In this document: piece by piece, positions 1-64,000 of the stretch
Layout of the letters: each line of letters opens with the position of its first letter
Numbering within the stretch: the first letter of the stretch is position 1
NCBI RefSeq assembly: GCF_900110865.1
Contig: NZ_FOFD01000006.1
Span: forward strand, 62,001-126,000
Direction of reading: 5' to 3'
Source of the DNA: Natrinema salaciae
Lineage (GTDB): Archaea; Halobacteriota; Halobacteria; Halobacteriales; Natrialbaceae
Length of the DNA stretch: 64,000 nucleotides
Notes under the pieces: model-generated
The model's database searches: none
What the model was told of the DNA's origin: nothing
Seen by the model: the letters and a program-made list of their open reading frames with translations, nothing else
Translations under genes and position numbers: made by a program

Positions 1-1353
1 GAACTCGACAAGCAACTCCAAGAGAAGCTCGATGGTTTTCAGCCTCGAACCCACCCCAGTATTCAACAAGTCGAGAGCCACATCAGCGACCACCTCAGTA
101 GCACCTTCGAAGAGCAGTCCGTCAAGTTCGATTTCCCCAATCTCTCCACTGAATACCTATTCCGAAACGCCGATATTCAGATACAGGAGGAGCATATTGA
201 CTCGCTCTCGAAAGAGAATGTCGGAGAGGGAGTGAAGAGGACGCTGATATTCAGTCTACTACGAACCCTCGCAGATCTTCGAGAAGAAAAGTTCACGATC
301 GGGGAGTCAGATGAGGTGGTGAAAAATGCCCGTCCTCTATTGATCCTGTATGAGGAAGCAGAACTGTTTCTCCACCCCTCTTTACAGAAGACGTTGTTGA
401 GGACGTTCGATCAATTAGTTGGTGCTAACGCACAGATCCTATTTTCTACCCACTCTCCAGTACTGATTCAACACGAGACACTGGACACGATCAATATCGC
501 CCGTAAGAATCCGCACGATGGAACCGAGATAACACAGTTTCATACTGTCCTCCGTCAGCAGGATGAGGCAGACAAATCACGCCTTACCGATTTACAGAGT
601 GTTTCGTCCTATGTGTTTGCCGACAAGGTGCTGCTCGTTGAGGGAGTTTCAGATCGGTTGGTACTGAAAAAGCTCTCCAAGGCTCTCGATCCGAGATGGG
701 ACTTTGACCAACGAAGTATCCCGGTATTGAACGCAGGTGGGAAAGGCGACGTTTGCCGATTTAAGCGATTCTTGGAAGAGTTAGGAATCGAGACTTTCGT
801 CGTGTTCGACGTGGATGCCGCAAAACAAGAGTGTGAGTCAGTCGTTACCGATGAGTCTATAATAGAACAGATTGGGCAATTCCAAGATGAAGTGGATGCA
901 GAGTTCACTGGCCCAACCTATTCTGTTGGTGATCTGGACATTGAGACTCGAACCAAGCCTTGGGATGAGGCATTTGACGATTTAGAGTCTCTGATGACTC
1001 GGATTGAGGAAGACGAAGAAACAACTGACGACGATGCAAGACTAATCGAGAAAATACTCTCGAAGTGTGAAAAATCAGAACCGCCGAATCACTTGTGGGC
1101 TTCAGATAGTGTCGAAGAGCAGCGTATCAGAGTGGTTGAAGAATTGTTAGATAAAAATATACTTCTACTTAGTGGAGATATAGAAGACTACTATCCATAC
1201 GATGGAGGGGGGAAACGCGAATCTGCAATTCGATTTGACCCCAGTTGCCACTCCAAGGAGGAATTAAACCAGAGGTTCCAATATCTGAATACCCACGACC
1301 AATCAGATTTGGAGGTTTTCTTTAGTAGCGTATTCCAGACCCAAACGACCTGA
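1..1353 (+). CDS. OLD-like ATPase with C-terminal TOPRIM nuclease domain (5' truncated by window)
   Basis: The frame is open from base 1, so the start lies outside; about 450 codons are visible. A Walker B-like LLILYEEAE occurs near visible residue 113, followed by LFSTHSP (the H-loop of ABC-type ATPases). A TOPRIM core follows: LLVEGVSD with its Glu near residue 211, and FVVFDVDA supplying the DxD near 266. This order is that of OLD-family nucleases, which couple an ABC ATPase to a metal-dependent TOPRIM nuclease and often act in phage defence. The Walker A region is off the left edge. The stop lies 4 bases before the PglZ start, which suggests one operon. The GTG at 232 is internal and is not the true start. 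Confidence 0.8.
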   Translation, partial: ELDKQLQEKLDGFQPRTHPSIQQVESHISDHLSSTFEEQSVKFDFPNLSTEYLFRNADIQIQEEHIDSLSKENVGEGVKRTLIFSLLRTLADLREEKFTIGESDEVVKNARPLLILYEEAELFLHPSLQKTLLRTFDQLVGANAQILFSTHSPVLIQHETLDTINIARKNPHDGTEITQFHTVLRQQDEADKSRLTDLQSVSSYVFADKVLLVEGVSDRLVLKKLSKALDPRWDFDQRSIPVLNAGGKGDVCRFKRFLEELGIETFVVFDVDAAKQECESVVTDESIIEQIGQFQDEVDAEFTGPTYSVGDLDIETRTKPWDEAFDDLESLMTRIEEDEETTDDDARLIEKILSKCEKSEPPNHLWASDSVEEQRIRVVEELLDKNILLLSGDIEDYYPYDGGGKRESAIRFDPSCHSKEELNQRFQYLNTHDQSDLEVFFSSVFQTQTT

Positions 1354-1357
1354 CAAC

Positions 1358-3550
1358 ATGCAAGCAACCAAAACCCTCCCCGACGCCGCGAAAGACACCA
1401 TCCGAAGCAAGTTCGACCGCGCCGAGTCGTCAGACCCGATCGTCCTCTGGTGGGACGACGGGAACTACCTCGAGGACATCATCAAGCAGGCCTGTAACGA
1501 ACTCGGCGTTCAGCTGAAGGTCGCCGAGAAGACGCCGCTGGAACTCCGTGCCGATCCAGTTGACGGCGAGCAGGTCTGGTACGTCCCACACGTCAAGGAG
1601 CCCGAAGACGCCGATGGCGACTTCGACTGGTTCCGCGACGTCGAGCACACGGGCGGCGAGGTGCAGATGAGCATCGAAGACCTCACCGTCCACGCGTTCG
1701 AGCGCGGGCAACTCGATGCGTGGGAGCTGAAAACCGCGACGCAGGCGGACGACCCCGCGAAGCGCCGCGAGATCGCGCGGATTCTCCACGACCAGCTCAC
1801 CGGTGGACAGCTCCCGACGCTCGAACAGCTCCGCACGCAGATTGTCACCGGCGGCTACACCGACCCGGTCGCGTTCGTGCTGGAGAACGGCTGGGGCGAC
1901 ATCGACGACAGCCCCGACACTATCGAGCAGATGCAGGACTTGCTGACCAGCGAGGGTGTCGACGCGGTCGCTAGCGAGGACGAACCGGTGGGGATCGTCG
2001 CGGCGACGCGTCGGTGGGCCGTCGCCGAGTGGCTGATCCACGCCGGCGCCGACGCCGAACGCTTCCCGAGGGAGTTCCGCGCCGAGACGGCCGGCGATCA
2101 CGACCTCCCCGAACTCAAGTCGCTGTTGAACAACACCACCTCGGCCAGCCTCCTCGCCGACCGTTACCTCGGGGAGGCAATCTGGCCCGACGTCGTCGCG
2201 GACGTCGACGACCCATGGGAACTCGCGGAATGTATCGTCGACGCCGCGCTCGAACGCCGCCTCTGGGAGGAGTGGCACGCGTCCTTCGATGCCGGGGACT
2301 ACGAGGCGTGTCTCGAGCGTGCCGAGGAGCGATACGACGCTCTGCTCGGGAGCGAGGACTTCCGTGGCACCTATCGCGGAGCCTACGGCCCGGACAGCCC
2401 GTGGACGCAGACGTGGGAACAGGCCGCGGAGATCGCTCGCCTCGCGCACCAGCTCGAAACGTGGGACGAGAGCGCAACCGACGACGTCGTCTCGCTGTAC
2501 GCCGACCCCGACGACGGCACGTGGCAGATCGACAACGCGGTGCTCAACCTCGTCGTCGCCGGCGAGCCCGAGTCCGATCTCCCCGACGATCACCCCGCGA
2601 CCGCCGCGCTCGACGACCTCCGGACGCAGCTCCAGTCGGAATACGTCGAGTACCTCGAAGACCTCGGCGACCTCGTCACGGAGACCGTCGAAGCTGGTGC
2701 TCCGTTCGTCGACGAGGATCACTCCTACCAGTTCTTCACGAAGGAGTCCGACGGCCTCGAAAGCGGGCAGACGGTCGCGCTGTTCGTCATCGACGCCCTT
2801 CGACTCGATCTCGCTCGCCGGCTCGCGGACGAGTTGCGCGACTACGTGGCGACGCTCCCGGCCGACGCCCCCGAGTTCGCCGTCGATGAAGACGTCTGGC
2901 TCGGAACGCTTCCCTCGGAGACCGAGTTCGGGAAGGCTGCACTCACGCCGGGTGAGATCCAGATGTTTGGTGTCTCGCTGGTCGACGGCGAGTTACAGCC
3001 GCTGCGAAACAACCGTCGGGTGACGACTAACCGCCGCGAGTCGCTGTTGGGCGGTGACGGCTGGACGGTCACTCGCGAGGAGGACGACGGCTGGCAGTCG
3101 ACGCGTGTCGCCTACTTCAAGAACGACATCGACGACATCGGCGAGAAGGAACTCAGCGACCTCGAGGCGATGCTGGCCCGACGCGTCGACTCGCTCGCGG
3201 AGTTCATCGGCACGAAACTCGAACAGGGCGAGTGGGATCAGGCCTACGTGCTGACCGACCACGGGTTCGTCCTGCTCCCGGACAACGCGTCGCCGGAGAA
3301 GATTTCGCGCCCGGCGGAAGCATCCGACTCCGGGCGCCGATGGATCGCTGGGGAAGATGTGGACGAGGATTCGCCCGGCGTGCTACTCGACTCCAGTTCC
3401 CGACTGGGGTACCTCGACGCCAACGTCAGCGTCCTTGCGAGCCCACTCAAGCGGTTCAGAAAGCAGGGGCTCGGTGACGCGCGGTTCTACCACGGCGGAC
3501 TGCTCCCACAAGAGTTCGTACTTGACTTCATTAGCATCACCCAAGGGTGA
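1358..3550 (+). CDS. pglZ: PglZ-domain protein (BREX-like phosphatase-superfamily component)
   Basis: 730 aa. The C-terminal half holds the alkaline-phosphatase-superfamily PglZ signature: LFVIDALRLDLARRL near residue 475, with the metal-binding Asp, and AYVLTDHGF near 630, with a second Asp-His metal ligand. PglZ is the hallmark of Pgl/BREX phage-resistance systems, where it acts with a methyltransferase, ATPases and sometimes a helicase. Here it follows the OLD-like gene by 4 bases and precedes the membrane-anchored protein by 6 bases, so it is inside one operon. The length is near that of archaeal BREX PglZ proteins as I recall them. No BrxC or PglX is visible in the window; they could lie to the left or be absent. 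A long opposite-strand frame (1430-2722) is a high-GC shadow. Confidence 0.85.
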   Translation: MQATKTLPDAAKDTIRSKFDRAESSDPIVLWWDDGNYLEDIIKQACNELGVQLKVAEKTPLELRADPVDGEQVWYVPHVKEPEDADGDFDWFRDVEHTGGEVQMSIEDLTVHAFERGQLDAWELKTATQADDPAKRREIARILHDQLTGGQLPTLEQLRTQIVTGGYTDPVAFVLENGWGDIDDSPDTIEQMQDLLTSEGVDAVASEDEPVGIVAATRRWAVAEWLIHAGADAERFPREFRAETAGDHDLPELKSLLNNTTSASLLADRYLGEAIWPDVVADVDDPWELAECIVDAALERRLWEEWHASFDAGDYEACLERAEERYDALLGSEDFRGTYRGAYGPDSPWTQTWEQAAEIARLAHQLETWDESATDDVVSLYADPDDGTWQIDNAVLNLVVAGEPESDLPDDHPATAALDDLRTQLQSEYVEYLEDLGDLVTETVEAGAPFVDEDHSYQFFTKESDGLESGQTVALFVIDALRLDLARRLADELRDYVATLPADAPEFAVDEDVWLGTLPSETEFGKAALTPGEIQMFGVSLVDGELQPLRNNRRVTTNRRESLLGGDGWTVTREEDDGWQSTRVAYFKNDIDDIGEKELSDLEAMLARRVDSLAEFIGTKLEQGEWDQAYVLTDHGFVLLPDNASPEKISRPAEASDSGRRWIAGEDVDEDSPGVLLDSSSRLGYLDANVSVLASPLKRFRKQGLGDARFYHGGLLPQEFVLDFISITQG

Positions 3551-3556
3551 CCCACT

Positions 3557-4951
3557 GTGCTCCCTCTTCTCCTGAACGCCCCCGAGATACCAAACTCCAT
3601 CAAGTGGTTAGGTGCGATCCTCGCAGCGATAGCTGCGATTATAACTGCATATCGGTTCTTTTTGCAGCGGCCAAAACTGCAGTTACTCGTAGATAAAGAC
3701 CGGGACATAGTATTAGATAATCAGGTTGTATCCCATCCTACGTTCAAAATCGTCAATCGCGGAAATGCACCTGCACACGATGTTTATTTCGATATAAGAG
3801 CGCCCACGTGGAATTTTGGCGAGGAACAGAAAGGGGGTGCGCTAAAAGTAGAGGTTTCGGTAGATGATACTGCTGAAGCTGATGACGAGACTACTGAGTC
3901 AGATGATTCGAACGGTCAAGAATCGGAATACGCTCCTCTATCTTTTGAGGATTCCCCCTTGACCGTTGACCACAACTTTATGACCTACTTTGGGAGGCCG
4001 GGTGAGATCAACCAGATGTTCATCGATGATACGATCTATAGCGATGTGTCTTTTCGGATATTCTCGACTAAGTTAAAGCTAGAACGGTTCCGTACTTATG
4101 GCTTAGAATACAAGGTTGGATGCCAAACATACGGCCCTCGAAAAGGAACGATTGAATTTGAGGTGGGATATGATTCGATTAATATTAATCACCAACCTCC
4201 ACGCTTCTGGAGAGCTTGGCTAAGGAAAATCAAACAGCCGCTGGATAACCTATCTCCCGATCCCTATGCTTGGATCCGGAAAGCAGAAATCAAAACGCAA
4301 AGGGCGAGTTTCTTCCATGAACTCGTTCGTCCATTCGCGGAAGTTCAGGTTGTTGGAAGCCCGAACGAGTACTTCTCTCTCAATGCAAAAGCGACGGTCT
4401 ACCTTGATGAGACCGAGCCGGAGTCAACTATTGGTACGGTCACATTCAATGAGAATGGCCTATCAGGTGGCGAAATCGCAGAAATACGGCGTGAAGACGG
4501 AAAGTACCGCTTACCAACCACACGGTTTGAGTCTGATCATTCGAATTTTAGACAGATGCCATTTATTGTTTCCCCACATTTTCCCTCGCCCAAGCCTCTG
4601 ACCAGTTCTCGAATTGAAATTGACTGGGAAGTTGAGTTATCCCCTGTTGAAAAGGGTGATTTTCGAGGGCTTTCCATCGAAAATGATAACATTACCGGAA
4701 GAGATCAGCCGAATGCTGGACATAGACCAGTGCGAGTTTCCGGTAATATCGCCAACAAGAACAATCAGTCTAGAGGTATATTTGTCGTCGTGAAATTCTA
4801 TACAGAGGATGACCGCGTGGTATCAACTAATCACACTGAAGTGGGAGTTTCTCCTCGTGACTCGACTGAATTTAATGTCAGTCCCCGACTTCCCCGAGAG
4901 CAGGAATTACGGATTGATGACTATGAGATAATTATGCAGAGGTCAATATGA
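3557..4951 (+). CDS. Membrane-anchored protein of unknown function inside the PglZ operon
   Basis: 464 aa with a GTG start 6 bases after the pglZ stop. Residues about 14-34 form one hydrophobic helix (WLGAILAAIAAIITAYRFF) followed by positively charged residues, suggesting an N-terminal anchor with the rest in the cytoplasm. The remainder looks beta-rich, with an Ig-like feel near the C-terminus (VRVSGNIANKNNQSRGIFVV). I recognise no catalytic motif. Base composition is clearly more AT-rich than in pglZ and the helicase, so it may have been inserted into the operon as cargo. Its stop overlaps the start of the following mini-ORF (ATGA). Confidence 0.75.
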   Translation: MLPLLLNAPEIPNSIKWLGAILAAIAAIITAYRFFLQRPKLQLLVDKDRDIVLDNQVVSHPTFKIVNRGNAPAHDVYFDIRAPTWNFGEEQKGGALKVEVSVDDTAEADDETTESDDSNGQESEYAPLSFEDSPLTVDHNFMTYFGRPGEINQMFIDDTIYSDVSFRIFSTKLKLERFRTYGLEYKVGCQTYGPRKGTIEFEVGYDSININHQPPRFWRAWLRKIKQPLDNLSPDPYAWIRKAEIKTQRASFFHELVRPFAEVQVVGSPNEYFSLNAKATVYLDETEPESTIGTVTFNENGLSGGEIAEIRREDGKYRLPTTRFESDHSNFRQMPFIVSPHFPSPKPLTSSRIEIDWEVELSPVEKGDFRGLSIENDNITGRDQPNAGHRPVRVSGNIANKNNQSRGIFVVVKFYTEDDRVVSTNHTEVGVSPRDSTEFNVSPRLPREQELRIDDYEIIMQRSI

Positions 4952-5016
4952 CGAGCCAATCCACAACTAGTGACCTTCCGAGCGGCCGTCCTAATACAAG
5001 TGGAGAGACGCACTAA
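4948..5016 (+). CDS. 22-aa mini-ORF bridging two operon genes
   Basis: ATG at 4948 overlaps the upstream stop as ATGA, and its own TAA overlaps the helicase ATG as TAATG. The peptide MTSQSTTSDLPSGRPNTSGE ends two residues later. The double overlap implies termination-reinitiation coupling through the whole stretch. It could be a translational bridge that keeps helicase output tied to the upstream gene, or the remains of a deleted gene. No known domain. Confidence 0.45.
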   Translation: MTSQSTTSDLPSGRPNTSGETH

Positions 5017-7931
5017 TGAGCGAATCTCAATTTCGTCCGGGTGAGAGAATCATAATCGATGGGAAGGATGCGGAAGTTATACGTATTCAAACAGTCGGTG
5101 ACATCGAGTACCTGCGAGCCTATATCGAAGGGGAAGGCGCCAAAACCGTTTGTCTGGATGACGTCGAGATTCAGCCCTCTCAGAGTGGAATCGAGAGGAT
5201 TTCCGATCACCAACTCGACGCCCTTCATCCTGATCACGATACGGTCTCGGCGCAGTGGTTCGACCTCCACACGCAGGCGACGAAACTCAAGTTCGCCCAC
5301 GAGCAGGGACAGCTCCTGAGCATCTCGAACTCACTCGTTCGACTGGAGCCCTACCAGCTAGATGCCGTGAACTGGGTGATGCAGAAGCTTCGGCAGCGTG
5401 CGCTCATCGGCGACGACGTCGGGCTCGGGAAAACGATAGAGGCCGGACTCATCCTCAAGGAACTCGCCGCCCGGAATCGCGCCGACCGCGTCCTGTTCGT
5501 CGTTCCCGCTCATCTCCAAAAGAAGTGGATTCGGGATATGGATCGCTTCTTCGACGTCGATCTCACAGTCGCAGATCGGGCGTGGGTCGAAGGTGAGCGC
5601 CGACGGCTCGGCGAGGAGGCCAACATCTGGAACCAAGACCAGCAACAGCTTGTCACCAGCATGGCGTTCCTGCGACAGGACGAGTTCCGACCCGCACTCC
5701 GGGACGCGTTCTGGGACGTCGTCGTGGTCGACGAGGCACACAAGGCTGCCAAGCGGGGTGACTCGCCGAGCAAGACGGCAAACATGGTCGATACCGTCAC
5801 GGGGAACTCCGACTCGCTGCTGCTTCTCAGCGCGACGCCCCACGACGGGAAGGGCGAGGCGTTCCGCTCCCTTGTCGAGTATATCGACCCGTTCCTCGTC
5901 GCCGAGAACCGGGAACTCTCACAAGAGACAGTCGACCGCGTAATGATCCGACGTGGGAAGACCGACATCTACGACGAGGATGGTGAACGTGTCTTCCCAG
6001 ACCGAGAGGTCAACTCGGTATCGGTCTCGATGACGCACGACGAGCGGCAGTTCTACCGCGCGGTCACTGACTACGTCAAAAACGTCTACAACCGCTCGGA
6101 GAAGTTGAACGAACCCGCGGTCGGGTTCGCGATGGCGCTCATGCAGAAACGGCTGGTGAGCAGCGTCGGCGCGATTCACGCGACGCTCCGCCGACGACTG
6201 GATGACCTCCTCGACGAGGAGGCGGAAACGGACGGGCTCTCCGAGGAAGCACGAGCCTATCTCGACGGCGAGGATCTGGACGAGGACGACAAGCAACACG
6301 CGGAAGACGAGATTGCTGGCCTGACCGTCACCAGCACCGACGAACAGCTCCAAGAGGAGATCGATACGCTCCGCGATCTCGTCTCACTGGCCGAGGATTT
6401 GCCGGTCGACTCTAAGGCCCAGAAGGTCAGACGGTTCATCTCCCAACTCCTCGAGGAACAACCGGACGAGAAACTCCTGTTGTTCACGGAGTACCGCGAT
6501 ACGCTCGACTACCTCCTCGAGTACGTGCAGGACGAGCCGTGGGCGGACGAGATTCTCGTGATTCACGGTGACGTGGATAAGGAGGAACGGGCGCGGATCG
6601 AAGACGAGTTCAATCACGGCCAGTCACGGCTCCTGTTTGCGACCGACGCAGCGAGCGAGGGGATCGACCTCCAGCACAGCTGCCACATCATGGCCAACTA
6701 CGAGCTTCCGTGGAACCCGAACCGCCTCGAGCAGCGGATCGGCCGCATCCATCGCTACGGACAGGAGGAGGAGGTCAAGGTCTGGAACTTCCTCTTCGAC
6801 GACACCCGCGAGAGCGAGATCTTCGAGATGCTCCAAACCAAGGTCGAGGAGATCCGCTCCCAGCTCGGAAATACGGCGGACGTGCTCGGCATCCTCGACG
6901 ACATCGACGTGGACTCGCTCATCATGGAGTCCATCGAGAACGACGAACCCCCGAGTGCGACCAAAGAGGAACTCAAGGAGATGATCGAGGAGCGCCAGCG
7001 GACGCTCGAGGAATGGTACGAGCGGAGCCTCGTCGATACGAGCACGTTCGATGCCGAGAGTCGCCGGCAGATTCAGGAGGTCGTCGACGAGTCAGAGGAT
7101 GTCTACGGGAGCGAGGGCGACATTCGCGAGTTCTTCGAACGAGCAGTCGAAGCCTTCGGAGGCGAATTCGAGAAGCGCGGCACCAATCTCTATCAGGCCG
7201 AGTTGCCGGACGGGATCAATTCACCGGGGCAAGATGCGACGTTCGGCCCGTTCACGTTCGACCGCGACTTCGCGATGGATCACGAGGACATCACCTACCT
7301 CGCTCCCGACACGGACGTCCTGCAACGGCTCATGGCACGCGTGTTGGAGGATGAGCGTGGTGAGGTCGGACTCAAACTGCTTCCGTTCGTCGATACGCCG
7401 GGTATCACCTACAACTATCGTGTGGCGTTTGAGGACGGCACCGGCGACGTGATTCGCGAGGAGACCATCCCCGTCTTCGTGGATGCCGCGCAAGAGGACG
7501 CCCAGCAGGCGCTCGGTGAACGTGTTGTCGAGGGCGACTCGGTAGCAGCAAAGCCCGACGTCGACGACCTGCGAACGGTTCTCGACGCTCAATCCGACTT
7601 ACGAACGGCTGCCGATCGGTATGTCAGCGTGCGGGTCAACGAGATCAAGAACCATCTTCAGGAGAAGCGCCACGAGGAGACCGCTCGGGAACTGGAGAAT
7701 CTCGAGGAATACGCGCAGGCGGAACGAGAACGGATCGAGTCCTTCATCGAGGAATACGAGCGCAAGGCCGACGCCGGCTCGGATATGGACATCGCGATCC
7801 GTGGCCAACAGGAGCGTCTCGAACAGCTCGAGGACAGAATCGAAACGCGTCGCGAAGAACTCCGACGTCGAGAGCAGATCATCTCCCTTGCGCCCGAGGT
7901 CGAGAACTACTGTCTCACACTACCGCTATAG
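5016..7931 (+). CDS. SNF2/DEAH-type helicase (BrxHII/DrmD-like)
   Basis: 971 aa. Motif I GDDVGLGKTIEAGL lies near residue 131, motif II VVVVDEAHKA near 238, motif III LLLSATPHDGKG near 270, motif V FATDAASEGIDLQ near 539 and motif VI QRIGRIHRYGQ near 572. This is a complete two-lobe SF2 ATPase of the RapA/SNF2 type with a long helical C-terminal region. Large helicases of this kind are paired with PglZ in some BREX types (BrxHII) and with methyltransferases in DISARM (DrmD). Position at the 3' end of the pglZ operon suggests a remodelling or translocating role in defence. The gene is convergent with the next one (18 bases between stops). Assignment to a named defence family is inference. Confidence 0.85.
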   Translation: MSESQFRPGERIIIDGKDAEVIRIQTVGDIEYLRAYIEGEGAKTVCLDDVEIQPSQSGIERISDHQLDALHPDHDTVSAQWFDLHTQATKLKFAHEQGQLLSISNSLVRLEPYQLDAVNWVMQKLRQRALIGDDVGLGKTIEAGLILKELAARNRADRVLFVVPAHLQKKWIRDMDRFFDVDLTVADRAWVEGERRRLGEEANIWNQDQQQLVTSMAFLRQDEFRPALRDAFWDVVVVDEAHKAAKRGDSPSKTANMVDTVTGNSDSLLLLSATPHDGKGEAFRSLVEYIDPFLVAENRELSQETVDRVMIRRGKTDIYDEDGERVFPDREVNSVSVSMTHDERQFYRAVTDYVKNVYNRSEKLNEPAVGFAMALMQKRLVSSVGAIHATLRRRLDDLLDEEAETDGLSEEARAYLDGEDLDEDDKQHAEDEIAGLTVTSTDEQLQEEIDTLRDLVSLAEDLPVDSKAQKVRRFISQLLEEQPDEKLLLFTEYRDTLDYLLEYVQDEPWADEILVIHGDVDKEERARIEDEFNHGQSRLLFATDAASEGIDLQHSCHIMANYELPWNPNRLEQRIGRIHRYGQEEEVKVWNFLFDDTRESEIFEMLQTKVEEIRSQLGNTADVLGILDDIDVDSLIMESIENDEPPSATKEELKEMIEERQRTLEEWYERSLVDTSTFDAESRRQIQEVVDESEDVYGSEGDIREFFERAVEAFGGEFEKRGTNLYQAELPDGINSPGQDATFGPFTFDRDFAMDHEDITYLAPDTDVLQRLMARVLEDERGEVGLKLLPFVDTPGITYNYRVAFEDGTGDVIREETIPVFVDAAQEDAQQALGERVVEGDSVAAKPDVDDLRTVLDAQSDLRTAADRYVSVRVNEIKNHLQEKRHEETARELENLEEYAQAERERIESFIEEYERKADAGSDMDIAIRGQQERLEQLEDRIETRREELRRREQIISLAPEVENYCLTLPL

Positions 7932-7949
7932 TTCCGAAACTCCCGACAG

Positions 7950-8531
7950 TCACTCGTAGTGGACGAGAATCGAATACCACGAGTCCGGAGCCAGCCACTC
8001 GCGGGGCTCCTCGAACTCCCGGATTTCGATTTCCTCAACACCTTCGTTCCACATCTCGTTGTACGCAGTTTCGATGTGGGGTTCCAGCACTTCCGCGGCT
8101 TTTTCCGCTTCCTCCTTGGTTTCGAAGTGTCTCAGCCATGCTCCCCCGCTGCAGTCGTTGACCACCGGGACGCGGATACTGGTTTCCTTGAGCGCCCGGA
8201 GAGCGGCCGCCTTGTCCACATCCATCCCGTAGGGGATTTCGTAGAAGTCCGATTTGCTAATCGGCCGAACCAGAATCTCTCGTCCTCGGTCAGTGTTTCG
8301 CGGTCGGAAGTCGTAGTAGCGAGTGTCGAACGCCCGAATCACATCGTCCCGCAGAAGAATCCTCGCGTTAGTATGGCCGACGACGACACCATCCTCCTTC
8401 TTCTCGATGTTCATCGGCTCTTTGCCGTGCTTTTCGCGCAGCGGCGTCCACTTTCGTTCAACCATCTCTTCGAGGCGGCGTTCGATACTGTTCAGTCGGT
8501 CAGCGTCGATGGAGTCGGGTTCGGTCGACAT
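7950..8531 (-). CDS. Hypothetical protein, paralogue of the 19564-20154 product
   Basis: 193 aa, acidic, no membrane segment. It aligns along its whole length with the 196-aa protein at 19564. Shared blocks include ERRLEEMVERKWTP versus KTRLEDMVARMWTP, LLRDDVIRAFD versus LLQDDVIRTFD, YEIPYGMDVDKA versus YDVPRGMDARKA, WLRHFETKEEAEK versus WLQHFESREEAER, and a C-terminal SWYSILVHYE versus SWYSIIIHLN. I recognise no family. It sits tail-to-tail with the helicase, while its paralogue sits just upstream of the AddB-like gene, so both copies adjoin helicase/nuclease operons. Confidence 0.8.
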   Translation of the reverse strand: MSTEPDSIDADRLNSIERRLEEMVERKWTPLREKHGKEPMNIEKKEDGVVVGHTNARILLRDDVIRAFDTRYYDFRPRNTDRGREILVRPISKSDFYEIPYGMDVDKAAALRALKETSIRVPVVNDCSGGAWLRHFETKEEAEKAAEVLEPHIETAYNEMWNEGVEEIEIREFEEPREWLAPDSWYSILVHYE

Positions 8532-8629
8532 GCACTCTGGAGTACGATTGGTGACTTAAAAAAGCAGGAACGGGGTGCTGCTCAGACTATCCGAAGGTAA
8601 ATACGGGTTTCAGACGCTCTACCCCGAAT

Positions 8630-9274
8630 ATGTCGTCTGAAGCACTCGACAAGATGGTCGCGAGTAGCGTAGAACAAACCCCGAGTAGGCGATTCCCCCT
8701 CGGACAACGTGCTTTTCATCCGGACTGCCTCGACGCGTGGCTGCATCGGATGGACAACCGAGACACCGAGACTGAATACGCTGAATTCGAGATAGAGAAC
8801 GCGTCTAACGAAATTGCGGCCAAAACAATCTACGATGCGATCCGGATGGAAAGCCATCGGCCGCACGTCCGCGAACTGGTTGCGAACAACCATCCAGCAG
8901 AGAGTCGCCTCCACCGTGAGGCGGAGGCGATGGAGTTCGATGCTGACGAAGTCTACTACGCTCTTCAACGAGTGCAAGAGAGCTACGACGCGTTTGAGGC
9001 CGCGGAGCGACGTCCCGTCGTTGATCACGGCGACAATTACGTCGCGTTCGGACTCAACGGGAGTGACTGGCACGCCCTCTTCGAGTTCATCAAGCAGCAA
9101 ATCGACGACGAGGAGATGCGGGCATACATCGCACAAGTCGTCACAAAGGTGATGAGCGACATCACGGGAGAGAACTGGCATACGCACAACTCGCTCCCGC
9201 TCACGCTGTCAGAACGCGAAATTCCCGACGTCCTTGCCTACCACGAGGAGGCGTACGATGGGCCTCGGCCCTGA
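8630..9274 (+). CDS. Hypothetical protein upstream of DNA methyltransferase
   Basis: 214 aa, largely helical by composition, with no recognised motif and no Cys-based metal site. The ATG start lies 98 bases from the divergent 7950 gene. It ends 66 bases before the methyltransferase start, on the same strand, so co-transcription is possible. The C-terminal half carries several short charged helices (IKQQIDDEEMRAYIAQVV). A restriction-modification partner role is possible but unsupported by any catalytic signature. Confidence 0.7.
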   Translation: MSSEALDKMVASSVEQTPSRRFPLGQRAFHPDCLDAWLHRMDNRDTETEYAEFEIENASNEIAAKTIYDAIRMESHRPHVRELVANNHPAESRLHREAEAMEFDADEVYYALQRVQESYDAFEAAERRPVVDHGDNYVAFGLNGSDWHALFEFIKQQIDDEEMRAYIAQVVTKVMSDITGENWHTHNSLPLTLSEREIPDVLAYHEEAYDGPRP

Positions 9275-9340
9275 ACCATCTCCCAACCTCGTTTCGCCAG
9301 TCGGGAACATTCATAGGCGACGACTGAAAGTTGCGAGATA

Positions 9341-10510
9341 GTGTCGCACCGCAACCGACTCCTTGTGGGCGATGCCGGTAGTCGTCTGTCGGAGTTGCCC
9401 GACGAAAGCGTTCAGCTGACGGTTACCAGCCCACCGTACAACCTCGGTAAGGACTACGAAGAGGGGGATGACGACCGCCGCCCGATCGCGGAGTGGCGCG
9501 AGTTGATGGACGAGGTCGTCACCCAGTTGTTCCGCGTAACAGCGCCTGACGGGAAGGTCTGCATCAACGTAGCAGCGTCGTTCAACTCAGAGGATGAGGG
9601 ACGATACCGACGCGTCCCGCTTCGGAGTCACATTATGGAGCTGTGTAGAGACGCCGGCTTCGACTTCTTCGACGAGTTCGTCTGGATCAAGGATCAGTAT
9701 GCGTCTCACGGGGATGGGGCACTGCTCGGATCGTATCCCTATCCGACGAACGTCCCAGTGAACCAACGCCACGAGTACGTCCTCGTCTTCCGAAAGTACG
9801 TTTCCGAAGACTACCAGAAGCAGCGTGATCGGCCTGCGGCTGGCGACGAGCGACGTGAGGCCTCGAAACTGACTGCGGAAGAGTGGCGAGAGTTTGCACA
9901 GAGCGTCTGGAAACTCCCCCGTCCGAGTCCGTCGGTGGAGACCGACCATCCCGCGGCATTCCCGCTGGAGTTGCCCCGACGCCTGATTGCGCTGTACTCA
10001 TTCGCGGGCGACCTCGTTCTCGACCCGTTCGTCGGTATCGGGACGAGTGCTGTAGCTGCCAAGCAGACGGGACGGGATTACGTCGGCATTGACCGATCCG
10101 AGTCGTACATCGACACGGCACGGCGGCGGCTCAAAGGAGTCTCCGAAGAGACGGAGGCCGAGATCGCGAAGTCACCGTCGCCGTCAGACGACATCGCCCA
10201 GTACATCGTCGATGGGCTCGAGCGTCAGGAGCCGACGACGCTCCGTAAGATCGGGGAATACGCGAATGAATTGGCGTCCCACCGCGAATTCGTCCCCACC
10301 GACGAGCTCGAAGAGTGGGCGGACGATAGCGAGCAGATCGCCGGGGTGACGCGTGCCCATAATGGAACGATCGTGCTGAAAGAGGTACCGTGCGGCAAGG
10401 AGAACTGTTCGTCGTGTCCACACGGCCCGTACAAGTATCGCGTCTACCGAGACGGGGACACCGTGAAGACGGAATACCTCGGGTCGGCTGAGGGCGTTTC
10501 GAGCTCGTAG
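9341..10510 (+). CDS. Beta-class DNA methyltransferase (N4-cytosine or N6-adenine)
   Basis: 389 aa with a GTG start. Motif IV TSPPYNLGKDYEEGDD lies near residue 29 and the SAM-binding motif I DPFVGIGTSAVAAKQ near 227. That IV-then-I order is the circularly permuted beta class. The TSPPY form is common in N4-cytosine enzymes, though adenine specificity cannot be excluded. About 100 C-terminal residues form an extra domain with CGKENCSSCPHGPYKYRVY, a Cys-rich stretch seen in several haloarchaeal proteins. No restriction endonuclease is evident beside it. It could serve an R-M pair, the PglZ/helicase system, or act as an orphan. Confidence 0.88.
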   Translation: MSHRNRLLVGDAGSRLSELPDESVQLTVTSPPYNLGKDYEEGDDDRRPIAEWRELMDEVVTQLFRVTAPDGKVCINVAASFNSEDEGRYRRVPLRSHIMELCRDAGFDFFDEFVWIKDQYASHGDGALLGSYPYPTNVPVNQRHEYVLVFRKYVSEDYQKQRDRPAAGDERREASKLTAEEWREFAQSVWKLPRPSPSVETDHPAAFPLELPRRLIALYSFAGDLVLDPFVGIGTSAVAAKQTGRDYVGIDRSESYIDTARRRLKGVSEETEAEIAKSPSPSDDIAQYIVDGLERQEPTTLRKIGEYANELASHREFVPTDELEEWADDSEQIAGVTRAHNGTIVLKEVPCGKENCSSCPHGPYKYRVYRDGDTVKTEYLGSAEGVSSS

Positions 10511-10650
10511 GTAAGATGTCCCCATTCTCGCCCCAGATTCCTCTGTAGGAACGCTCATTCTCCACTAAAGTAGCTTAGCGATATTCCGGAGAAACGAGAA
10601 CGCTGCCGGGCAACCCGTTATAAGCAGCCCTTGGATATTGAGCAGGCGCC

Positions 10651-11439
10651 GTGCCTAAGACACACCCAGAACTGGCAGCCGTCGTGGAAACGCTCGTCGA
10701 ACACGGAGCGACATACGTCGCTGCGAACACACGATCGCTCGTCGACGAGCCCGCACAGCTCTACTACCACCTTCCGGCTGGCGTGTCGGACAGTCAGAAA
10801 GAGTCCCTCGCCACGTATCTAGATGAGGAAGTTGGTCACCAGCCTTACGAGGGGCAAGTGGGAGCGGTTCGTATTGGCGGAGAAGCGACGCCCGCATGCG
10901 TTCGCTTCATCCACTACAATGGCCTGCACCTGTATCGCCGCGTTCCGGTGTACATCGCCGAGGGTATGGCCGGACTCGATCCCGTCGAGATCGATGACGG
11001 CGTGAACAACGTTCGCGAGATCGTCGCAACCAAGCCGGACATCTCACCACGACCGAACGAGACGGTTCCGCTCGAACTCGTGGTCGAGCGACTGGCAGAC
11101 GAAGGTGCCGCGTCGGTCGAGATGTACCACGAACCTCTCGTGCTCGGCGAGCCCGCAATTGATCTCCGGATTCCGATGGTGCCAGCCAAGGGCGCGCCCA
11201 TCGTTGGCCCCATCGACTCCGTCGAAGTCGGCGACGAAACGTATCCGCTCCACACGACGCTGACGATGGACGGGCCGTACGGATCCCCACCGGACTGGAC
11301 GGCTCTCTACGTTGATGACAGCGTCGGGGGACTCGGCCCGGTTTCGGTCGAGATCGGATTCGAAGTTGGTCGTGACGTGATCGAGCGGGCCAAGAACGTC
11401 GACACGGTGGGTGAGTTGACGCGGTCGCAGGAACCCTGA
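10651..11439 (+). CDS. Hypothetical protein downstream of methyltransferase
   Basis: 262 aa with a GTG start; a TTATAAG element near 10617 suits transcription starting at or just before the GTG. The sequence is rich in Val/Pro/Gly and appears beta-rich, with two related halves each containing a stretch of the type VETLVEHGATYV / VERLADEGAASV, which hints at an internal duplication. No catalytic motif recognised. It follows the methyltransferase by 140 bases and ends at a terminator-like hairpin (11453-11490). Confidence 0.7.
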   Translation: MPKTHPELAAVVETLVEHGATYVAANTRSLVDEPAQLYYHLPAGVSDSQKESLATYLDEEVGHQPYEGQVGAVRIGGEATPACVRFIHYNGLHLYRRVPVYIAEGMAGLDPVEIDDGVNNVREIVATKPDISPRPNETVPLELVVERLADEGAASVEMYHEPLVLGEPAIDLRIPMVPAKGAPIVGPIDSVEVGDETYPLHTTLTMDGPYGSPPDWTALYVDDSVGGLGPVSVEIGFEVGRDVIERAKNVDTVGELTRSQEP

Positions 11440-11452
11440 GAAGCGAGACGGA

Positions 11453-11490
11453 AACCGGCGTCTTACCTACATTTTGCTAAGCCGGTTTTT
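11453..11490 (+). terminator. Terminator-like inverted repeat plus T-run
   Basis: AACCGGC (11453-11459) pairs with GCCGGTT (11481-11487) and is followed by further T residues. It lies just after the 10651 gene stop. The loop is long (21 nt), so the assignment is tentative. Confidence 0.4.
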
Positions 11491-11587
11491 CGCTGTAGAT
11501 GCTCATAACGACGATTTCAAGGCATAGAGGCCCTAGCAGGTTTCGGGCAAATCCCCATTTAGTAGGATCGGATACCGGGGAAGTGCG

Positions 11588-11749
11588 ATGCCGACGAAAG
11601 CAGACAACCCAGAACGGGAGAACCGAGCGAACAAAGAAGCGGCTGACGGCCAGACCAGTACTGTCATCGGGCCGACACTCGCGACTACGGATACTGCGGG
11701 AGAACCGCTGCACTGGGTTAGCGGGGTGAACGGGGGTGAGCGCGCGTGA
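11588..11749 (+). CDS. Small 53-aa protein coupled to the next gene
   Basis: ATG at 11588 to TGA at 11747-11749. The stop overlaps the GTG start of the following gene (GTGA at 11746-11749), the usual sign of translational coupling. The peptide is polar and charged (MPTKADNPERENRANKEAAD) with no Cys or hydrophobic stretch. I recognise no family. Coupling to a zinc-finger-type protein suggests a plasmid- or virus-type accessory operon. Confidence 0.5.
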   Translation: MPTKADNPERENRANKEAADGQTSTVIGPTLATTDTAGEPLHWVSGVNGGERA

Positions 11750-12705
11750 GCAGTAACTCCGAAGTCGACCGGTATCGCTGCCCCTACTGCCCAGACGAAC
11801 CGTACACGAGTACGAAGGAGCGGGAAGTTCGGCTCCACATCGAGGAGAGCACGGATAGCGACCATAGTGGTCGAGAAGGGTTCTCGCCGATGACGAGTGT
11901 CGACGCAGTCGACGCCGACGGCAACTGCATCGACGACGTCACCGAGGAGGAGTTGAGGCGGGAACCCGACAAATTCGACGACATCTGCAATCCTGATGAA
12001 GAAGACTTGAGCCCCGTGCAACGTCGCATCGTCGCGGCGAAGATGATGCATCCCGATTTTTCGGCCCAAGAAATCGCTGATTTCCTCGATGACGGGGATT
12101 ACAGTCCGTCTAAAGGACACACAGGACAGACTATTCGCGAGTACTTCGGTACGACCAAAGCCGCACGCGGGTCACGTCCGTTCGAGGATTTCAACGAGCG
12201 ACAACAGAAAGCGATCGACGCAGCTGCCCGGTATGAACTGGGCGAATTCGGATCGTACACCGAGGCCGGGGAGGCGATTGACGACAAGGGCGGTTACGTG
12301 AACACGTGCCGCTACCAGTACGAGGAGGCTGTCGAACGTCGGATGGAGGCTCTCAAGGACGAAATCGAGGAGGAAGATGGTGAGAGCAATGACACCGTTC
12401 GTCGCGAGAACAGCACCGGAACGTACGCCGGCCCCGAGAAGGGTATCGACGCGACGATGCAACACATCTCTGAACGGCCAACGCGTGTCGATACTGGTCA
12501 AAAATCCTCTGGCGACAACTCCGAGATCGAACAGTCTGAGCCCACCAAGGAGCGAGTCGAAACCATCCAAGAGAAAATCGATCTTCTGCGAAGACTGGTT
12601 GTCGAGGGCGCATTGGACGCGGAAGTTGCGTTTGACGAAGTCGAGCGGATGGTCGCAGAAGTTTCGCCAGATGACGGCGATTCGGGCGGGAAGGTCAGCC
12701 CTTGA
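11746..12705 (+). CDS. Zinc-finger/HTH-like DNA-binding protein of the plasmid-like module
   Basis: 319 aa with a GTG start set by the GTGA overlap with the upstream small gene. Residues about 11-31 hold a C2H2-like pattern, CPYCPDEPYTSTKEREVRLH. Residues 85-125 look like a helix-turn-helix (VAAKMMHPDFSAQEIADFLDD). A coiled-coil segment lies near the C-terminus (ERVETIQEKIDLLRRLVVEG). Such proteins are common in haloarchaeal plasmids and proviruses. The exact role is unknown. Confidence 0.7.
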   Translation: MSSNSEVDRYRCPYCPDEPYTSTKEREVRLHIEESTDSDHSGREGFSPMTSVDAVDADGNCIDDVTEEELRREPDKFDDICNPDEEDLSPVQRRIVAAKMMHPDFSAQEIADFLDDGDYSPSKGHTGQTIREYFGTTKAARGSRPFEDFNERQQKAIDAAARYELGEFGSYTEAGEAIDDKGGYVNTCRYQYEEAVERRMEALKDEIEEEDGESNDTVRRENSTGTYAGPEKGIDATMQHISERPTRVDTGQKSSGDNSEIEQSEPTKERVETIQEKIDLLRRLVVEGALDAEVAFDEVERMVAEVSPDDGDSGGKVSP

Positions 12706-13101
12706 AGGAACTCTTCCTAAGAACCACGTAATTCCTTGCCTGTTTGAAGTACGCCGGAACCGAGCGGACAGAGCATACTGCAGAAAGAGAGGTGGTCATA
12801 CTTTGTGGAAAATCAACCACGAGGTCATTCATCTGAGGAGTTCGGCGGCAGGTCTCTCAGTTGCTTCCGCGCACTAATTCTTAGTAGCCGACCTTACAAA
12901 TCCCTAACATATAGACTGGACGACGACCATCAATTTGGGCGGGTTCGGGAATTCGGCCGAGATGGGGTGGGAAACCGTCAAGAGATAGGATTCGTTCAGC
13001 AATTACATCGAGACGATAGACCGCTGGGGCGAGACAAACAACCAGCGAGCAGTAAAGGCCCACATGTACGAGGGAATCTCTACATTAGTTAGTGAGGGCG
13101 A
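12706..13101. other. Intergenic stretch with a possible disrupted small gene
   Basis: There is no intact gene. The right half (12911 onward) carries a protein-like plus-strand frame broken by an in-frame TAG at 12986-12988 (separate entry). The left half shows nothing I can identify. Confidence 0.4.
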
Positions 13102-13153
13102 GTGCCCCGCGCCACCGCGCGCGAGGTACTTCACAAGGCACAGGAAGACCTGA
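12911..13153 (+). pseudogene. Possible small gene interrupted by an in-frame stop
   Basis: One frame reads NLGGFGNSAEMGWETVKR, then TAG, then DSFSNYIETIDRWGETNNQR and AVKAHMYEGISTLVSEGE, ending at TGA 13151-13153. The residue mix on both sides of the stop looks protein-like and differs from shadow translations here. The tail overlaps the GTG start of the next gene by about 50 bases. No clear start codon lies upstream. Either a nonsense mutation split a gene of about 75 codons or this is chance. Confidence 0.3.
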
Positions 13154-13611
13154 ACGAGATTCTCGACGCTCGCAACCCGATCTTCTCATACGTCTCACGG
13201 CGGATTCTGGACGACGAGATGTACCTCGATGCTGGAGGAACAGTCGACGACGTCCGGCAGGTGTTTCTCGACTTCTACGAGCGGGCTGGCCGGGAACGAC
13301 CGAAATACTTCCCGAAGGAGCCGGCGAACCGCCGATTCAACATCGGGAAGCGCAAGTGGCGACAGGCCTGTGAGCGAGGTGACGTTGAATTCGAACGGCG
13401 GGAAGACCACCTTATTGCCGACTTCGATCTTGAACCGCACGAGCTGTACAGCTATCGAAAGACGCTGCCGACGAAGATGCGCCCCGAAAAGAGCGGACGC
13501 AACATCATCGTCAAGAATCCCGACGACTTCGAGGAATGGCTCGATATGGATGATTTGACCGCTAATGGCGAAGATTCCAGTAGCGGTATATTGGGGCGCC
13601 TTCTCGGCTAG
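13102..13611 (+). CDS. Hypothetical protein of the plasmid-like module
   Basis: 169 aa with a GTG start. Charged, helical, no membrane segment; an Arg/Lys-rich central block (RRFNIGKRKWRQACERG) could bind nucleic acid. No family recognised. It lies upstream of the RdfA-like gene on the same strand. Confidence 0.65.
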   Translation: MPRATAREVLHKAQEDLNEILDARNPIFSYVSRRILDDEMYLDAGGTVDDVRQVFLDFYERAGRERPKYFPKEPANRRFNIGKRKWRQACERGDVEFERREDHLIADFDLEPHELYSYRKTLPTKMRPEKSGRNIIVKNPDDFEEWLDMDDLTANGEDSSSGILGRLLG

Positions 13612-13722
13612 GTTCGCTGTCTGATAGTGTAGAGAAATCAGGGTGTTGACCGAACGTTTCCTGAACAGTGGGAACTTCTCCCGGGCCGGCATACAAGTAG
13701 GAGTAGTGGCGCCAGATCTCGT

Positions 13723-14316
13723 ATGACCACACAGGAGGGGTGTAAGGTTGAGCGCGTCACCGAGAAATACGGACTTGACGACGCCGACGAACGACTGCTA
13801 CGCCTGCGAGACCACGAAGGAGCCGGCCTCCGTCGCCTCGAGACGCGACTCAATATATGGATTATCAAGTACGCGATGATCCAGCACGGGATGACTGTTC
13901 TCGACGGCGAGGAGGAGAACTATCACCGCTTGCTTACAGACGACAGCGTATTGGAAGGTGCCCGTCGTGATGGTCGCCGCGAACTTGAGGAGGCTGGTAT
14001 CGATGTCGACGAGGTTACGGACGACTTCGTTTCCTACCAGACCATCCGCAAGCACCTCAACAAGTGCCTTGGCGAGGATACCAGCCGCAACTACACTCCG
14101 AATCCACAGAACGATCAGCAGAATATCGAAAAACTACGGAAGCGAGTTGTCAACGTCGTTGAGAAGTCTATCAACCGTCTCCGAAACCACGACATCATCC
14201 AGATGGGTACGCCGCACGTCCGAGTGTCGATCAAAGTCAAGTGCGGTGACTGTGGCCGAACGCACATGCTTAGGAGCCTGTTTGAGAGCCGCGAATGCCC
14301 GTGTGCCACCGACTAA
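13723..14316 (+). CDS. RdfA-family protein (rod-determining factor homologue)
   Basis: 197 aa. The N-terminus GCKVERVTEKYGLDDADERL and the block HRLLTDDSVLEGARRDGRREL match the haloarchaeal RdfA family as I know it. RdfA is needed for rod shape in Haloferax and is thought to be a regulator. The C-terminus adds a small zinc-binding region, KVKCGDCGRTHMLRSLFESR, ending with CPC. Paralogues of this family are common on haloarchaeal plasmids and proviruses, so a regulatory role for the element is at least as likely as one in cell shape. Confidence 0.7.
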   Translation: MTTQEGCKVERVTEKYGLDDADERLLRLRDHEGAGLRRLETRLNIWIIKYAMIQHGMTVLDGEEENYHRLLTDDSVLEGARRDGRRELEEAGIDVDEVTDDFVSYQTIRKHLNKCLGEDTSRNYTPNPQNDQQNIEKLRKRVVNVVEKSINRLRNHDIIQMGTPHVRVSIKVKCGDCGRTHMLRSLFESRECPCATD

Positions 14317-14577
14317 TCGGAACCTGCTACCGAATGCGAGTCTACGACAACCTGTCACTGAGTGCGGGTAATAAGAGTCCCGCTCAGTAGATTCAATCCA
14401 CGCGTTAACCTGATGTACAAGTCCGGTGGCGTAACTGTATTCATCCTCTCTCGCGAGCAAGAAAAGCGAATCGCTGATGTCGACAGCGAACCCTGCATAA
14501 ATGCCCACTACTATACACAATTTGAAAATTTTATATGATTGATAGTATTTTGGGAGCTGGGAACGATATGTGTTCCC

Positions 14578-15534
14578 GTGCTATCGAAATACCTACTAGA
14601 TCGGTATAGCGAGGACGAACCGTTCCTCAAAGCCCTGCTCATCGGCTATATTGATTCAGAACTATTCGCACAATCCGTCCCAGAAACTGACCTCTCCGCC
14701 TACATCTCCGACTCCAAGCACGAGCGCCCCATCCTGTCCGCCCGAAGCATTACGGACGCCATTGACTGGTACTCACTACCCGACGATCACCCGTTCTCCC
14801 CAGATTCAAACGGTGACGGGTTCACACCCGATGAGTGGCAGCTCGTCCGCGAATTCAGTCGAATTCGGGGTAGCACTGCTCACGGCCTCCACTCCGCATT
14901 GGGTGCCGAGGAGGCGGCCGACGTGCTCGACAGTGAACTTGCCGCCCTTGAAGACGTCGAGAATCCCGACGCCATGCTCAAAGCCGTCTACCGCTGGCCG
15001 GGCGCAAACCGTGTTAAGTCGCCTGAAGAGGCCGAGGTACTTGATAGGAGTGCCACCGATGCTCTCAAAACCACCGCCAAACGCGGCGCGCGTTTCGCCG
15101 GCGACAACTGGGACATCATCAACCGTGAACACGAAATGACCGTACTCGTCGATGAGCCAACCATCCCCGAAGAGGTCGACGGTGTGCCGTTTTGCCCGTG
15201 TCCAGACGAAGTCGTCAGTATCCCCGACTCCGACGCGCTCCCACCGGCAATCTACACGGTCGATGGCAAGACTGGCCCGCACATCAAGCCTGCCCACATT
15301 GTGCAGGCCGAGGCACAACGCCGTGCGCTCGACGAGCGGCTCCACGCCCCTGTCCACGGGCTGATTCTCCGCCTCGGCGACGAGCGCGGCGATTGGGACA
15401 TCCTCGCCAGCACTGACGACGGTTGGCCCACCGACAAAGCGTGGGAGCTATTCCAGCGTAAGGCAGAGCAATTGTACGATGACGAATACGTGCAGGCGCG
15501 ACTCGAACAGATGCACCGTGTCGACGGCCGCTAA
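14578..15534 (+). CDS. Hypothetical protein with a possible PD-(D/E)XK-type nuclease core
   Basis: 318 aa from the GTG at 14578. An in-frame TTG at 14539 would add 13 residues, but the AT-rich TATA-like stretch at 14529-14536 sits too close to it. Residues about 220-255 read AIYTVDGKTGPHIKPAHIVQ followed by AEAQRRAL, which resembles the DxK and Q-containing helix of PD-(D/E)XK nucleases of the RecB/Cas4 type. The upstream CPCPDEV could hold the first acidic residue. The N-terminal half is unassigned. The nuclease reading is inference from one motif block. Confidence 0.6.
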   Translation: MLSKYLLDRYSEDEPFLKALLIGYIDSELFAQSVPETDLSAYISDSKHERPILSARSITDAIDWYSLPDDHPFSPDSNGDGFTPDEWQLVREFSRIRGSTAHGLHSALGAEEAADVLDSELAALEDVENPDAMLKAVYRWPGANRVKSPEEAEVLDRSATDALKTTAKRGARFAGDNWDIINREHEMTVLVDEPTIPEEVDGVPFCPCPDEVVSIPDSDALPPAIYTVDGKTGPHIKPAHIVQAEAQRRALDERLHAPVHGLILRLGDERGDWDILASTDDGWPTDKAWELFQRKAEQLYDDEYVQARLEQMHRVDGR

Positions 15535-15545
15535 TTGACCACCTT

Positions 15546-15564
15546 CCACCCCTGAACGGGGTGG
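15546..15564. repeat. Perfect 7-bp-stem hairpin after the 15534 stop
   Basis: CCACCCC (15546-15552), loop TGAAC, GGGGTGG (15558-15564). It lies 12 bases after the upstream stop. It could end transcription without a T-run or be the subterminal hairpin of a lost IS200/IS605-type element, whose haloarchaeal ends carry similar GC hairpins. Confidence 0.35.
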
Positions 15565-15575
15565 ACTTCTGCTCG

Positions 15576-15830
15576 CTACGTGCTAAGCGTGCTTTCTGGC
15601 GATTTGAGCCGCCACCGGTTGCTGTGGAGGGAGATCGATGCCTGTTCACCGCCTCCATTCCCGACAACCACGACAGTTTGTCCCTCAACGGCGGTCACGT
15701 AGATGTGATGTCCGGTTTCATCGACAGCGAGTTCGACGTGTTCACCTTCGGCGAGCGATTCGCGGTCGACTTCTTCGATGCACGGAGGCATTACCAACGC
15801 GGTCGAGCAGCAGTCGGGATAAGGATCCAT
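15576..15830 (-). CDS. Small hypothetical protein, divergent from the zinc-ribbon pair
   Basis: 84 aa, acidic, with three Cys near the N-terminus (MDPYPDCCSTALVMPPCIEE) and a beta-like centre (GHHIYVTAVEGQTVVVVGNG). Its ATG lies about 31 bases from a TTTATCTAAT box (15857-15866) that also serves the divergent gene at 15891. This spacing supports a leaderless start. No family recognised. Confidence 0.45.
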   Translation of the reverse strand: MDPYPDCCSTALVMPPCIEEVDRESLAEGEHVELAVDETGHHIYVTAVEGQTVVVVGNGGGEQASISLHSNRWRLKSPESTLST

Positions 15831-15856
15831 GTGCAGCGGCAGCCGGCGTGCCGGCG

Positions 15857-15866
15857 TTTATCTAAT
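15857..15866. promoter_or_regulatory. Shared AT box for divergent leaderless genes
   Basis: TTTATCTAAT sits about 30 bases from both the minus-strand ATG at 15830 and the plus-strand ATG at 15891. It reads as a TATA element in either direction. Confidence 0.45.
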
Positions 15867-15890
15867 CCCCCGGATGTCGATCATTCCGTG

Positions 15891-16109
15891 ATGGCAACGA
15901 TCACCGACACCTGCGACGCGTGCGATGTGGAACAGAAGTGGACTGTCGAACACAACCTCAGAAATGCTGACTGCAATGCGTGTGGGACGCGACACATTAT
16001 CTCACTCAGCGAGCAAGAGGCGTTCGAACACGAGAAGAAGTCCGAAACGGAGCGACAGGAGATGTTTGACAAACTGCGGAAGTGGGACGAAGAGGAGGTG
16101 GGCGTGTAA
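15891..16109 (+). CDS. Small zinc-ribbon protein
   Basis: 72 aa. A CDAC plus CNAC pair (residues about 8-34) makes a CxxC...CxxC zinc ribbon, followed by a charged helix (EAFEHEKKSETERQEMFDKL). The frame is open further upstream, but the ATG at 15891 is favoured because it lies about 30 bases after a TATA box. The stop overlaps the next ATG as TAATG. Probably a DNA-binding or adaptor protein of the mobile module. Confidence 0.65.
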   Translation: MATITDTCDACDVEQKWTVEHNLRNADCNACGTRHIISLSEQEAFEHEKKSETERQEMFDKLRKWDEEEVGV

Positions 16110-16270
16110 TGCCGGTCGTCAAAACGGAGTGCGATCGACGCGACCGCGGCGGCGAAATTACCTACACGGGCGTCGATCCCGATGGGGAACTCAGAAACTG
16201 CCCTGACTGTGGGTGCGAGGTGGCAGTCGACCCAGAAGCCGGTGAGACGCTTCACGTCGAGAAAGAGTAA
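16109..16270 (+). CDS. Small zinc-ribbon protein, coupled to the previous gene
   Basis: 53 aa. ATG at 16109 overlaps the upstream TAA by one base. The centre carries CPDCGCEV, with an earlier Cys near residue 8, so a partial zinc site is likely. It is convergent with the 54-aa gene at 16318. Confidence 0.6.
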   Translation: MPVVKTECDRRDRGGEITYTGVDPDGELRNCPDCGCEVAVDPEAGETLHVEKE

Positions 16271-16317
16271 CTGTACAAGCTACTCACAACGTCCGATAGG
16301 GAAAATTCTCCGTCTCT

Positions 16318-16482
16318 CTATTCATCCAGAATCCGGAATGCCTCGCGGATGTGCTCGTGAGCCTGCTTGACTTCCTCGATGGCATCATCATCCACGTCTT
16401 GTTCCTCCGCCTCCGCGACCCAGCCTTTGCATCCACTCACGAACATCGCCAGCTTCGCCTTCAGCCGTTCTTCATCCTCCAT
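16318..16482 (-). CDS. Small 54-aa acidic helical protein
   Basis: Starts MEDEERLKAKLAMFVSGCKG and ends REAFRILDE. It is amphipathic and strongly charged with two predicted helices, which argues for a real protein. No family recognised. It lies tail-to-tail with the zinc-ribbon pair, 47 bases apart. Confidence 0.5.
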   Translation of the reverse strand: MEDEERLKAKLAMFVSGCKGWVAEAEEQDVDDDAIEEVKQAHEHIREAFRILDE

Positions 16483-16581
16483 AGCGCCGGCATTCTCACC
16501 CCTATTATCGAATATATGTTGGCACAGGGGGTCGTCTACTTTTCACCACTAGCTCCACGACGACGTATCGATAATCGAAAG

Positions 16582-16648
16582 GGGGGATGGCTCCCCCAGA
16601 ACCGAGGTGGATAACTCCACCTAACCCACCGGCGGGTACTTTCCCGCC
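16582..16648. repeat. Three tandem short hairpins
   Basis: GGGGG-ATGGCT-CCCCC (16582-16597), AGGTGG-ATAACT-CCACCT (16605-16622) and GGCGGG-TACTTT-CCCGCC (16631-16648). Each has a perfect 5-6 bp stem and a 6-nt loop, and stem sequences differ. They lie in a 254-bp gene-free gap upstream of the 16737 gene. Possible structured leader, protein-binding array or terminators. Confidence 0.5.
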
Positions 16649-16736
16649 AGTCCATCAATAATTCCCCCGCCACCGTAAAACCAGCGCAGAAACCGCGAAA
16701 ACGCCCCTAGCCATCCATTAGCCCGTCAAAGCGACT

Positions 16737-17708
16737 ATGGCCGCGGCGGCCGTGGATAGCAGTATGCTCGACGACCCTCCCGACATCGGCCCTGACAGAA
16801 AGTGGCCCGACGACTGGTCTCCAGAGGAACGCGTCGAAGCAATCGCCGATATGCTACACCAGCCTCGGGACGCCGACTGGGTCGCCGCCGAGGCTGACGT
16901 TGACCCCGCGTTCGCTCGCTCGATGCTTGCCGAACTGGCCGAGTTAGATGATACATTCATCCGCGTCGACGAAGGATACTGTTGGGACGAACGAAAACTG
17001 CGCCAGCAGAAGCGTGAACATCTCGCGGAGAAACCAGCCGCCGAACTGCGCGAGGAACTGAACCGAATCAACGACGAAATCGCCGGGTGGCGCGACCAGT
17101 TCGACGCCGACAGCCCCGACGAGGTCGATGACTCTCGAGTCGCGTATGACTGGCGCCACTCTCGCTACCTGCGGAGGATGATTCGCGGTCTGCTCGCAGA
17201 CGATGCATTCCTCAAGGCCGTTGGTGCCGTCGCGTGCGGCTATGAGTCGCTGCCCGAAGCCGCCGACAGACGAGGGGTCGACGCAGAAGACGTCGCCCGC
17301 GCTCTCAGCCGCCACCAGCACCGTGAGGATTACTCGGGTCGGCTCTGGGCAGATCGTCGATCCGACGACACGGACGACATCAACGAGCAACCAGACTACT
17401 CAGACACACGGTGGTCGGATGATGACAGCACGCTCGACGTGCGGTCAGCGGAGGAGATTGCGCGAGCGAACGGCGTTGACGTTGAGGTCGTCGAGGAATC
17501 CATCGAGGCGATGTCGGAGCAGGAGCAGGCAATAATCGATGACCGTATCGAGGAGATTGAGGACGACACTCGCCACCACTCAACCGAAGATGTCGCTGAC
17601 GATCTCGGGATAGACCTCGGCGATCGCGTCACGGAACTCGATAACGAGGAAGCACTCGAAGACATCAACGACCTTCTCGATGATCTCCCGGACGAGGAGA
17701 AAGGCTGA
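16737..17708 (+). CDS. Winged-helix-type regulator with long acidic C-terminus
   Basis: 323 aa. Residues about 26-60 (WSPEERVEAIADMLHQPRDA, then DWVAAEADVDPAFARSM) match the N-terminal helix-turn-helix of many haloarchaeal winged-helix regulators. A coiled-coil follows (EELNRINDEIAGWRDQF). A second HTH-like segment near residue 165 (YESLPEAADRRGVDAEDVAR) and a third near 245 (RSAEEIARANGVDVEVVEES) suggest several DNA-binding units, like a sigma-type or replication-control protein. The start at 16737 could instead be ATG 16764. It lies just upstream of the origin-like repeats. Confidence 0.65.
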   Translation: MAAAAVDSSMLDDPPDIGPDRKWPDDWSPEERVEAIADMLHQPRDADWVAAEADVDPAFARSMLAELAELDDTFIRVDEGYCWDERKLRQQKREHLAEKPAAELREELNRINDEIAGWRDQFDADSPDEVDDSRVAYDWRHSRYLRRMIRGLLADDAFLKAVGAVACGYESLPEAADRRGVDAEDVARALSRHQHREDYSGRLWADRRSDDTDDINEQPDYSDTRWSDDDSTLDVRSAEEIARANGVDVEVVEESIEAMSEQEQAIIDDRIEEIEDDTRHHSTEDVADDLGIDLGDRVTELDNEEALEDINDLLDDLPDEEKG

Positions 17709-17752
17709 ATCAGACACGATGACTATCTGCTGCTGGCGAAGACGCGATACCC

Positions 17753-18014
17753 CACACCCCCTCGAGTTCCGATGTAAACCGCCCCACTGAACGGCGACCC
17801 TCGGTTACGCATACACACCCCTCGGTTCCAATGAACGAGCCGGGGACACCTCACTTCTTGAATGTAAAACCAGCAGATAGAGAACCTCACACCCCCCTTG
17901 ACTTCCGATGTGAAATCACCCTACGGAACGTCGATTTCCGATCACACGCACACACCCCTCGGTTCCGATGAACGGATCGGAGGGAGACACCCCACCTCTT
18001 GAATGTAAAACCAG
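17753..18014 (+). repeat. Tandem array of four ORB-like repeats in two ~138-bp units
   Basis: Copies of a motif of the form CACACCCCTCGGTTCCGATG occur at 17753-17778, 17814-17836, 17888-17915 and 17951-17973. Each pair is followed by a second conserved block (GACACC..., TTGAATGTAAAACCAG) at 17845-17873 and 17986-18014. Spacings of 135, 137 and 141 bases define an imperfect tandem duplication. Read on the minus strand the motif is TTCATCGGAACCGAGGGGTG, which resembles the haloarchaeal origin recognition box bound by Orc1/Cdc6, including its G-string. Confidence 0.7.
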
Positions 18015-18036
18015 AAAATACGGAGCCTACAAGCCC

Positions 18037-18798
18037 TCAATCCTCTCCCCACGTCCACTCTCGGAACTTCCGACTGACCTTCTCGTGCCGCTTCTCATCT
18101 GGGCCATTCCTCGCTACAACGCTACGGATTTTGCCCCGCACGTCCATCCACGGTAACTGCTGTCCGTCATCGTGGTCTCGAGCGTTAGTGATCCAACTGC
18201 CGACTGTCCACGCCCACGCCTCCTCTGCGATTTTCTTCGTCTTCTTCGACCGCTCTTCGTTTGCCTCTACCCTCTTACCCAACTCCTTGACTTTCTCACG
18301 GAGTTCCTCGTTCTCCTTTTCCAACTCCTTCACGCGTTCACGCCACTGTCCGAACTCGGACTTGAGGTTACCACGCTCATCCTCTGCTTCATCTTCGACA
18401 GCCTCAACTGATTCTTCGAGGTCGGATTGGTTGTCCCGAATCTCGTCGAGGAGATCGCGGACAAGACCCATTTCCTTATTCATCTCTCGGGCGGCATCGA
18501 GCACCTCTTCTCGGAGTGCGTAATGTGCGAGGTCACTCCACTGGTCGCTCACGTACCGGTGTCCCTCTGTTGTGAGCTTGAACACTCGAACGTCATTACC
18601 AGCGTGCGGGCGCGTTCCGCACTGCTTGACGAGCCCTGCGGGTGCGAGCCACTCGTCGATTCTGTGCTTGATGAGACGCGGCTTCCCACCGGTCATCTCT
18701 TTCAAATCGGTCGTACTACATCGACCGCGTTTGAACAGCGCAGTAAGTGTCTTCTCAGCGAGGAGATCCATTTTCTCCGGTTCCTCGTACCTCGCCAT
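18037..18798 (-). CDS. Winged-helix plus coiled-coil protein, possible replication protein
   Basis: 253 aa. Residues 1-85 form a winged helix (LLAEKTLTALFKRGRCSTTD then LKEMTGGKPRLIKHRIDEWL). Residues about 95-190 form a long coiled coil (VKELEKENEELREKVKELGK), followed by a basic tail. It is flanked by ORB-like repeats in opposite orientation (17753-18014 and 19162-19272). This is the typical layout of a haloarchaeal plasmid or proviral origin with its initiator or control gene. Role as initiator, repressor or partition factor is inferred from position only. Confidence 0.7.
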   Translation of the reverse strand: MARYEEPEKMDLLAEKTLTALFKRGRCSTTDLKEMTGGKPRLIKHRIDEWLAPAGLVKQCGTRPHAGNDVRVFKLTTEGHRYVSDQWSDLAHYALREEVLDAAREMNKEMGLVRDLLDEIRDNQSDLEESVEAVEDEAEDERGNLKSEFGQWRERVKELEKENEELREKVKELGKRVEANEERSKKTKKIAEEAWAWTVGSWITNARDHDDGQQLPWMDVRGKIRSVVARNGPDEKRHEKVSRKFREWTWGED

Positions 18799-19161
18799 AT
18801 TCGTATTGTTTAGTTGTCACTAAAGCGGTAAGAACCCCTCGGGACAGGGGTGGGAATGTTCGGCCTTAGGCGGAATATTTCGGGGGTTGATTCTGAGGGT
18901 ATTCGGCCTAACCGGAACGCCGTCCGAATACCGCATGCGGGTACCCCTTCCAGTAGTTGCTCCCGGGACGCATGCCCCATCGAAGCGACAAGGGGCGCTC
19001 AGCCGCCGCGCCCCTATGAACCCCCGGCACCAACGTGTTGGTGAGTTGTGAATTCTGGCAACGAGGGCTCCTGAGCAGACCTGAGAAGTTTTCCGAAGTA
19101 CAGACCCACAACGACGAGAGAATCATTCCTTGGCGGAGGAGTTTCCCCGCTACGAAGGCGA

Positions 19162-19272
19162 GTTTCATCAGAACCGAGGGGGGTGGGGGGTGTGTAAACT
19201 CCACCCGAACTAAGGGGGTCTCCATCGGTTTTGGCGGTGTCGAGCTTTCATTCAAGACTTGGGGTGTCCCCC
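19162..19272 (-). repeat. Inverted counterpart of the ORB-like array
   Basis: GTTTCATCAGAACCGAGGGG (19162 onward) is the ORB-like motif in the opposite orientation to the 17.8-kb array. The second conserved block recurs at 19245-19272 (CTTTCATTCAAGACTTGGGG onward). With the left array it brackets the 18037 gene. Confidence 0.65.
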
Positions 19273-19316
19273 GCGTTGCAACAAGATCACTCCTACTTCT
19301 TCCTAGATTGGATTCG

Positions 19317-19433
19317 TAAGTGACGTCGGTAATCTTGGTATCACTTAGTACGCCAGAAACGAACACAACGTAAGTGATCTCACGAGTGATCACCCAGTTC
19401 ACCATACAACAGCTATACTTTAGAGGAGATCAC
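19317..19433. promoter_or_regulatory. Operator-like half-site cluster
   Basis: TAAGTGA at 19317-19323 and 19371-19377, inverted as TCACTTA at 19341-19347; the palindrome GTGATCAC at 19386-19393; and GTGATCTC (19374-19381) facing GAGATCAC (19426-19433). The sites lie 130-250 bases upstream of the 19564 gene and near the origin-like repeats, so a repressor or copy-control protein may bind here. Confidence 0.4.
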
Positions 19434-19534
19434 GATCCATCTTGTACACATTCTCAGATTGGATTCCCCGGTATCTGTCTCTCTCACCCTTGAAACTCCC
19501 GGTTTCTGGAGTAGCAGATTATCGCACGAACCCC

Positions 19535-19542
19535 TTTATATA
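19535..19542 (+). promoter_or_regulatory. TATA element of the 19564 gene
   Basis: TTTATATA is centred about 26 bases before the ATG at 19564, as expected for a leaderless haloarchaeal transcript. It decides the start against upstream in-frame codons. Confidence 0.6.
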
Positions 19543-19563
19543 CGCACTCATACATCGGTTTGC

Positions 19564-20154
19564 ATGTCGACCACGGCTGATTCCCCGAGTGACGCACGGC
19601 TGCGACACATCAAGACGCGACTCGAGGACATGGTGGCACGGATGTGGACTCCCCACCGAGAAGAACAAGAGTTGGAGCCGTTGGAGGTCGGAATCTCTGA
19701 CGACCGAGCGTACGTGGGGTACGTCGGGAAACTCGATTGTCGGCTCCTCCAAGATGACGTGATTCGGACGTTTGACGACGGGTATTATCAGTTCAACTGG
19801 TGGCACACCGGAGAAGCAGATGGTGACGGCATCAGTGTGAAACCCATCACTGCCGAGGAATACTACGATGTCCCCAGAGGGATGGACGCAAGAAAGGCGG
19901 GAGTCATTGAGGCCTGCGAGGAAACGGGAGTCCATGTCCCGCACATCCAGACAAAGATGAAGTCCACGTGGCTGCAGCACTTCGAGAGTCGCGAGGAGGC
20001 AGAACGCAACTTGTCGGTGCTTCGGGAACCGATTGAGAAGCAGTACGAGAAGTACAACACCGACATCAAGAAATTCGAGATTCGTGAGTTCGGCGGGCAC
20101 CGCGACTACCTGCAGGATGAGTCGTGGTACAGCATTATCATTCACCTCAACTGA
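19564..20154 (+). CDS. Hypothetical protein, paralogue of the 7950-8531 product
   Basis: 196 aa from ATG 19564, chosen because a TATA box lies 26 bases upstream and because MSTTADSPSDARLRHIKTRL then aligns with the N-terminus of the 7950 protein. Collinear similarity runs to the last residues (SWYSIIIHLN). Acidic, soluble, no known motif. It ends 57 bases before the AddB-like gene on the same strand and could share its regulation or function. Confidence 0.8.
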   Translation: MSTTADSPSDARLRHIKTRLEDMVARMWTPHREEQELEPLEVGISDDRAYVGYVGKLDCRLLQDDVIRTFDDGYYQFNWWHTGEADGDGISVKPITAEEYYDVPRGMDARKAGVIEACEETGVHVPHIQTKMKSTWLQHFESREEAERNLSVLREPIEKQYEKYNTDIKKFEIREFGGHRDYLQDESWYSIIIHLN

Positions 20155-20211
20155 CGGCCAGTATCGATACCCTTACTGAACCTTTTTGAGATATAAGCGA
20201 AGAGTACCGTT

Positions 20212-22782
20212 GTGTCATTCAAACGGTCTCGTTCTATCGACTCTCTCTATGACGCTGTTGCAGACTACGATCTGGTTTTGACGACTGATGCGCCACTCAG
20301 TCATGCCCTGAATCGCCGACTCGATCGTCCACACCTCGGTCGCTTCGCGGCCACCCCACGGATGCTCGCGTCCGGCGAGTTTGACCCGCAAGACGATCGA
20401 AATCTGTTTTTGCGTCTCATCGACGAAACGGATCTGAGTTACAAGCACGCCGCCTATCTCCTCGAGAACATTCTCGGTTGTTGGGAGGAAACTGGAGACC
20501 TGCGCGCGATTCTCGACTACGACCGATTCGATAGCGAGGAGACGCGTCAAGCTATTTCGGTAATCGAGTCCGCCGAGAGTTCCCATCGAGACCTCGCCGA
20601 GTATCGCATCGAGGATGGAACGTCGGTCGCGGTCATCGGCGAGAAGCAGTTCACGGCGCTCGACAAGTCGGTACTCCCGGACTCCTACGACGCGATCGAT
20701 CCGTTTGCTGACGACGAGTTCGACCTGCCGGAGTTTCACGTCTTCGACGGCCCGACCGCGATCGTCGACGCCATCGTCGAAAACGTCTCGCCGGACACCG
20801 CCGACGACGTCGCCATCATCATGGACAGCGGCGGGGAGTATCCCGCCCTCGTCGAATCCGCGTTCGAGGCGGCTGGCATCCCTTTCTACGGCGGGCCGGG
20901 ATTCACCGACGACGAGACCATCCGTACGTACCTCCGGTTGCTGCGCACGGCGCACAGCGATTCGCGGGCACGCGTCAGCGACGTTCGACCGATCCTCACC
21001 CATCTCGGTCGTCCGCCATCCGTCGTCGACGACGAGAAGTTCCTCCACGAACTCGACCACGAGGATCTCCGTCCACTGCAAGAGTTTTGTCGCACCATCG
21101 ACGACGACACGTTTGGCGAGACGGTGGCCATGTTCGAAGACTGGAGTGGGAAGACGCTGGACGCGTTCCACGAGGAACTGCGGGTACTCGGACTACACGA
21201 TGATCGGGTGACGAGCGACTCGATCGATGACCTCGAGTTCTACCTCCAGTCGTTCGACGTGCCTGTCGACCGCGACGACTCGGGCGTACTGCTGGCCGAT
21301 GCCACCGCCGCGGCCTACGTCGACCGTCCGGTCGTGTTCTACCTCGGGATGGATGTGGACTGGACGCATCGGATTCTTGACCGCCCGTGGATCGACGCCG
21401 ACGCGAAGGACGAGCAGTACCTTCGACAGTTCCAAATTCTCCTCCAGAACGGTCGCGACCAGTACTATCTGGTACAGGAGACGAGCGCCGGCCAGCCCGT
21501 CACACCGTGTCTCTACTTCCACGACCTCCTCGACGACGACTTCGAGACGATCGGAGACCTGCCGCATATCCCCCACACTCGCCTCAGTAGTAACGGCGAC
21601 TCCGGCTTCGAGAAGGAGGATGTCGATGTCGCGCCAAGCGAGATCGATGTAGTCAGCCAGTCGAGCCTGAACACGTTCGTCAACTGCCCGCGGGACTACT
21701 ACTTCGACAGGATCGTCGACAACCCCGACCGAGACTACTTCCAGAAGGGGAATCTCTTCCACGACTACGCCGAGTTCTACGTCAATTACCCCGATGTAGT
21801 CGAAGGCGCCGACCGCTCGGAGCTGGTCGATCTGATGCTGGCGGAGATGCGACCATACATCCCCGATGTTGAACTGGAACCGCTGGAGTCCGAGTTCGAA
21901 ATCGGCCTCGACACGATCGAGGAGTTCGTCGCCGCTGATCCACCTACCGACCGGGAGTACAGCCACTACGAACAGAAGGAGGGAGACAACTTCTTCGCCG
22001 ACCACTTCGAGAAGTCGATCGACTCACCCATCACCGAACGGTGGTTCGAGAATCCCCAACTCGGCGGCAAGGGCAAAGTTGACCTGATACACGCGCCGGA
22101 AACGCTCCTTGACTACAAGAGCGGCGGCCGCAAGTCGGCGTCCAAGGTCGTCTCACGGTCGGACATCGAAGAGATTAGCGACGAGCCCGACTTCCAAGCA
22201 CTGCTCTACCTCGCCCACCATCGGCAGGAGCATCCGGATGAGCGCCTCGAGTTCGTCTTCTTCCACTTTCTGGAATTGGTCGACGATGTCGTCGCCGGAG
22301 AGCCGGATCTCGAGGATGCACTCGTCCGAGTCACCTACCACCCGATGCCGTTCGGAACGTATGCCGGCAGTCGCGAGGCATTCGATGCGCTCTGCGATGG
22401 CGTCGCGGAGAGCAACGACCGGCGGAAGACGCTGGAGCGGTTGGGGTACGACGCGTACGTATCCTTCTTCCAGCGATACGACTTCCCAGAGACCGACGAC
22501 ACCGACGAACTGCTCGCCACCGACTTCGCGGCCCGCTTCACCGAGTACGCAAAAGCGGAGGTCGGAGACTACGTCTACGTCGAAGACGGTACCGAGAGCG
22601 CGCTCAAGAAGCTCGTGCGGATTCGCGGTCGCAACTACTTCGAGGGCGAGGTCGACGCCTTCGAGGACTTTCTCGACGCACAGGTCGACCGTATCAACCA
22701 GTATCGCGCGTCGCAGTTCCCCGTCGGGGAACCGAACTTCGACCGAGTCACCCATCACGACCTGATCCGAACCGATGACTGA
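20212..22782 (+). CDS. AddB-like inactivated helicase with PD-(D/E)XK nuclease
   Basis: 856 aa with a GTG start. There is no Walker A, as expected for an AddB-type inactivated helicase fold. Middle blocks such as DDVAIIMDSGGEYPALVESA match the UvrD-like scaffold. The C-terminal nuclease shows SLNTFVNCPRDYYF near 483 and GKGKVDLIHAPETLLDYKSG near 622, with D and DxK catalytic residues. Only one of the Cys typical of AddB Fe-S clusters is obvious, so the cluster may be missing. Its stop overlaps the AddA-like start (ATGACTGA), so the two form an operon and probably a heterodimeric end-processing nuclease. Confidence 0.8.
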   Translation: MSFKRSRSIDSLYDAVADYDLVLTTDAPLSHALNRRLDRPHLGRFAATPRMLASGEFDPQDDRNLFLRLIDETDLSYKHAAYLLENILGCWEETGDLRAILDYDRFDSEETRQAISVIESAESSHRDLAEYRIEDGTSVAVIGEKQFTALDKSVLPDSYDAIDPFADDEFDLPEFHVFDGPTAIVDAIVENVSPDTADDVAIIMDSGGEYPALVESAFEAAGIPFYGGPGFTDDETIRTYLRLLRTAHSDSRARVSDVRPILTHLGRPPSVVDDEKFLHELDHEDLRPLQEFCRTIDDDTFGETVAMFEDWSGKTLDAFHEELRVLGLHDDRVTSDSIDDLEFYLQSFDVPVDRDDSGVLLADATAAAYVDRPVVFYLGMDVDWTHRILDRPWIDADAKDEQYLRQFQILLQNGRDQYYLVQETSAGQPVTPCLYFHDLLDDDFETIGDLPHIPHTRLSSNGDSGFEKEDVDVAPSEIDVVSQSSLNTFVNCPRDYYFDRIVDNPDRDYFQKGNLFHDYAEFYVNYPDVVEGADRSELVDLMLAEMRPYIPDVELEPLESEFEIGLDTIEEFVAADPPTDREYSHYEQKEGDNFFADHFEKSIDSPITERWFENPQLGGKGKVDLIHAPETLLDYKSGGRKSASKVVSRSDIEEISDEPDFQALLYLAHHRQEHPDERLEFVFFHFLELVDDVVAGEPDLEDALVRVTYHPMPFGTYAGSREAFDALCDGVAESNDRRKTLERLGYDAYVSFFQRYDFPETDDTDELLATDFAARFTEYAKAEVGDYVYVEDGTESALKKLVRIRGRNYFEGEVDAFEDFLDAQVDRINQYRASQFPVGEPNFDRVTHHDLIRTDD

Positions 22783-25654
22783 GTACGAGCCAAACGAGCG
22801 ACAGCAAGAACTGATTGACGCGACGAGCGGCATCCACGTCGTCGACGCCGGCGCCGGAACTGGCAAGACCTTCACCATCACTCGCCGCTACGCGAACCTC
22901 CTCGAACAGGGAGACGTCGAACCAGAGGACATCCTCCTGATCACATTCACGAACAACGCTGCGGGCGAGATGAAGGAACGCGTCGTGGCCAACTGCGACT
23001 ACTCGATGTCCGCGTTACGGGACGCACCCATCAACACGTTCCACGGGTACTGCCACGACCTGCTCATCCGCCACGGGTTCGACGCGCCGACGCGTCTCGG
23101 CATCGACGACCGAATCACGTCGTCGACGCAGCTCCTCGAGAACGAAGTCATCGAGGAAGATCGCTTCCGCGAGTTCCTCGACCAGTTCATCGAGGCACAT
23201 CCCGAGTATCACGACTACTTCAGGACGCTCAACAACGCGACATCGCTCCTCGATCTGATTAAGGAGCTCGCCGCCAAGGGAGTGTTCCCGACCGACGAGG
23301 GCTGGTTCCGCGATGGTGAGTCCTTCCTCGATGGCGACTACGAGGAGTTCAAGACGCTCTTCGATGAGGCCAACGAGCCGAACGAGGGCGCGAACGGCGC
23401 GACTCAATCGGACTTGCGCGACGGTCTGAGCGGGTTCGAGCGCGATCGCTGCTACGAGCCAGACGCCCCTAGCGAGAACGACCTCCGGGACGGCTATCCG
23501 CAAATCGACGACGCGTGGGCCAGTCGAGCGTTTGACGAAGATCGTGACAACCTGAAGGCGTTCGTCCACGACGTCTACCTCGAGTACATCGCGTTCGCGC
23601 TCCAGCGGAACTACCTGAACTTCAGTTTCCTGCTGATGTTCACCTTCGCGATGCTCTGCGAGGATCACTCGCTGCGGGAGTCGGTTCAGTTCGACCACGT
23701 GCTCGTCGACGAGTTTCAGGACACGAGCGAGATTCAGTTCAAACTCGCGCTATTGCTCACGGGCACGGATAACCTCTGTGTCGTCGGCGACTGGAAGCAG
23801 AGCATCTACGGGTTCCAGTACGCATCGGTCGACAACATCCGACGCTTCGAGGAGCGTCTCCAGACCTACAAGCGGGAGCTCAATGGCGACTACGTGCGGG
23901 TCGACTTCCCGGTCGACGACGTGAACGAGATCTCGCTGGTCGAGAACTACCGCTCGACACAGTCCATCCTCGATTTCTCCGAACATAGCCTCACGCTGCC
24001 CGCGACGGGAAGCGAGGAGATCGGCCCGGAGATACAGGACGACATCACATCGCTAGCAGCGATAACTGAACACGACCACAGCAACATCGAGGCGTTCACG
24101 TGCGATGACGAGCAGGAGGCGATTCTGACGCGGATACAGGAGATCGTTGGCAATCGCGAGTACGCCGTCGAGGACGATGGCGAACTTCGAGCGCCGACGT
24201 ACGACGACGTTGCGGTGTTGACCCGGACGCGTGACTTCGGGCGCGAGTTACAGGCGTGTGCCGCAGACTACGGGATTCCCGTGGCTTACGAAGGCGGCGT
24301 CGAGCTGTTCGGAACCGAGCAGTCGATTCTCCTGCTCGCGTGGCTACGCATCCTTGAACACGAGGACTCCAAGCGCGGCTGGGCAGTCGTCCTCGAAGAG
24401 GCTGGCTATACGCTTGACGAGGTGAAGCACGTCCTCGAGAACAGTACGTATCCCACGGGTATGGTCGAGTTCCGTGACCAGCTCGCGGAGGCGGAGACCA
24501 TCGGCGGAACCGCGCGACGGGTGTTCGATCGATACGGGTTCGACGACGCGTATGCGGATGGGCTCGTCTCGCTGTTACAGGGCACCTTCGACAGCACCCA
24601 CCACAACCGCGGAGACATCGTGCGATTCCTCGAACGGAGTCTCGACGCCGGTGCCACCCACGAGGTCGAGGACAACCCCGGCGGCGACTCGGTAACGGTG
24701 CAGACCATTCACGCCGCCAAGGGCCTCGAACATCCCATCGTCATCATGGCGAACATGAACCAGCACCGGTTCCCGCCGTCCGGTGGTGGCGCGGATCGGA
24801 TTCGGTACGAGGAGACGGTCGGTCTCCGACAGAGCAAGCGATACACCGATGCGCACGGTCGTCCCCATCTCTACGATAACTGGCGGTATCGGATTCTCTC
24901 GAAATGTCTGGGCCGAGAGTACGACGAGGAACGGAGGCTGCTGTACGTCGCCATCACGCGTGCAGAGAGCCACGTACTGTTCTCCGCCGGAGAGTCGCCG
25001 AGCCCGCTCTTCGAAAACCTCCCGCTCGAGCCGTCGACGGTCGAGCCGGACGTCGAGGCCGCCGCTGTTGGCGGGACGGAGCAGACGCAACTCCAGATTT
25101 CGGTACCGGTTCCTGAGACGCCGTCCGGCCAGTCCCCTCATTCGCTGATGGACGATCGCGTATTCAGCGACGTGGAGGACGGGAAGGGGATGGAGTTCGG
25201 TACACGCGTCCACGAGTTCGCCGAACGATACGCAGTGGGAGAGGCAGTCGAGCCTACCAGCCCCGACGAGCGAAACGTGCAGACGCTCCTCGATTCGCTG
25301 CCCGGCGAGTTCCGGGTTGAGGAGAACGTCTACCTCCCGTTGTCGGTTGATGGGCAGCAGGTGACGATCTCCGGAATCGTCGATCTGCTTCACGTGACCG
25401 ACGACTGGGTCGAAATCATGGACTACAAAACCGACCGTGGCCGCCACGCGGAAGCCGAGTACCGGAAGCAGTTGAGCGTCTACTACCATGTCGTCCGGCA
25501 GGAATACCCCGATCGCCGTGTCTCGACGAGCATCTACTATACCGCTGACGGCGAACGAGTCGAGATTGATCCGCTGCTACTGGAGGAACTCGGGGAACTT
25601 GTCGATGTCGACGAAACGCACGAAGAACGCGGGGAAGATCCCCTAATTCGGTGA
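22775..25654 (+). CDS. AddA/UvrD-like helicase with C-terminal PD-(D/E)XK nuclease
   Basis: 959 aa. SF1 motifs are complete: AGAGTGKTFT (residue 24), LITFTNNAAGEMKERV (motif Ia), VLVDEFQDTS (motif II, near 310), VVGDWKQSIYGFQY (III), ENYRSTQSILDF (IV), VTVQTIHAAKGLEHP (V, near 640) and LLYVAITRAESH (VI). The C-terminal nuclease carries GIVDLLHV and MDYKTDRG (near 868-886). It overlaps the AddB-like gene by 8 bases. Such pairs resect DNA ends in repair and degrade foreign DNA. Within this accessory region a defence or element-maintenance role is plausible. Confidence 0.88.
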   Translation: MTEYEPNERQQELIDATSGIHVVDAGAGTGKTFTITRRYANLLEQGDVEPEDILLITFTNNAAGEMKERVVANCDYSMSALRDAPINTFHGYCHDLLIRHGFDAPTRLGIDDRITSSTQLLENEVIEEDRFREFLDQFIEAHPEYHDYFRTLNNATSLLDLIKELAAKGVFPTDEGWFRDGESFLDGDYEEFKTLFDEANEPNEGANGATQSDLRDGLSGFERDRCYEPDAPSENDLRDGYPQIDDAWASRAFDEDRDNLKAFVHDVYLEYIAFALQRNYLNFSFLLMFTFAMLCEDHSLRESVQFDHVLVDEFQDTSEIQFKLALLLTGTDNLCVVGDWKQSIYGFQYASVDNIRRFEERLQTYKRELNGDYVRVDFPVDDVNEISLVENYRSTQSILDFSEHSLTLPATGSEEIGPEIQDDITSLAAITEHDHSNIEAFTCDDEQEAILTRIQEIVGNREYAVEDDGELRAPTYDDVAVLTRTRDFGRELQACAADYGIPVAYEGGVELFGTEQSILLLAWLRILEHEDSKRGWAVVLEEAGYTLDEVKHVLENSTYPTGMVEFRDQLAEAETIGGTARRVFDRYGFDDAYADGLVSLLQGTFDSTHHNRGDIVRFLERSLDAGATHEVEDNPGGDSVTVQTIHAAKGLEHPIVIMANMNQHRFPPSGGGADRIRYEETVGLRQSKRYTDAHGRPHLYDNWRYRILSKCLGREYDEERRLLYVAITRAESHVLFSAGESPSPLFENLPLEPSTVEPDVEAAAVGGTEQTQLQISVPVPETPSGQSPHSLMDDRVFSDVEDGKGMEFGTRVHEFAERYAVGEAVEPTSPDERNVQTLLDSLPGEFRVEENVYLPLSVDGQQVTISGIVDLLHVTDDWVEIMDYKTDRGRHAEAEYRKQLSVYYHVVRQEYPDRRVSTSIYYTADGERVEIDPLLLEELGELVDVDETHEERGEDPLIR

Positions 25655-25830
25655 GCACGTTCGTACGGCGCAGCTAACAACCAGCCATCGAAGTGTTCTC
25701 TCAGAGCAAAGCCCATCCCTCCTCTGTTAACACAACAAGATTATGTTATGTTAACAGGGCAATCCTCGACTATTCTACGAGAGAGTCTGGAAGAAGAGGC
25801 GTCGTCCAACGACCCCCTCGGTCTTAACCC

Positions 25831-25838
25831 TTTTATTA
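25831..25838 (+). promoter_or_regulatory. TATA element of the 25858 gene
   Basis: TTTTATTA lies about 24 bases before the GTG at 25858 and supports a leaderless GTG start. Confidence 0.5.
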
Positions 25839-25857
25839 GATACCCAGTTAACCGACG

Positions 25858-26619
25858 GTGCAAGTGGCGAAATCAGACTGGCCCGTCGTTGGCTTCCGAA
25901 TGCCCGAAATCCAGCGTAAGAAGCTGAACCGGATGCTCGAGGAAAGCGACGAGTACGACGATCAGCAGGACTTCCTGCACCAACTCGTCCTTGACGAAAT
26001 TCGTGATGTCGAGTTTACCGACCCACGAGACGAACTCGAGGACATCCGCCAGCAGAAGAAGCAGTTGCGTGATGAAATCGAAGAGGTCGTTGCGGAGGTA
26101 GAAGAGATGCGTAACCAGCTCGGTGAGCTAGAAGAGCGCGAATCTGAACTACAGGCCATTGCCGAGGACTATAACGTGACGTCGGCCGAGTCCTACGAAG
26201 AATCCGTACGAGAAGCGGCCAACGAAATCATCAGAGACGAACTAAAGGTATCTGAACGGTGGGAGCGCGTCCAGCATATTAGCGAGAAGTGGCAGCAAAC
26301 TCCAATAGATGTTCTGCGCGACATCTACGAGCAAGATCCGCGGCTCACCTCAAAGCAGGTGAAGCCATACGGACGAAAAAGTGTCCCCGAGGATTGGCAG
26401 ACGCGTGTCGGCGACACTCGCGAGGAGGGAGTCCGACTTGTGCGCCTGTATTGCGAGGAGAGCAAGGATAAGGAATGGAATTATCGGTCAGGCGTGTACA
26501 TTGAGGATGAATATGTGAGCCGCGTAGCGGAAGAACACGGTACAGACTGCGAATCTCTACTCCGTGAAGCCGCTGAAAGGATGGATGAAACATTCGAAGA
26601 TATAGTCTACCTATCCTAA
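25858..26619 (+). CDS. Coiled-coil protein with a small N-terminal DNA-binding-like domain
   Basis: 253 aa, leaderless GTG start. Residues 9-45 (VVGFRMPEIQRKKLNRMLEE) look like a degenerate ribbon-helix-helix or similar. Residues about 60-105 form a strong coiled coil (DELEDIRQQKKQLRDEIEEV). The C-terminal domain (PIDVLRDIYEQDPRLTSKQV) is unassigned. It is more AT-rich than the AddAB-like pair upstream. No family recognised. Confidence 0.65.
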   Translation: MQVAKSDWPVVGFRMPEIQRKKLNRMLEESDEYDDQQDFLHQLVLDEIRDVEFTDPRDELEDIRQQKKQLRDEIEEVVAEVEEMRNQLGELEERESELQAIAEDYNVTSAESYEESVREAANEIIRDELKVSERWERVQHISEKWQQTPIDVLRDIYEQDPRLTSKQVKPYGRKSVPEDWQTRVGDTREEGVRLVRLYCEESKDKEWNYRSGVYIEDEYVSRVAEEHGTDCESLLREAAERMDETFEDIVYLS

Positions 26620-27100
26620 TATTTCTTGAACAGATTGTAGTGGCACGCTTTGCGAACTCGTCCGTGACTGCGCACTGCACGCCGGCAATGTGGACGTCGT
26701 CCTTCAGCGACGCCTCCGATAACAGGAGGACGTGCTGAATGCGTCGGGTAGACAGGATGGAATACGGTGACAACGAGACTAACAAGATCGTCGGCGTCCA
26801 CATGGTCGGGCCGCGGGCAGCCGACATGATTCCCGAGGCGACGCCGGCTATCAAGTTCGGACTCACCGTCGACGACATCATTGACACCATCCATCCCTTC
26901 CCGACATTCTCGGAGCTGTTCAAGCACGCCTGTCAGGCGTTCTGCCTCGATACGTCGAAGATGAGCTATTGTGTCGAGTAATACTCAGCCGTTCCCTTCG
27001 AACAGGTCGCCGAGGGTGCAGGTCTCGATCAGATCAACGAGACTGTGGTTCAGCAGATCGTACTTAAAGAATATGATGCTGCGGTTTCGAGCAAAAGGTA
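26620..27100. other. Scar of gene fragments between two intact genes
   Basis: It contains a merA 3' remnant (26757-26981, plus) and two minus-strand protein-like pieces. One reads VLLLSEASLKDDVHIAGVQC (about 26630-26735); the other reads SLVDLIETCTLGDLFEGNG and ends at a TGA (26985-26987). I could not identify the minus-strand fragments. Confidence 0.45.
26757..26981 (+). pseudogene. merA: 3' remnant of mercuric reductase (merA)
   Basis: The encoded segment KIVGVHMVGPRAADMIPEAT followed by AIKFGLTVDDIIDTIHPFPT and FSELFKHACQAF is the dimerisation domain of MerA/dihydrolipoamide-dehydrogenase-type flavoproteins. About 75 residues remain of an enzyme of some 480. The FAD and NAD domains and the redox Cys pair are gone. 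The C-terminal end reads MSYCVE, where active MerA usually has two adjacent Cys. Interpreted as a relic of a mercury-resistance locus. Confidence 0.7.
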
Positions 27101-28042
27101 ATGCCTGAACAGCCCATCTCACCGTTCAAGTACCTCTGGCAATTCCATTATCCGTTCCAGTACTGGGATAATAGGCTTGAGAAGATCAACCGATACAATG
27201 AGGCCGATAAATTAGAGGCGCTTTACAGCCTCGTTCAGATCACCGACATCTATGCCCACGTTTTCGCTGCGTACGCTCAGAACCCCGAAATGCCGTGGTT
27301 CTTCGTTGCAGAAGAAACGTATCGAGGAGACATAGACAATGTCCTCGAGTCGCTTCGAACCGACGGAATAGCCACTGTTGGAACGCTTTCTGAAGACCTT
27401 GATGGACTCGCTACTGTCGAGGCAAATGAGGAATTCGATATTAACGAGATGGACGCCGTAGCAGCCGGACTTCTTGGTTGTCCTCACGAAATCGATCCCG
27501 AAAACGTAGAGTTCGATTTCATCGAAGACCCCGATCTCCACAGGGGTGTGAGTAACGCAATCCTCGACTTCGCTGAGAACAACGTGGCTCTGCTCAACGA
27601 CTTCAAGCACGGTTTCCGTGTCCTTCCTGTGACTCCTGCTCAACTCAGAGGGATGCTTGGAAACCAGTTCCAACTTCGGGAAGAACAGAGAGACGACTTT
27701 GAGACCCAGATCGATGAATTGGAGGAGAGACTCGGAGAAGATGAATGGGGTTTCAGTTTCATCCGACTTAGCACCGAATCGACCGATTACGGCTACGAGT
27801 GTAGTATTGACCTCTATCACGTTGATGCATGGGCTTGTTACAAGTTTGCAGAGCTAACCCTCAACGCCCTTTACAATCTGGTAACTCCCCAAGGTGGAAT
27901 GCCTCTCGAGGAGTCCTTGTCTGAGGTGCCAGTACCAGTACTTGAAGGCGAGGAGGTACTGTTCGATCACATCTTCGGACTTGCATTTCCGCTTCGGGAT
28001 GATCCTGAAACAATTGTTCCCGAGGAAGAGTTCAGGAGTTGA
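27101..28042 (+). CDS. Hypothetical protein upstream of DUF262 gene
   Basis: 313 aa, soluble, rich in aromatic residues at the N-terminus (SPFKYLWQFHYPFQYWDN), then mixed helical. No recognised motif. A TACTTAAAG box near 27060 is a possible promoter. It lies 95 bases upstream of the DUF262/HNH gene on the same strand. Confidence 0.7.
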   Translation: MPEQPISPFKYLWQFHYPFQYWDNRLEKINRYNEADKLEALYSLVQITDIYAHVFAAYAQNPEMPWFFVAEETYRGDIDNVLESLRTDGIATVGTLSEDLDGLATVEANEEFDINEMDAVAAGLLGCPHEIDPENVEFDFIEDPDLHRGVSNAILDFAENNVALLNDFKHGFRVLPVTPAQLRGMLGNQFQLREEQRDDFETQIDELEERLGEDEWGFSFIRLSTESTDYGYECSIDLYHVDAWACYKFAELTLNALYNLVTPQGGMPLEESLSEVPVPVLEGEEVLFDHIFGLAFPLRDDPETIVPEEEFRS

Positions 28043-28137
28043 AAGCCTGACCGTCGGGTCTCTATCCGCTGCTTCAGGGACAAGGGGGTCTCTGGACATC
28101 CACTAATCCTAAGAGGTTTCCACTAACACGAGCCACT

Positions 28138-30135
28138 ATGTCTTCTCAAGCTGACCCGATGACCGACGAATTGGACAACGACGACTATCGGTTGAGACGA
28201 CTTTTCGACGGGTACGTCTTCCATATCCCGGATTATCAGCGGTTCTACTCGTGGTCGACGCAAGAGTGCGAAGATCTCTGGGATGACCTTCTCAACGTCA
28301 TCGACGAGGCGAACCGCCACTACATGGGAACGGTCATCCTCAAAGACGAGGCCAAGGCCATCGAGACGCGTGGATATGGAGAAGGGTACCGTGAGTACGC
28401 GATTGTTGACGGCCAGCAGCGATTCACCACTTTAACGATTCTGATGAAGGCTATCGTTTCAGCCTTTGACGAACTCGAACGATCGATGATCGACGTTGAC
28501 GACGAGATTTACGAAGACGTCGAGGACGCGGTCGAGGATGCCCGCTCGCTGTTCGTCCGGGATAGCAGTATTCAAGACGACCGTTACGGTGCCCAGAACA
28601 AGCTCCGTCTTCAGCGCGAAGACAACGACGTGTTCAAAGCCATTCTACGAGAGGAGGTTGTCGACGAAGACATTTCGAAGCCATCCGAGCAACGGCTGGT
28701 CGATGCATACGGCTTCTTCGAAGACCAGCTTGACGACCTTAAAGAAAGTCGCGCTTCGGACGCCGCTTTCCTCGATGACATCGGACGGCTTCTCTCGAAC
28801 ATCCAGTCGCTCGAGTTCATGGTTTACGTCGTTGATAGTCAGGCACGAGCGACGCTGATCTTCGAGTCGGTTAATGACCGTGGTAAAGATCTGAGTCGGC
28901 TGGACAAGACGAAGAGCTTCCTGATGCACAAACACTACCTGATCCAGTCAGAGGAGGAAGGTGACGTTGCAGGGCGGGACATCAGGGATCGATTCGGACG
29001 CATCTATCGGTCGATGCAGACCATCGAGATGCAGGATCGAACGTCGGGGATTAGCGAGGATCAGGTGCAGCAGTACCACTATATCGCCAAAGTACCGCGA
29101 TCAGTCAACAAAACATACCTCGATGAAGAGACGGGTCGCCGGCGCACACTCCAAAGTGGGGCTCCGATCTATCTGGACGTTCTCAAGTGGCATTTCAATC
29201 GCCTCTATGATGACGTCGCAGAGTCTCCACACGACGAGCATCCACGAGACTGTCTGGAAGAAATCGATTGGTACACGCGTAGCCTCCGCCGGTACTACTC
29301 GCGACTGGCCACGATTGCAGAGTACGACGATGACGAAGAAATCGGCTGGGAACTCTCCAAGCTCTTTGCCCTCGGCCGAATGGGTAACTTCTATCCACTC
29401 CTACTCACCGTTTGGGACGAGTACGAGTCAGGGAATATCGACCGAGACGAGCTGCACGAAGTTTTACAGATGATTGAGGTCGCCTCATTTCGCATTTACG
29501 CCATCGGGAACAAACGATCCGACACTGGCCGTTCTACATTCTATCGGCTCGCGAATCGAGTTGCGAACGGCAACGCCGGTGTCGAGGACATCATCTCCGA
29601 ACTGGAAAATGCGGTCGAACGATACGAGACCGACTTCGAGCAGGCTCTTCGAAACGACGGCGCGTACTCCGTCTTCTCGAATCGGGATCTCCGGTATCTG
29701 CTCTACTCCTACGACCTGTACGTCCGTCATAAGAACCGCGGCGGGGCACCCCCCGAAATCGAGAAGGCCGTTCAGAATGCTGGCAAGGACTACAGCCTCG
29801 ACCACGTCTGGCCACAGGATACCAGTGAACTTGACCTCGATGACGGTGAATACGAGGCCCACGAGGAGCTAGTCGATAACCTCGGTAATCTCACACTCAC
29901 TACGGGCCGGCGAAACGCTGCGTGGAAGAATGATTCCTATGACAACAAGCGGACGGACGACCGATACAGGGACTCAGACTTCGCCTCGACACGGAAATTA
30001 GCCCGTGAATACGAATCGTGGGGGCAATCTTCTGTCGAAAGCCGTCTTGACGATCTGATCGAGTACGCGGCTCAGCGATGGAGTCTGGACTCCGACGAAC
30101 GGCAGGAGTACGCTGCGATCAAACCGCCTTCGTAG
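28138..30135 (+). CDS. DUF262/DUF1524 (GmrSD-type) restriction protein
   Basis: 665 aa. The N-terminal DUF262 shows IPDYQRFYSWSTQECEDLWD (near 30) and AIVDGQQRFTTLTILM (near 88), a ParB-like nucleotide-binding core with the DGQQR motif. The C-terminal DUF1524 HNH-type nuclease shows SLDHVWPQD near 555, then NLGNLTLTTGRRNAAWKNDS. This matches single-chain GmrSD-like type IV enzymes that attack modified phage DNA, and BrxU-like partners found with BREX. It stands as a probable single-gene defence unit in the element. Confidence 0.88.
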   Translation: MSSQADPMTDELDNDDYRLRRLFDGYVFHIPDYQRFYSWSTQECEDLWDDLLNVIDEANRHYMGTVILKDEAKAIETRGYGEGYREYAIVDGQQRFTTLTILMKAIVSAFDELERSMIDVDDEIYEDVEDAVEDARSLFVRDSSIQDDRYGAQNKLRLQREDNDVFKAILREEVVDEDISKPSEQRLVDAYGFFEDQLDDLKESRASDAAFLDDIGRLLSNIQSLEFMVYVVDSQARATLIFESVNDRGKDLSRLDKTKSFLMHKHYLIQSEEEGDVAGRDIRDRFGRIYRSMQTIEMQDRTSGISEDQVQQYHYIAKVPRSVNKTYLDEETGRRRTLQSGAPIYLDVLKWHFNRLYDDVAESPHDEHPRDCLEEIDWYTRSLRRYYSRLATIAEYDDDEEIGWELSKLFALGRMGNFYPLLLTVWDEYESGNIDRDELHEVLQMIEVASFRIYAIGNKRSDTGRSTFYRLANRVANGNAGVEDIISELENAVERYETDFEQALRNDGAYSVFSNRDLRYLLYSYDLYVRHKNRGGAPPEIEKAVQNAGKDYSLDHVWPQDTSELDLDDGEYEAHEELVDNLGNLTLTTGRRNAAWKNDSYDNKRTDDRYRDSDFASTRKLAREYESWGQSSVESRLDDLIEYAAQRWSLDSDERQEYAAIKPPS

Positions 30136-30255
30136 AAACAGTTCTCATCTTCGTCTTGTAGGGTGCTGATTTCACTTTAATCAGGAAAACCCCGGAGAGA
30201 GAAGCCAGCAGGCATGTTATTGCGATATTCTCTACATTTAAGTTGAGGACTGGCT

Positions 30256-30768
30256 ATGTCGGAGGGAATGTCCCCCACGACCCAGATCACCGACGACGCG
30301 TATGATCCCGCCGATGAACTTCGAGAGCTGTTGGCGGAAGTCAAATCAGACGCAAAACTTCACTACGAGGAAGAGCGGCCGTTCCAACTTCCCGGTGGCT
30401 ACGAGGCAACCCAACTGTCGTACACGATGACCTTCGACGGGTTCGAACTGACGGGAACGGAGACTATCACTCCCTTCAGCGTGATGGTCAGTCTTGACGG
30501 CCACCTCGGCTGCGCCACTAGCGTGATACTGACGAACTCGTTGATCTATGGCGTGCCCACGCAGGCTTACATCGACGAGGGCAACACGGCTAACATCGCC
30601 CCCGCGCAGTATCGTGATCTCACGGCGGAGTGGTACGCCGACCCCGCAATCGAGGCGGGTATCGCCGAGGCCCGCCTCGAAAATAGGGCAGTCGATCTCG
30701 AGGCAAACCTCGTCCAACTCGACCGGCTGGAGAAGTGGGCCCGAGTCTGGCTCAAGGCAGGAGATTAG
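30256..30768 (+). CDS. Hypothetical protein
   Basis: 170 aa with an ATG start. Soluble, mixed structure, no known motif (PFQLPGGYEATQLSYTMTFD in the middle). It is convergent with, and overlapped by, the minus-strand winged-helix frame at 30346-31125. The clean stop at 30766-30768 and acidic composition favour this strand as coding in the overlap. Confidence 0.6.
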   Translation: MSEGMSPTTQITDDAYDPADELRELLAEVKSDAKLHYEEERPFQLPGGYEATQLSYTMTFDGFELTGTETITPFSVMVSLDGHLGCATSVILTNSLIYGVPTQAYIDEGNTANIAPAQYRDLTAEWYADPAIEAGIAEARLENRAVDLEANLVQLDRLEKWARVWLKAGD

Positions 30769-31125
30769 GAGACAAACCGCCCTCTCCATCCATGTCTCGA
30801 CTTCCTCGTCGATGAACCTGCCGTCTCTCGTGTCGGCTGCGGCGGCACCGAGGTGGCTCGCCAAGGCGGCCGCGTGTTCGGCGTCGGAGATCTTCCAGAA
30901 GTGGCCGCGGTGGTCGACCAGCCCGTACTGCTCGAGACGCTTGAGCGTCGGGCCGACGCTTCCTTGTTGCACGTCGACGGCGTCGACGATCTCTCGCTGG
31001 CGAAACGCCTTGTCGGCGTTCTCGAGCAGGAACTGGTAGACCTTGCCCTGTGTCGTGTCGGGGGAGAGGTTGGGCATCGACCTGTCCTCGTCGGTCATCT
31101 GGAACTCGTCTTTTGAGATCGGCAT
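30346..31125 (-). CDS. Winged-helix (MarR-like) regulator with run-on C-terminus
   Basis: 259 codons open. Residues 1-118 are convincing: DTTQGKVYQFLLENADKAFR, QREIVDAVDVQQGSVGPTLK and RLEQYGLVDHRG form a MarR-type winged helix. After ETWMERAV (near nt 30780) the frame runs antisense through the 30256-30768 gene and becomes Cys/Arg-rich with no protein-like features. The native 3' end may have been lost by recombination, so the true protein is probably about 115-120 residues plus read-on. Winged-helix proteins of this type often pair with toxins or regulate neighbours. Confidence 0.55.
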   Translation of the reverse strand: MPISKDEFQMTDEDRSMPNLSPDTTQGKVYQFLLENADKAFRQREIVDAVDVQQGSVGPTLKRLEQYGLVDHRGHFWKISDAEHAAALASHLGAAAADTRDGRFIDEEVETWMERAVCLLISCLEPDSGPLLQPVELDEVCLEIDCPIFEAGLGDTRLDCGVGVPLRREITILRGGDVSRVALVDVSLRGHAIDQRVRQYHASGAAEVAVKTDHHAEGSDSLRSRQFEPVEGHRVRQLGCLVATGKLERPLFLVVKFCV

Positions 31126-31265
31126 TATGTGTCAGATTTTACCCATCACCGTTAGACCCTATCGGTGGTAGAGACAGCCTTCCCCGAATCGTTGCAGCAA
31201 ACGCTGTCTGGCAGCAAGCTCACTTAACCTTAAGAATAAGGATAACCACATGAGTAATACGGAGA

Positions 31266-32207
31266 ATGACCGACCAGTTCACCGCGGTGCTGGACGAGAC
31301 CGAGTCGGCGCAGCGGGCGTACGCGGAGCAGCTCGGGGTTGAGTCCGAGCGCATCCCGTTCACCGCTGAGACGCTTCCTGAGGCCCGTATCGCCGTCCGC
31401 GTCAATCAAGACCTCTTACAAGAGGTCGCGAGCCACCTCATTAACCGCGCTGGCCACGTTTCGATCATCGACGAGCGCGGCGCGGGGAAGAGCCATTTCC
31501 GCGACCTCGTCTACAACGCGCTCTCCGACGGCCCGCGAAACGACGAGTTCTACATCGCCCGCATCCGCGAAGTCGAGAGTCTGACCACGCGCCGAGTCTA
31601 CACCCGGCTCCTCGACGCGTTGGCCGAGTACGACGACCTCGACATCCCCGACGAGTACCCCCACGCGACCGACGACGTGCGCCAACTCGTCGAGGATGTC
31701 GCCGAGCAATTCGAGGCGCAGGACAAGGCGTGTGTTGTGCAGGTCGACCAGCTCGAGGACGCCGCCCGCAACGCTCGGACGTTCCGACAGCTCCTCGCGG
31801 CGCTACAGTCCGTGGGCGACCTCGGGGACTCCCGGCCCGTATTCGTCCTCTTCCTGTTCGGCACGCCGCTGGCCGCCGAGCGTATCGACGAGCTGCGGGA
31901 GACGCTCTCCTCACGGCTCGTCGCGAAGAACCGGTCGCTGGAGCGGTTCGGATTCGCGGAGACCGACGAGCTGATCGCGCGCTGGCTGGCGTGGGCGCGA
32001 GACGAGGAGTACAAGGAGGGCTACCCGTCCGACCCGTTCGCGGCGTCGGCGATCGAACGCGTCGTCGAACGGAGCGACGGCACGCCCCGAAGTATCCGAC
32101 AGGAATGCTACCACGCCTTCCGTGCCGGTGCCCGCCAGTTCGCGGATGATGCGGGCGTCGAAATCACTGCTGGAACGCTCGAAGAGTACATGAAGAATCA
32201 ATCTTAA
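31266..32207 (+). CDS. AAA+ ATPase, Orc1/Cdc6-like or partition-type
   Basis: 313 aa. Walker A reads DERGAGKSHFRD (near 75), Walker B-like VVQVDQLEDA (near 157; DQ instead of DE), a sensor-1-like VFVLFLFGTP, and a C-terminal sensor-2/winged region DGTPRSIRQECYHAF near 275. The fold order suits Orc/Cdc6-type or AAA_22 ATPases, but the P-loop differs from standard haloarchaeal Orc1. A TTAAG box precedes it. It heads a three-gene operon with a small acidic protein and a phosphoesterase. Roles in replication, partition or defence all remain open. Confidence 0.7.
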   Translation: MTDQFTAVLDETESAQRAYAEQLGVESERIPFTAETLPEARIAVRVNQDLLQEVASHLINRAGHVSIIDERGAGKSHFRDLVYNALSDGPRNDEFYIARIREVESLTTRRVYTRLLDALAEYDDLDIPDEYPHATDDVRQLVEDVAEQFEAQDKACVVQVDQLEDAARNARTFRQLLAALQSVGDLGDSRPVFVLFLFGTPLAAERIDELRETLSSRLVAKNRSLERFGFAETDELIARWLAWARDEEYKEGYPSDPFAASAIERVVERSDGTPRSIRQECYHAFRAGARQFADDAGVEITAGTLEEYMKNQS

Positions 32208-32234
32208 CATTAACTCTAGCACTAACACACAACT

Positions 32235-32543
32235 ATGAGCGAGAATCCATTCAACGACGCCATGGACGAGGCCGAAGGAGATGCGGACGACAGCGGCGAC
32301 ACGGAGTCCGAGTTCGATCTCGACCGGTATTACGACGCACTCGATGCTGGGCCGAAGGAGAAGACCATCGGGATCGCAGTGAACGAGGAGATGCACGCCC
32401 TGTATCACGAGCTACAGGACGCCGACGAGGTCGAGGTCGACGTCTCGCAGTCCATCCGCGACCACATCGAGAAGCTCGCTCACCGCCACGAGCAGGTCTT
32501 TGAGCGGGCGATGCGCAAGCTCGAGATCGAGCGGGAGTACTGA
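32235..32543 (+). CDS. Small acidic protein in the AAA/phosphoesterase operon
   Basis: 102 aa. The first 35 residues are acidic and low-complexity. The C-terminal part (KTIGIAVNEEMHALYHELQD, then VSQSIRDHIEKLAHRHEQVF) resembles a ribbon-helix-helix followed by a helix. It starts 27 bases after the ATPase stop and ends 2 bases before the phosphoesterase start. Probable DNA-binding or adaptor subunit. Confidence 0.65.
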   Translation: MSENPFNDAMDEAEGDADDSGDTESEFDLDRYYDALDAGPKEKTIGIAVNEEMHALYHELQDADEVEVDVSQSIRDHIEKLAHRHEQVFERAMRKLEIEREY

Positions 32544-32545
32544 GG

Positions 32546-33454
32546 ATGGAGGGCCAGCGCCTGCTCGTGATGGGCGACAATCACGGTGACACAGAGTCGC
32601 TTGAAACGGTGGTCGAAGAAACCGAGGGCGCCGAGTTCGACTACATCGTTCACACGGGGGACATCACGGACGCGCACCGGCGCGGTGTCGGAACCGCGGC
32701 CGACCAGCTCCGAGAACTCGAGCCCCTGTTCGCGGATCTAGCCGAGCGCGGCGGGTTGGTCTACATCTACGGCAACCGGGATAGCGAGCGCGGCGGCGAC
32801 AAGCACGTCACCGATCGGTACGAGTTGTCTCCCGGTACCCGACTCCCGAAAGGTGGTGCCGTTGAGGTCGCCGGTCAGCGGTTTACGGCCGATCCCGACG
32901 ATGTCGGCGACGACGACGTGCTGGTCACGCACGGCCAGCTCCCGGAGCCCTTCTACTCGTTCGACGGTCGAGCATACTTCTGCGGGCACACGCACCGTGG
33001 CTGGCATCGAGGCCGGGCGCTCAACTCTGCCCATTTGAAGAAGGTGCAGAAGGGGTACTTGGGTGCCTACTTCATCGTCGAACTGGATGGGGATGGCCTG
33101 CAGGTCGAATGCCGGGGAATCGACGAGTCGTGGACGGCGATCGAGTGCCCCGACCACAGCTGGTACGGGACGCAGTTCCAGCCCGAGAAGTTCGGCTGCC
33201 GCCTCTGCAAGTTCGGGTCAGCGGAGGCGCTTCGAGAGGTGGCGTGGACGGCGTACGCGTCTCACGTCGACGAGCCCGGCGAGGACGCAATCGACGCGAC
33301 CGACCTCGTGTCCGGCGTCCTTGCGCTCCTTGACGGTGCGGACGACGCCGAGGAGCAGTTCCGCGCGTACCTTGATGCCCTCTTGGAGCAGCCCGGCCCG
33401 CACGACCCGCTCCAGCCATCCGACGGCAACCCGACGACACTCGTCCCACGGTGA
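32546..33454 (+). CDS. Calcineurin-like metallophosphoesterase with C-terminal extension
   Basis: 302 aa. All five metal-binding blocks are present: VMGDNHGD (8), HTGDITDA (36), YGNRDSERG (74), VTHGQLPEP (129) and CGHTHRGWH (149). This matches the YfcE/MJ0936 phosphodiesterase group. About 120 further residues include a CRLCKFG motif (near 220), absent from minimal phosphodiesterases. It is 2 bases downstream of the small acidic gene, so it is in one operon with the AAA ATPase. Confidence 0.8.
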   Translation: MEGQRLLVMGDNHGDTESLETVVEETEGAEFDYIVHTGDITDAHRRGVGTAADQLRELEPLFADLAERGGLVYIYGNRDSERGGDKHVTDRYELSPGTRLPKGGAVEVAGQRFTADPDDVGDDDVLVTHGQLPEPFYSFDGRAYFCGHTHRGWHRGRALNSAHLKKVQKGYLGAYFIVELDGDGLQVECRGIDESWTAIECPDHSWYGTQFQPEKFGCRLCKFGSAEALREVAWTAYASHVDEPGEDAIDATDLVSGVLALLDGADDAEEQFRAYLDALLEQPGPHDPLQPSDGNPTTLVPR

Positions 33455-33488
33455 ACGATCAGCCTTGGATGTGGTGCTTCGGGAGTCG

Positions 33489-33833
33489 CTACGCTCGGTG
33501 CCACCGCCACGCGATCGAGAGGGCCCCAACGCCCGTCACGGCCGAGACCAGCATCGAGAAGCTGAGGAACCCAAACAGGTCAGGTGCGACGAACCGGAAG
33601 AAGAAGGCGAGGTCGCTGACCACCGCATAGTCCATCACGAGGAGGAGGAGCCCGTACCCCGCAGCCTGTAAGAACTGGACGGGGCGGACGACTCCCAGAT
33701 GGACGAGTTCGGCCAGCAGGAGAAGCCCTCCGAGGATCGCGGTCGTCAGCACTCGAACGCCGTGAACGAAGGCCGCAGACTTGTTGTGGCGGTAGTCCCC
33801 CACCGCCTTCCGGAGAAAACTCGAGAGACTCAC
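33489..33833 (-). CDS. Small membrane protein
   Basis: 114 aa with a GTG start; a GATTATCAAC box about 27 bases upstream supports a leaderless start. Three hydrophobic helices (about 28-48, 56-75 and 85-105), a basic N-terminus (FLRKAVGDYRHNKSA) and a short cytoplasmic tail. Function unknown. Confidence 0.6.
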   Translation of the reverse strand: MSLSSFLRKAVGDYRHNKSAAFVHGVRVLTTAILGGLLLLAELVHLGVVRPVQFLQAAGYGLLLLVMDYAVVSDLAFFFRFVAPDLFGFLSFSMLVSAVTGVGALSIAWRWHRA

Positions 33834-33978
33834 GTACGGGCCTCAATCTCGTCCGGTTGATAATCTGCTTTGCGGTGGTTGCAGTAGATGGAGGAGGTCG
33901 AAGGCGCCGATATTCCGGGATACGAAGGACTTCCTCTACTCGGCGCTCAGAAACGAGCTGTCCCGCTTGGACTGACGG

Positions 33979-34242
33979 TTACACCTCGTCGAGGAGAACG
34001 GGATCCCGCTCGATCACGCCGAGGTCGACCAGCCGTTGGTGGAGTTCGCGCTCTTCCTCGGTGATTGGGCCGTCGGTGTACGTGCCCTGCTTGCGGTGTT
34101 CTTCTTTCGCCTCTTGCTGGAGCTTCTCGGCGGTCGCTTGGGCCACGAACTCGTCGACGGTGTCGAACTGGTTGTGGTCGGCGATCTGTTCCTTGATGAG
34201 GTCGCGGAACTCCTGTGGGATTTCGATGGATGCTGTCGGCAT
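33979..34242 (-). CDS. Ribbon-helix-helix protein (possible antitoxin or regulator)
   Basis: 87 aa. MPTASIEIPQEFRDLIKEQI followed by HNQFDTVDEFVAQATAEKLQ has the beta-strand, helix, turn, helix pattern of RHH proteins. The start at 34242 is favoured because a TTATTAGG box lies about 30 bases upstream. In-frame ATGs further up (34269, 34281) are possible. No toxin gene is adjacent. Confidence 0.6.
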   Translation of the reverse strand: MPTASIEIPQEFRDLIKEQIADHNQFDTVDEFVAQATAEKLQQEAKEEHRKQGTYTDGPITEEERELHQRLVDLGVIERDPVLLDEV

Positions 34243-34669
34243 CGCGATAGGGCCCGCAGCAGCGGACATCCTAATAACCATCGACTAGTGGATGTCTCTC
34301 GACCCTACCCACCCCCTCAGTTCCGATGAAAAGCTGATCGTAGTATCCCCGATGGCAGAGAAGTGCAAATAAAGGGCCTAAAAGCACCGATTCTCGGATG
34401 GCTCTACTTGATTAGTGTAATTCGCGTTCGGCGAAGAAGCGATGAGTGTGGACGCTAGTTCGTCGCCGGTGCCTACGACGAGGGAGCCAATACCCCATAA
34501 TGAAGAAAACCGGAGCCGATTCCGGATTTAATGAAGGAGTATTACTCGATTCCAAACATCTGGCGCATCGTTGGACAGAAATCAACAAACTCATAATAAT
34601 ATGATAATACTCACCGGATACTTTAATCTGGCCCACATGATTATTAGCACCCGTGTTGAATGTGACCGT
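34243..34669. other. AT-rich gene-free stretch with an ORB-like motif
   Basis: It holds the RHH gene promoter, one ORB-like motif (34307-34332), and otherwise AT-rich sequence without a convincing gene. A TTATTAG box at 34641-34647 serves the 34670 gene. Confidence 0.45.
34307..34332 (+). repeat. Isolated ORB-like motif
   Basis: CCACCCCCTCAGTTCCGATG (within 34307-34332) followed by AAAA matches the repeats at 17.75-18.0 kb and 19.16 kb, in the same orientation as the first array. It precedes an AT-rich stretch. Confidence 0.5.
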
Positions 34670-34927
34670 ATGACAAATACACAGGAATTCAAATTCTGTG
34701 TGAATGAGTTTTGCCCAGAATTTGGTAGACCTGTGAGAGTCAATTTCGATATTTGTCCAATGTGTAAGAGGGGGGAATTTGCAGTTGAAGAGGGCGTATT
34801 GATAGTAAACGGTGAAATATTAATGGATAGCCTTGATAGGGCACGAGTCCCTGTGACATATTGTCCAGACTGCGGAGAACCTGCACACGAAGAATCCAAT
34901 CCGCCACCGTGCTGGAACTGTGATTAG
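34670..34927 (+). CDS. Zinc-ribbon protein, AT-rich
   Basis: 85 aa from ATG 34670, 26 bases after a TTATTAG box. Two Cys pairs, CPMC (DICPMCKRGEF) and CPDC (YCPDCGEPAHEE), plus CWNC at the C-terminus suggest one or two zinc ribbons. Base composition is markedly AT-rich, like the next gene, which suggests both came from another source. It overlaps or abuts the membrane protein gene. Confidence 0.6.
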   Translation: MTNTQEFKFCVNEFCPEFGRPVRVNFDICPMCKRGEFAVEEGVLIVNGEILMDSLDRARVPVTYCPDCGEPAHEESNPPPCWNCD

Positions 34928-35495
34928 AATGGTTTCCACTACCCAACTCGGAGTTCTGATTGCGCTGCTTTTAGCCGCTGAGCTCCTCATCCGAGTTATT
35001 GTGAATCCGCGAAGATATTTTAGCAAGATACTAGATAAGGAGGAGCAAGAACATATTCGGGAATTCTCTCACAACTACCAATCTCGGGCTTTAGCAGTAG
35101 CTGGATTAGGCTTAGCACTGGGTTCAATTATTTTGTCTTCAGACTTCACCAACGGACAAGAGAATAACGCGTCCATCAACACTGTTATTTTTCTCATTGG
35201 TGTGTCAATTGGCTTGCTAATAATTTCTAATCAGACAAGTACTTTAACAAGGACGAGACAAATATTTTTTGCGTTGCAGAAACTAACCCTTGATTATGGA
35301 TTCCTGACGCTGATAGTGGCAATAATACTATTCTTTGAAACTAGGGCCCCCTCTGTAGGCCCCATTCTACTCATATCATTGGTTATAATAGCGGGAATTA
35401 GAAGCGTAGAATTGGGATACACTCTCTATATCGACTTGAAAATGTGGAAAAGAAATAGCGAAACGAGAGTGGGATATTTGAGAAAATTAGTATAA
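34920..35495 (+). CDS. AT-rich four-helix membrane protein
   Basis: 191 aa from GTG 34920; ATG 34929 would avoid the overlap with the previous stop. Hydrophobic helices lie at about 8-24, 58-76, 88-103 and 128-160, the last stretch probably double. Function unknown. It is coupled to the zinc-ribbon gene and has the same low GC content, so the pair looks like one transferred unit. Confidence 0.6.
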   Translation: MIRMVSTTQLGVLIALLLAAELLIRVIVNPRRYFSKILDKEEQEHIREFSHNYQSRALAVAGLGLALGSIILSSDFTNGQENNASINTVIFLIGVSIGLLIISNQTSTLTRTRQIFFALQKLTLDYGFLTLIVAIILFFETRAPSVGPILLISLVIIAGIRSVELGYTLYIDLKMWKRNSETRVGYLRKLV

Positions 35496-35660
35496 ATAGG
35501 AAGGTATGCTACTGAGTGACACCCAGATATTCGCTTGTCCATAAGCATCTGGTGCATATGTGGTGGAAATGTCGCTGACGGTGATTCGACTGTTCTGCTT
35601 CGGATAAATGTTCGTACAACCGTTTATCTGGGAACCATGATTTGCAGTTTCAATGCCGAT
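35487..35660 (-). pseudogene. 3' fragment of a secreted-type protein
   Basis: The minus-strand frame reads IGIETANHGSQINGCTNIYP, then KQNSRITVSDISTTYAPDAY, then GQANIWVSLSSIPSYLY and stop. Ser/Thr/Asn/Tyr content and beta pattern look like the C-terminus of an exported or pilin-like protein. Upstream the frame is replaced by the oppositely oriented 35653 gene. Likely a truncated remnant. Confidence 0.35.
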
Positions 35661-35904
35661 GAGCACGGCACCTGATTTCAACGACAACAAGCACAATGCG
35701 GAAGACGACTACGCCGGCTACCCCGTCGAGTGCGGGGACTGCGGTTCGCTCATCGTGGTACAATGGAACGCGAAACTTGAGGAGTATCATCTCGTATGCA
35801 AGTGTGCCTTCGGGCCCGCCGTCCCGTTCGACGCCGAGGATGAGTTCTACAGCGAGTGGGAGCGCGTCGAGACGCCGTGGATGCGGGGTGGTTTTGATGA
35901 CTGA
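35653..35904 (+). CDS. Small zinc-ribbon protein of the integrase-proximal set
   Basis: 83 aa; ATG 35653, or ATG 35659 two codons later. CGDCGSLIVVQWN near residue 27 and CKCAFGP near 49 give a possible four-Cys zinc site. Overlaps the next start by 8 bases (ATGACTGA), so it is first of a coupled trio leading toward the integrase. Confidence 0.6.
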   Translation: MPMSTAPDFNDNKHNAEDDYAGYPVECGDCGSLIVVQWNAKLEEYHLVCKCAFGPAVPFDAEDEFYSEWERVETPWMRGGFDD

Positions 35905-36274
35905 CACGCCGGCAGAGATCATCGAGACCGTGCGGCGGGCACACGAGTCCGGCGACCCGGTACGCGTCGACGCCACGGATGGTATGTGGGTCATCAGCCG
36001 CATCGATGTCATCGACATCGACGCGCCGCTCGGAGGTAGTCCGCAACGCGACGAGCCGTCGTACGGCGAGACTCGCGCCGTCCTACATCCGGAGGATATG
36101 ATGGCTGTCGAAGGTTATGCCTCGGGTGGCAGTATCCATGCCGAGGAACGTAGGAACGGATGCTGGGAGCGTCCGACCGTAGGCTGGGCAACTGAGGTGG
36201 ACGATAGCGGTAGTCCGCTGAGGTGGTACTCCTGCGAGATCGCTTCCGTCGAGGTGGTGAGTAGTGATGGGTGA
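35897..36274 (+). CDS. Hypothetical protein (second of coupled trio)
   Basis: 125 aa. Starts MTDTPAEIIETVRRAHESGD with a short helix, then a beta-rich segment (PVRVDATDGMWVISRIDVID). Overlaps both neighbours by 8 bases. No recognised family; possibly a compact DNA- or protein-binding domain. Confidence 0.6.
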   Translation: MTDTPAEIIETVRRAHESGDPVRVDATDGMWVISRIDVIDIDAPLGGSPQRDEPSYGETRAVLHPEDMMAVEGYASGGSIHAEERRNGCWERPTVGWATEVDDSGSPLRWYSCEIASVEVVSSDG

Positions 36275-36605
36275 CGAGATTGCCACCGTTGTGCGGCAGG
36301 CTGCCGACAATAGCGGATGGGCCGTGCTCCGACTTGCCGATGGTGGTGAGATCGGCGTCCGGATTGAGCGCGTCGAGATCACGGAGTCGGATGGAAAGTG
36401 GGGGACGCGTTCGCTGGCAGCCCCGTTCGCTCGCCCCCACGGCAGCGGGCCGGGGATGAGCGGCGTGTTGATCGCGTCGGAGCGGGCTCCGAATCGGTGG
36501 TGGGTGTGGGCAACGTGGCTAGAGGTAGGGCCGTCAGTGATCGACAACCGCCAAGCCCGCGTCGAGGACGTGGATCCCGTCTCTACGTCAGAAATAATCG
36601 AGTAG
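36267..36605 (+). CDS. Hypothetical protein (third of coupled trio)
   Basis: 112 aa from ATG 36267 (GTG 36264 also possible). MGDEIATVVRQAADNSGWAV then beta strands; its opening VRQAADNSGWAVLRLADGGE resembles VRRAHESGDPVRVDATDG in the preceding protein, suggesting a duplicated fold. It is convergent with the integrase, 8 bases between stops. Confidence 0.6.
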   Translation: MGDEIATVVRQAADNSGWAVLRLADGGEIGVRIERVEITESDGKWGTRSLAAPFARPHGSGPGMSGVLIASERAPNRWWVWATWLEVGPSVIDNRQARVEDVDPVSTSEIIE

Positions 36606-36613
36606 CACTCTCG

Positions 36614-37732
36614 TCACATCCTGTCAAGGGCGTCTCGTCTGTCCTCTGGCGGCGTCTGATCGTAACGCATCGTAGTCTGCTCGGAGCGATGGCGAAGCTG
36701 AGACTGCGCGGCTGCGAGTCCTTCTTCGCGAGCCATATACGTGCCCGTGGAATGGCGGATCGAGTACCACGAGATGTCACGGTTCTCCGTCTCAATTCCA
36801 GCTTCGTCGCAGAGTTTGCCGAGGAGGTAGTTGAGAGCACTCGAGCCGTACGGATTTCCCTGTGACGTGAGCCAGAGGTAGTCAGAGTCGTCGTACTTGG
36901 GACGTGTCTCGCGTTCGGCGAGCCAGCGGTCGAGATGGCGGGCTGTGTCCTCGCGGAGACTGACCGTCCAGTTTTCACCGCCGTTCGTGCCTTTCGAATC
37001 CTGCTCCTTTGGGATCCGCAACACCGCGTTTGCGGTGTCCACCCACGAGACGCGTGCGCGTTCGACTTCGATGGGGCGCAAGCCGGTATCCAGACCGGTG
37101 GCAACGAGCGAAGGCACCTTCCAACTCGTCGCTTTCTCCCACTCTTCGCGTCCGACCTCGTGTTTCGGCATTTCGAATCGTTGTGCGAGGTATATCTTCC
37201 AACGATCGCGCTCGTCAGGGTCGACGTAGTCGTATGATGGAATACTACCGTAATTGAGACCGGCGTCACGGATACGTTGCCGTTCCTCGAGCGTGAGGTA
37301 ATCGCGAGCGTGGTGGGAGGTCTGGTTCGGTGTGTAGGTCGTTTCAGGTTCCCACTCGTCAGCGCCTTTCTCGTGCGCTTGCCACCACATGTACCGTTTG
37401 AGGGCCTTCACATACTGATTCTTGTTTTCGTCGCCCCAGTCCTTGTACTTCATCTCATCGACGAATTCGTCCGCGTGTTCGTGCGTCAACGAGGCCGTGT
37501 ACCCTTCGCGTTCCCACACCCACCGGTAGATCTTCGAGAGACGATAGGCAGTGCTCTCCACTACGCTCTCGCTGTACCCTTTGCCTTCGTCGGGATTCTT
37601 GCCCGACTGCCAGAGCCACGTGAGGACGTCGCGGCGGTGGTCTCGGTAGTCCTTGATTTGGAGTTGGTTGAGGTTCTTCGCGTCGATGTCGTGGACGAGA
37701 GGGATGCCGTCCGGGAGTTTGGCGTCGCTCAT
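36614..37732 (-). CDS. Tyrosine recombinase (integrase) of the element
   Basis: 372 aa from ATG 37732; the frame stays open through the tRNA, but that extension is not protein-like. An N-terminal SAM-like core-binding domain (VESTAYRLSKIYRWVWEREG) is followed by the catalytic domain: TGLDTGLRPIEVERAR (Arg), WYSIRHSTGTYM (Arg-His), QLRHRSEQTTMRYDQ (His and the nucleophile Tyr). It lies 164 bases from the 3' end of tRNA-His, the usual target layout of archaeal elements. A TAGTTTTC site just upstream of its start may give autoregulation. Confidence 0.9.
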   Translation of the reverse strand: MSDAKLPDGIPLVHDIDAKNLNQLQIKDYRDHRRDVLTWLWQSGKNPDEGKGYSESVVESTAYRLSKIYRWVWEREGYTASLTHEHADEFVDEMKYKDWGDENKNQYVKALKRYMWWQAHEKGADEWEPETTYTPNQTSHHARDYLTLEERQRIRDAGLNYGSIPSYDYVDPDERDRWKIYLAQRFEMPKHEVGREEWEKATSWKVPSLVATGLDTGLRPIEVERARVSWVDTANAVLRIPKEQDSKGTNGGENWTVSLREDTARHLDRWLAERETRPKYDDSDYLWLTSQGNPYGSSALNYLLGKLCDEAGIETENRDISWYSIRHSTGTYMAREEGLAAAQSQLRHRSEQTTMRYDQTPPEDRRDALDRM

Positions 37733-37749
37733 AGCTGTATTTGTCCTGA

Positions 37750-37885
37750 TAGTTTTCCGTAATCGCCGGACGGCGTGGGGATTGGGTATGAGATTTCTTT
37801 TCAGCCTTTTCGGCACCCCGGTAACCTTGGGTGATCGCCGGGATACGGATTCTTTGCCAGAGGCTCTGAACCCCGTAGTTTTCGG
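37750..37885. repeat. Candidate integrase arm-type direct repeats
   Basis: TAGTTTTC at 37750-37757 and 37876-37883, and ATCGCCGG at 37762-37769 and 37834-37841, all between the integrase start and the tRNA 3' end. Short direct repeats in this location are typical arm-binding sites, but no functional evidence exists here. Confidence 0.35.
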
Positions 37886-37895
37886 AGAATTGGGA

Positions 37896-37968
37896 GTCCG
37901 GGTGCGAGAATCGAACCCGCGTCTCAGCCTCCACAAGGCTGAAGGATAACCACTACCCCAACCCGGAC
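37896..37968 (-). tRNA. tRNA-His (anticodon GTG), integration site
   Basis: Minus strand. G-1 pairs with C73; acceptor TCCGGGT/ACCCGGA; anticodon stem CAGCC/GGCTG with loop TTGTGGA giving GTG; T-arm CGCGGGTTCGATTCTCGCA. The 3' end faces the integrase, and downstream genes are backbone-like. A TATTTTAG box about 36 bases upstream is a likely promoter. No second copy of the 3' half was seen in the window. Confidence 0.95.
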
Positions 37969-38148
37969 GCGCTTGCAGGTTATCCTACAGCCGGTTGGAC
38001 TAAAATACGTTACGACTCCGCGACGGATGTGTGGGTCTCCGTACCGCGGGATTTCGCCACTCTCGAGTGTCCCATGGTATCTCTCCGCACTCGAGCCGAC
38101 TCGCGACCGAGACGTTTTTCGACCTACGGCCGCTAGCGCCCCCAACGC

Positions 38149-38604
38149 GTGGCCATCACCGACAAGATCTACATCAAGAACCACCGCCAGCTCAGCTCCC
38201 AGCTCGAGACGAACATCCCCAAAGGGGCGTTCAAGGGGGCGACGCTGGACATGCTCTTCCAGGGCGACGGCCTCGAGAAGCTAGACGACGCGACTCGAGA
38301 CCGGGTGCTCGATTTCACGCAGGACTTCCTCGACTGTAGCTGCGACAACAATCCCTACTGTGGCTGCCCCGAGCGGAAGTTCATCAGGTACCTCCTCGAG
38401 TTGCGCGCGCAGGGACTGGGCCCGGACGCGATCGTCGACGTGATGACCGACGATTACATGGTCTACGCCTACCCGGGCGACGTTCTCTCCTTCCTCGACA
38501 ACGGCGTTCGAACGCTCGAGGCGGCCGAAGGGCTCGCCCGGGTGGACGGCGCGGACGAGAAGCGCGACGAGATCCGGCGGGCGAAACGGGAACTCGAGCG
38601 ATAG
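38149..38604 (+). CDS. Conserved haloarchaeal Cys-rich protein (DUF5814-like)
   Basis: 151 aa with a GTG start. MAITDKIYIKNHRQLSSQLE and the cluster DCSCDNNPYCGCPERKF (near 62) look like a conserved haloarchaeal family, from memory DUF5814. The four Cys may bind a metal. First backbone gene after the tRNA. Confidence 0.75.
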   Translation: MAITDKIYIKNHRQLSSQLETNIPKGAFKGATLDMLFQGDGLEKLDDATRDRVLDFTQDFLDCSCDNNPYCGCPERKFIRYLLELRAQGLGPDAIVDVMTDDYMVYAYPGDVLSFLDNGVRTLEAAEGLARVDGADEKRDEIRRAKRELER

Positions 38605-38702
38605 CGGTCGCGACCGACGCGGGAGCGTTCTCCGGAACGACCGGCGTCTCGTCTCCCGTCTCGCGCGTTCCGTCTTCCCGTCTCTCGTCGACTGTCTACC
38701 GC

Positions 38703-39104
38703 CTACCGCAGCTGGTACGATTCCTCGTCGTCTAACTCGTCGAGCAGCAGCACCTCGTCCTCCTCGTCCTCGAGTCGGTCCTGCAGGTCGTTGACGTAGC
38801 CTTTGTACTCGTCGAGTTGCTCGCGGAGGTGTTCGGTCTCGAGTTCCAGCCGTTCGTGTTCGCGGATGAACCGCTTCGGGACTTCGACGGTCGGCGGGAA
38901 CGAGATCTCCTCATCGTCGTTCGCGCGAGCCTCGAGGTCGTCCTCGGGGACGACCTCGACCTGGCCGTCGTGTTCGACGAGCTGGTCGACGTAGTCCCGA
39001 AAGACGGCGGACAGCGAGATGTCGCGTTCCTCGGCGATCGCCTGGAGCGCCTCGAACGCGTCCTCGTTGACCCGGAACGAGATGGTCTTGTTCTTGTTCC
39101 CCAT
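38703..39104 (-). CDS. Ribbon-helix-helix protein with coiled coil
   Basis: 133 aa. KNKTISFRVNEDAFEALQAI then AEERDISLSAVFRDYVDQLV is a clear RHH/CopG-type DNA-binding domain. Residues about 85-120 form an acidic coiled coil (HLREQLDEYKGYVNDLQDRL). Probable transcriptional regulator. Confidence 0.75.
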   Translation of the reverse strand: MGNKNKTISFRVNEDAFEALQAIAEERDISLSAVFRDYVDQLVEHDGQVEVVPEDDLEARANDDEEISFPPTVEVPKRFIREHERLELETEHLREQLDEYKGYVNDLQDRLEDEEDEVLLLDELDDEESYQLR

Positions 39105-39211
39105 CGATACCCCTACTCCTCGTTCACGGAACTTAACTATTCGTCAGACGAACGGTTCGATCGACGGGTCGCCCGTCCGCTCGAGCGGCTCGCGGCGACC
39201 CCGGAGCGGCC

Positions 39212-39409
39212 GCGCTCGAGGTGACGCCCGTGCTCGTCGGATACGGCGAGGCGGATCCGCACGTCGATCCCGACCGCGTTACCGAGTCAATCCGCGCGTT
39301 CGAGCGGGCGGACACTGCGGTCGACGAGCGGTGCGATCCCGACGCGGGCCACGAAGTCACCGACGACGAGTTCGCGGCGATCGGTGCGATGCTCGAGGCC
39401 GTGTTGTGA
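39212..39409 (+). pseudogene. 3' fragment of an alpha/beta hydrolase
   Basis: TPVLVGYGEADPHVDPDRVT followed by ESIRAFERADTA and AGHEVTDDEFAAIGAMLEAV is the C-terminal part of carboxylesterase/dienelactone-hydrolase proteins, including the catalytic Asp (EADPHV) and His (GHEV). The nucleophile domain is missing upstream, where the RHH gene promoter lies. Likely a relic of a deleted gene; expression as a 62-aa product from GTG 39221 cannot be excluded. Confidence 0.55.
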
Positions 39410-39459
39410 GATCTCTCCGCGGCTGGCGGTCCGAAAACGGAGAATCGAGCTGCCCGCGC

Positions 39460-40104
39460 TCAGACCGTCGCTTCCGGGTCGTCGCTCCCTTCGACGGTCT
39501 CGAGGCTCTCGAGGGCCTGGATCACGTCGTTGCGGTAGTTGACGACGGGCGAGTCGTACCGCTCGCGAGCCATCTCCGCGTACTCGTTGGTCGGTGCGGT
39601 CGAGCCGCTCTCCGGCGCTTCCTGTTCGGCTTCCCACTGCTCGAACGCCTCGATGCGATCGAGGGTGCGCTCGGCCGTTTCGACGACCCAGCGGTCGCGT
39701 GTGGCGTCGTCGACGACCGAGATGGATTCGGGTCGCAGGGAGACGTTGACGGTGCCGTCGTCGGTCTCGTAGGTGCGGGGTTTGCCGACGACCGAGACGT
39801 AGGCCGGCGGCTCCGTGTCTCGCAGGACCGAAGCCGCCTCCGGCTGGTACTGGCCGGCGTAGACGAAGAACGTCCCGGTCGGGTCGACGACCCGGCCGCG
39901 CCAGTACTCGCTCTCGTCGCCGACGTCCTCGGTTTCGGTGAGGGTTCCGGCGACGAACACGCGGTTCGCGCGATCGCCCGTCGGGAGCAGGGCGTAGTTG
40001 GGCGCGCGCTCGTCGTCGCTCTCTTTGAACGTGTACGTCGAATCGTTGAATTCGGATGCGAAGACGCGGCGAGCGACTTCGCGGGTGAGTTCGGACTGGC
40101 TCAT
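39460..40104 (-). CDS. rpap3: RPA-associated protein (Rpap3-like, COG3390)
   Basis: 214 aa. An OB-fold-like core (NRVFVAGTLTETEDVG...WRGRVVDPTGTFFVYAGQYQ) with the family features of haloarchaeal RPA-associated proteins. It starts 1 base after the upstream rpa stop, so the two are co-expressed. In Haloferax such a protein binds its cognate RPA and supports DNA repair. Confidence 0.85.
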   Translation of the reverse strand: MSQSELTREVARRVFASEFNDSTYTFKESDDERAPNYALLPTGDRANRVFVAGTLTETEDVGDESEYWRGRVVDPTGTFFVYAGQYQPEAASVLRDTEPPAYVSVVGKPRTYETDDGTVNVSLRPESISVVDDATRDRWVVETAERTLDRIEAFEQWEAEQEAPESGSTAPTNEYAEMARERYDSPVVNYRNDVIQALESLETVEGSDDPEATV

Positions 40105-40105
40105 G

Positions 40106-41035
40106 TTACATCGACCTCGCTTTGATCAGCAGTTCCTCGGGATCCGCCGGCCCGTCGAGTTCCTCGACGTCGTCGGCCAGGACGTACCGACCGAAGGTCG
40201 GCCCCTCGATGCGGTAGTAGGTGCCGACGATGTCCGCGGCGATCTCGTCGGCGACGACGGTCGTATCGAGCGCGTCCATCGCCATGTCCTTGGCTTCCTC
40301 GAGACTCAGGCCGGTCAGCGCTTCGGTCGCATCCTTGTCGAAGATGACCTCGTGAGCGTCGATGCCGTCGTCGACGACGGCCTTGATCCGGAGGTCGAAC
40401 TCGCCGTCGCCCTCGCCGTGTTCGTTACAGCGGCCGTTCTGGAGGACGCGGGTACAGTCCTCCACCGGACAGCGTTTGATGAGACCGCTGCCGCTTTGCA
40501 TGTCGACCAGTGCGCCCTCGATCTCGCTGGTGTCGTCGCCGACCTCGAGGTCCTCGTCGAGTTCCTCGATGACTGTCGTCGAGTTGAGTTTGACGGAGTA
40601 CCGGCCCTGGTACTCGTCGGTGACGACGTTCCGAAGCTCGTAGACACCGCCTTCCTCGAGCGCGGGAAGGTCGGATTTGGCCCACTTGGTGAACTTGATC
40701 GTCCCCGTCGGATCGCCGAGCAGGCCGACCTGCGCGACCGAGTCGCTGCGGGGATCCCAGAGTTCGATGACCTTGGCCGTCAGGTCGATCCACTCCTCGG
40801 GTTCGTCGACGTCCTCGACGTTGACGGCCTCGCTGTCGCCCCCCGAGATGTCCTCTCGTTCGAGGCCGGCCTCTTCGAGGTAGTGGTTGGTGACGCTCCG
40901 GCGCGCCTCGTCCATCGGTACTTTGTACTCGTCGACGAGCGTAGTCAGGCGCTCTTCGACGTCCTCGACGGCGACGTCGAGGTGGTCCGAAAACTGCTCG
41001 TGGATGTCGTCCGCGTGTTGTCGTACGTCGCTCAT
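40106..41035 (-). CDS. rpa3: Replication protein A, Rpa3-type single-strand DNA-binding protein
   Basis: 309 aa from ATG 41035 (the longer in-frame start at 41062 adds basic residues not typical of the family). One clear OB fold (WIDLTAKVIELWDPRSDSVA...) and a zinc-finger region RCPVEDCTRVLQNGRCNEHG near 195. The single OB fold plus zinc finger and the adjacent rpap gene match Rpa3 (about 310 aa in Haloferax) rather than multi-OB Rpa1. Core replication and repair function. Confidence 0.88.
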   Translation of the reverse strand: MSDVRQHADDIHEQFSDHLDVAVEDVEERLTTLVDEYKVPMDEARRSVTNHYLEEAGLEREDISGGDSEAVNVEDVDEPEEWIDLTAKVIELWDPRSDSVAQVGLLGDPTGTIKFTKWAKSDLPALEEGGVYELRNVVTDEYQGRYSVKLNSTTVIEELDEDLEVGDDTSEIEGALVDMQSGSGLIKRCPVEDCTRVLQNGRCNEHGEGDGEFDLRIKAVVDDGIDAHEVIFDKDATEALTGLSLEEAKDMAMDALDTTVVADEIAADIVGTYYRIEGPTFGRYVLADDVEELDGPADPEELLIKARSM

Positions 41036-41204
41036 TGTTTCTCGCCTCCTCTTTGGTTTCACTGGGAGGCATACGTCCGTTCGCGCCCGATAGTATTTAA
41101 AGTACCGCCACCAGAGCGAAAGTGAACAGCCGCGAAAGAAACCGCCGGACGGCGTCGAGGGATCGTTTCGGGATCGCGGGCCGTCGCGGAGCGGTTGGGC
41201 CCCG

Positions 41205-42095
41205 CTACCGATCGCTGCTGTCGAGTGCTGCCTCGACGGCGTCGCTGATCGCTTCGGTGCCGCCGTCGTCGACGGGGACCAGCGGCGGGCGGACCTCGTC
41301 GGTGGGAACGACGCCGCGTTCGGTCAGCGCCGTCTTCGTCGCCGGCGCGAAGCCGTGGGTCGTACACGCCTCGAACAGCGGCGAGATCGCGTCGCGCTGT
41401 AGTTCGCGCCCGCGCTCGTCCGCGGCGCGCTCGAACGCCGCTTGCAGGACCTCGGGGACGACGTTCGACAGCGCGTTGATCCCGCCGTCGGCACCCATCC
41501 GCAGGGCGGGCACCAGCAGGGCGTCGTACCCCTGCAGACACAGGAACTCGTCGGGCGTCTTCTCGAGCACGGACAGGAAATACGCGAGGTCGCCGCTCGA
41601 GTCCTTGATTCCGATCGTCCGGTCGTGGTCCGCGACGGCGGCGACGGTCTCGGGTTCGATGCGCTGGCCGGTACACTGGGGGATGTTGTACAGCAGGACG
41701 GGGAGCGAGGCGTCCGCGAGAACGGCCTCGAAGAACTGCCGGTTCCCGTCCGGCGCGGTCGCGGTGGTGAAGTAGGGGGCGACGATCGCGGCGGCGTCGG
41801 CACCGGCTTCGGCGGCGCGGTCGATAGCCGCGACCGTTTCGCCGACGCTCGTCGCGGCGGCCCCCGCGACGACGGGGACGTCGGCGTGGTCGACGGTCGC
41901 CTCGACGACGCGGCGGTGCTCCTCGGCCGTCAGCGCCGGGAACTCGCCGGTCGTCCCGCAGGGGAAGATCGCGTCGATACCGCCCTCGTGGAGGTGTGCG
42001 ACCAGGTCGGCGAGCGCCGACTCGTCGATCGACCCCTCGTCGAACGGGGTCACCGTCGGGCAGGTGATCCCTCGGAGTGCATCGCGGATAGCCAT
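41205..42095 (-). CDS. DapA-family aldolase (dihydrodipicolinate synthase / KD(P)G aldolase type)
   Basis: 296 aa from ATG 42095. TIM-barrel DapA signatures: PCGTTGEFPALTAEEH (near 44), the Tyr in VLLYNIPQCTGQ (near 134) and the Schiff-base Lys in TIGIKDSSGD (near 160). In haloarchaea this group includes KDPG/KDG aldolases of the semi-phosphorylative Entner-Doudoroff path as well as DapA, and the exact substrate cannot be read from sequence. No dap genes adjoin it. Confidence 0.82.
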   Translation of the reverse strand: MAIRDALRGITCPTVTPFDEGSIDESALADLVAHLHEGGIDAIFPCGTTGEFPALTAEEHRRVVEATVDHADVPVVAGAAATSVGETVAAIDRAAEAGADAAAIVAPYFTTATAPDGNRQFFEAVLADASLPVLLYNIPQCTGQRIEPETVAAVADHDRTIGIKDSSGDLAYFLSVLEKTPDEFLCLQGYDALLVPALRMGADGGINALSNVVPEVLQAAFERAADERGRELQRDAISPLFEACTTHGFAPATKTALTERGVVPTDEVRPPLVPVDDGGTEAISDAVEAALDSSDR

Positions 42096-42276
42096 GTCCG
42101 TGGGTTCGTCCGGCCGGACAAAACCGTTGTCGCCGCCGACAAACGGCTCCGTCGACACGCTCGGCAACCCGAGGCGATCGGCCGTCGGTTGGCGTTTCGA
42201 TCCGTCGGAACGAGTGGCGACTCTCGCACCCACGACGGCCAACAGTATATGTGCCCGGCGGCCGAACGATGGGCCA

Positions 42277-42588
42277 ATGGCGGATCGGCGTCAGCTCGAG
42301 CGGTTCCTCCGATCGACGCTCCAGGAGGCAGGCGAGCAGTTCGAGGAGCTTCGCAGATCGACCGACGAGCAACTCGAGGAGGCCCGCGATTCGTACGAAG
42401 TGGCAAAGAACGCCCGCGGACTCCCCTCGGACGAGGCGGGGCGGGTGAAGATCGTCTGTCGGCGCTACGCCGAACAGCGGGCGGCGAAGCTCGACGAGGA
42501 GTACCGACCGGCCTGTTACGAGGCGGGCCATCCCGACTGCGAGGGGTGCGCGGAGGACGTCCGGGACGGGCGGATCGAAACCTGGTGA
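42277..42588 (+). CDS. Conserved haloarchaeal protein of unknown function
   Basis: 103 aa. A helical N-terminus (RQLERFLRSTLQEAGEQFEE) and a C-terminal block VCRRYAEQRAAKLDEEYRPA followed by CYEAGHPDCEGCAEDV with several Cys. The start follows a TATATG box by about 28 bases, so it is leaderless. It ends 1 base before the nucleotidyltransferase start. Confidence 0.7.
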   Translation: MADRRQLERFLRSTLQEAGEQFEELRRSTDEQLEEARDSYEVAKNARGLPSDEAGRVKIVCRRYAEQRAAKLDEEYRPACYEAGHPDCEGCAEDVRDGRIETW

Positions 42589-42589
42589 G

Positions 42590-43624
42590 ATGGACCGACC
42601 AGTCGTCGCCTGCGTCCTCGCTGGCGGCACCGGCAGTCGGCTCTACCCCGCGAGCCGCAGCGATCGGCCCAAACAGTTTCTCGCCCTCGACGGCGAGGAG
42701 TCGCTGCTCGCCCGGACGATGGACCGAACCGCGTTCGCCGACGAGCGCTACGTTCTGACTCGCGCGTCCCTCGCCGACGACATTCACGAGCACGCGCCGG
42801 AAGCGGGCGTGTTGATCGAACCAGACGGCAAGGACACCGGCCCGGCGCTGGTCTACGCCGCCTGGCGGCTCCGCGAGCGGTTCGACGAGGAGCCCGTGCT
42901 CGTCTGTCTGCCCAGCGACCACCACGTCGCCGACGACGGCGCGTTCGCCGCCCGACTCGAGCGCGCGGCCGCGATCGCCGTCAAAACGGACGGGCTGGTC
43001 ACGCTGGGCGTCGAGCCGACGCGGCCGGCGACCGGATACGGCTATATCGTCCCCGCTCGGAGCGATCTCGGCGGCGACGGCGCGTACGCACCTGTCGACC
43101 GATTCACGGAGAAACCCGACCGCGAGACGGCGGCGCGACTCGTCGACGCCGGCGCGTACTGGAACGCCGGCGTCTTCGCGTGGACACCCAGTGCGCTGTT
43201 GCGGGAAGCGCGCGAGTCTCCACTCGCGCCCCTGGTGTCGGCGCTCGAGGACGGCGATCCCGACGGGGGGTTCGACGCGGTCGAGTCGGTCAGCGTGGAT
43301 TACGCGATCCTGGAGCGCGCCACGGACGCTGTCGTCACCCCGCTGTCGATCGCGTGGGACGACCTCGGAACGTGGGACGCCGTCGGGCGGGCGGTCGCGG
43401 CCGCCGACGCCGATGACGCCGGTAACGATCCCGTCGTCGGGGGCGTCCTCTCGATCGACGCGACGAACAACGTCGTCGCCGCGCCCGACTCACACGTCTC
43501 GCTGCTCGCGGTCGACGACCTGATCGTCGCCGCGTTCGACGATCGGATTCTGGTCGCCCCGCGCGACGCCGCACAGCGAGTTCGCGACGTAGTCGCGCGA
43601 CTTCGCGAGCGCGACGCGTTCTGA
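42590..43624 (+). CDS. Mannose-1-phosphate guanylyltransferase-type nucleotidyltransferase
   Basis: 344 aa. CVLAGGTGSRLYPASRSDRP followed by KQFL (residue 7 onward) is the nucleotidyltransferase signature of the GMP type, with FTEKPDRETA near 165 and YWNAGVFAW near 185. It makes GDP-mannose or a similar sugar nucleotide for glycosylation. It follows the 103-aa gene by 1 base. Confidence 0.85.
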   Translation: MDRPVVACVLAGGTGSRLYPASRSDRPKQFLALDGEESLLARTMDRTAFADERYVLTRASLADDIHEHAPEAGVLIEPDGKDTGPALVYAAWRLRERFDEEPVLVCLPSDHHVADDGAFAARLERAAAIAVKTDGLVTLGVEPTRPATGYGYIVPARSDLGGDGAYAPVDRFTEKPDRETAARLVDAGAYWNAGVFAWTPSALLREARESPLAPLVSALEDGDPDGGFDAVESVSVDYAILERATDAVVTPLSIAWDDLGTWDAVGRAVAAADADDAGNDPVVGGVLSIDATNNVVAAPDSHVSLLAVDDLIVAAFDDRILVAPRDAAQRVRDVVARLRERDAF

Positions 43625-43638
43625 ACGGCGCGGCCGCG

Positions 43639-43848
43639 CTAGCTCGAGCGGGACGGTTCGGCCTCCGCGTCGCCGTTCGGCGACCACACCGCCCAGGCGA
43701 CGATCGCGAGGACGAACAGGCCGGCGAGCCCGACCGACTCGAGGACCGAGAGCTTGATCCCGACCCACGAGAGGGCGGTCCGGAGCTCGACGACGAACGG
43801 GACGAGGAAGGCAACGACGACGAGCAACGCGCCCTTCGAGATGCGCAT
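43639..43848 (-). CDS. Small membrane subunit at the end of the cba oxidase operon
   Basis: 69 aa with two hydrophobic helices (ALLVVVAFLVPFVVEL and VGLAGLFVLAIVAWAVW) and a charged tail. Its ATG is directly next to the cbaA stop, so it belongs to the oxidase operon. Likely an accessory subunit. Confidence 0.7.
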   Translation of the reverse strand: MRISKGALLVVVAFLVPFVVELRTALSWVGIKLSVLESVGLAGLFVLAIVAWAVWSPNGDAEAEPSRSS

Positions 43849-45600
43849 CTAGCCGATCACCTCGCGGAGCGACTCGACGGTGACCGTGGGATCGGCTCCG
43901 ATAGAGACCTGAAAGCCGTCGATGCCGGGCCCGAACAGCCCCCCGGCGTCGACGATGCTCGCCATCGGGAGCGTGTACGCGAAGATCACGAGGACGATCG
44001 CGATCCCGGTCCAGAGCGCGAGGTTGTCGAGGATCGCCGGCGAGTCCTCCGGGCCGGAGAGCGTATCGGCGTAGGTGTTGTCGGGGATCGAATCGCTGGT
44101 GTCGTTGAACGAGGTCATGACCATGTTCGCGAGGAACAGGGCCAGCGACACGGTCAGGATCACACCGCCGAGGGCGACCTGCGTGTTGATCTCGCTGACG
44201 GTGCCGACGGCGGGCTCGAACTCGAAGCCCTGATATTGCGGCTCGGCGGTCCGGCGGGGCATCCCGAACAGCCCGGAGCGGTGCATCGCGTTCGACATGA
44301 AGGTCATGCCGATGAACCAGAGCAGGACCTGCACCTGGGCGACCGAGCGGTTCCAGAGCTCCTTGCCGGTCAACTGCGGGAGGAACCAGTAGGACGCGGC
44401 CATGAACGTCAGCGCGACGGCGGTGCCGACGGTGAGGTGGAAGTGGCCAACGACCCACCACGTGTTGTGGACGAGGTAGTTGATGTTCATTCCCGCGTTG
44501 ATCATGCCGGAGAAGCCGGCCGCGGCGAACATGAGCCCCGCGAGTGCCATCCCGGTGAACACCGGATCGCGCCACGGGAGCGCTTTGAGCCACCCGAGGT
44601 AGCCCTCACCGCCGCGCTGGCGCGCGCCGTGTTCCATGCTGGCGACGACGGTAAAGGCGGTGAGCAGGCTGGGCAACAGCAGGAACATCGTGTTCGTCAT
44701 CGCGATGAACTTGTACCCCTCCGCGATGCCCGGGTCCAGATACTGGTGGTGGATCCCGAGCGGCGTCGAGAGCAACAGGAAGAGCACGAAGACGACGCGT
44801 GCGAGCGGATCGCTGAACAGCTTCCCGCCGGAGAGCTTCGGCAGCATGATGTACCACATCATGTACGCCGGCATCAGCCAGAAGTAGACGACGGCGTGGC
44901 CGAAGTACCAGAAGAGCGTCCTGGTCAGCAGCGGGTTGACGGAGTCGACGATCCCCAGCGACCACGGCAGCAGGAACACGAGGATCGCAATGGCGACGCC
45001 GAGCGTACAGATGTACCAGAACAGCGTCGTCGTCAACACCATGAACGTCGGCAGCGGGATCCGGTCGTCCGGGTGGTCGCTGCGCCAGGCCCACCACGTC
45101 CGGAACCAGTCGACGCCGGCGAGCCAGGAGCCGACGACGAACAGCACCAGCCCGACGTAAAAGATCGGGTGGGCCTGCAGCGGTGCGTAGAACGTGAAGA
45201 GCACGTCCGCGTTCAGCGGTGCGCCGAGCACCTCCGGCGCGTCCTCGAGGAACCCGGAGAAGATCGTGACGCCGACGAGCACCGTCCCGACCACCATCAT
45301 TCCGTACCAGCTCCAGGTAAAGCGGATGTCCACGACGCCGCGCTCGAGGCTGGTCGTCACCGCCCAAGTGAAGATCCCCACGAGGAAGAAGATCGTGAAC
45401 GTGATCGCCAGCAACACGCCGTGGGCGGTCAACACGGTGTAGTAGTCCGGCGACTCGAGGAACCGGAAGACCGCCGTCCGGTGGAGCGCCTGCACGAGCC
45501 CGAGCGTCCCGCCGATCGCGAGCGCGATGAAGGAGCTCCAGAACGCCGCCTTGATCACCTTCGCCTCGGTCGGGAACTGGTCGATGTAGGCGTTACGCAT
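43849..45600 (-). CDS. cbaA: ba3-type cytochrome c oxidase subunit I (CbaA)
   Basis: 583 aa from ATG 45600; about 13 membrane helices. Haem-copper ligands are visible: LTAHGVLLAITFTIFF (haem His), the region of IFYVGLVLFVVGSWL, and VHNTWWVVGHFHLTVGTAVA with the C-terminal His cluster. The sequence suits B-type oxidases. Its start overlaps the cbaB stop by 8 bases. It reduces oxygen to water and pumps protons in the cytoplasmic membrane. Confidence 0.9.
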   Translation of the reverse strand: MRNAYIDQFPTEAKVIKAAFWSSFIALAIGGTLGLVQALHRTAVFRFLESPDYYTVLTAHGVLLAITFTIFFLVGIFTWAVTTSLERGVVDIRFTWSWYGMMVVGTVLVGVTIFSGFLEDAPEVLGAPLNADVLFTFYAPLQAHPIFYVGLVLFVVGSWLAGVDWFRTWWAWRSDHPDDRIPLPTFMVLTTTLFWYICTLGVAIAILVFLLPWSLGIVDSVNPLLTRTLFWYFGHAVVYFWLMPAYMMWYIMLPKLSGGKLFSDPLARVVFVLFLLLSTPLGIHHQYLDPGIAEGYKFIAMTNTMFLLLPSLLTAFTVVASMEHGARQRGGEGYLGWLKALPWRDPVFTGMALAGLMFAAAGFSGMINAGMNINYLVHNTWWVVGHFHLTVGTAVALTFMAASYWFLPQLTGKELWNRSVAQVQVLLWFIGMTFMSNAMHRSGLFGMPRRTAEPQYQGFEFEPAVGTVSEINTQVALGGVILTVSLALFLANMVMTSFNDTSDSIPDNTYADTLSGPEDSPAILDNLALWTGIAIVLVIFAYTLPMASIVDAGGLFGPGIDGFQVSIGADPTVTVESLREVIG

Positions 45601-46402
45601 CGCCGTCACCTCCGTCGGACCCGTCGTCACCGCCATCGGCGGCCACAACCGAGAGTGTCCCGCTCTTCTCGTAGTCGTCGACGGTCACCGTCCAGTCGTT
45701 GTCGCCCGGTCCTAGCTCGTCGGTGTCGACCGCGAACTCGACGGTTTCGCTGCTGTCTCCCGAGACCGTGATGGCTTCCTCGGACGTCTGGTTGCCGATC
45801 TCGAGGGTCGCGGTCGTCTCGAGGTCGGTCTGCATGCCGTTGCTCACGGTCGCGTTGATCGTCGTCTCGTTGCCCGCGTCGACCTCGTCGGGAGCGTCGA
45901 CCGACAGTTCGGTCAGGTCGAACTCGTCTTCGGGGACGACAGTCAGTTTCCCCTCCATCGTGTGGTGATATTCCCCGCAGTACTCGTTACAGAGGATACC
46001 GTACTCGCCCGGTTCGTCGAACTGGACGGTCATCTCGGACACCTGTCCGGGGACGACCATCGTGTTGATGTTCGTCCCGACGACCGAGAAGCTGTGCGTC
46101 ACGTCCCGGCTCGTGACGTAGAACGTCACCTCGCTGTTGGCCGGGACTTCGATCTCCTCCGGCGTATACAGCCACGTCTGTGCGACGATGTTTGCCTCGT
46201 ACTCGTTGCCGCCGACGTGTTCGACGCCGGGGTCGTCGAAGCGCTCGTCATCGTTGATCTCGGCGGGATCGATCGTGCCGCCGTCGTCGTCGATCATCGC
46301 GATACCGGGACCGACCGCGCCGTACGTGATCGTCGCGATGAAGCCGACGATCAGCACCATCGACGCGATCAGCCAGATTTTCTCGTACGTGTGGATGTTC
46401 AT
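45593..46402 (-). CDS. cbaB: ba3-type oxidase subunit II with CuA site and extra C-terminal domain
   Basis: 269 aa. One N-terminal membrane helix (IWLIASMVLIVGFIATITYG), then a cupredoxin domain with the CuA ligands: VTHSFSV (His) and CNEYCGEYHHTM (Cys, Cys, His, Met). Beyond residue 165 about 100 residues form an Ig/CARDB-like beta domain (LSVDAPDEVDAGNETTINAT) outside the cell. Minimal ba3 subunits II end near 170 residues, so this extension is unusual. Confidence 0.9.
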   Translation of the reverse strand: MNIHTYEKIWLIASMVLIVGFIATITYGAVGPGIAMIDDDGGTIDPAEINDDERFDDPGVEHVGGNEYEANIVAQTWLYTPEEIEVPANSEVTFYVTSRDVTHSFSVVGTNINTMVVPGQVSEMTVQFDEPGEYGILCNEYCGEYHHTMEGKLTVVPEDEFDLTELSVDAPDEVDAGNETTINATVSNGMQTDLETTATLEIGNQTSEEAITVSGDSSETVEFAVDTDELGPGDNDWTVTVDDYEKSGTLSVVAADGGDDGSDGGDGDA

Positions 46403-46602
46403 AGCAGACCCACCACCGTCAGGACCGCCCCGACGACGGTCGGGCCGTTGCCGAGGAACTCGACGAAGTACATGAACAGCCAGAGCAGTACCAGTATCAG
46501 GAAGTAGATCCCGATCAGGATCGCCGTCCCGATCGGATCGTACTCATCGTGACCAATCTCGCGAACGTGATCGGCCTCCCGTTCGTCTATCACCGATTTC
46601 AT
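46399..46602 (-). CDS. Small oxidase subunit (CbaD-like)
   Basis: 67 aa, charged N-terminus then one long hydrophobic helix (IGTAILIGIYFLILVLLWLF). It overlaps the cbaB start by 4 bases and heads the oxidase operon. Resembles the single-helix subunit IIa. Confidence 0.75.
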   Translation of the reverse strand: MKSVIDEREADHVREIGHDEYDPIGTAILIGIYFLILVLLWLFMYFVEFLGNGPTVVGAVLTVVGLL

Positions 46603-46672
46603 ACGGAAAGGTAGGTGAAGGGGATGCCTTACGCTCGACTGGAGTTCCCGGCTGTTGGGAACGACTCAAGAC

Positions 46673-46678
46673 CTTAAG
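46673..46678 (+). promoter_or_regulatory. TATA-type element for the 46703 gene
   Basis: CTTAAG lies about 28 bases before ATG 46703, consistent with a leaderless start and with divergence from the oxidase operon. Confidence 0.4.
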
Positions 46679-46702
46679 CCATGGCGGGCCGAAGCGTGCG
46701 GT

Positions 46703-46918
46703 ATGTTCCTCGAGACAGTCTCGCCGCGGCTCGCGGCGACCGCGGGAGCACTCGCAGTCGTGCCGGTGCTCGTCTACGGAGTTACCAACTCGGGAATCGC
46801 CGGTCTCGTCAGCGCGGTCAACGTGGCGCTCATCATCGGCTCGCTGTACGTCGCCATGTCGCCGCTCGAGGGACCGCACGACGACCACGCCGATGACGGC
46901 AACGGAACCGTCAGCTGA
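46703..46918 (+). CDS. Small membrane protein linked to the cba oxidase
   Basis: 71 aa with two hydrophobic helices and a His-rich tail (LEGPHDDHADD). Similar small genes accompany haloarchaeal ba3 oxidases and are named cytochrome-ba3 oxidase subunits. Divergent from the operon; followed by copper-handling genes. Confidence 0.65.
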   Translation: MFLETVSPRLAATAGALAVVPVLVYGVTNSGIAGLVSAVNVALIIGSLYVAMSPLEGPHDDHADDGNGTVS

Positions 46919-46933
46919 ACCCCGTCCGTCCAG

Positions 46934-47743
46934 ATGTCTCCCGTTTCGATCGCGAGCGTTGCAGGGTCGGGGCCCGGATTCGAGCACGCGAACCTGCTCG
47001 TCCTCTTCGTCGTCGGGCTCCTCGCCGGCGCGCACTGCCTGGGAATGTGCGGGCCGCTGGTGACGACCTACGCCGATCGGATCGGTGCAGCGAGCGGGAA
47101 GCGCCGCGACGATACGCTTACCGGCTACGAAGTGCGCCAGCACGCGCTGTTCAACCTCGGACGGACGGTCAGCTACGCCGCTATCGGCGGCCTGTTCGGC
47201 CTGCTGGGCGCGATTGCGATCGCCTCGAGCGAGGCCGTCGCCGCGGTTGGCGACTCCGTCAGGGGGGCGACGGGAATCCTCGTCGGGATCGCGATCGTCG
47301 CCAGCGGCGTCTACTACCTGCGCGGGCGGACCGCCGTTCCCGGCCACGGGCTGCCGGTCGTCGGAACGGCGTTCCGACGGCTCTCGGGGCTGCTCTCGAA
47401 CCGGGTCGACCGACTCGCGACGTCGCCGGGGATCGTCGCGCTCGGCGCAGTCCACGGGTTCATGCCGTGTCCGATCATCTATCCGGCCTACCTCTACGCG
47501 TTCGCGATCGGCTCGCCGACGAGGGGGGCGCTCTCGCTGGCCGTCCTCGGACTGGGAACGATCCCGACGCTGTTCGCCTACGGGACCGTCCTGAACACGA
47601 TCGACGCCGAGACGCGCGTTCGACTGCACCGCGGGCTGGGCGCGGCGTTCGTCGTCCTGGGCTATATCCCCCTCTCGCACGGGCTGATGCTGTACGGCAT
47701 CCACCTGCCGCATCTCCCGCTGCCGTACGCACCACCGTTCTAA
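46934..47743 (+). CDS. UreH/SafE-like membrane protein (oxidase biogenesis)
   Basis: 269 aa with about six membrane helices. LLAGAHCLGMCGPLVTTYAD near residue 30 and GFMPCPIIYPAYLYA near 177 are the paired Cys-Gly/Pro motifs of the UreH/CcdA-like family (COG2836). In bacteria a homologue (CcoH/S neighbourhood) works with the copper ATPase CcoI in oxidase assembly, and here the copper ATPase follows 2 bases later. Confidence 0.78.
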   Translation: MSPVSIASVAGSGPGFEHANLLVLFVVGLLAGAHCLGMCGPLVTTYADRIGAASGKRRDDTLTGYEVRQHALFNLGRTVSYAAIGGLFGLLGAIAIASSEAVAAVGDSVRGATGILVGIAIVASGVYYLRGRTAVPGHGLPVVGTAFRRLSGLLSNRVDRLATSPGIVALGAVHGFMPCPIIYPAYLYAFAIGSPTRGALSLAVLGLGTIPTLFAYGTVLNTIDAETRVRLHRGLGAAFVVLGYIPLSHGLMLYGIHLPHLPLPYAPPF

Positions 47744-47745
47744 CG

Positions 47746-50220
47746 ATGGACGACGATAGTCGACCGACCGCGCGTTCGCCCGCGCCGACAGCGGCGGCCG
47801 ACGCCGCGGCGGCGGATTCGACCGCACGCACCGAGACCGGGGACGAACCGGCGGCCGGCGTCGACGCCGAGACCTGCGACCTCTGTGGTCTGCCGACCCC
47901 GCCGACTCCCATCACCGACCCGGACGCGGACGGCTCGTTCTGCTGTCGCGGCTGTCTCGAGGTCAACCGGACGCTCGAGCGGACCGACGACGCGCCCGAC
48001 GAATCGGCGGTTCGGTCCCGGCTGGACCGGCTGACCGACGAGGACGGTCGCGACCTCGACGACCTCGACGGCGAAGACGCCTACCTCGCGGTCGACGGCA
48101 TGCACTGTTCGACGTGCGAGGCCTTCCTCGAGACGACCGCCGAGCGCGAGCCGGGGGTCCTCGGCGCGACGGCGAGCTACGCGACCGACACGATCCGGCT
48201 CGTCTACGACCCCGACCGGCTCGCGGCCGCCGACCTCCCCGACCTCGTCACCGGCTACGGGTACACCGCGTCCGATCGGGCGGCCGCCGACGGAGACGCC
48301 GGCTCCGACGACGGACTCGCGCCGCTCCTCCTCGGCGGGTTCTTCGGCATGATGGTCATGGTGTGGTACGTCCTGTTTCTCTACCCGACCTACTTCGACT
48401 TCGAGCCGGTCGCCGAGTTCGGCGGCTACGAGCGAGCCTTCCTGGCGGCGAACATCTGGCTGTTCACGTCTTTCATCCTCTTCTACACGGGGTTCCCGAT
48501 CCTCCGGGGCGCGTCCGTTAGCCTCCGGGCGGGACGGCCGAACATGGATCTGCTCGTCGCGACGGCCGCGCTCGGTTCGTACGCGTACAGCACCGTCGCA
48601 ACCGTCCTCGGGCAGAGCCACCTCTACTTCGACGTCACCGTCGCGATCGTCCTCGTCGTCACTGCGGGCACCCACTACGAGCGAGCCGTCAAACGCCGCG
48701 CGACCGGGCTGCTCTCCGAACTGACCGAACAGCAGGTCGACGAGGCCCGCCTCGAGAACGGCGAGACCGTCCCGCTCGAGGCCGTCGACCCGGGCGACCG
48801 ACTCCTCGTCCGTCCCGGCGAACGCGTGCCTCTCGACGGCGAGGTCGTGTCGGGGTCCGCCGCCGTCGACGAGTCCCTGGTTACCGGCGAATCGATGCCC
48901 GTCGGAAAGGGGCCCGGCGACGACGTACGCGGCGGGACCGTCGTCACCGACGCCCCGATCGTCCTCGCGGTCGGCGACGAAGCCGAGAGCACCCTCGATC
49001 GGCTCGTCTCCCTGCTCTGGTCGATCCAGAGCGCTCGCCCCGGCGTGCAGCGACTCGCGGACAAGCTCGCGACGGTCTTCGTCCCGCTGGTCGTCGCCGT
49101 CGCCGTCGCGACGACCGCCCTCATGCTCGCGACCGGCTCGAGTCCGTCGAGGGCGCTGCTGGTCGGGCTCACGGTCGTGATCGTCTCCTGTCCCTGTGCG
49201 CTGGGGCTCGCGACGCCGCTCGCCATCGCGGCCGGCGTTCAGGCCGCCGCCGAGCGGGGGATCGTCGTCGCCGCCGAGACGATCTTCGAGGGCGCGTCCG
49301 ACGTCGACGTGGTCGTCCTCGACAAAACGGGAACGCTCACGACCGGACGGATGACCGTCGAACGCGTCGTGACCGCCGACGACGGTCCCGATGCCGCTGC
49401 CGAACTGCGCCGGCGCGCGGGCGCGGTCGAGGCCCTCTCCGAGCACCCGATCGCGGCCGCCGTGGCCGACGATGCACCCGATGCCGAAGCCGCGACCGTC
49501 GCGGAATTCGAGCGCGCGGACCGCGGCGTCAGTGGCGTCGTCGACGGCGACCGCGTCACCGTTGGCCATCCCGACTTCCTCCGCGATCGGGGACACGCGA
49601 TTTCGGACGCGCTCGAGTCGCGGATCGCCGACGCTCGCGCGGCCGGCCGGGTCCCAGTCGTCGTCGGCTGGGACGAGCGGGCTCGCGGCGTGATCGCCGT
49701 CGGCGACTCGCCGCGCGAGGAACTGGGAACCGCGCTCGAGACGCTCTCCGAGGGGCGGGAGGTCGTCGTCCTCACCGGTGACGAGGGGGCGGCCGCCGAC
49801 CGGTTCCGGGAGCTGGACGGCGTCGACGAGGTCTTCGCCGGCGTGCCGCCGGAAGCGAAAGCCGAGACCGTCGATCGGCTGCGGACTCGCGGGACCGTCG
49901 CGATGGTCGGCGACGGGAGCAACGACGCGCCCGCGCTGGCCACTGCCGACGTCGGGATCGCTATGGGGGGCGGAACGAAGCTCGCGACCGACGCGGCCGA
50001 CGCGGTGATCGTCGGCGACGAACTCGCGGCCGTCGCCGAGACCTTCGACATCGCGGCGGGCACGCATCGGCGGATCCGTCAGAACCTCGGCTGGGCCTTC
50101 GCCTACAACGCGGTCGCGATCCCGCTCGCGGTCGCCGGCCTGCTCAATCCGCTGTTCGCCGCCGTCGCGATGGCCGCCAGCAGCGCGCTCGTCGTCTGTA
50201 ACTCGGCGCGGTCGCTCTAG
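47746..50220 (+). CDS. CcoI-like copper P1B-type ATPase
   Basis: 824 aa from ATG 47746. N-terminal metal site CDLCGLP...FCCRGCLEV (residues about 44-75), an HMA domain VDGMHCSTCEAFLETT (near 118), then membrane helices with the translocation motif SCPCALGLATP (near 483). Phosphorylation site DKTGTLTTGRM (near 526) and hinge MVGDGSNDAPAL (near 720). The extra Cys cluster before the HMA is typical of CcoI-type ATPases that supply copper to haem-copper oxidases, in line with the cba genes beside it. Confidence 0.9.
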   Translation: MDDDSRPTARSPAPTAAADAAAADSTARTETGDEPAAGVDAETCDLCGLPTPPTPITDPDADGSFCCRGCLEVNRTLERTDDAPDESAVRSRLDRLTDEDGRDLDDLDGEDAYLAVDGMHCSTCEAFLETTAEREPGVLGATASYATDTIRLVYDPDRLAAADLPDLVTGYGYTASDRAAADGDAGSDDGLAPLLLGGFFGMMVMVWYVLFLYPTYFDFEPVAEFGGYERAFLAANIWLFTSFILFYTGFPILRGASVSLRAGRPNMDLLVATAALGSYAYSTVATVLGQSHLYFDVTVAIVLVVTAGTHYERAVKRRATGLLSELTEQQVDEARLENGETVPLEAVDPGDRLLVRPGERVPLDGEVVSGSAAVDESLVTGESMPVGKGPGDDVRGGTVVTDAPIVLAVGDEAESTLDRLVSLLWSIQSARPGVQRLADKLATVFVPLVVAVAVATTALMLATGSSPSRALLVGLTVVIVSCPCALGLATPLAIAAGVQAAAERGIVVAAETIFEGASDVDVVVLDKTGTLTTGRMTVERVVTADDGPDAAAELRRRAGAVEALSEHPIAAAVADDAPDAEAATVAEFERADRGVSGVVDGDRVTVGHPDFLRDRGHAISDALESRIADARAAGRVPVVVGWDERARGVIAVGDSPREELGTALETLSEGREVVVLTGDEGAAADRFRELDGVDEVFAGVPPEAKAETVDRLRTRGTVAMVGDGSNDAPALATADVGIAMGGGTKLATDAADAVIVGDELAAVAETFDIAAGTHRRIRQNLGWAFAYNAVAIPLAVAGLLNPLFAAVAMAASSALVVCNSARSL

Positions 50221-50259
50221 GCCCGCGCGTCCGCGTCTCGGCCGGCCTCGAGGGGCCGA

Positions 50260-50493
50260 TTACGCGTCGTCGTCGGCCGTTACGACTCGCTCGACTGCTC
50301 GACGCTCGCCGTCCTCGTAGACGTACGTCGTTCCGTCCTCCTCGTCGCGGGTCCGTCGGTGGCTCCCGTCGCAGAAGGGAAACGACCCCGAGAGTCCGCA
50401 CTGACAGACCGCGATGTCTCCCTTCTCGTCGTCGACGTCCGACGGGTCGAGTTTGCGCGGCCCCGTTTCCTCGAGTTCGACAAGTCGTGTCAT
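50260..50493 (-). CDS. CDGSH-type iron-sulfur protein
   Basis: 77 aa from ATG 50493 (ATG 50502 also possible). CQCGLSGSFPFCDGSH (near 42) is the complete 3Cys-1His CDGSH site that binds a 2Fe-2S cluster. A soluble single-domain form. Convergent with the copper ATPase. Confidence 0.88.
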   Translation of the reverse strand: MTRLVELEETGPRKLDPSDVDDEKGDIAVCQCGLSGSFPFCDGSHRRTRDEEDGTTYVYEDGERRAVERVVTADDDA

Positions 50494-50660
50494 CGTGACC
50501 ATCTCGGAGGGCCGTGCGCAAAACGGTTCGCTCGCAGTCGGCGGGACGCTCGGGCTCGTACAGCCGCTCCGACGACCACGACAATCGCTGGCACGCACCA
50601 CGGCATTCGGCAACGGCAAGGTTCTTAGTACAGGTCTTGAATATCGAAACGAGAACAGTC

Positions 50661-50954
50661 ATGTCGTTCTACGCCGCGGCAATGCCGACCGCGATCGCGC
50701 TCGCGGTCGTCAAGACGCTCGTCCTCATCGTCGGCGGCGTTATCACGTTCTTCGCGTACAAGGCCTACCGCCGAACGCAGCAGCCGGCGCTTGGCTATCT
50801 CACGTTCGGGTTCGGGCTGGTCACGCTCGGACTGGTGCTGGCCGGCATGCTGTACGAACTGCTCTCGGTGCCGCTGATGACCGGTATTCTGCTCGAGAGT
50901 CTGCTCGTGCTCGCCGGCTTTCTCGTGATCGCCTATTCGCTGTACGTCACGTAA
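50661..50954 (+). CDS. Conserved three-helix membrane protein
   Basis: 97 aa; hydrophobic helices at about 9-30, 44-62 and 70-93. Similar short proteins (DUF7521-like, from memory) are common in haloarchaea. Function unknown. The IS-derived scar begins right after its stop. Confidence 0.65.
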   Translation: MSFYAAAMPTAIALAVVKTLVLIVGGVITFFAYKAYRRTQQPALGYLTFGFGLVTLGLVLAGMLYELLSVPLMTGILLESLLVLAGFLVIAYSLYVT

Positions 50955-50975
50955 ACTACCCTACCCTACTCCTTC

Positions 50976-51002
50976 GGCGCATCCGCGCCTCAGTCCTTGA
51001 GG
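50976..51002. repeat. Hairpins at the end of a degraded IS200/IS605-type element
   Basis: GGCGC-ATCC-GCGCC (50976-50989) and CCTCA-GTCCT-TGAGG (50988-51002) lie just beyond the TnpB remnant stop, where such elements carry their subterminal hairpin. Confidence 0.55.
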
Positions 51003-51030
51003 GGAGGGCTTTGATGTGGACTCCCAGCAA

Positions 51031-51318
51031 TCAGTCGCCAACAGTAGGTTGGTAACTCTCGCCGTTCAACGTCCCACCATTTACACGCACGTCTACTGGT
51101 GCGTCTCCGCTCCCCGACTTGGGCGAGGAACGGAGTCTGTGTTTTCGCTTTCGGGCATAGCGTAGCCCGATATTCTTCGCTGCATTGTAGTCTGCGTTGA
51201 CCTCGTAGCCACACTTCTGGCAATGGAAGTGTTCGCCGTCACGGTTCGATTCGTGAGTGAACCCACAGTCCATTCGAGAACAGCGTTGGGACGTGTGGTT
51301 CGGCTCAACTTGCGAGAC
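51031..51318 (-). pseudogene. tnpB: C-terminal remnant of TnpB (IS200/IS605 or IS1341 type)
   Basis: [20 protein letters not shown], then [20 protein letters not shown] and [20 protein letters not shown] form the TnpB zinc finger plus the last RuvC segment with Asp. About 95 of some 400 residues remain. The upstream part is replaced by an IS6-type transposase remnant on the opposite strand. Confidence 0.85.
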
Positions 51319-51742
51319 CGCTGTCAAGATTAATGGCGAATGGTCTTGGCTGTATAATTCAATAGATACCGAGTTAAAGTTAATTCTTGATGTCGCGTTG
51401 TTTGGGCGGCATGGCACCGATCCCGCGGCTGCATTCCTGCATGGACTTCGCGAGAAACACTATCTCTCAGACGCTGTATTTCTCGTCGATCAATTCGGCT
51501 ATCGGACTGCCCTTGATCGGTTAGGGCTAAGCGGTTGGGTCAACGATACCGAGCGAAACCTCATCGAAAAGTGGTTTCACACCTCAAGATGCGTGTCGAC
51601 CGCTTCCATAGGTCGTGGGTGGCCAGTCGGGAGAGGTCCGTGAGTGACTTGAGAAGCTCATGCATTACTACAACCATCACAGACCGCATCAAACGCTCGA
51701 CGGAGATACTCCAGCCGAGGAGGTTCAGAACTAGACAGTGCC
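51317..51742 (+). pseudogene. IS6-family transposase 3' remnant with terminal inverted repeat
   Basis: [20 protein letters not shown], then [20 protein letters not shown] and VFLVDQFGYRTALDRLGLSG match the DDE domain of haloarchaeal IS6 transposases. A frameshift near 51590 moves the frame to HLKMRVDRFHRSWVASRE, and a later frame carries YYNHHRPHQTLDGDTPAEEV. The right end GACAGTGCC at 51734-51742 fits the IS6 terminal inverted repeat. The 5' half is missing. Inactive. Confidence 0.85.
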
Positions 51743-52011
51743 CTTGTATCGGGATCGTCGTACTGTCGTCTACGTACGACAGGGGGAGTCGGCACCGAAC
51801 CATGGGGCTCCGCCCTGTCGTCGTACCCCCTTCCTTCCGGCTCGCTCGAGACGAGTCGTCGACCGATCGGCACACCCGCGTCGCGACCACCCAGAGGTAA
51901 GTGGCCCGCACACCGAGTGGCGTCCATGTACGTCGAACCCGACGCTGCGAGCGGAACCGATGATCGCGTCCGGAGCCACCCGCATCGAGCGATTCCGGCT
52001 GGTGATCGCTC

Positions 52012-53196
52012 ATGACCGGCGACGACGAGCTCGACGTGGCCGTCGGCGCGGACGCGTTCACTCGGGAGGGAACCGGGCTCGAGGTGGCGGTCGTCGGTGC
52101 AGGAGCCGTCGGCGCGACCGCAGCGTACGACCTCGCCCGCGAGGGGGCGGACGTGACCCTCTACGACCGCGGCAGCGTCGCGAGCGACGCGACTGGCCGA
52201 GCAGCGGGCATCTGCTACGACGCCTTCGCGGACGAGCTCGACGCCGAGATTGCCAGCGACGCGATCGAACGGTTCCGCGCGCTCTCGGGCGACGACACGT
52301 TCCCGTTCGTCGAGTGTCCCTACGTCTGGCTCGCCCGCGAGGGCGACGCCGATCGGGCGGACGCCGTCCGCGAACAGGTGCGACGGATGCAGGCCAACGA
52401 CGTCGTGGCCTTCGAGATGGACGGCGACGCGCTCGCGGATCGGTTCCCCGCCCTGCGAACCGACGACGTCGCGGTCGCGGGGATCGCCGGCGGCGCTGGC
52501 TATACCGATCCCGCCGAGTACGCGGCCTGTCTCGCGGCCGCAGCCACCGGCGCGGGGGCTACCCTCGAGACCGAGACCCCGGTCGACGTTCGAACCGATC
52601 CCGCTCGAGTGGTCCGTCCCGACGGCGAGACCCACGAGGTCGACGCGGTGCTCGTGACCGCCGGTGCGCGCACGAAGGAACTACTCGCGAACGCGGGGAT
52701 CTCCCTCGCCGTGAAACCGTACCGCGTGCAGGCGCTCGTCGCTGACGGCGACCTCGCGGAGCCGATGTGTTACGACGCGAGCGGCGACTTCTACCTGCGA
52801 CCGCACGCCGGCGGTTTCCTCGCCGGCGACGGCACCGAGGAGCGCGAGGCCGACCCCGACGCCTACGATCGGGACGCCGATCCGGCGTTCGCCGAGGAGC
52901 TCACGGCGCGGGTCGCACACCGGGTCCCCGCTCTCGCGGAGAGCGAACTCGAGCGGGCGTGGGCCGGTCTCTGTACGGCGACGCCGGACAGGGATCCGCT
53001 GGTCGGTGCTGTCGCCGACGGGCTCTACGTCGCGACCGGGTTCCAGGGCCACGGCTTCATGCGCGCGCCGGCGATCGGACAGCGACTCGCGGAAGAAATA
53101 CTCGGCGGATCGGGGATCGACGCGTTCGACCCGACGCGGTTCGACGGCGACGAGTCGTTCGACGTCGTCGAGGGAATGGCACTCGATCGGAACTGA
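52012..53196 (+). CDS. FAD-dependent oxidoreductase (DAO family)
   Basis: 394 aa. LEVAVVGAGAVGATAAYDLA (near 24) is the dinucleotide-binding motif, followed by GRAAGICYD. The C-terminal LYVATGFQGHGFMRAPAIGQ (near 340) is the conserved flavin-binding end of glycine/D-amino-acid oxidase-type enzymes. Substrate unknown. It is convergent with hsp20, 1 base between stops. About 270 gene-free bases lie upstream. Confidence 0.82.
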   Translation: MTGDDELDVAVGADAFTREGTGLEVAVVGAGAVGATAAYDLAREGADVTLYDRGSVASDATGRAAGICYDAFADELDAEIASDAIERFRALSGDDTFPFVECPYVWLAREGDADRADAVREQVRRMQANDVVAFEMDGDALADRFPALRTDDVAVAGIAGGAGYTDPAEYAACLAAAATGAGATLETETPVDVRTDPARVVRPDGETHEVDAVLVTAGARTKELLANAGISLAVKPYRVQALVADGDLAEPMCYDASGDFYLRPHAGGFLAGDGTEEREADPDAYDRDADPAFAEELTARVAHRVPALAESELERAWAGLCTATPDRDPLVGAVADGLYVATGFQGHGFMRAPAIGQRLAEEILGGSGIDAFDPTRFDGDESFDVVEGMALDRN

Positions 53197-53197
53197 C

Positions 53198-53698
53198 TCA
53201 GTCGTCGATGGTGACCGGTCCCGTTTCCGTCCCCGAACCCTGCTCGCGGTCCGATTCGGCCGCGGACCCGTCGGTCGCCTCGAGTCCGTCCGCGGTCTCG
53301 CTCTCGTCGGCGTCGCCGATCGACGAGCCCTTCGGAATGTCGACGCTCAGCGTTCCCGTCTCGCTGAGCCGCGCCGTTCCGGCGTCCGGATCGACGACCG
53401 CGTCGCTCGGTAACTCGGCGTCGCCGGAGAGCGACATCCCGCGGCCGGGAAATCGCATCTCGTGCCCCTCGTGAAACTGCCTGAACCGGTCGATCCGGAT
53501 CCTGACGTTCCCGTCGAGGTAGCGGACCTGAACGTCGTCCGGTTCGGCACCGGGTGCGTCGAAGACGACCCGATAGGAGGTTTCGTTTTCGAGGATGTCG
53601 ACGGGGAGCGAGCGGTAGTTCTGGACGCGGCCGTTCGCGCGGCCGACCTGTCGGTAGAGGGCGTCTCCGAGCGACGAACCGATGTCTTTGATGGTCAC
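53198..53698 (-). CDS. Hsp20/alpha-crystallin-type small heat-shock protein
   Basis: 166 aa. Alpha-crystallin core VDILENETSYRVVFDAPGAE then DDVQVRYLDGNVRIRIDRF, with the conserved GTLSVDIPKG near 128. A long acidic C-terminal tail follows. Cytoplasmic chaperone. Confidence 0.8.
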   Translation of the reverse strand: MTIKDIGSSLGDALYRQVGRANGRVQNYRSLPVDILENETSYRVVFDAPGAEPDDVQVRYLDGNVRIRIDRFRQFHEGHEMRFPGRGMSLSGDAELPSDAVVDPDAGTARLSETGTLSVDIPKGSSIGDADESETADGLEATDGSAAESDREQGSGTETGPVTIDD

Positions 53699-53897
53699 GG
53701 GGTGTCACCCCGGACGGTGCGCGTGGCGGCGGTCGCGGGGACCGAGAGAAGGACCTGACAATGCATGGAAGGCATGACCGTATCGATGGCTATGATATCG
53801 CCGTTGATATCCCTTTCGACGGATTCAAAAGAAACGTCTGACGGATGCGCCCGTTTTCGGGACGCCTCCCTCGACCGAGCGGGCTCCACCGCACCGG

Positions 53898-54056
53898 TCA
53901 AAGTTCGACCCGCTCGAGACAGTCGGTTCCCCCGCAGACCGGACACGACAGCTCCGTGATGTCGAACTCGTCGGGGACGTCGTACGTGTAGTGGTTCTCG
54001 AAGAGGTCGAGAAAACAGTCCTCGGCGGTACAGACGATCTCTTCCGTCGGCGGCAT
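53898..54056 (-). CDS. Small zinc-finger protein
   Basis: 52 aa from ATG 54056. VCTAEDC (near 8) and CPVCGGTDC (near 41) form a four-Cys zinc ribbon. Short zinc-finger proteins of this kind are common in haloarchaea. Role unknown. Confidence 0.7.
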   Translation of the reverse strand: MPPTEEIVCTAEDCFLDLFENHYTYDVPDEFDITELSCPVCGGTDCLERVEL

Positions 54057-54217
54057 ACGCGGCCCTTGGTGGGCCGAACTAATCAACATTGGCTTCACCC
54101 ACGACGACTGCAGGCATCGGCGGGCATCGGCGTCGCCACCGCCTCGCTCGTGGTCTCGGACCGATCGACCGACGCCGTGTAGTCATCGTTTTACCCCTCG
54201 AGGCGCTATCGGGAGCC

Positions 54218-55945
54218 ATGACTGCCCCCGAGACGCTGTCGGTGACGATCGTCGATGGCTACGTCGACGAGCCCGCACACTTCGGGGTGCCGCCGTACAT
54301 CTCGACGTATCCGCGGTACGTCGCGGGCGCGCTCGTGGATGCGGGCGTCCCCCGCGAGACGATCACCTACCATACGATCGACCGGCTTCGCGACGAGCCC
54401 GACTATTGGCGGGACGTCGACGAGGCCGATCTCCTGATCTACCTCGGCGGGATGACCGTTCCCGGCAAGTACGTCGGTGGCACGCCGGCCGAGCCGGACG
54501 AGGTTCGCAAGCTCGCCTGGACCGCCGACGGGACGAGCCTGATGGGCGGCCCCGTCAAGTTCGGCGTCGGCGACGAGAACGCCGGCGCGACCGAGACCGA
54601 ACGTCAGGACCTCGACTTCGATTTCGTCGCCAAGGGTGACGTCGAGGCCGCCGTCTACGACCTCGTCGAGAGCGGGCTCGAGGGGTTCAACAACCGAATG
54701 CGGGACATCGACGAGGTGTCGCGGTGGGCCCGGGAGGGTGCGTTCGTCGTCGAGCAACACCCCAACCACCCCGACTACCTCATCGCCGAACTCGAGACCT
54801 CTCGCGGCTGCGCGTACCGCTGCTCGTTCTGTACGGAACCGCTCTACGGCAACCCGTCGTTCCGGCCGCCGCCGACCGTCGTCGGCGAGGTCGACGCGCT
54901 CTCCGACTACGGCGTCACACACTTCCGGCTCGGTCGGCAGGCCGACATCCTCGCCTACGGCGGCGACGGCGAAGCACCCAACCCGGACGCCCTTCGGCAG
55001 CTCTACAGCGGGATTCGCGACGTCGCGCCCGACCTCGAGACGCTCCACCTGGACAATATGAACCCGATCACGATCGTGGAGTGGCCCGAGAAGAGCCGGG
55101 AGGGGATCCGGATCATCGCCGAGCACAACACGCCCGGCGACACGGCCGCGTTCGGCCTCGAGTCGGCCGACCCGGTCGTCCAGGAGGAGAACAACCTGAA
55201 CGTCACTGCCGAGGAGTGTTTCCAGGCGGTGCGGATCGTCAACGAGGAAGCCGGCTGGCGGCCCGGTGGGGACCCCGACGCCGCGCCCACCTTCGGGCAA
55301 GACGCCCCCAACCGACTCCCCAAGCTGCTCCCCGGGATCAACCTCCTGCACGGACTCAAGGGCGAACGCGAGGAGACCTACGAGCGCAATCGCGCGTTCC
55401 TCCAGCGCGTCTACGACGAGGGCTACATGCTCCGCCGGATCAACATCCGGCAGGTGATGGCCTTCGACGGGACCGAGATGAGTGAGACGGGAGCCGAGAT
55501 CGCCAACGAGCACAAGAAACTGTTCAAACGGTACAAAAAGCGCGTTCGCGAGGAGATCGACAACCCGATGCTCGAGCGGGTCGCCCCTCCGGGGACCGTC
55601 CTCCCGGACGTCCACCTCGAGTACCACCAGGACGGCAAGACGTTCGGCCGTCAACTCGGCACCTATCCCCTCCTGGTTGGGGTGCCCGGCGAGCGCGAAC
55701 TCGGACGGACGATCGACGTCGCGGTCGTCGACCACGGCTATCGCTCCGTCACCGGCGTCCCCTATCCGCTGGATCTCAACGCGGCCTCGATGGACGAACT
55801 CACCGCCATCCCCGGCATCGGCGACAGCACCGCCGGGGACATCGTCGTCAATCGCCCCTACGAGGCGGTCGCCGACGCCGACCTCGAGACCGCGTTCGAC
55901 CTCTCCCGATTCGTCACGACGCGGCCGCTCGAGCCCGCGGACTGA
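54218..55945 (+). CDS. Radical SAM protein with C-terminal helix-hairpin-helix
   Basis: 575 aa from ATG 54218. CAYRCSFC (near 204) is the CxxxCxxC site for the SAM-binding 4Fe-4S cluster, in a TIM-barrel context (TSRGCAYRCSFCTEPLYG). The C-terminus carries a DNA-binding-like HhH unit, MDELTAIPGIGDSTAGDIVV (near 528). Conserved in archaea; reaction unknown. A nucleic-acid substrate is suggested by the HhH domain. Confidence 0.85.
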   Translation: MTAPETLSVTIVDGYVDEPAHFGVPPYISTYPRYVAGALVDAGVPRETITYHTIDRLRDEPDYWRDVDEADLLIYLGGMTVPGKYVGGTPAEPDEVRKLAWTADGTSLMGGPVKFGVGDENAGATETERQDLDFDFVAKGDVEAAVYDLVESGLEGFNNRMRDIDEVSRWAREGAFVVEQHPNHPDYLIAELETSRGCAYRCSFCTEPLYGNPSFRPPPTVVGEVDALSDYGVTHFRLGRQADILAYGGDGEAPNPDALRQLYSGIRDVAPDLETLHLDNMNPITIVEWPEKSREGIRIIAEHNTPGDTAAFGLESADPVVQEENNLNVTAEECFQAVRIVNEEAGWRPGGDPDAAPTFGQDAPNRLPKLLPGINLLHGLKGEREETYERNRAFLQRVYDEGYMLRRINIRQVMAFDGTEMSETGAEIANEHKKLFKRYKKRVREEIDNPMLERVAPPGTVLPDVHLEYHQDGKTFGRQLGTYPLLVGVPGERELGRTIDVAVVDHGYRSVTGVPYPLDLNAASMDELTAIPGIGDSTAGDIVVNRPYEAVADADLETAFDLSRFVTTRPLEPAD

Positions 55946-56128
55946 GTCCAGCGCGTTCCATCGCGTCGGCGGGTTCCGCGACCACCTCGAGGGACGAGAC
56001 GTTCGGAAGGCGGTTGCCCTCGATCCTCCGATGTTGGTCCGTACTGCGGACATTTCCCGCCAATCGATGGTTCGGTGTCGGTAGTTCTATTATGGATGGG
56101 AATCTGCACTGAAATAGAGGGTCTACCT

Positions 56129-56539
56129 GTGGAGATATCTGAAAAATTGCTGTGTCTGTTCAGTACGGACGTTTCGGAAGAGGAGGATCGGTACGTCATC
56201 GAGGTTCCGCGTCAGGAAGTCGAGACCGGTGATATCGACCCCGGTGAGGTTTATCGCGTCGCGCTCATCTCGCGCGAGGACGACAGCGGTGCCGACGAGG
56301 GGTCGGCCAGTGCCGCGCCCCAGAGCGCGCCGTCGGAGCCGCAGCCACCGGTCGACGTCGGCGAAACGCGCTACGTCGAGATCGAAGACATCGGGAAACA
56401 GGGCGACGGAATCGCCCGCGTCGAACGCGGGTACGTCATCATCGTTCCCGGTGCCGACGTCGGCGAACGCGTCAAGATCGAAGTTACCGAAGTCAAGTCG
56501 AACTTCGCGGTCGGCGAGATCATCGAGGAGACGTTCTAA
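56129..56539 (+). CDS. TRAM-domain protein
   Basis: 136 aa from GTG 56129, chosen because MEISEKLLCLFSTDVSEEED matches the usual haloarchaeal N-terminus. The C-terminal TRAM domain (RYVEIEDIGKQGDGIARVER, then GYVIIVPGADVGERVKIEVT) binds RNA. A polar linker sits between. Archaeal single-TRAM proteins act as RNA chaperones. Confidence 0.8.
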   Translation: MEISEKLLCLFSTDVSEEEDRYVIEVPRQEVETGDIDPGEVYRVALISREDDSGADEGSASAAPQSAPSEPQPPVDVGETRYVEIEDIGKQGDGIARVERGYVIIVPGADVGERVKIEVTEVKSNFAVGEIIEETF

Positions 56540-56737
56540 CGCGCCTTTTTGTGCGAGGAGCTGGCGAAGCCGACCCGCGCGCAAAAATCTAGGACGAAAA
56601 ACGGCCGAGCGTGCCAGAGATGCGCTCGGAGAAACGGCGCGAACCGCGTCGTACAGCGGCTTCTCGCGCGTCTCCGATCGATTCGCACACGTCGACTTCT
56701 CCGTTCGCCGCTCGAGTTACACCGTTCTGAACCCGTC

Positions 56738-57412
56738 TCACTCCTCGAGCGGCGTCCCGTCGACTCCCTTCGCGCCCTCGGAGTCGTGGACGACGACCTC
56801 GCCCGGGCCGGGATCGGCGGGTTCGTACTCGTCGCGGACCGCGATGGCCTCCTCGAGTTCCCGGACTGCCCGTTCTTTCAGCGCTCGAGCCAACGCTTCG
56901 GCGTCGTCTCGAGAGATGTCCCGGCCGAGACCCTCGCACTCGTGGGCGCGGACGACCCCAGCCTCGTCGACGGCCTCGCCCATCGGCTGGCTGGTGCCCG
57001 CCAGCGCGACGCTGAACGGATAGGTCCGGCAGATCAGCGGGCGGTCGTCGTGAGCGGCGCAGGCACCCACCCCTGCATCGTCTTCCTCGTAAAAGGTGCA
57101 GTCACCACAGCCGTCGGTCTGCAGGGCCCACTCGAAGGTCTCGCCCTCGAGGCCTCCTTCCTCCGTCTCCGAGAGTCCGTAGGGCATCGGCCGGGCGACG
57201 TCGCGCCAGTCGTCGTCGCCGGCGGCCCCGTCGCGCTCCTCGAGGTCGCGCACTTCGTCCGGGAACACCGTGGCGGTGTGGTCGTCGGCGTCGTCCCCCT
57301 TGCAGCAGGCTCCGCAACGGGTACACTCGAAGCCGATCGACTCGATCGCGTCCGCGAGGTCGGCGACGGCGAGCTGGCGTGCGTCTTCGAGTTCGGCTTC
57401 GAGCGATTGCAC
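56738..57412 (-). CDS. YkgJ-type Cys-cluster protein
   Basis: 224 aa. FECTRCGACCKGDD near 30, then CGDCTFYEEDDAGVGACAAH and RPLICRTYPF, which is the Cys pattern of the YkgJ family (zinc or Fe-S binding). Often called an Fe-S oxidoreductase. Function unknown. Confidence 0.8.
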   Translation of the reverse strand: MQSLEAELEDARQLAVADLADAIESIGFECTRCGACCKGDDADDHTATVFPDEVRDLEERDGAAGDDDWRDVARPMPYGLSETEEGGLEGETFEWALQTDGCGDCTFYEEDDAGVGACAAHDDRPLICRTYPFSVALAGTSQPMGEAVDEAGVVRAHECEGLGRDISRDDAEALARALKERAVRELEEAIAVRDEYEPADPGPGEVVVHDSEGAKGVDGTPLEE

Positions 57413-57442
57413 ACCTGAGGGGACGCCGCCGACGCGGAAAAG

Positions 57443-58255
57443 TCAGTCGTCCTCGTCCGCGGACGCGGACGCCCCCGCTCTCGCCGCCCGCTCGCCGTCC
57501 CACCGAACGCGTCCCTCGACGGCGAGCTTCTCGAGGTGGGCGACGACCGTCGCCCGCGCGAGGTCGCGCACGCCAGAGAGGTCCTTCTCGTAGGCCCCGT
57601 CGAGGACGTCGTCGAGGGTCTCGGCACCGCCGGCGACCGCGTCGAATACCCGCCGCTCGCGCTCGGCTCGGTGGGAGAGCAGTCGCTCGAGCGTCTCGCG
57701 GGGCGCGTCGATTTCGGGGCCGTGTCCCGGGTAGAGTGCCGGGGGAGCCGCCGCCCGGAGCCGACGCAACGTCGTCACGTACGCGCGCATGTCGCCCTCG
57801 GGCGCGCCGACGACGACGCTACCTTCGCGGACGGCACAGTCGCCACAGAGGACCGGGCCGCCGCGGCCGGCCTCGAGTGCGACGTGATCGGGCGCGTGGC
57901 CCGGCGCGTCGAGGACGCGGACGCACTCGTCGCCGAGGCGGATCGTCGCCCCCGGCACGAACGTGCGGTCGGGTTTGCGGCCCGTCGCGTCGCGAAATCG
58001 GTCGGTTCGCCCGTATCTGGCCCAGACCGTCGCGTCGGTCGCGGTCGCGTAGGCGTCGACGGCACCGACGTGATCGGGATGGGTGTGCGTGACGAGGATG
58101 TGCTCGACGGTTCGCTCGCGGACCAGTCGATCGAGTTCGTCGGTCCGCGCCGCCGGATCGACGAGAACCGCCGGATCGGTCCCGAGCAGGTAGGCGTTGG
58201 TATCGCCGCTCGGAGCGCGCGTGGCAACCGGAACGGAACGGGAAACGACATCCAT
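57443..58255 (-). CDS. MBL-fold hydrolase with C-terminal winged helix (LACTB2-like)
   Basis: 270 aa from ATG 58255. THTHPDHVGAVDAY (near 55) is the metal-binding HxHxDH motif; later ligands are in APGHAPDHVA and YPGHGPEI. The final 70 residues form a winged-helix-like domain (LARATVVAHLEKLAVEGRVR). This arrangement matches LACTB2-type nucleases or thioester hydrolases. A TATATC box lies upstream near 58285. Confidence 0.82.
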   Translation of the reverse strand: MDVVSRSVPVATRAPSGDTNAYLLGTDPAVLVDPAARTDELDRLVRERTVEHILVTHTHPDHVGAVDAYATATDATVWARYGRTDRFRDATGRKPDRTFVPGATIRLGDECVRVLDAPGHAPDHVALEAGRGGPVLCGDCAVREGSVVVGAPEGDMRAYVTTLRRLRAAAPPALYPGHGPEIDAPRETLERLLSHRAERERRVFDAVAGGAETLDDVLDGAYEKDLSGVRDLARATVVAHLEKLAVEGRVRWDGERAARAGASASADEDD

Positions 58256-58400
58256 AGGTCGACGTGACACCGAGCGAAAAAATGTATATCGGCGGCCGGC
58301 GGGTTCCCCGTGACCGCGTCGGCCGCGTCAGCGAGGGTTGCAGTGTGTTCAGCGCGACCAGTGTGACCAGTCTGACCGATGTGCCGGGTACCGTCGCGGG

Positions 58401-58682
58401 TCAGTTCTTGAGGTAGTACACCTGCTTGCGGGCGTCCCGGAAACTGTACCGGGAGCCGACGAGATCGACGTCCTCGAGACGATTGAGCGCGTAGCGAACG
58501 GTCCGGTCGGGAAGGAGCGATTCCTCGGCGAGTTGGCCCTGCGAGAGCGGCGAGTCGGTTTCCAGCACTTTCGCGACGAGTTTCGCACTCGGGGGCAGCT
58601 CTCGAAGCCGGTCGCGGTATTCCTCCTCGGACAGGGTTTCTTCGGCGGCAGTGGCGCGGTCCTCGGCTGTGCTCAGGCTCAT
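58401..58682 (-). CDS. MarR/winged-helix regulator
   Basis: 93 aa. LPPSAKLVAKVLETDSPLSQ, GQLAEESLLPDRTVRYALNR and LEDVDLVGSRYSF give a full winged helix. Conserved in haloarchaea as a MarR-type regulator. Confidence 0.8.
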   Translation of the reverse strand: MSLSTAEDRATAAEETLSEEEYRDRLRELPPSAKLVAKVLETDSPLSQGQLAEESLLPDRTVRYALNRLEDVDLVGSRYSFRDARKQVYYLKN

Positions 58683-58872
58683 ACGTACGTCAGCGGAATC
58701 GTCGATGGTAAAGCTTCCCTATATGTGGATACGAATAATGCAGTTTGTATAAGGCATATGAATGAGGTATTAACACGAATCCAGAAACGCGTCGATTCCG
58801 CGACGTTCGGGAGTGAGACCGCGGGACTCGCTGTCGACTGCGACGGGATTCCGTCAGCGGACTCCAGTATCG

Positions 58873-58880
58873 TTTTATCC
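58873..58880 (+). promoter_or_regulatory. TATA element of the 58906 methyltransferase
   Basis: TTTTATCC sits about 29 bases before GTG 58906 and supports a leaderless start there rather than at upstream in-frame codons. Confidence 0.45.
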
Positions 58881-58905
58881 TATCACAACAGTAGGTTCGC
58901 CCAGT

Positions 58906-59613
58906 GTGAAAGGACAGGAGTGGTACCAGGCCGACGACATCGCTGAGGAGTACGACGACAAGCGGTTCTCCCGGGGCGGACAGCTGATCGACCGCCGGGA
59001 GAAGGAGGCCGTCCTCGAGGCTATCATGCCGGTCGAGGACCGAAAGGTCCTCGAGATCGCCTGTGGTACCGGGCGGTTTACGGTCATGCTGGCCCATCAG
59101 GGCGCCGACGTCGTCGGACTCGATATCTCGGCGGCGATGTTACAGCAAGGGCGACGGAAAGCGCGGAACGCCGACGTCACGGGAACGCTCGACTTCCTCC
59201 GGGGCGACGCGGGGCGGCTGCCGTTCCCGGACGATCACTTCGACACCGTCGTCGCGATGCGGTTCTTCCATCTCGCGGACGATCCTCAGGCGTTCCTCCA
59301 GGAGATGCGACGGGTCTCCCGCGATCAGATCGTCTTCGACACGTTCAACCGGTTCTCGACGCGGAGCGTCTACAACTGGGCGCTTCCGATGGGGTCGCGG
59401 CTCTACTCGAAGAGCGAAGTCGCGGTGCTCCTCGCGAAGACCGACCTGACGCTCGTCGACGTCGAGGACGACTTCCTCCTGCCGTACGGGCTCTATCGGT
59501 CGATCCCTAACGGACTCGCGTCGCCGCTCCGAGCGCTCGACAAGACGATTGGCGAACTCCCGGTCACCGATCACTTCGCGTCGGTGTCGTACTGGAACGC
59601 GCGCGTTCGCTGA
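58906..59613 (+). CDS. Class I SAM-dependent methyltransferase
   Basis: 235 aa from GTG 58906. VLEIACGTGRFTVMLAHQGA (near 45) is motif I, with GLDISAAML (motif II), FLRGDAGRLPFPDDHFDTVV (motif III/IV) and MRFFHLADDP. Small-molecule (UbiE/MenG-like) methyltransferase fold; substrate unknown. It precedes the glycosyltransferase. Confidence 0.8.
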   Translation: MKGQEWYQADDIAEEYDDKRFSRGGQLIDRREKEAVLEAIMPVEDRKVLEIACGTGRFTVMLAHQGADVVGLDISAAMLQQGRRKARNADVTGTLDFLRGDAGRLPFPDDHFDTVVAMRFFHLADDPQAFLQEMRRVSRDQIVFDTFNRFSTRSVYNWALPMGSRLYSKSEVAVLLAKTDLTLVDVEDDFLLPYGLYRSIPNGLASPLRALDKTIGELPVTDHFASVSYWNARVR

Positions 59614-59665
59614 TCTCTCGAGTCGAATCCAATCTATTTACTATCAGGAGCCCGTATCGAACGGT

Positions 59666-60565
59666 ATGGAGCTCTCGGTAGTCGTGTCGACGCTCAACGA
59701 CCGGGAGCGATTACTGTCCTGTCTCGACGCCCTCGCGGAGCGGACGCCGTCCTCGACCGAGATCATCGTCGTCAACGGTCCCTCTTCGGACGGGACGACG
59801 GGCGTCGTCCGGGAGCGGGATGACGTCGACGTTCTTGTCGAGATCTCGGAACGGAACTCCGGCGTCTCCCGGAACGCCGGCTTCGAACTCGCCACGGGTG
59901 ACGTCGTCGCCTTCCTCGACGGCGAGTACGCGATCGACCACAGCTGGTATTCGGCTATCGACGAGTCGCTGGACGACGGAACGGCCGTCGTCACCGGCCC
60001 CGTCACCGGCGGTCCGATCGGGACGGAACTGCAGTCGTCGCGGCGGATCGCCGGGCAGACGGTCTCTCACTTCCACGGCGACAACGTCGCCTTCGAGCGG
60101 TCGGTCTTCGAGTCTCTGGACGGGTTCGACGAGTACGTCGTGACGGGGAGCGAGCGCGACTGTGCCCACCGCGTGGCCGGGCTCGGCTACGAGGTATCGT
60201 GGGCGGCGACGATGGCCGCTCGCTGTGAGGTCGGGACCGACGGCGGCCGGGCCGATCCCGACTGGGGCGCGACCTACCGGTCGCTGTCCTATCGACTGAT
60301 GAAGAACTACGGGCCGCGACCGACCGTTCTCGCGCGGACCGCCGGCAGCGCGCTCCGGGACGGTGCCGACGGCGTTCGCCGGCTGGCCTCCGGCGAGGCG
60401 ACGCCGACGGGCTGGGTATCCGACGGGGCCGACGTGATCACGAACGTTACGCGCGGGCTCTGGGACGGCGTTCGCGCCCGCTACACCGATCGATCGCCCC
60501 GGCGAAACCCCAACGGCCTCTCGACGCGCCACGACCGGGCGGTTCGCGTCTACGACCGGCGCTGA
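59666..60565 (+). CDS. Family 2 glycosyltransferase
   Basis: 299 aa from ATG 59666. LSVVVSTLNDRERLLSCLDA at the N-terminus, RNSGVSRNAGFELATGDVVA (near 71) and FLDGEYAIDHSW (a DxD-like site) give the GT-A fold. GDNVAFERSVFESLDGFDE near 148 fits the acceptor region. No membrane helices. Probably surface glycan or lipid glycosylation. Confidence 0.82.
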   Translation: MELSVVVSTLNDRERLLSCLDALAERTPSSTEIIVVNGPSSDGTTGVVRERDDVDVLVEISERNSGVSRNAGFELATGDVVAFLDGEYAIDHSWYSAIDESLDDGTAVVTGPVTGGPIGTELQSSRRIAGQTVSHFHGDNVAFERSVFESLDGFDEYVVTGSERDCAHRVAGLGYEVSWAATMAARCEVGTDGGRADPDWGATYRSLSYRLMKNYGPRPTVLARTAGSALRDGADGVRRLASGEATPTGWVSDGADVITNVTRGLWDGVRARYTDRSPRRNPNGLSTRHDRAVRVYDRR

Positions 60566-60591
60566 CCGGCGACCGAACCGGTTTCGACCGC

Positions 60592-61380
60592 TCACTCGCC
60601 GCGGAACTCCGGCTCTCGATCCTCGAGGCGCGCCTCGAACCCCTCACGGTAGTCGTGGGTGTCGTCGAGTTCGAAGCCGAGCCGCCGCTCGTACTCGAGA
60701 CCCCGCTCGAGGGGCAGGTCGAAGGCGGCGTTGAGCGCTCGCTTTCCGTTTCGAAGCCCCAGTGGCGCGTTCGAACAGAGGTCGTCGGCGAAGGCTTTCG
60801 CCCGGTCGTCGACGGCGTCGGTGTCGACGACCTCGTGGACCAGTCCCATGTCGGCGGCGTCCTCGGGGTCGACGAACGCGCCGGTCAGGACGATCTCTTT
60901 CGCGTTCGAGAGGCCGACCAGCCGCGGGAGCCGCTGGGTCCCGCCGCCGTGGGGGAACGTGCCGAGCGCGACCTCGAGCAGGCCGTACTTCGCGTTCCGG
61001 CCGATGATCCGGAAGTCACAGGGAAGCGTGAGTTCGAACGCGCCCGCCGGTGCTGCGCGTTTGATACCGGCGACGACCGGCTGTCGGATCTCCTCGATCG
61101 CCGCGAGCACGTCGGGAAAGACGTCGCGATCGATCTCGGAATCCGGCTCGACGCGGTCGCGCATCATCTCGAGATCCATGCCGGCGGAGAAGACGGGCCC
61201 CTCGCCGAGCAGGGTGGCCGCGCGGACGTCGTCGGCCGCGTCGACCCGTTCGAAGGCCTCGACGAGGTCCGTCATGAGCGGGACGGTCATCGCGTTTCGC
61301 TTGTCGGGTCTCGAGAGATAGACGTCCGCTCGGTGGTCGTGCCAGTCGATTGTGACGAGTCCACTGCCAACGGATTCCAT
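60592..61380 (-). CDS. Enoyl-CoA hydratase/isomerase family protein
   Basis: 262 aa from ATG 61380. LSRPDKRNAMTVPLMTDLVE at the N-terminus, GPVFSAGMDLEMM (oxyanion hole) near 63 and GAFELTLPCDFRIIGRNAKY near 109 are crotonase signatures. The position of the usual catalytic Glu reads GTFPHGGGTQRLPRLVG, so the exact activity is open. Likely beta-oxidation. Confidence 0.85.
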   Translation of the reverse strand: MESVGSGLVTIDWHDHRADVYLSRPDKRNAMTVPLMTDLVEAFERVDAADDVRAATLLGEGPVFSAGMDLEMMRDRVEPDSEIDRDVFPDVLAAIEEIRQPVVAGIKRAAPAGAFELTLPCDFRIIGRNAKYGLLEVALGTFPHGGGTQRLPRLVGLSNAKEIVLTGAFVDPEDAADMGLVHEVVDTDAVDDRAKAFADDLCSNAPLGLRNGKRALNAAFDLPLERGLEYERRLGFELDDTHDYREGFEARLEDREPEFRGE

Positions 61381-61432
61381 GCGGAGACGGTCGCAGGCCA
61401 CGGTAATAATGGTCGGGTGCCGTACGGATCGA

Positions 61433-63084
61433 TCACGATTCCGACGAGGTGACCCACTCTCGAGTCGCCCCGTCGACGACGACCGTCGTTCCGACGTCGT
61501 CGAAGGAGACTCCGCCGTAGGCGACGCTACTGTCGGACCCCACGTAGAGGCCGACGGTGCCACAGTTCGACGCGCGAGCGGTCGTGAGCGTCGCGTCCAC
61601 GTGTTCTCGAAAGCGAAACCCCTGGTGGTTGGCCCCTTTCGCCGTTACGGTGCTCAGTTGCAGGTCGACCATGTCGTCGAAGATGATCGCGTTCGTGAAC
61701 TCGCCGTCGACGATGACGTTCGAGAGCACCGCCCCGTCGAACCCGCTCGCGTACAGCCCCGAGCCGGCGGCCAGTCCGTCGTCATCGGTCCTGATCGTGA
61801 CGTCGCTGATCGTCAACTCGCGTCGCCCGCTCTCGGCGTGGCCGGTCGTGATCCCCCTGGCGTTTTCGATGCACGAAACGCCGTCGATACGCAGATCGGC
61901 GACCGGTTCGTCGGGGTCGGTCCTGATGGCGGTGTACTGGCATCCGGTGATGTAGCCGTCTTCGATGGTGATCGACTCGGTTCTTCCCCGATGGAGGTGG
62001 ACGCCGTACTCGGGGCCGTTGGTCGGATCGATCTCGAAGTTCGAGAGGGTACAGTTTCTGGTCGGCGTCCCGTCGTCCGCGACGAGGCTATCGCCCCGAC
62101 CGTCCCACACGCTGTTCCAGGCCGTTCCCGGGCGCTGCACGTCGAACTGCACCGGTGCGTCCGACTCGCCCTCCCCGCCGCGGGTCGCCCAGTAGCCGTT
62201 CACCACGACGTTTTTGGACGAGACGACGTCGATGTGGTGATAGTGCACCCGATCGCCGTAGATATTTTCCAGCCGAACGTTTTCCGCGTGTGCGGGCATG
62301 ATCCCGGTCGCGTCCGGCGCATCGATGCGGACGTTGCGAACGCCCCAGTTCGATGCGCCGGCGTAGCCCGTCGCGTCGTACCCCCTGTTCGAGAGGAGCG
62401 CCCGCCCTTCCTCACCGTCGGGGCGCGGCCCGTCGAAGACGGTCGCGCGCCCCGCGCCCAGCAGCATCGTGTCGTCGCCCACCAGCGGCGTCCGCTCGAG
62501 GAGGTATCGGCCGGGAGGGAAGTACACGATCCCGCCGCCGGCCCCGTCGACCGTCTCGAGGAGTTCGTGGACGGCCTGGCCGACTTCGGTTTCCCCGTCG
62601 CCCTCGATTCCGTGGGCCTCGACGTTCCACACGGGGGTTTCCTCGGTCCGCGCGTGGACGAGCCGCGCCGCCTCGAAGTGACTCGTTCCCGGCACCGGGT
62701 GGTCGGCGCACCCCAGACCGCTGAAGTGCTTCCAATCGCCGCTCGCAGCGTCCCAGCGCCAGGTGAGCCCCTGATCGGTCGCGTGGTACAGTTCGTCGTC
62801 GTACTCGCCCTCTGCGGGCCGGTCGGCGATCGGTCCGTGCACGATCGCGCGTTCGTCGACCGCCTCGACCGTGTCGGTGTGGTCCCAGTCGTCGCCCCGC
62901 TCGTACGTCCCCAGTCCGAGTCGCGGTGTTCGATCGACCACGATCACTCCGCCCCGTATTCGCGTCCGTACGCCGTCCCGTATCCGGACCGGGTGGTCGT
63001 GCGATCCGAACAGCCGGCGAGCGTAATGCAACCGCCCGACACTGTCGCGAGGAGGTCGCGCCGCCGCAGTTCTGAACTGCTCAT
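61433..63084 (-). pseudogene. Secreted beta-helix lipoprotein, apparently frameshifted after the signal peptide
   Basis: The body (61433 to about 62950) is a right-handed beta-helix: YFPPGRYLLERTPLVGDDTM, then repeated blocks such as SNWGVRNVRIDAPDATG and RRELTISDVTIRTDDDG. In a different frame, ATG 63084 gives a Tat-type lipoprotein signal, SSSELRRRDLLATVSGGCIT then LAGCSD, that runs to a TGA at about 62946. One base inserted, or two deleted, near 62945-62950 would join REYGAE to IVVDRTPRLGLG. Either the gene is frameshifted (or a sequencing error exists), or the body is translated from TTG 63031 without a signal, which is less likely. Confidence 0.7.
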
Positions 63085-63155
63085 ATCACCGGACTGCCCC
63101 GATACCGTATAAAAATACGTATGCGACGAGCGCGAGCGGCCGCCGCGGGCACCGA

Positions 63156-63611
63156 TCAGGCCTCATCCCAGGGCTTCGTCTCGAGGCCGACGAACTCGAA
63201 CACGTCGTCGAACTCGTCGGGGAGTTGCGCTTCGGCGTGGGCCAGCTCGCCGCCGGGGACCCGTTCGCTGACGAGTTCGACGACCGCCTTGATCCGATAG
63301 ACCGCCTCGGCCCGGTCGACGGTCGACGGTCGCCCGTACGACGCGTCGAGGTCGAGGTCGTCGTAGTTCAGTCGCTCGAGCACGCGGTCGACGAACGCGT
63401 CGTAGTCGTAGGTCGCCCCGTGATCGGCGGCCAGCAGGTACCGGTCGATCTCCATCGGCAGCGGACTCGCCATGTCCGTCGCACCGCCCTCGTCGACGCG
63501 TTCGCCGAGCGTCTCGAGGACCGCACGCGTCGTTCTGACGGCCTCGGCCTGCGTCCCGGCCTCGATTCGGTGCTGTACCTCGCCGACGAAGTCCGTGTAA
63601 CTCGTGCTCAT
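63156..63611 (-). CDS. DUF2267-domain protein
   Basis: 151 aa from ATG 63611. YTDFVGEVQHRIEAGTQAEA, VLETLGERVDEGGATDMASP and LPMEIDRYLL follow the DUF2267 pattern, duplicated in the second half (YDAFVDRVLERLNYDD, AVVELVSERVPGGELAHAEA QLP). Soluble; function unknown. Confidence 0.8.
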   Translation of the reverse strand: MSTSYTDFVGEVQHRIEAGTQAEAVRTTRAVLETLGERVDEGGATDMASPLPMEIDRYLLAADHGATYDYDAFVDRVLERLNYDDLDLDASYGRPSTVDRAEAVYRIKAVVELVSERVPGGELAHAEAQLPDEFDDVFEFVGLETKPWDEA

Positions 63612-63714
63612 TGTCGGTCTCCCCGCGTGCTCGAGATTGTCGGCGGTCGGCTGGAAAAACACCGGCCGCGGATTCGCAAGCCGAGCCGGGCGCGACGGTG
63701 GCTCTTCCCGACCG

Positions 63715-64000
63715 CTACGCGCGCTCGGGTGCCAGCGCCTCGATCGTCGTCTCGGTCACCTCGTTCGAGGCCGGTTCCGGGACGACGACGATCGGGTGGT
63801 CGATCCCCGTCTCGGCGACGAGCGATCGGAGTCGCTCCCGGGCTTCCTCGGGCGTTCCGGCGACGCCGAGATCGGCGAGCATCTCGTCGGTCACCGCGCT
63901 CGCGGCGTCCCGTTTCTCGCCGCTGCGCCACGCGTCGGCGATCCGGTCCGCTTCGTCGGGGTAGCTCGTCGCGACGGCGCGGCGGTACCCCTCACCGCTC
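63715..64000 (-). CDS. F420-dependent LLM-class oxidoreductase, 3' end only
   Basis: The frame is open to the right edge; only the C-terminal 94 residues are visible. YRRAVATSYPDEADRIADAW, VTDEMLADLGVAGTPEEARE and GIDHPIVVVPEPAS are typical of luciferase-like/Mer-type enzymes that use coenzyme F420. The start lies outside. Confidence 0.7.
   Translation of the reverse strand, partial: SGEGYRRAVATSYPDEADRIADAWRSGEKRDAASAVTDEMLADLGVAGTPEEARERLRSLVAETGIDHPIVVVPEPASNEVTETTIEALAPERA

Follow-up and report, generated by a model that had tools for sequence, protein, structure and literature searches.

An array of eight clustered ORB-class boxes lies at 17753-19272 of the window, i.e. the whole 64-kb stretch of DNA analysed here, within an integrated element. 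No Orc1/Cdc6 gene was detected on the entire contig (C6) with the TIGR02928 and PF09079 profiles, which extends the observation of an earlier note on this DNA that no orthodox Orc1/Cdc6 gene is adjacent. Judging from the sequence, the region may be an Orc1-type origin, or an origin-derived Orc1-binding region, that is served by host Orc1 in trans, a reading that we hold with about as much confidence as doubt. A host-supplied Orc1/Cdc6 protein would read the eight boxes and load MCM after the element has been excised and circularised. The protein encoded between the boxes would be a DNA-binding protein particular to the element, of repressor, copy-control or partition type, acting at its own operator at about 18857-18911. 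Host Orc1 binding, origin activity and excision are, like the role of this protein, what we infer from the arrangement.

That the array sits in an integrated element had been claimed in the earlier note and is borne out by the boundaries, an empty site and base composition. The 71.5-kb element resides in a tRNA-His gene (37893..37968, minus strand), its integration target, and ends in an exact 43-bp repeat of this gene. One copy, attR (37895..37937), lies within tRNA-His and the other, attL (C6:28399-28441), left of the window at a distance of 71,496 bp. The tyrosine recombinase gene abutting tRNA-His (36614..37936, minus strand; PF00589) encodes the element's integrase. The empty site is seen in other species of the genus (L137, L142), where left and right flank meet at tRNA-His. 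The direct att repeat at a tRNA gene, the integrase gene and the empty site, all three present, identify an integrative mobile element, whose GC content is 57.3% as compared to 64.7% and 66.9% on either side. Short tRNA-His fragments accompany the intact tRNA-His in several species of the genus, as if this gene were a repeatedly used integration site.

The boxes are arranged around gene 18037-18798 on the minus strand. To its left, 17753-18030 consists of two tandem units of about 138 bp (spacing 137-141 bp), each comprising a pair of A-type boxes, ACACCCCTCGGTTCCRATGAAC and a longer form, and a single B-type box (ACACCCCACCTCTTGAATGTAA). The order on the plus strand is A1 (ACACCCCCTCGAGTTCCGATGTAA, 17754..17777), A2 (ACACCCCTCGGTTCCAATGAAC, 17815..17836), B1 (ACACCTCACTTCTTGAATGTAA, 17846..17867), A3 (ACACCCCCCTTGACTTCCGATGTGAA, 17889..17914), A4 (ACACCCCTCGGTTCCGATGAAC, 17952..17973) and B2 (ACACCCCACCTCTTGAATGTAA, 17987..18008), i.e. 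six ORB-class sites. A3 is degenerate; it is the tandem unit's second copy of A1 (repeat family D5) and is conserved in G010, a genome of another genus. To the right, the minus strand carries two inverted boxes, A5 (19163..19186) and B3 (ACACCCCAAGTCTTGAATGAAA, 19246..19267), in repeat copies at 19163-19186 and 19246-19272. Both box types are inverted across the gene, which lies between inverted boxes about 1.15 kb apart. Motif CCCCTCGGTTCCRATGAA, with up to three mismatches, has 4 matches in 64 kb versus 0.14 in shuffled sequence, and motif ACACCCCACNTCTTGAATGTAA has 3 versus 0.00. Tandem ORB-like motifs left of the gene and an inverted copy to its right, as described in the earlier note, are confirmed by the repeats and these counts. 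Its tally of four motifs plus a second shared block was correct as to the repeats and too low as to the sites, since the block is itself of ORB form (G-string, core and TGWAA). The inventory likewise held for the left and right sets and missed one lone A-type site, A6 (34309..34331, plus strand), which is conserved in G010 and G243. This site follows gene 33857, which it also adjoins in both of those genomes, and is distant from the main array.

To compare the boxes with known ORBs, as the earlier note had suggested, we used a weight matrix trained on seven Orc1-linked repeat families of this genome and G010, with the element left out. Five element sites (17754, 17987, 17815, 19246 and 17952) take ranks 1 to 5 of 275,940 scored positions (138 kb), in a comparison that is not fully blind and open to some bias, since the families were picked by eye with the element's motif already known. 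A1 has the best score (19.1 bits). The sites at 34309, 17846 and 19163 are likewise among the matrix top 13, which includes eight element sites, and in G010 the four best matrix sites all fall in the homologous region. A2, A4 and B2 were recognised by both motif match and matrix, B1 additionally by its ORB form, A5 by repeat analysis and matrix, and B3 by all three of repeat, motif and matrix. Because the Orc1-trained matrix places five of them first in 138 kb, the repeats are classed as ORBs by sequence, and they have the form ACACC-N-TGWAA in common with the Orc1-linked repeats L002, L003, L006 and L007. G-string-bearing ORB repeats, a mark of orc/cdc6-adjacent haloarchaeal origins, are present; in oriC1 of Haloarcula hispanica the G-strings are essential. 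Across 392 genomes, the A box (up to two mismatches) occurred 19 times among the matches listed versus twice with a reversed-pattern control, and the B box (up to one mismatch) 18 times versus none. The A box also matched one viral contig (L148), with no array around it; this match was taken as chance.

The layout recurs in a different genus and also in a different family. G010 contains the element in mosaic form, with the complete array layout at 89% DNA identity, and no Orc1 was detected near its copy of the array. In G323, which belongs to another family, the gene order is a 14539-like gene, a 15561-like gene, a gene whose product shares the tail of the element's DUF7342 protein, two A boxes, a winged-helix (wHTH)/coiled-coil gene and inverted A and B boxes. 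The corresponding genes of the element, all on the plus strand, encode a 331-aa protein (14539..15534), whose C-terminal third matches the gene at the same position in G323, a 182-aa protein (15561..16109) found in the same module in G323 and G324, and the DUF7342 protein adjoining the ORBs (16737..17708), whose C-terminal tail is conserved at the same position in G323. DUF7342 was dismissed as an ORB-linked protein, nearly all homologous loci inspected being devoid of an ORB cluster. Four direct A boxes in G324 and one in G013 lie near a wHTH/coiled-coil gene. Other arrays have no wHTH gene: G300 and G155 have B boxes as inverted pairs, G226 has them in arrays split over two contigs, and in G338 an inverted A array surrounds a nuclease-like gene. 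At the loci in G300, G155 and G226 (L167, L168 and L170), the B-type arrays flank small uncharacterised genes in low-GC stretches, adjoined by HerA, Mrr-type or AddB-like genes.

Two properties count against an origin. The interval between the inverted boxes has no clear AT-rich stretch for unwinding, its minimum GC content in 60 bp being 0.47; a lower-GC stretch (0.38) at 19401 is located outside the inverted boxes and is not common to G010. Moreover, ORBs and spacers are conserved to the same degree, 87%, when this genome is compared to G010. Both properties would suit boxes that bind host Orc1 without being an origin, serving initiator titration or copy-number control, or remaining from a decayed origin whose orc1 was lost or replaced, while the element is copied passively with the chromosome. 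Cdc6-titrating ORB-rich regions have been described in Haloarcula hispanica (PMC3936714), and on some true plasmids (L175, L176) orc1 is situated shortly upstream of the AddB-UvrD genes, where the array is found here. However, the paired inverted layout is kept in every complete array (this element, G010, G323, G300, G155 and G338), with inner inverted boxes 1.08-1.22 kb apart. As this spacing of about 1.1-1.2 kb is maintained around different inner genes, the arrangement seems to be under selection, and we regard Orc1 binding without origin function as rather unlikely.

The gene between the inverted boxes (18037..18798, minus strand) encodes P0001, a 253-aa protein with a winged helix and a long coiled coil that is likely an accessory or regulatory DNA-binding protein. 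Its predicted fold comprises the winged helix, a helix from residue 77 to 208 and two C-terminal helices; confidence in the wHTH domain is modest (pLDDT about 60-80). Comparison of this domain with solved structures gave no sequence match to a known initiator, and no homologues of P0001 were found in genome-contig, viral-contig, plasmid and phage collections. The intergenic region 18799..19162 is 90% conserved in G010. Upstream of the gene, at 18857-18911, it contains repeated TATTCGGCCTAA-like half-sites, also conserved in G010, which from their sequence are a candidate operator of the 18037 gene.

According to the earlier note, the 18037 product might be a novel initiator. Such a protein would read the boxes itself, comparable to WhiP at Sulfolobus oriC3, an earlier case of a captured element with a wHTH initiator (PMC4010727). 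In line with this, the gene is located between inverted arrays in both the element and G010, an analogous protein takes its place in G323, and the wHTH domain is 98% identical to that of the G010 homologue, as compared to 89% for the whole protein. The wider comparison nevertheless speaks for a different reader. Near-identical A boxes occur beside wHTH proteins without significant BLAST similarity to one another (this element, G324 and G323/G013), and the inverted arrays of G300, G155 and G338 have no such gene. Conversely, the nearest relatives of P0001 besides G010, in G130 and G181, have no A box beside the gene, B boxes being found elsewhere on those contigs. Furthermore, the gene is preceded by its own candidate operator, and Sulfolobus oriC3 has no ORBs (PMC4010727). 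More distant P0001-like wHTH proteins (L028, L053-L057) were discarded as array partners, as no ORB cluster was found at them. Since further Orc1-less inverted arrays do without such a protein, P0001 is probably not the ORB reader, and we consider its role as an initiator improbable. A conserved host factor fits the pattern of boxes and wHTH proteins better than a local wHTH protein, and the near-identical A boxes beside unrelated proteins, the arrays without them and the G130/G181 genes without A boxes favour recruitment of host Orc1.

Haloarchaeal genomes contain many Orc1 genes and origins, and this genome has 25 TIGR02928 matches, ten of them above the cut-off on their own. None of its Orc1-linked repeats is close to A or B; the best reach 19/24, for the oriC1 boxes as nearest match to A, and 20/27. 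Within the family, no A box with up to two mismatches was found at Orc1 genes among the loci inspected. An order-level search revealed a box differing from A by two mismatches (CACACCTCGTTTCCGATGAAC) at the oriC1-type Orc1 locus L125 and an A-like box at another Orc1 locus, L118. In two haloarchaea, the initiator gene was not required in cis for ARS activity (PMC4010727). Strict specificity, by which origins depend on their co-located cdc6, has also been reported (PMC3936714) and, together with the missing close Orc1-linked repeat in the host, counts against the use of a host Orc1 in trans. A very divergent initiator might conceivably be encoded within the element itself.

The fold of P0001 raises another explanation, namely that the winged-helix protein binds the array as a centromere, a partition site or an operator of nearby defence operons, and that the likeness to ORBs arose by convergence. 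Among PDB structures, the wHTH domain is closest to AspA, the centromere protein of pNOB8 (TM 0.79 on target), followed by MarR repressors, and at several loci the arrays are near helicase-nuclease, HerA or restriction genes. However, these fold matches, obtained with a predicted model, are generic. The boxes fit the matrix of Orc1-linked repeats including the G-string, and no ParA was recognised among the genes scanned. We therefore give this possibility little credence.

The element carries defence genes as cargo. A BREX type 5 system that looks complete (BrxA-like, two BrxC, BrxB, PglX-like methylase, PglZ and BrxHII) extends over C6:43777-61167, left of the window, and 1358-7931. It includes PglZ (1358..3550) and the BREX helicase BrxHII (5016..7931), both on the plus strand; a DrmD match suggestive of DISARM was outscored by BrxHII. 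A GmrSD-like restriction enzyme (28138..30135, plus strand) and an OLD-type ATPase are also among the cargo; the GmrSD-type gene falls where the element and its G010 version diverge, a case of cargo exchange. An RdfA family protein (13723..14316, plus strand; PF21811) is encoded upstream of the array, and RdfA is also found near the 18037 homologues in G130 and G181. Downstream, also on the plus strand, an AddB-like PD-(D/E)XK protein (20212..22782) and its partner, a UvrD helicase-nuclease (22775..25654), form a pair that adjoins B boxes in G226 and G300, the AddB-like protein being 70% identical in G226. On haloarchaeal plasmids this pair (20212-25654) is repeatedly found next to or near BREX genes and, from this gene order, may be a BREX companion. 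In the plasmid regions with the pair that we inspected, BREX genes were frequent and orc1 was nearby in only three of eight, and this synteny was not counted as proof.

A small AAA-type ATPase, P0003 (31266..32207, plus strand), matches PF13401 just under the cut-off and is weakly Orc1-like. It was rejected as a hidden Orc1: hhalign against the Orc1 profile gave 52% probability in the P-loop region only, the structural model was unusable (pLDDT 42) and no such array was seen at the loci of Halorubrum relatives. The protein is 74% identical in Halorubrum and Halorhabdus, and on two plasmids (L176, L180) its gene and AddB are divergent.

The comparison of these loci leads us to propose, with more doubt than conviction, that a family of defence-carrying haloarchaeal elements replicates from Orc1-less A/B arrays, inverted about 1.2 kb apart, by borrowing host Orc1/Cdc6 and combining the arrays with exchangeable wHTH/coiled-coil regulators. 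If true, ORB arrays on Orc1-less mobile elements would mean that host initiators are usable in trans, which would help to explain the spread of large defence islands (BREX-5, helicase-nucleases, GmrSD) between haloarchaeal genera. The array offers a concrete, testable 1.6-kb fragment (17700-19300).

Among known systems, the array most resembles the haloarchaeal orc/cdc6-adjacent origins, i.e. oriC1 and its relatives (PMC3528665, PMC3936714), with which it shares G-string ORBs, inverted copies flanking a gene, intergenic location and a setting in variable or mobile DNA. It differs from them in having no orc1/cdc6 adjacent or detected on the contig, two box types per array and no clear AT-rich stretch between the inverted boxes. 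As at the WhiP-dependent oriC3 of Sulfolobus (PMC4010727), a putative origin carried by captured extrachromosomal DNA is accompanied by a winged-helix gene. In contrast to oriC3, which is devoid of ORBs (PMC4010727), the array has ORB-class boxes. For the 18037 protein, no resemblance to known initiators was detected, and protein and boxes are not conserved as a set. Pleolipovirus HHPV4 carries predicted ORB-like sequences on a haloarchaeal mobile genome (PMC5867852), but it is a small virus genome for which the cited excerpt describes no tandem array or similar layout. The BREX-5 plasmids Halorhabdus tiamatea pHTIA and that of Halococcus dombrowskii share BREX-5 and the AddB-like/UvrD pair with the element, the AddB-like protein of pHTIA being 62.5% and its PglZ 96.5% identical. 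Whereas these plasmids are free circular replicons, of a kind in which orc1 can accompany the pair, the element is integrated and Orc1-less.
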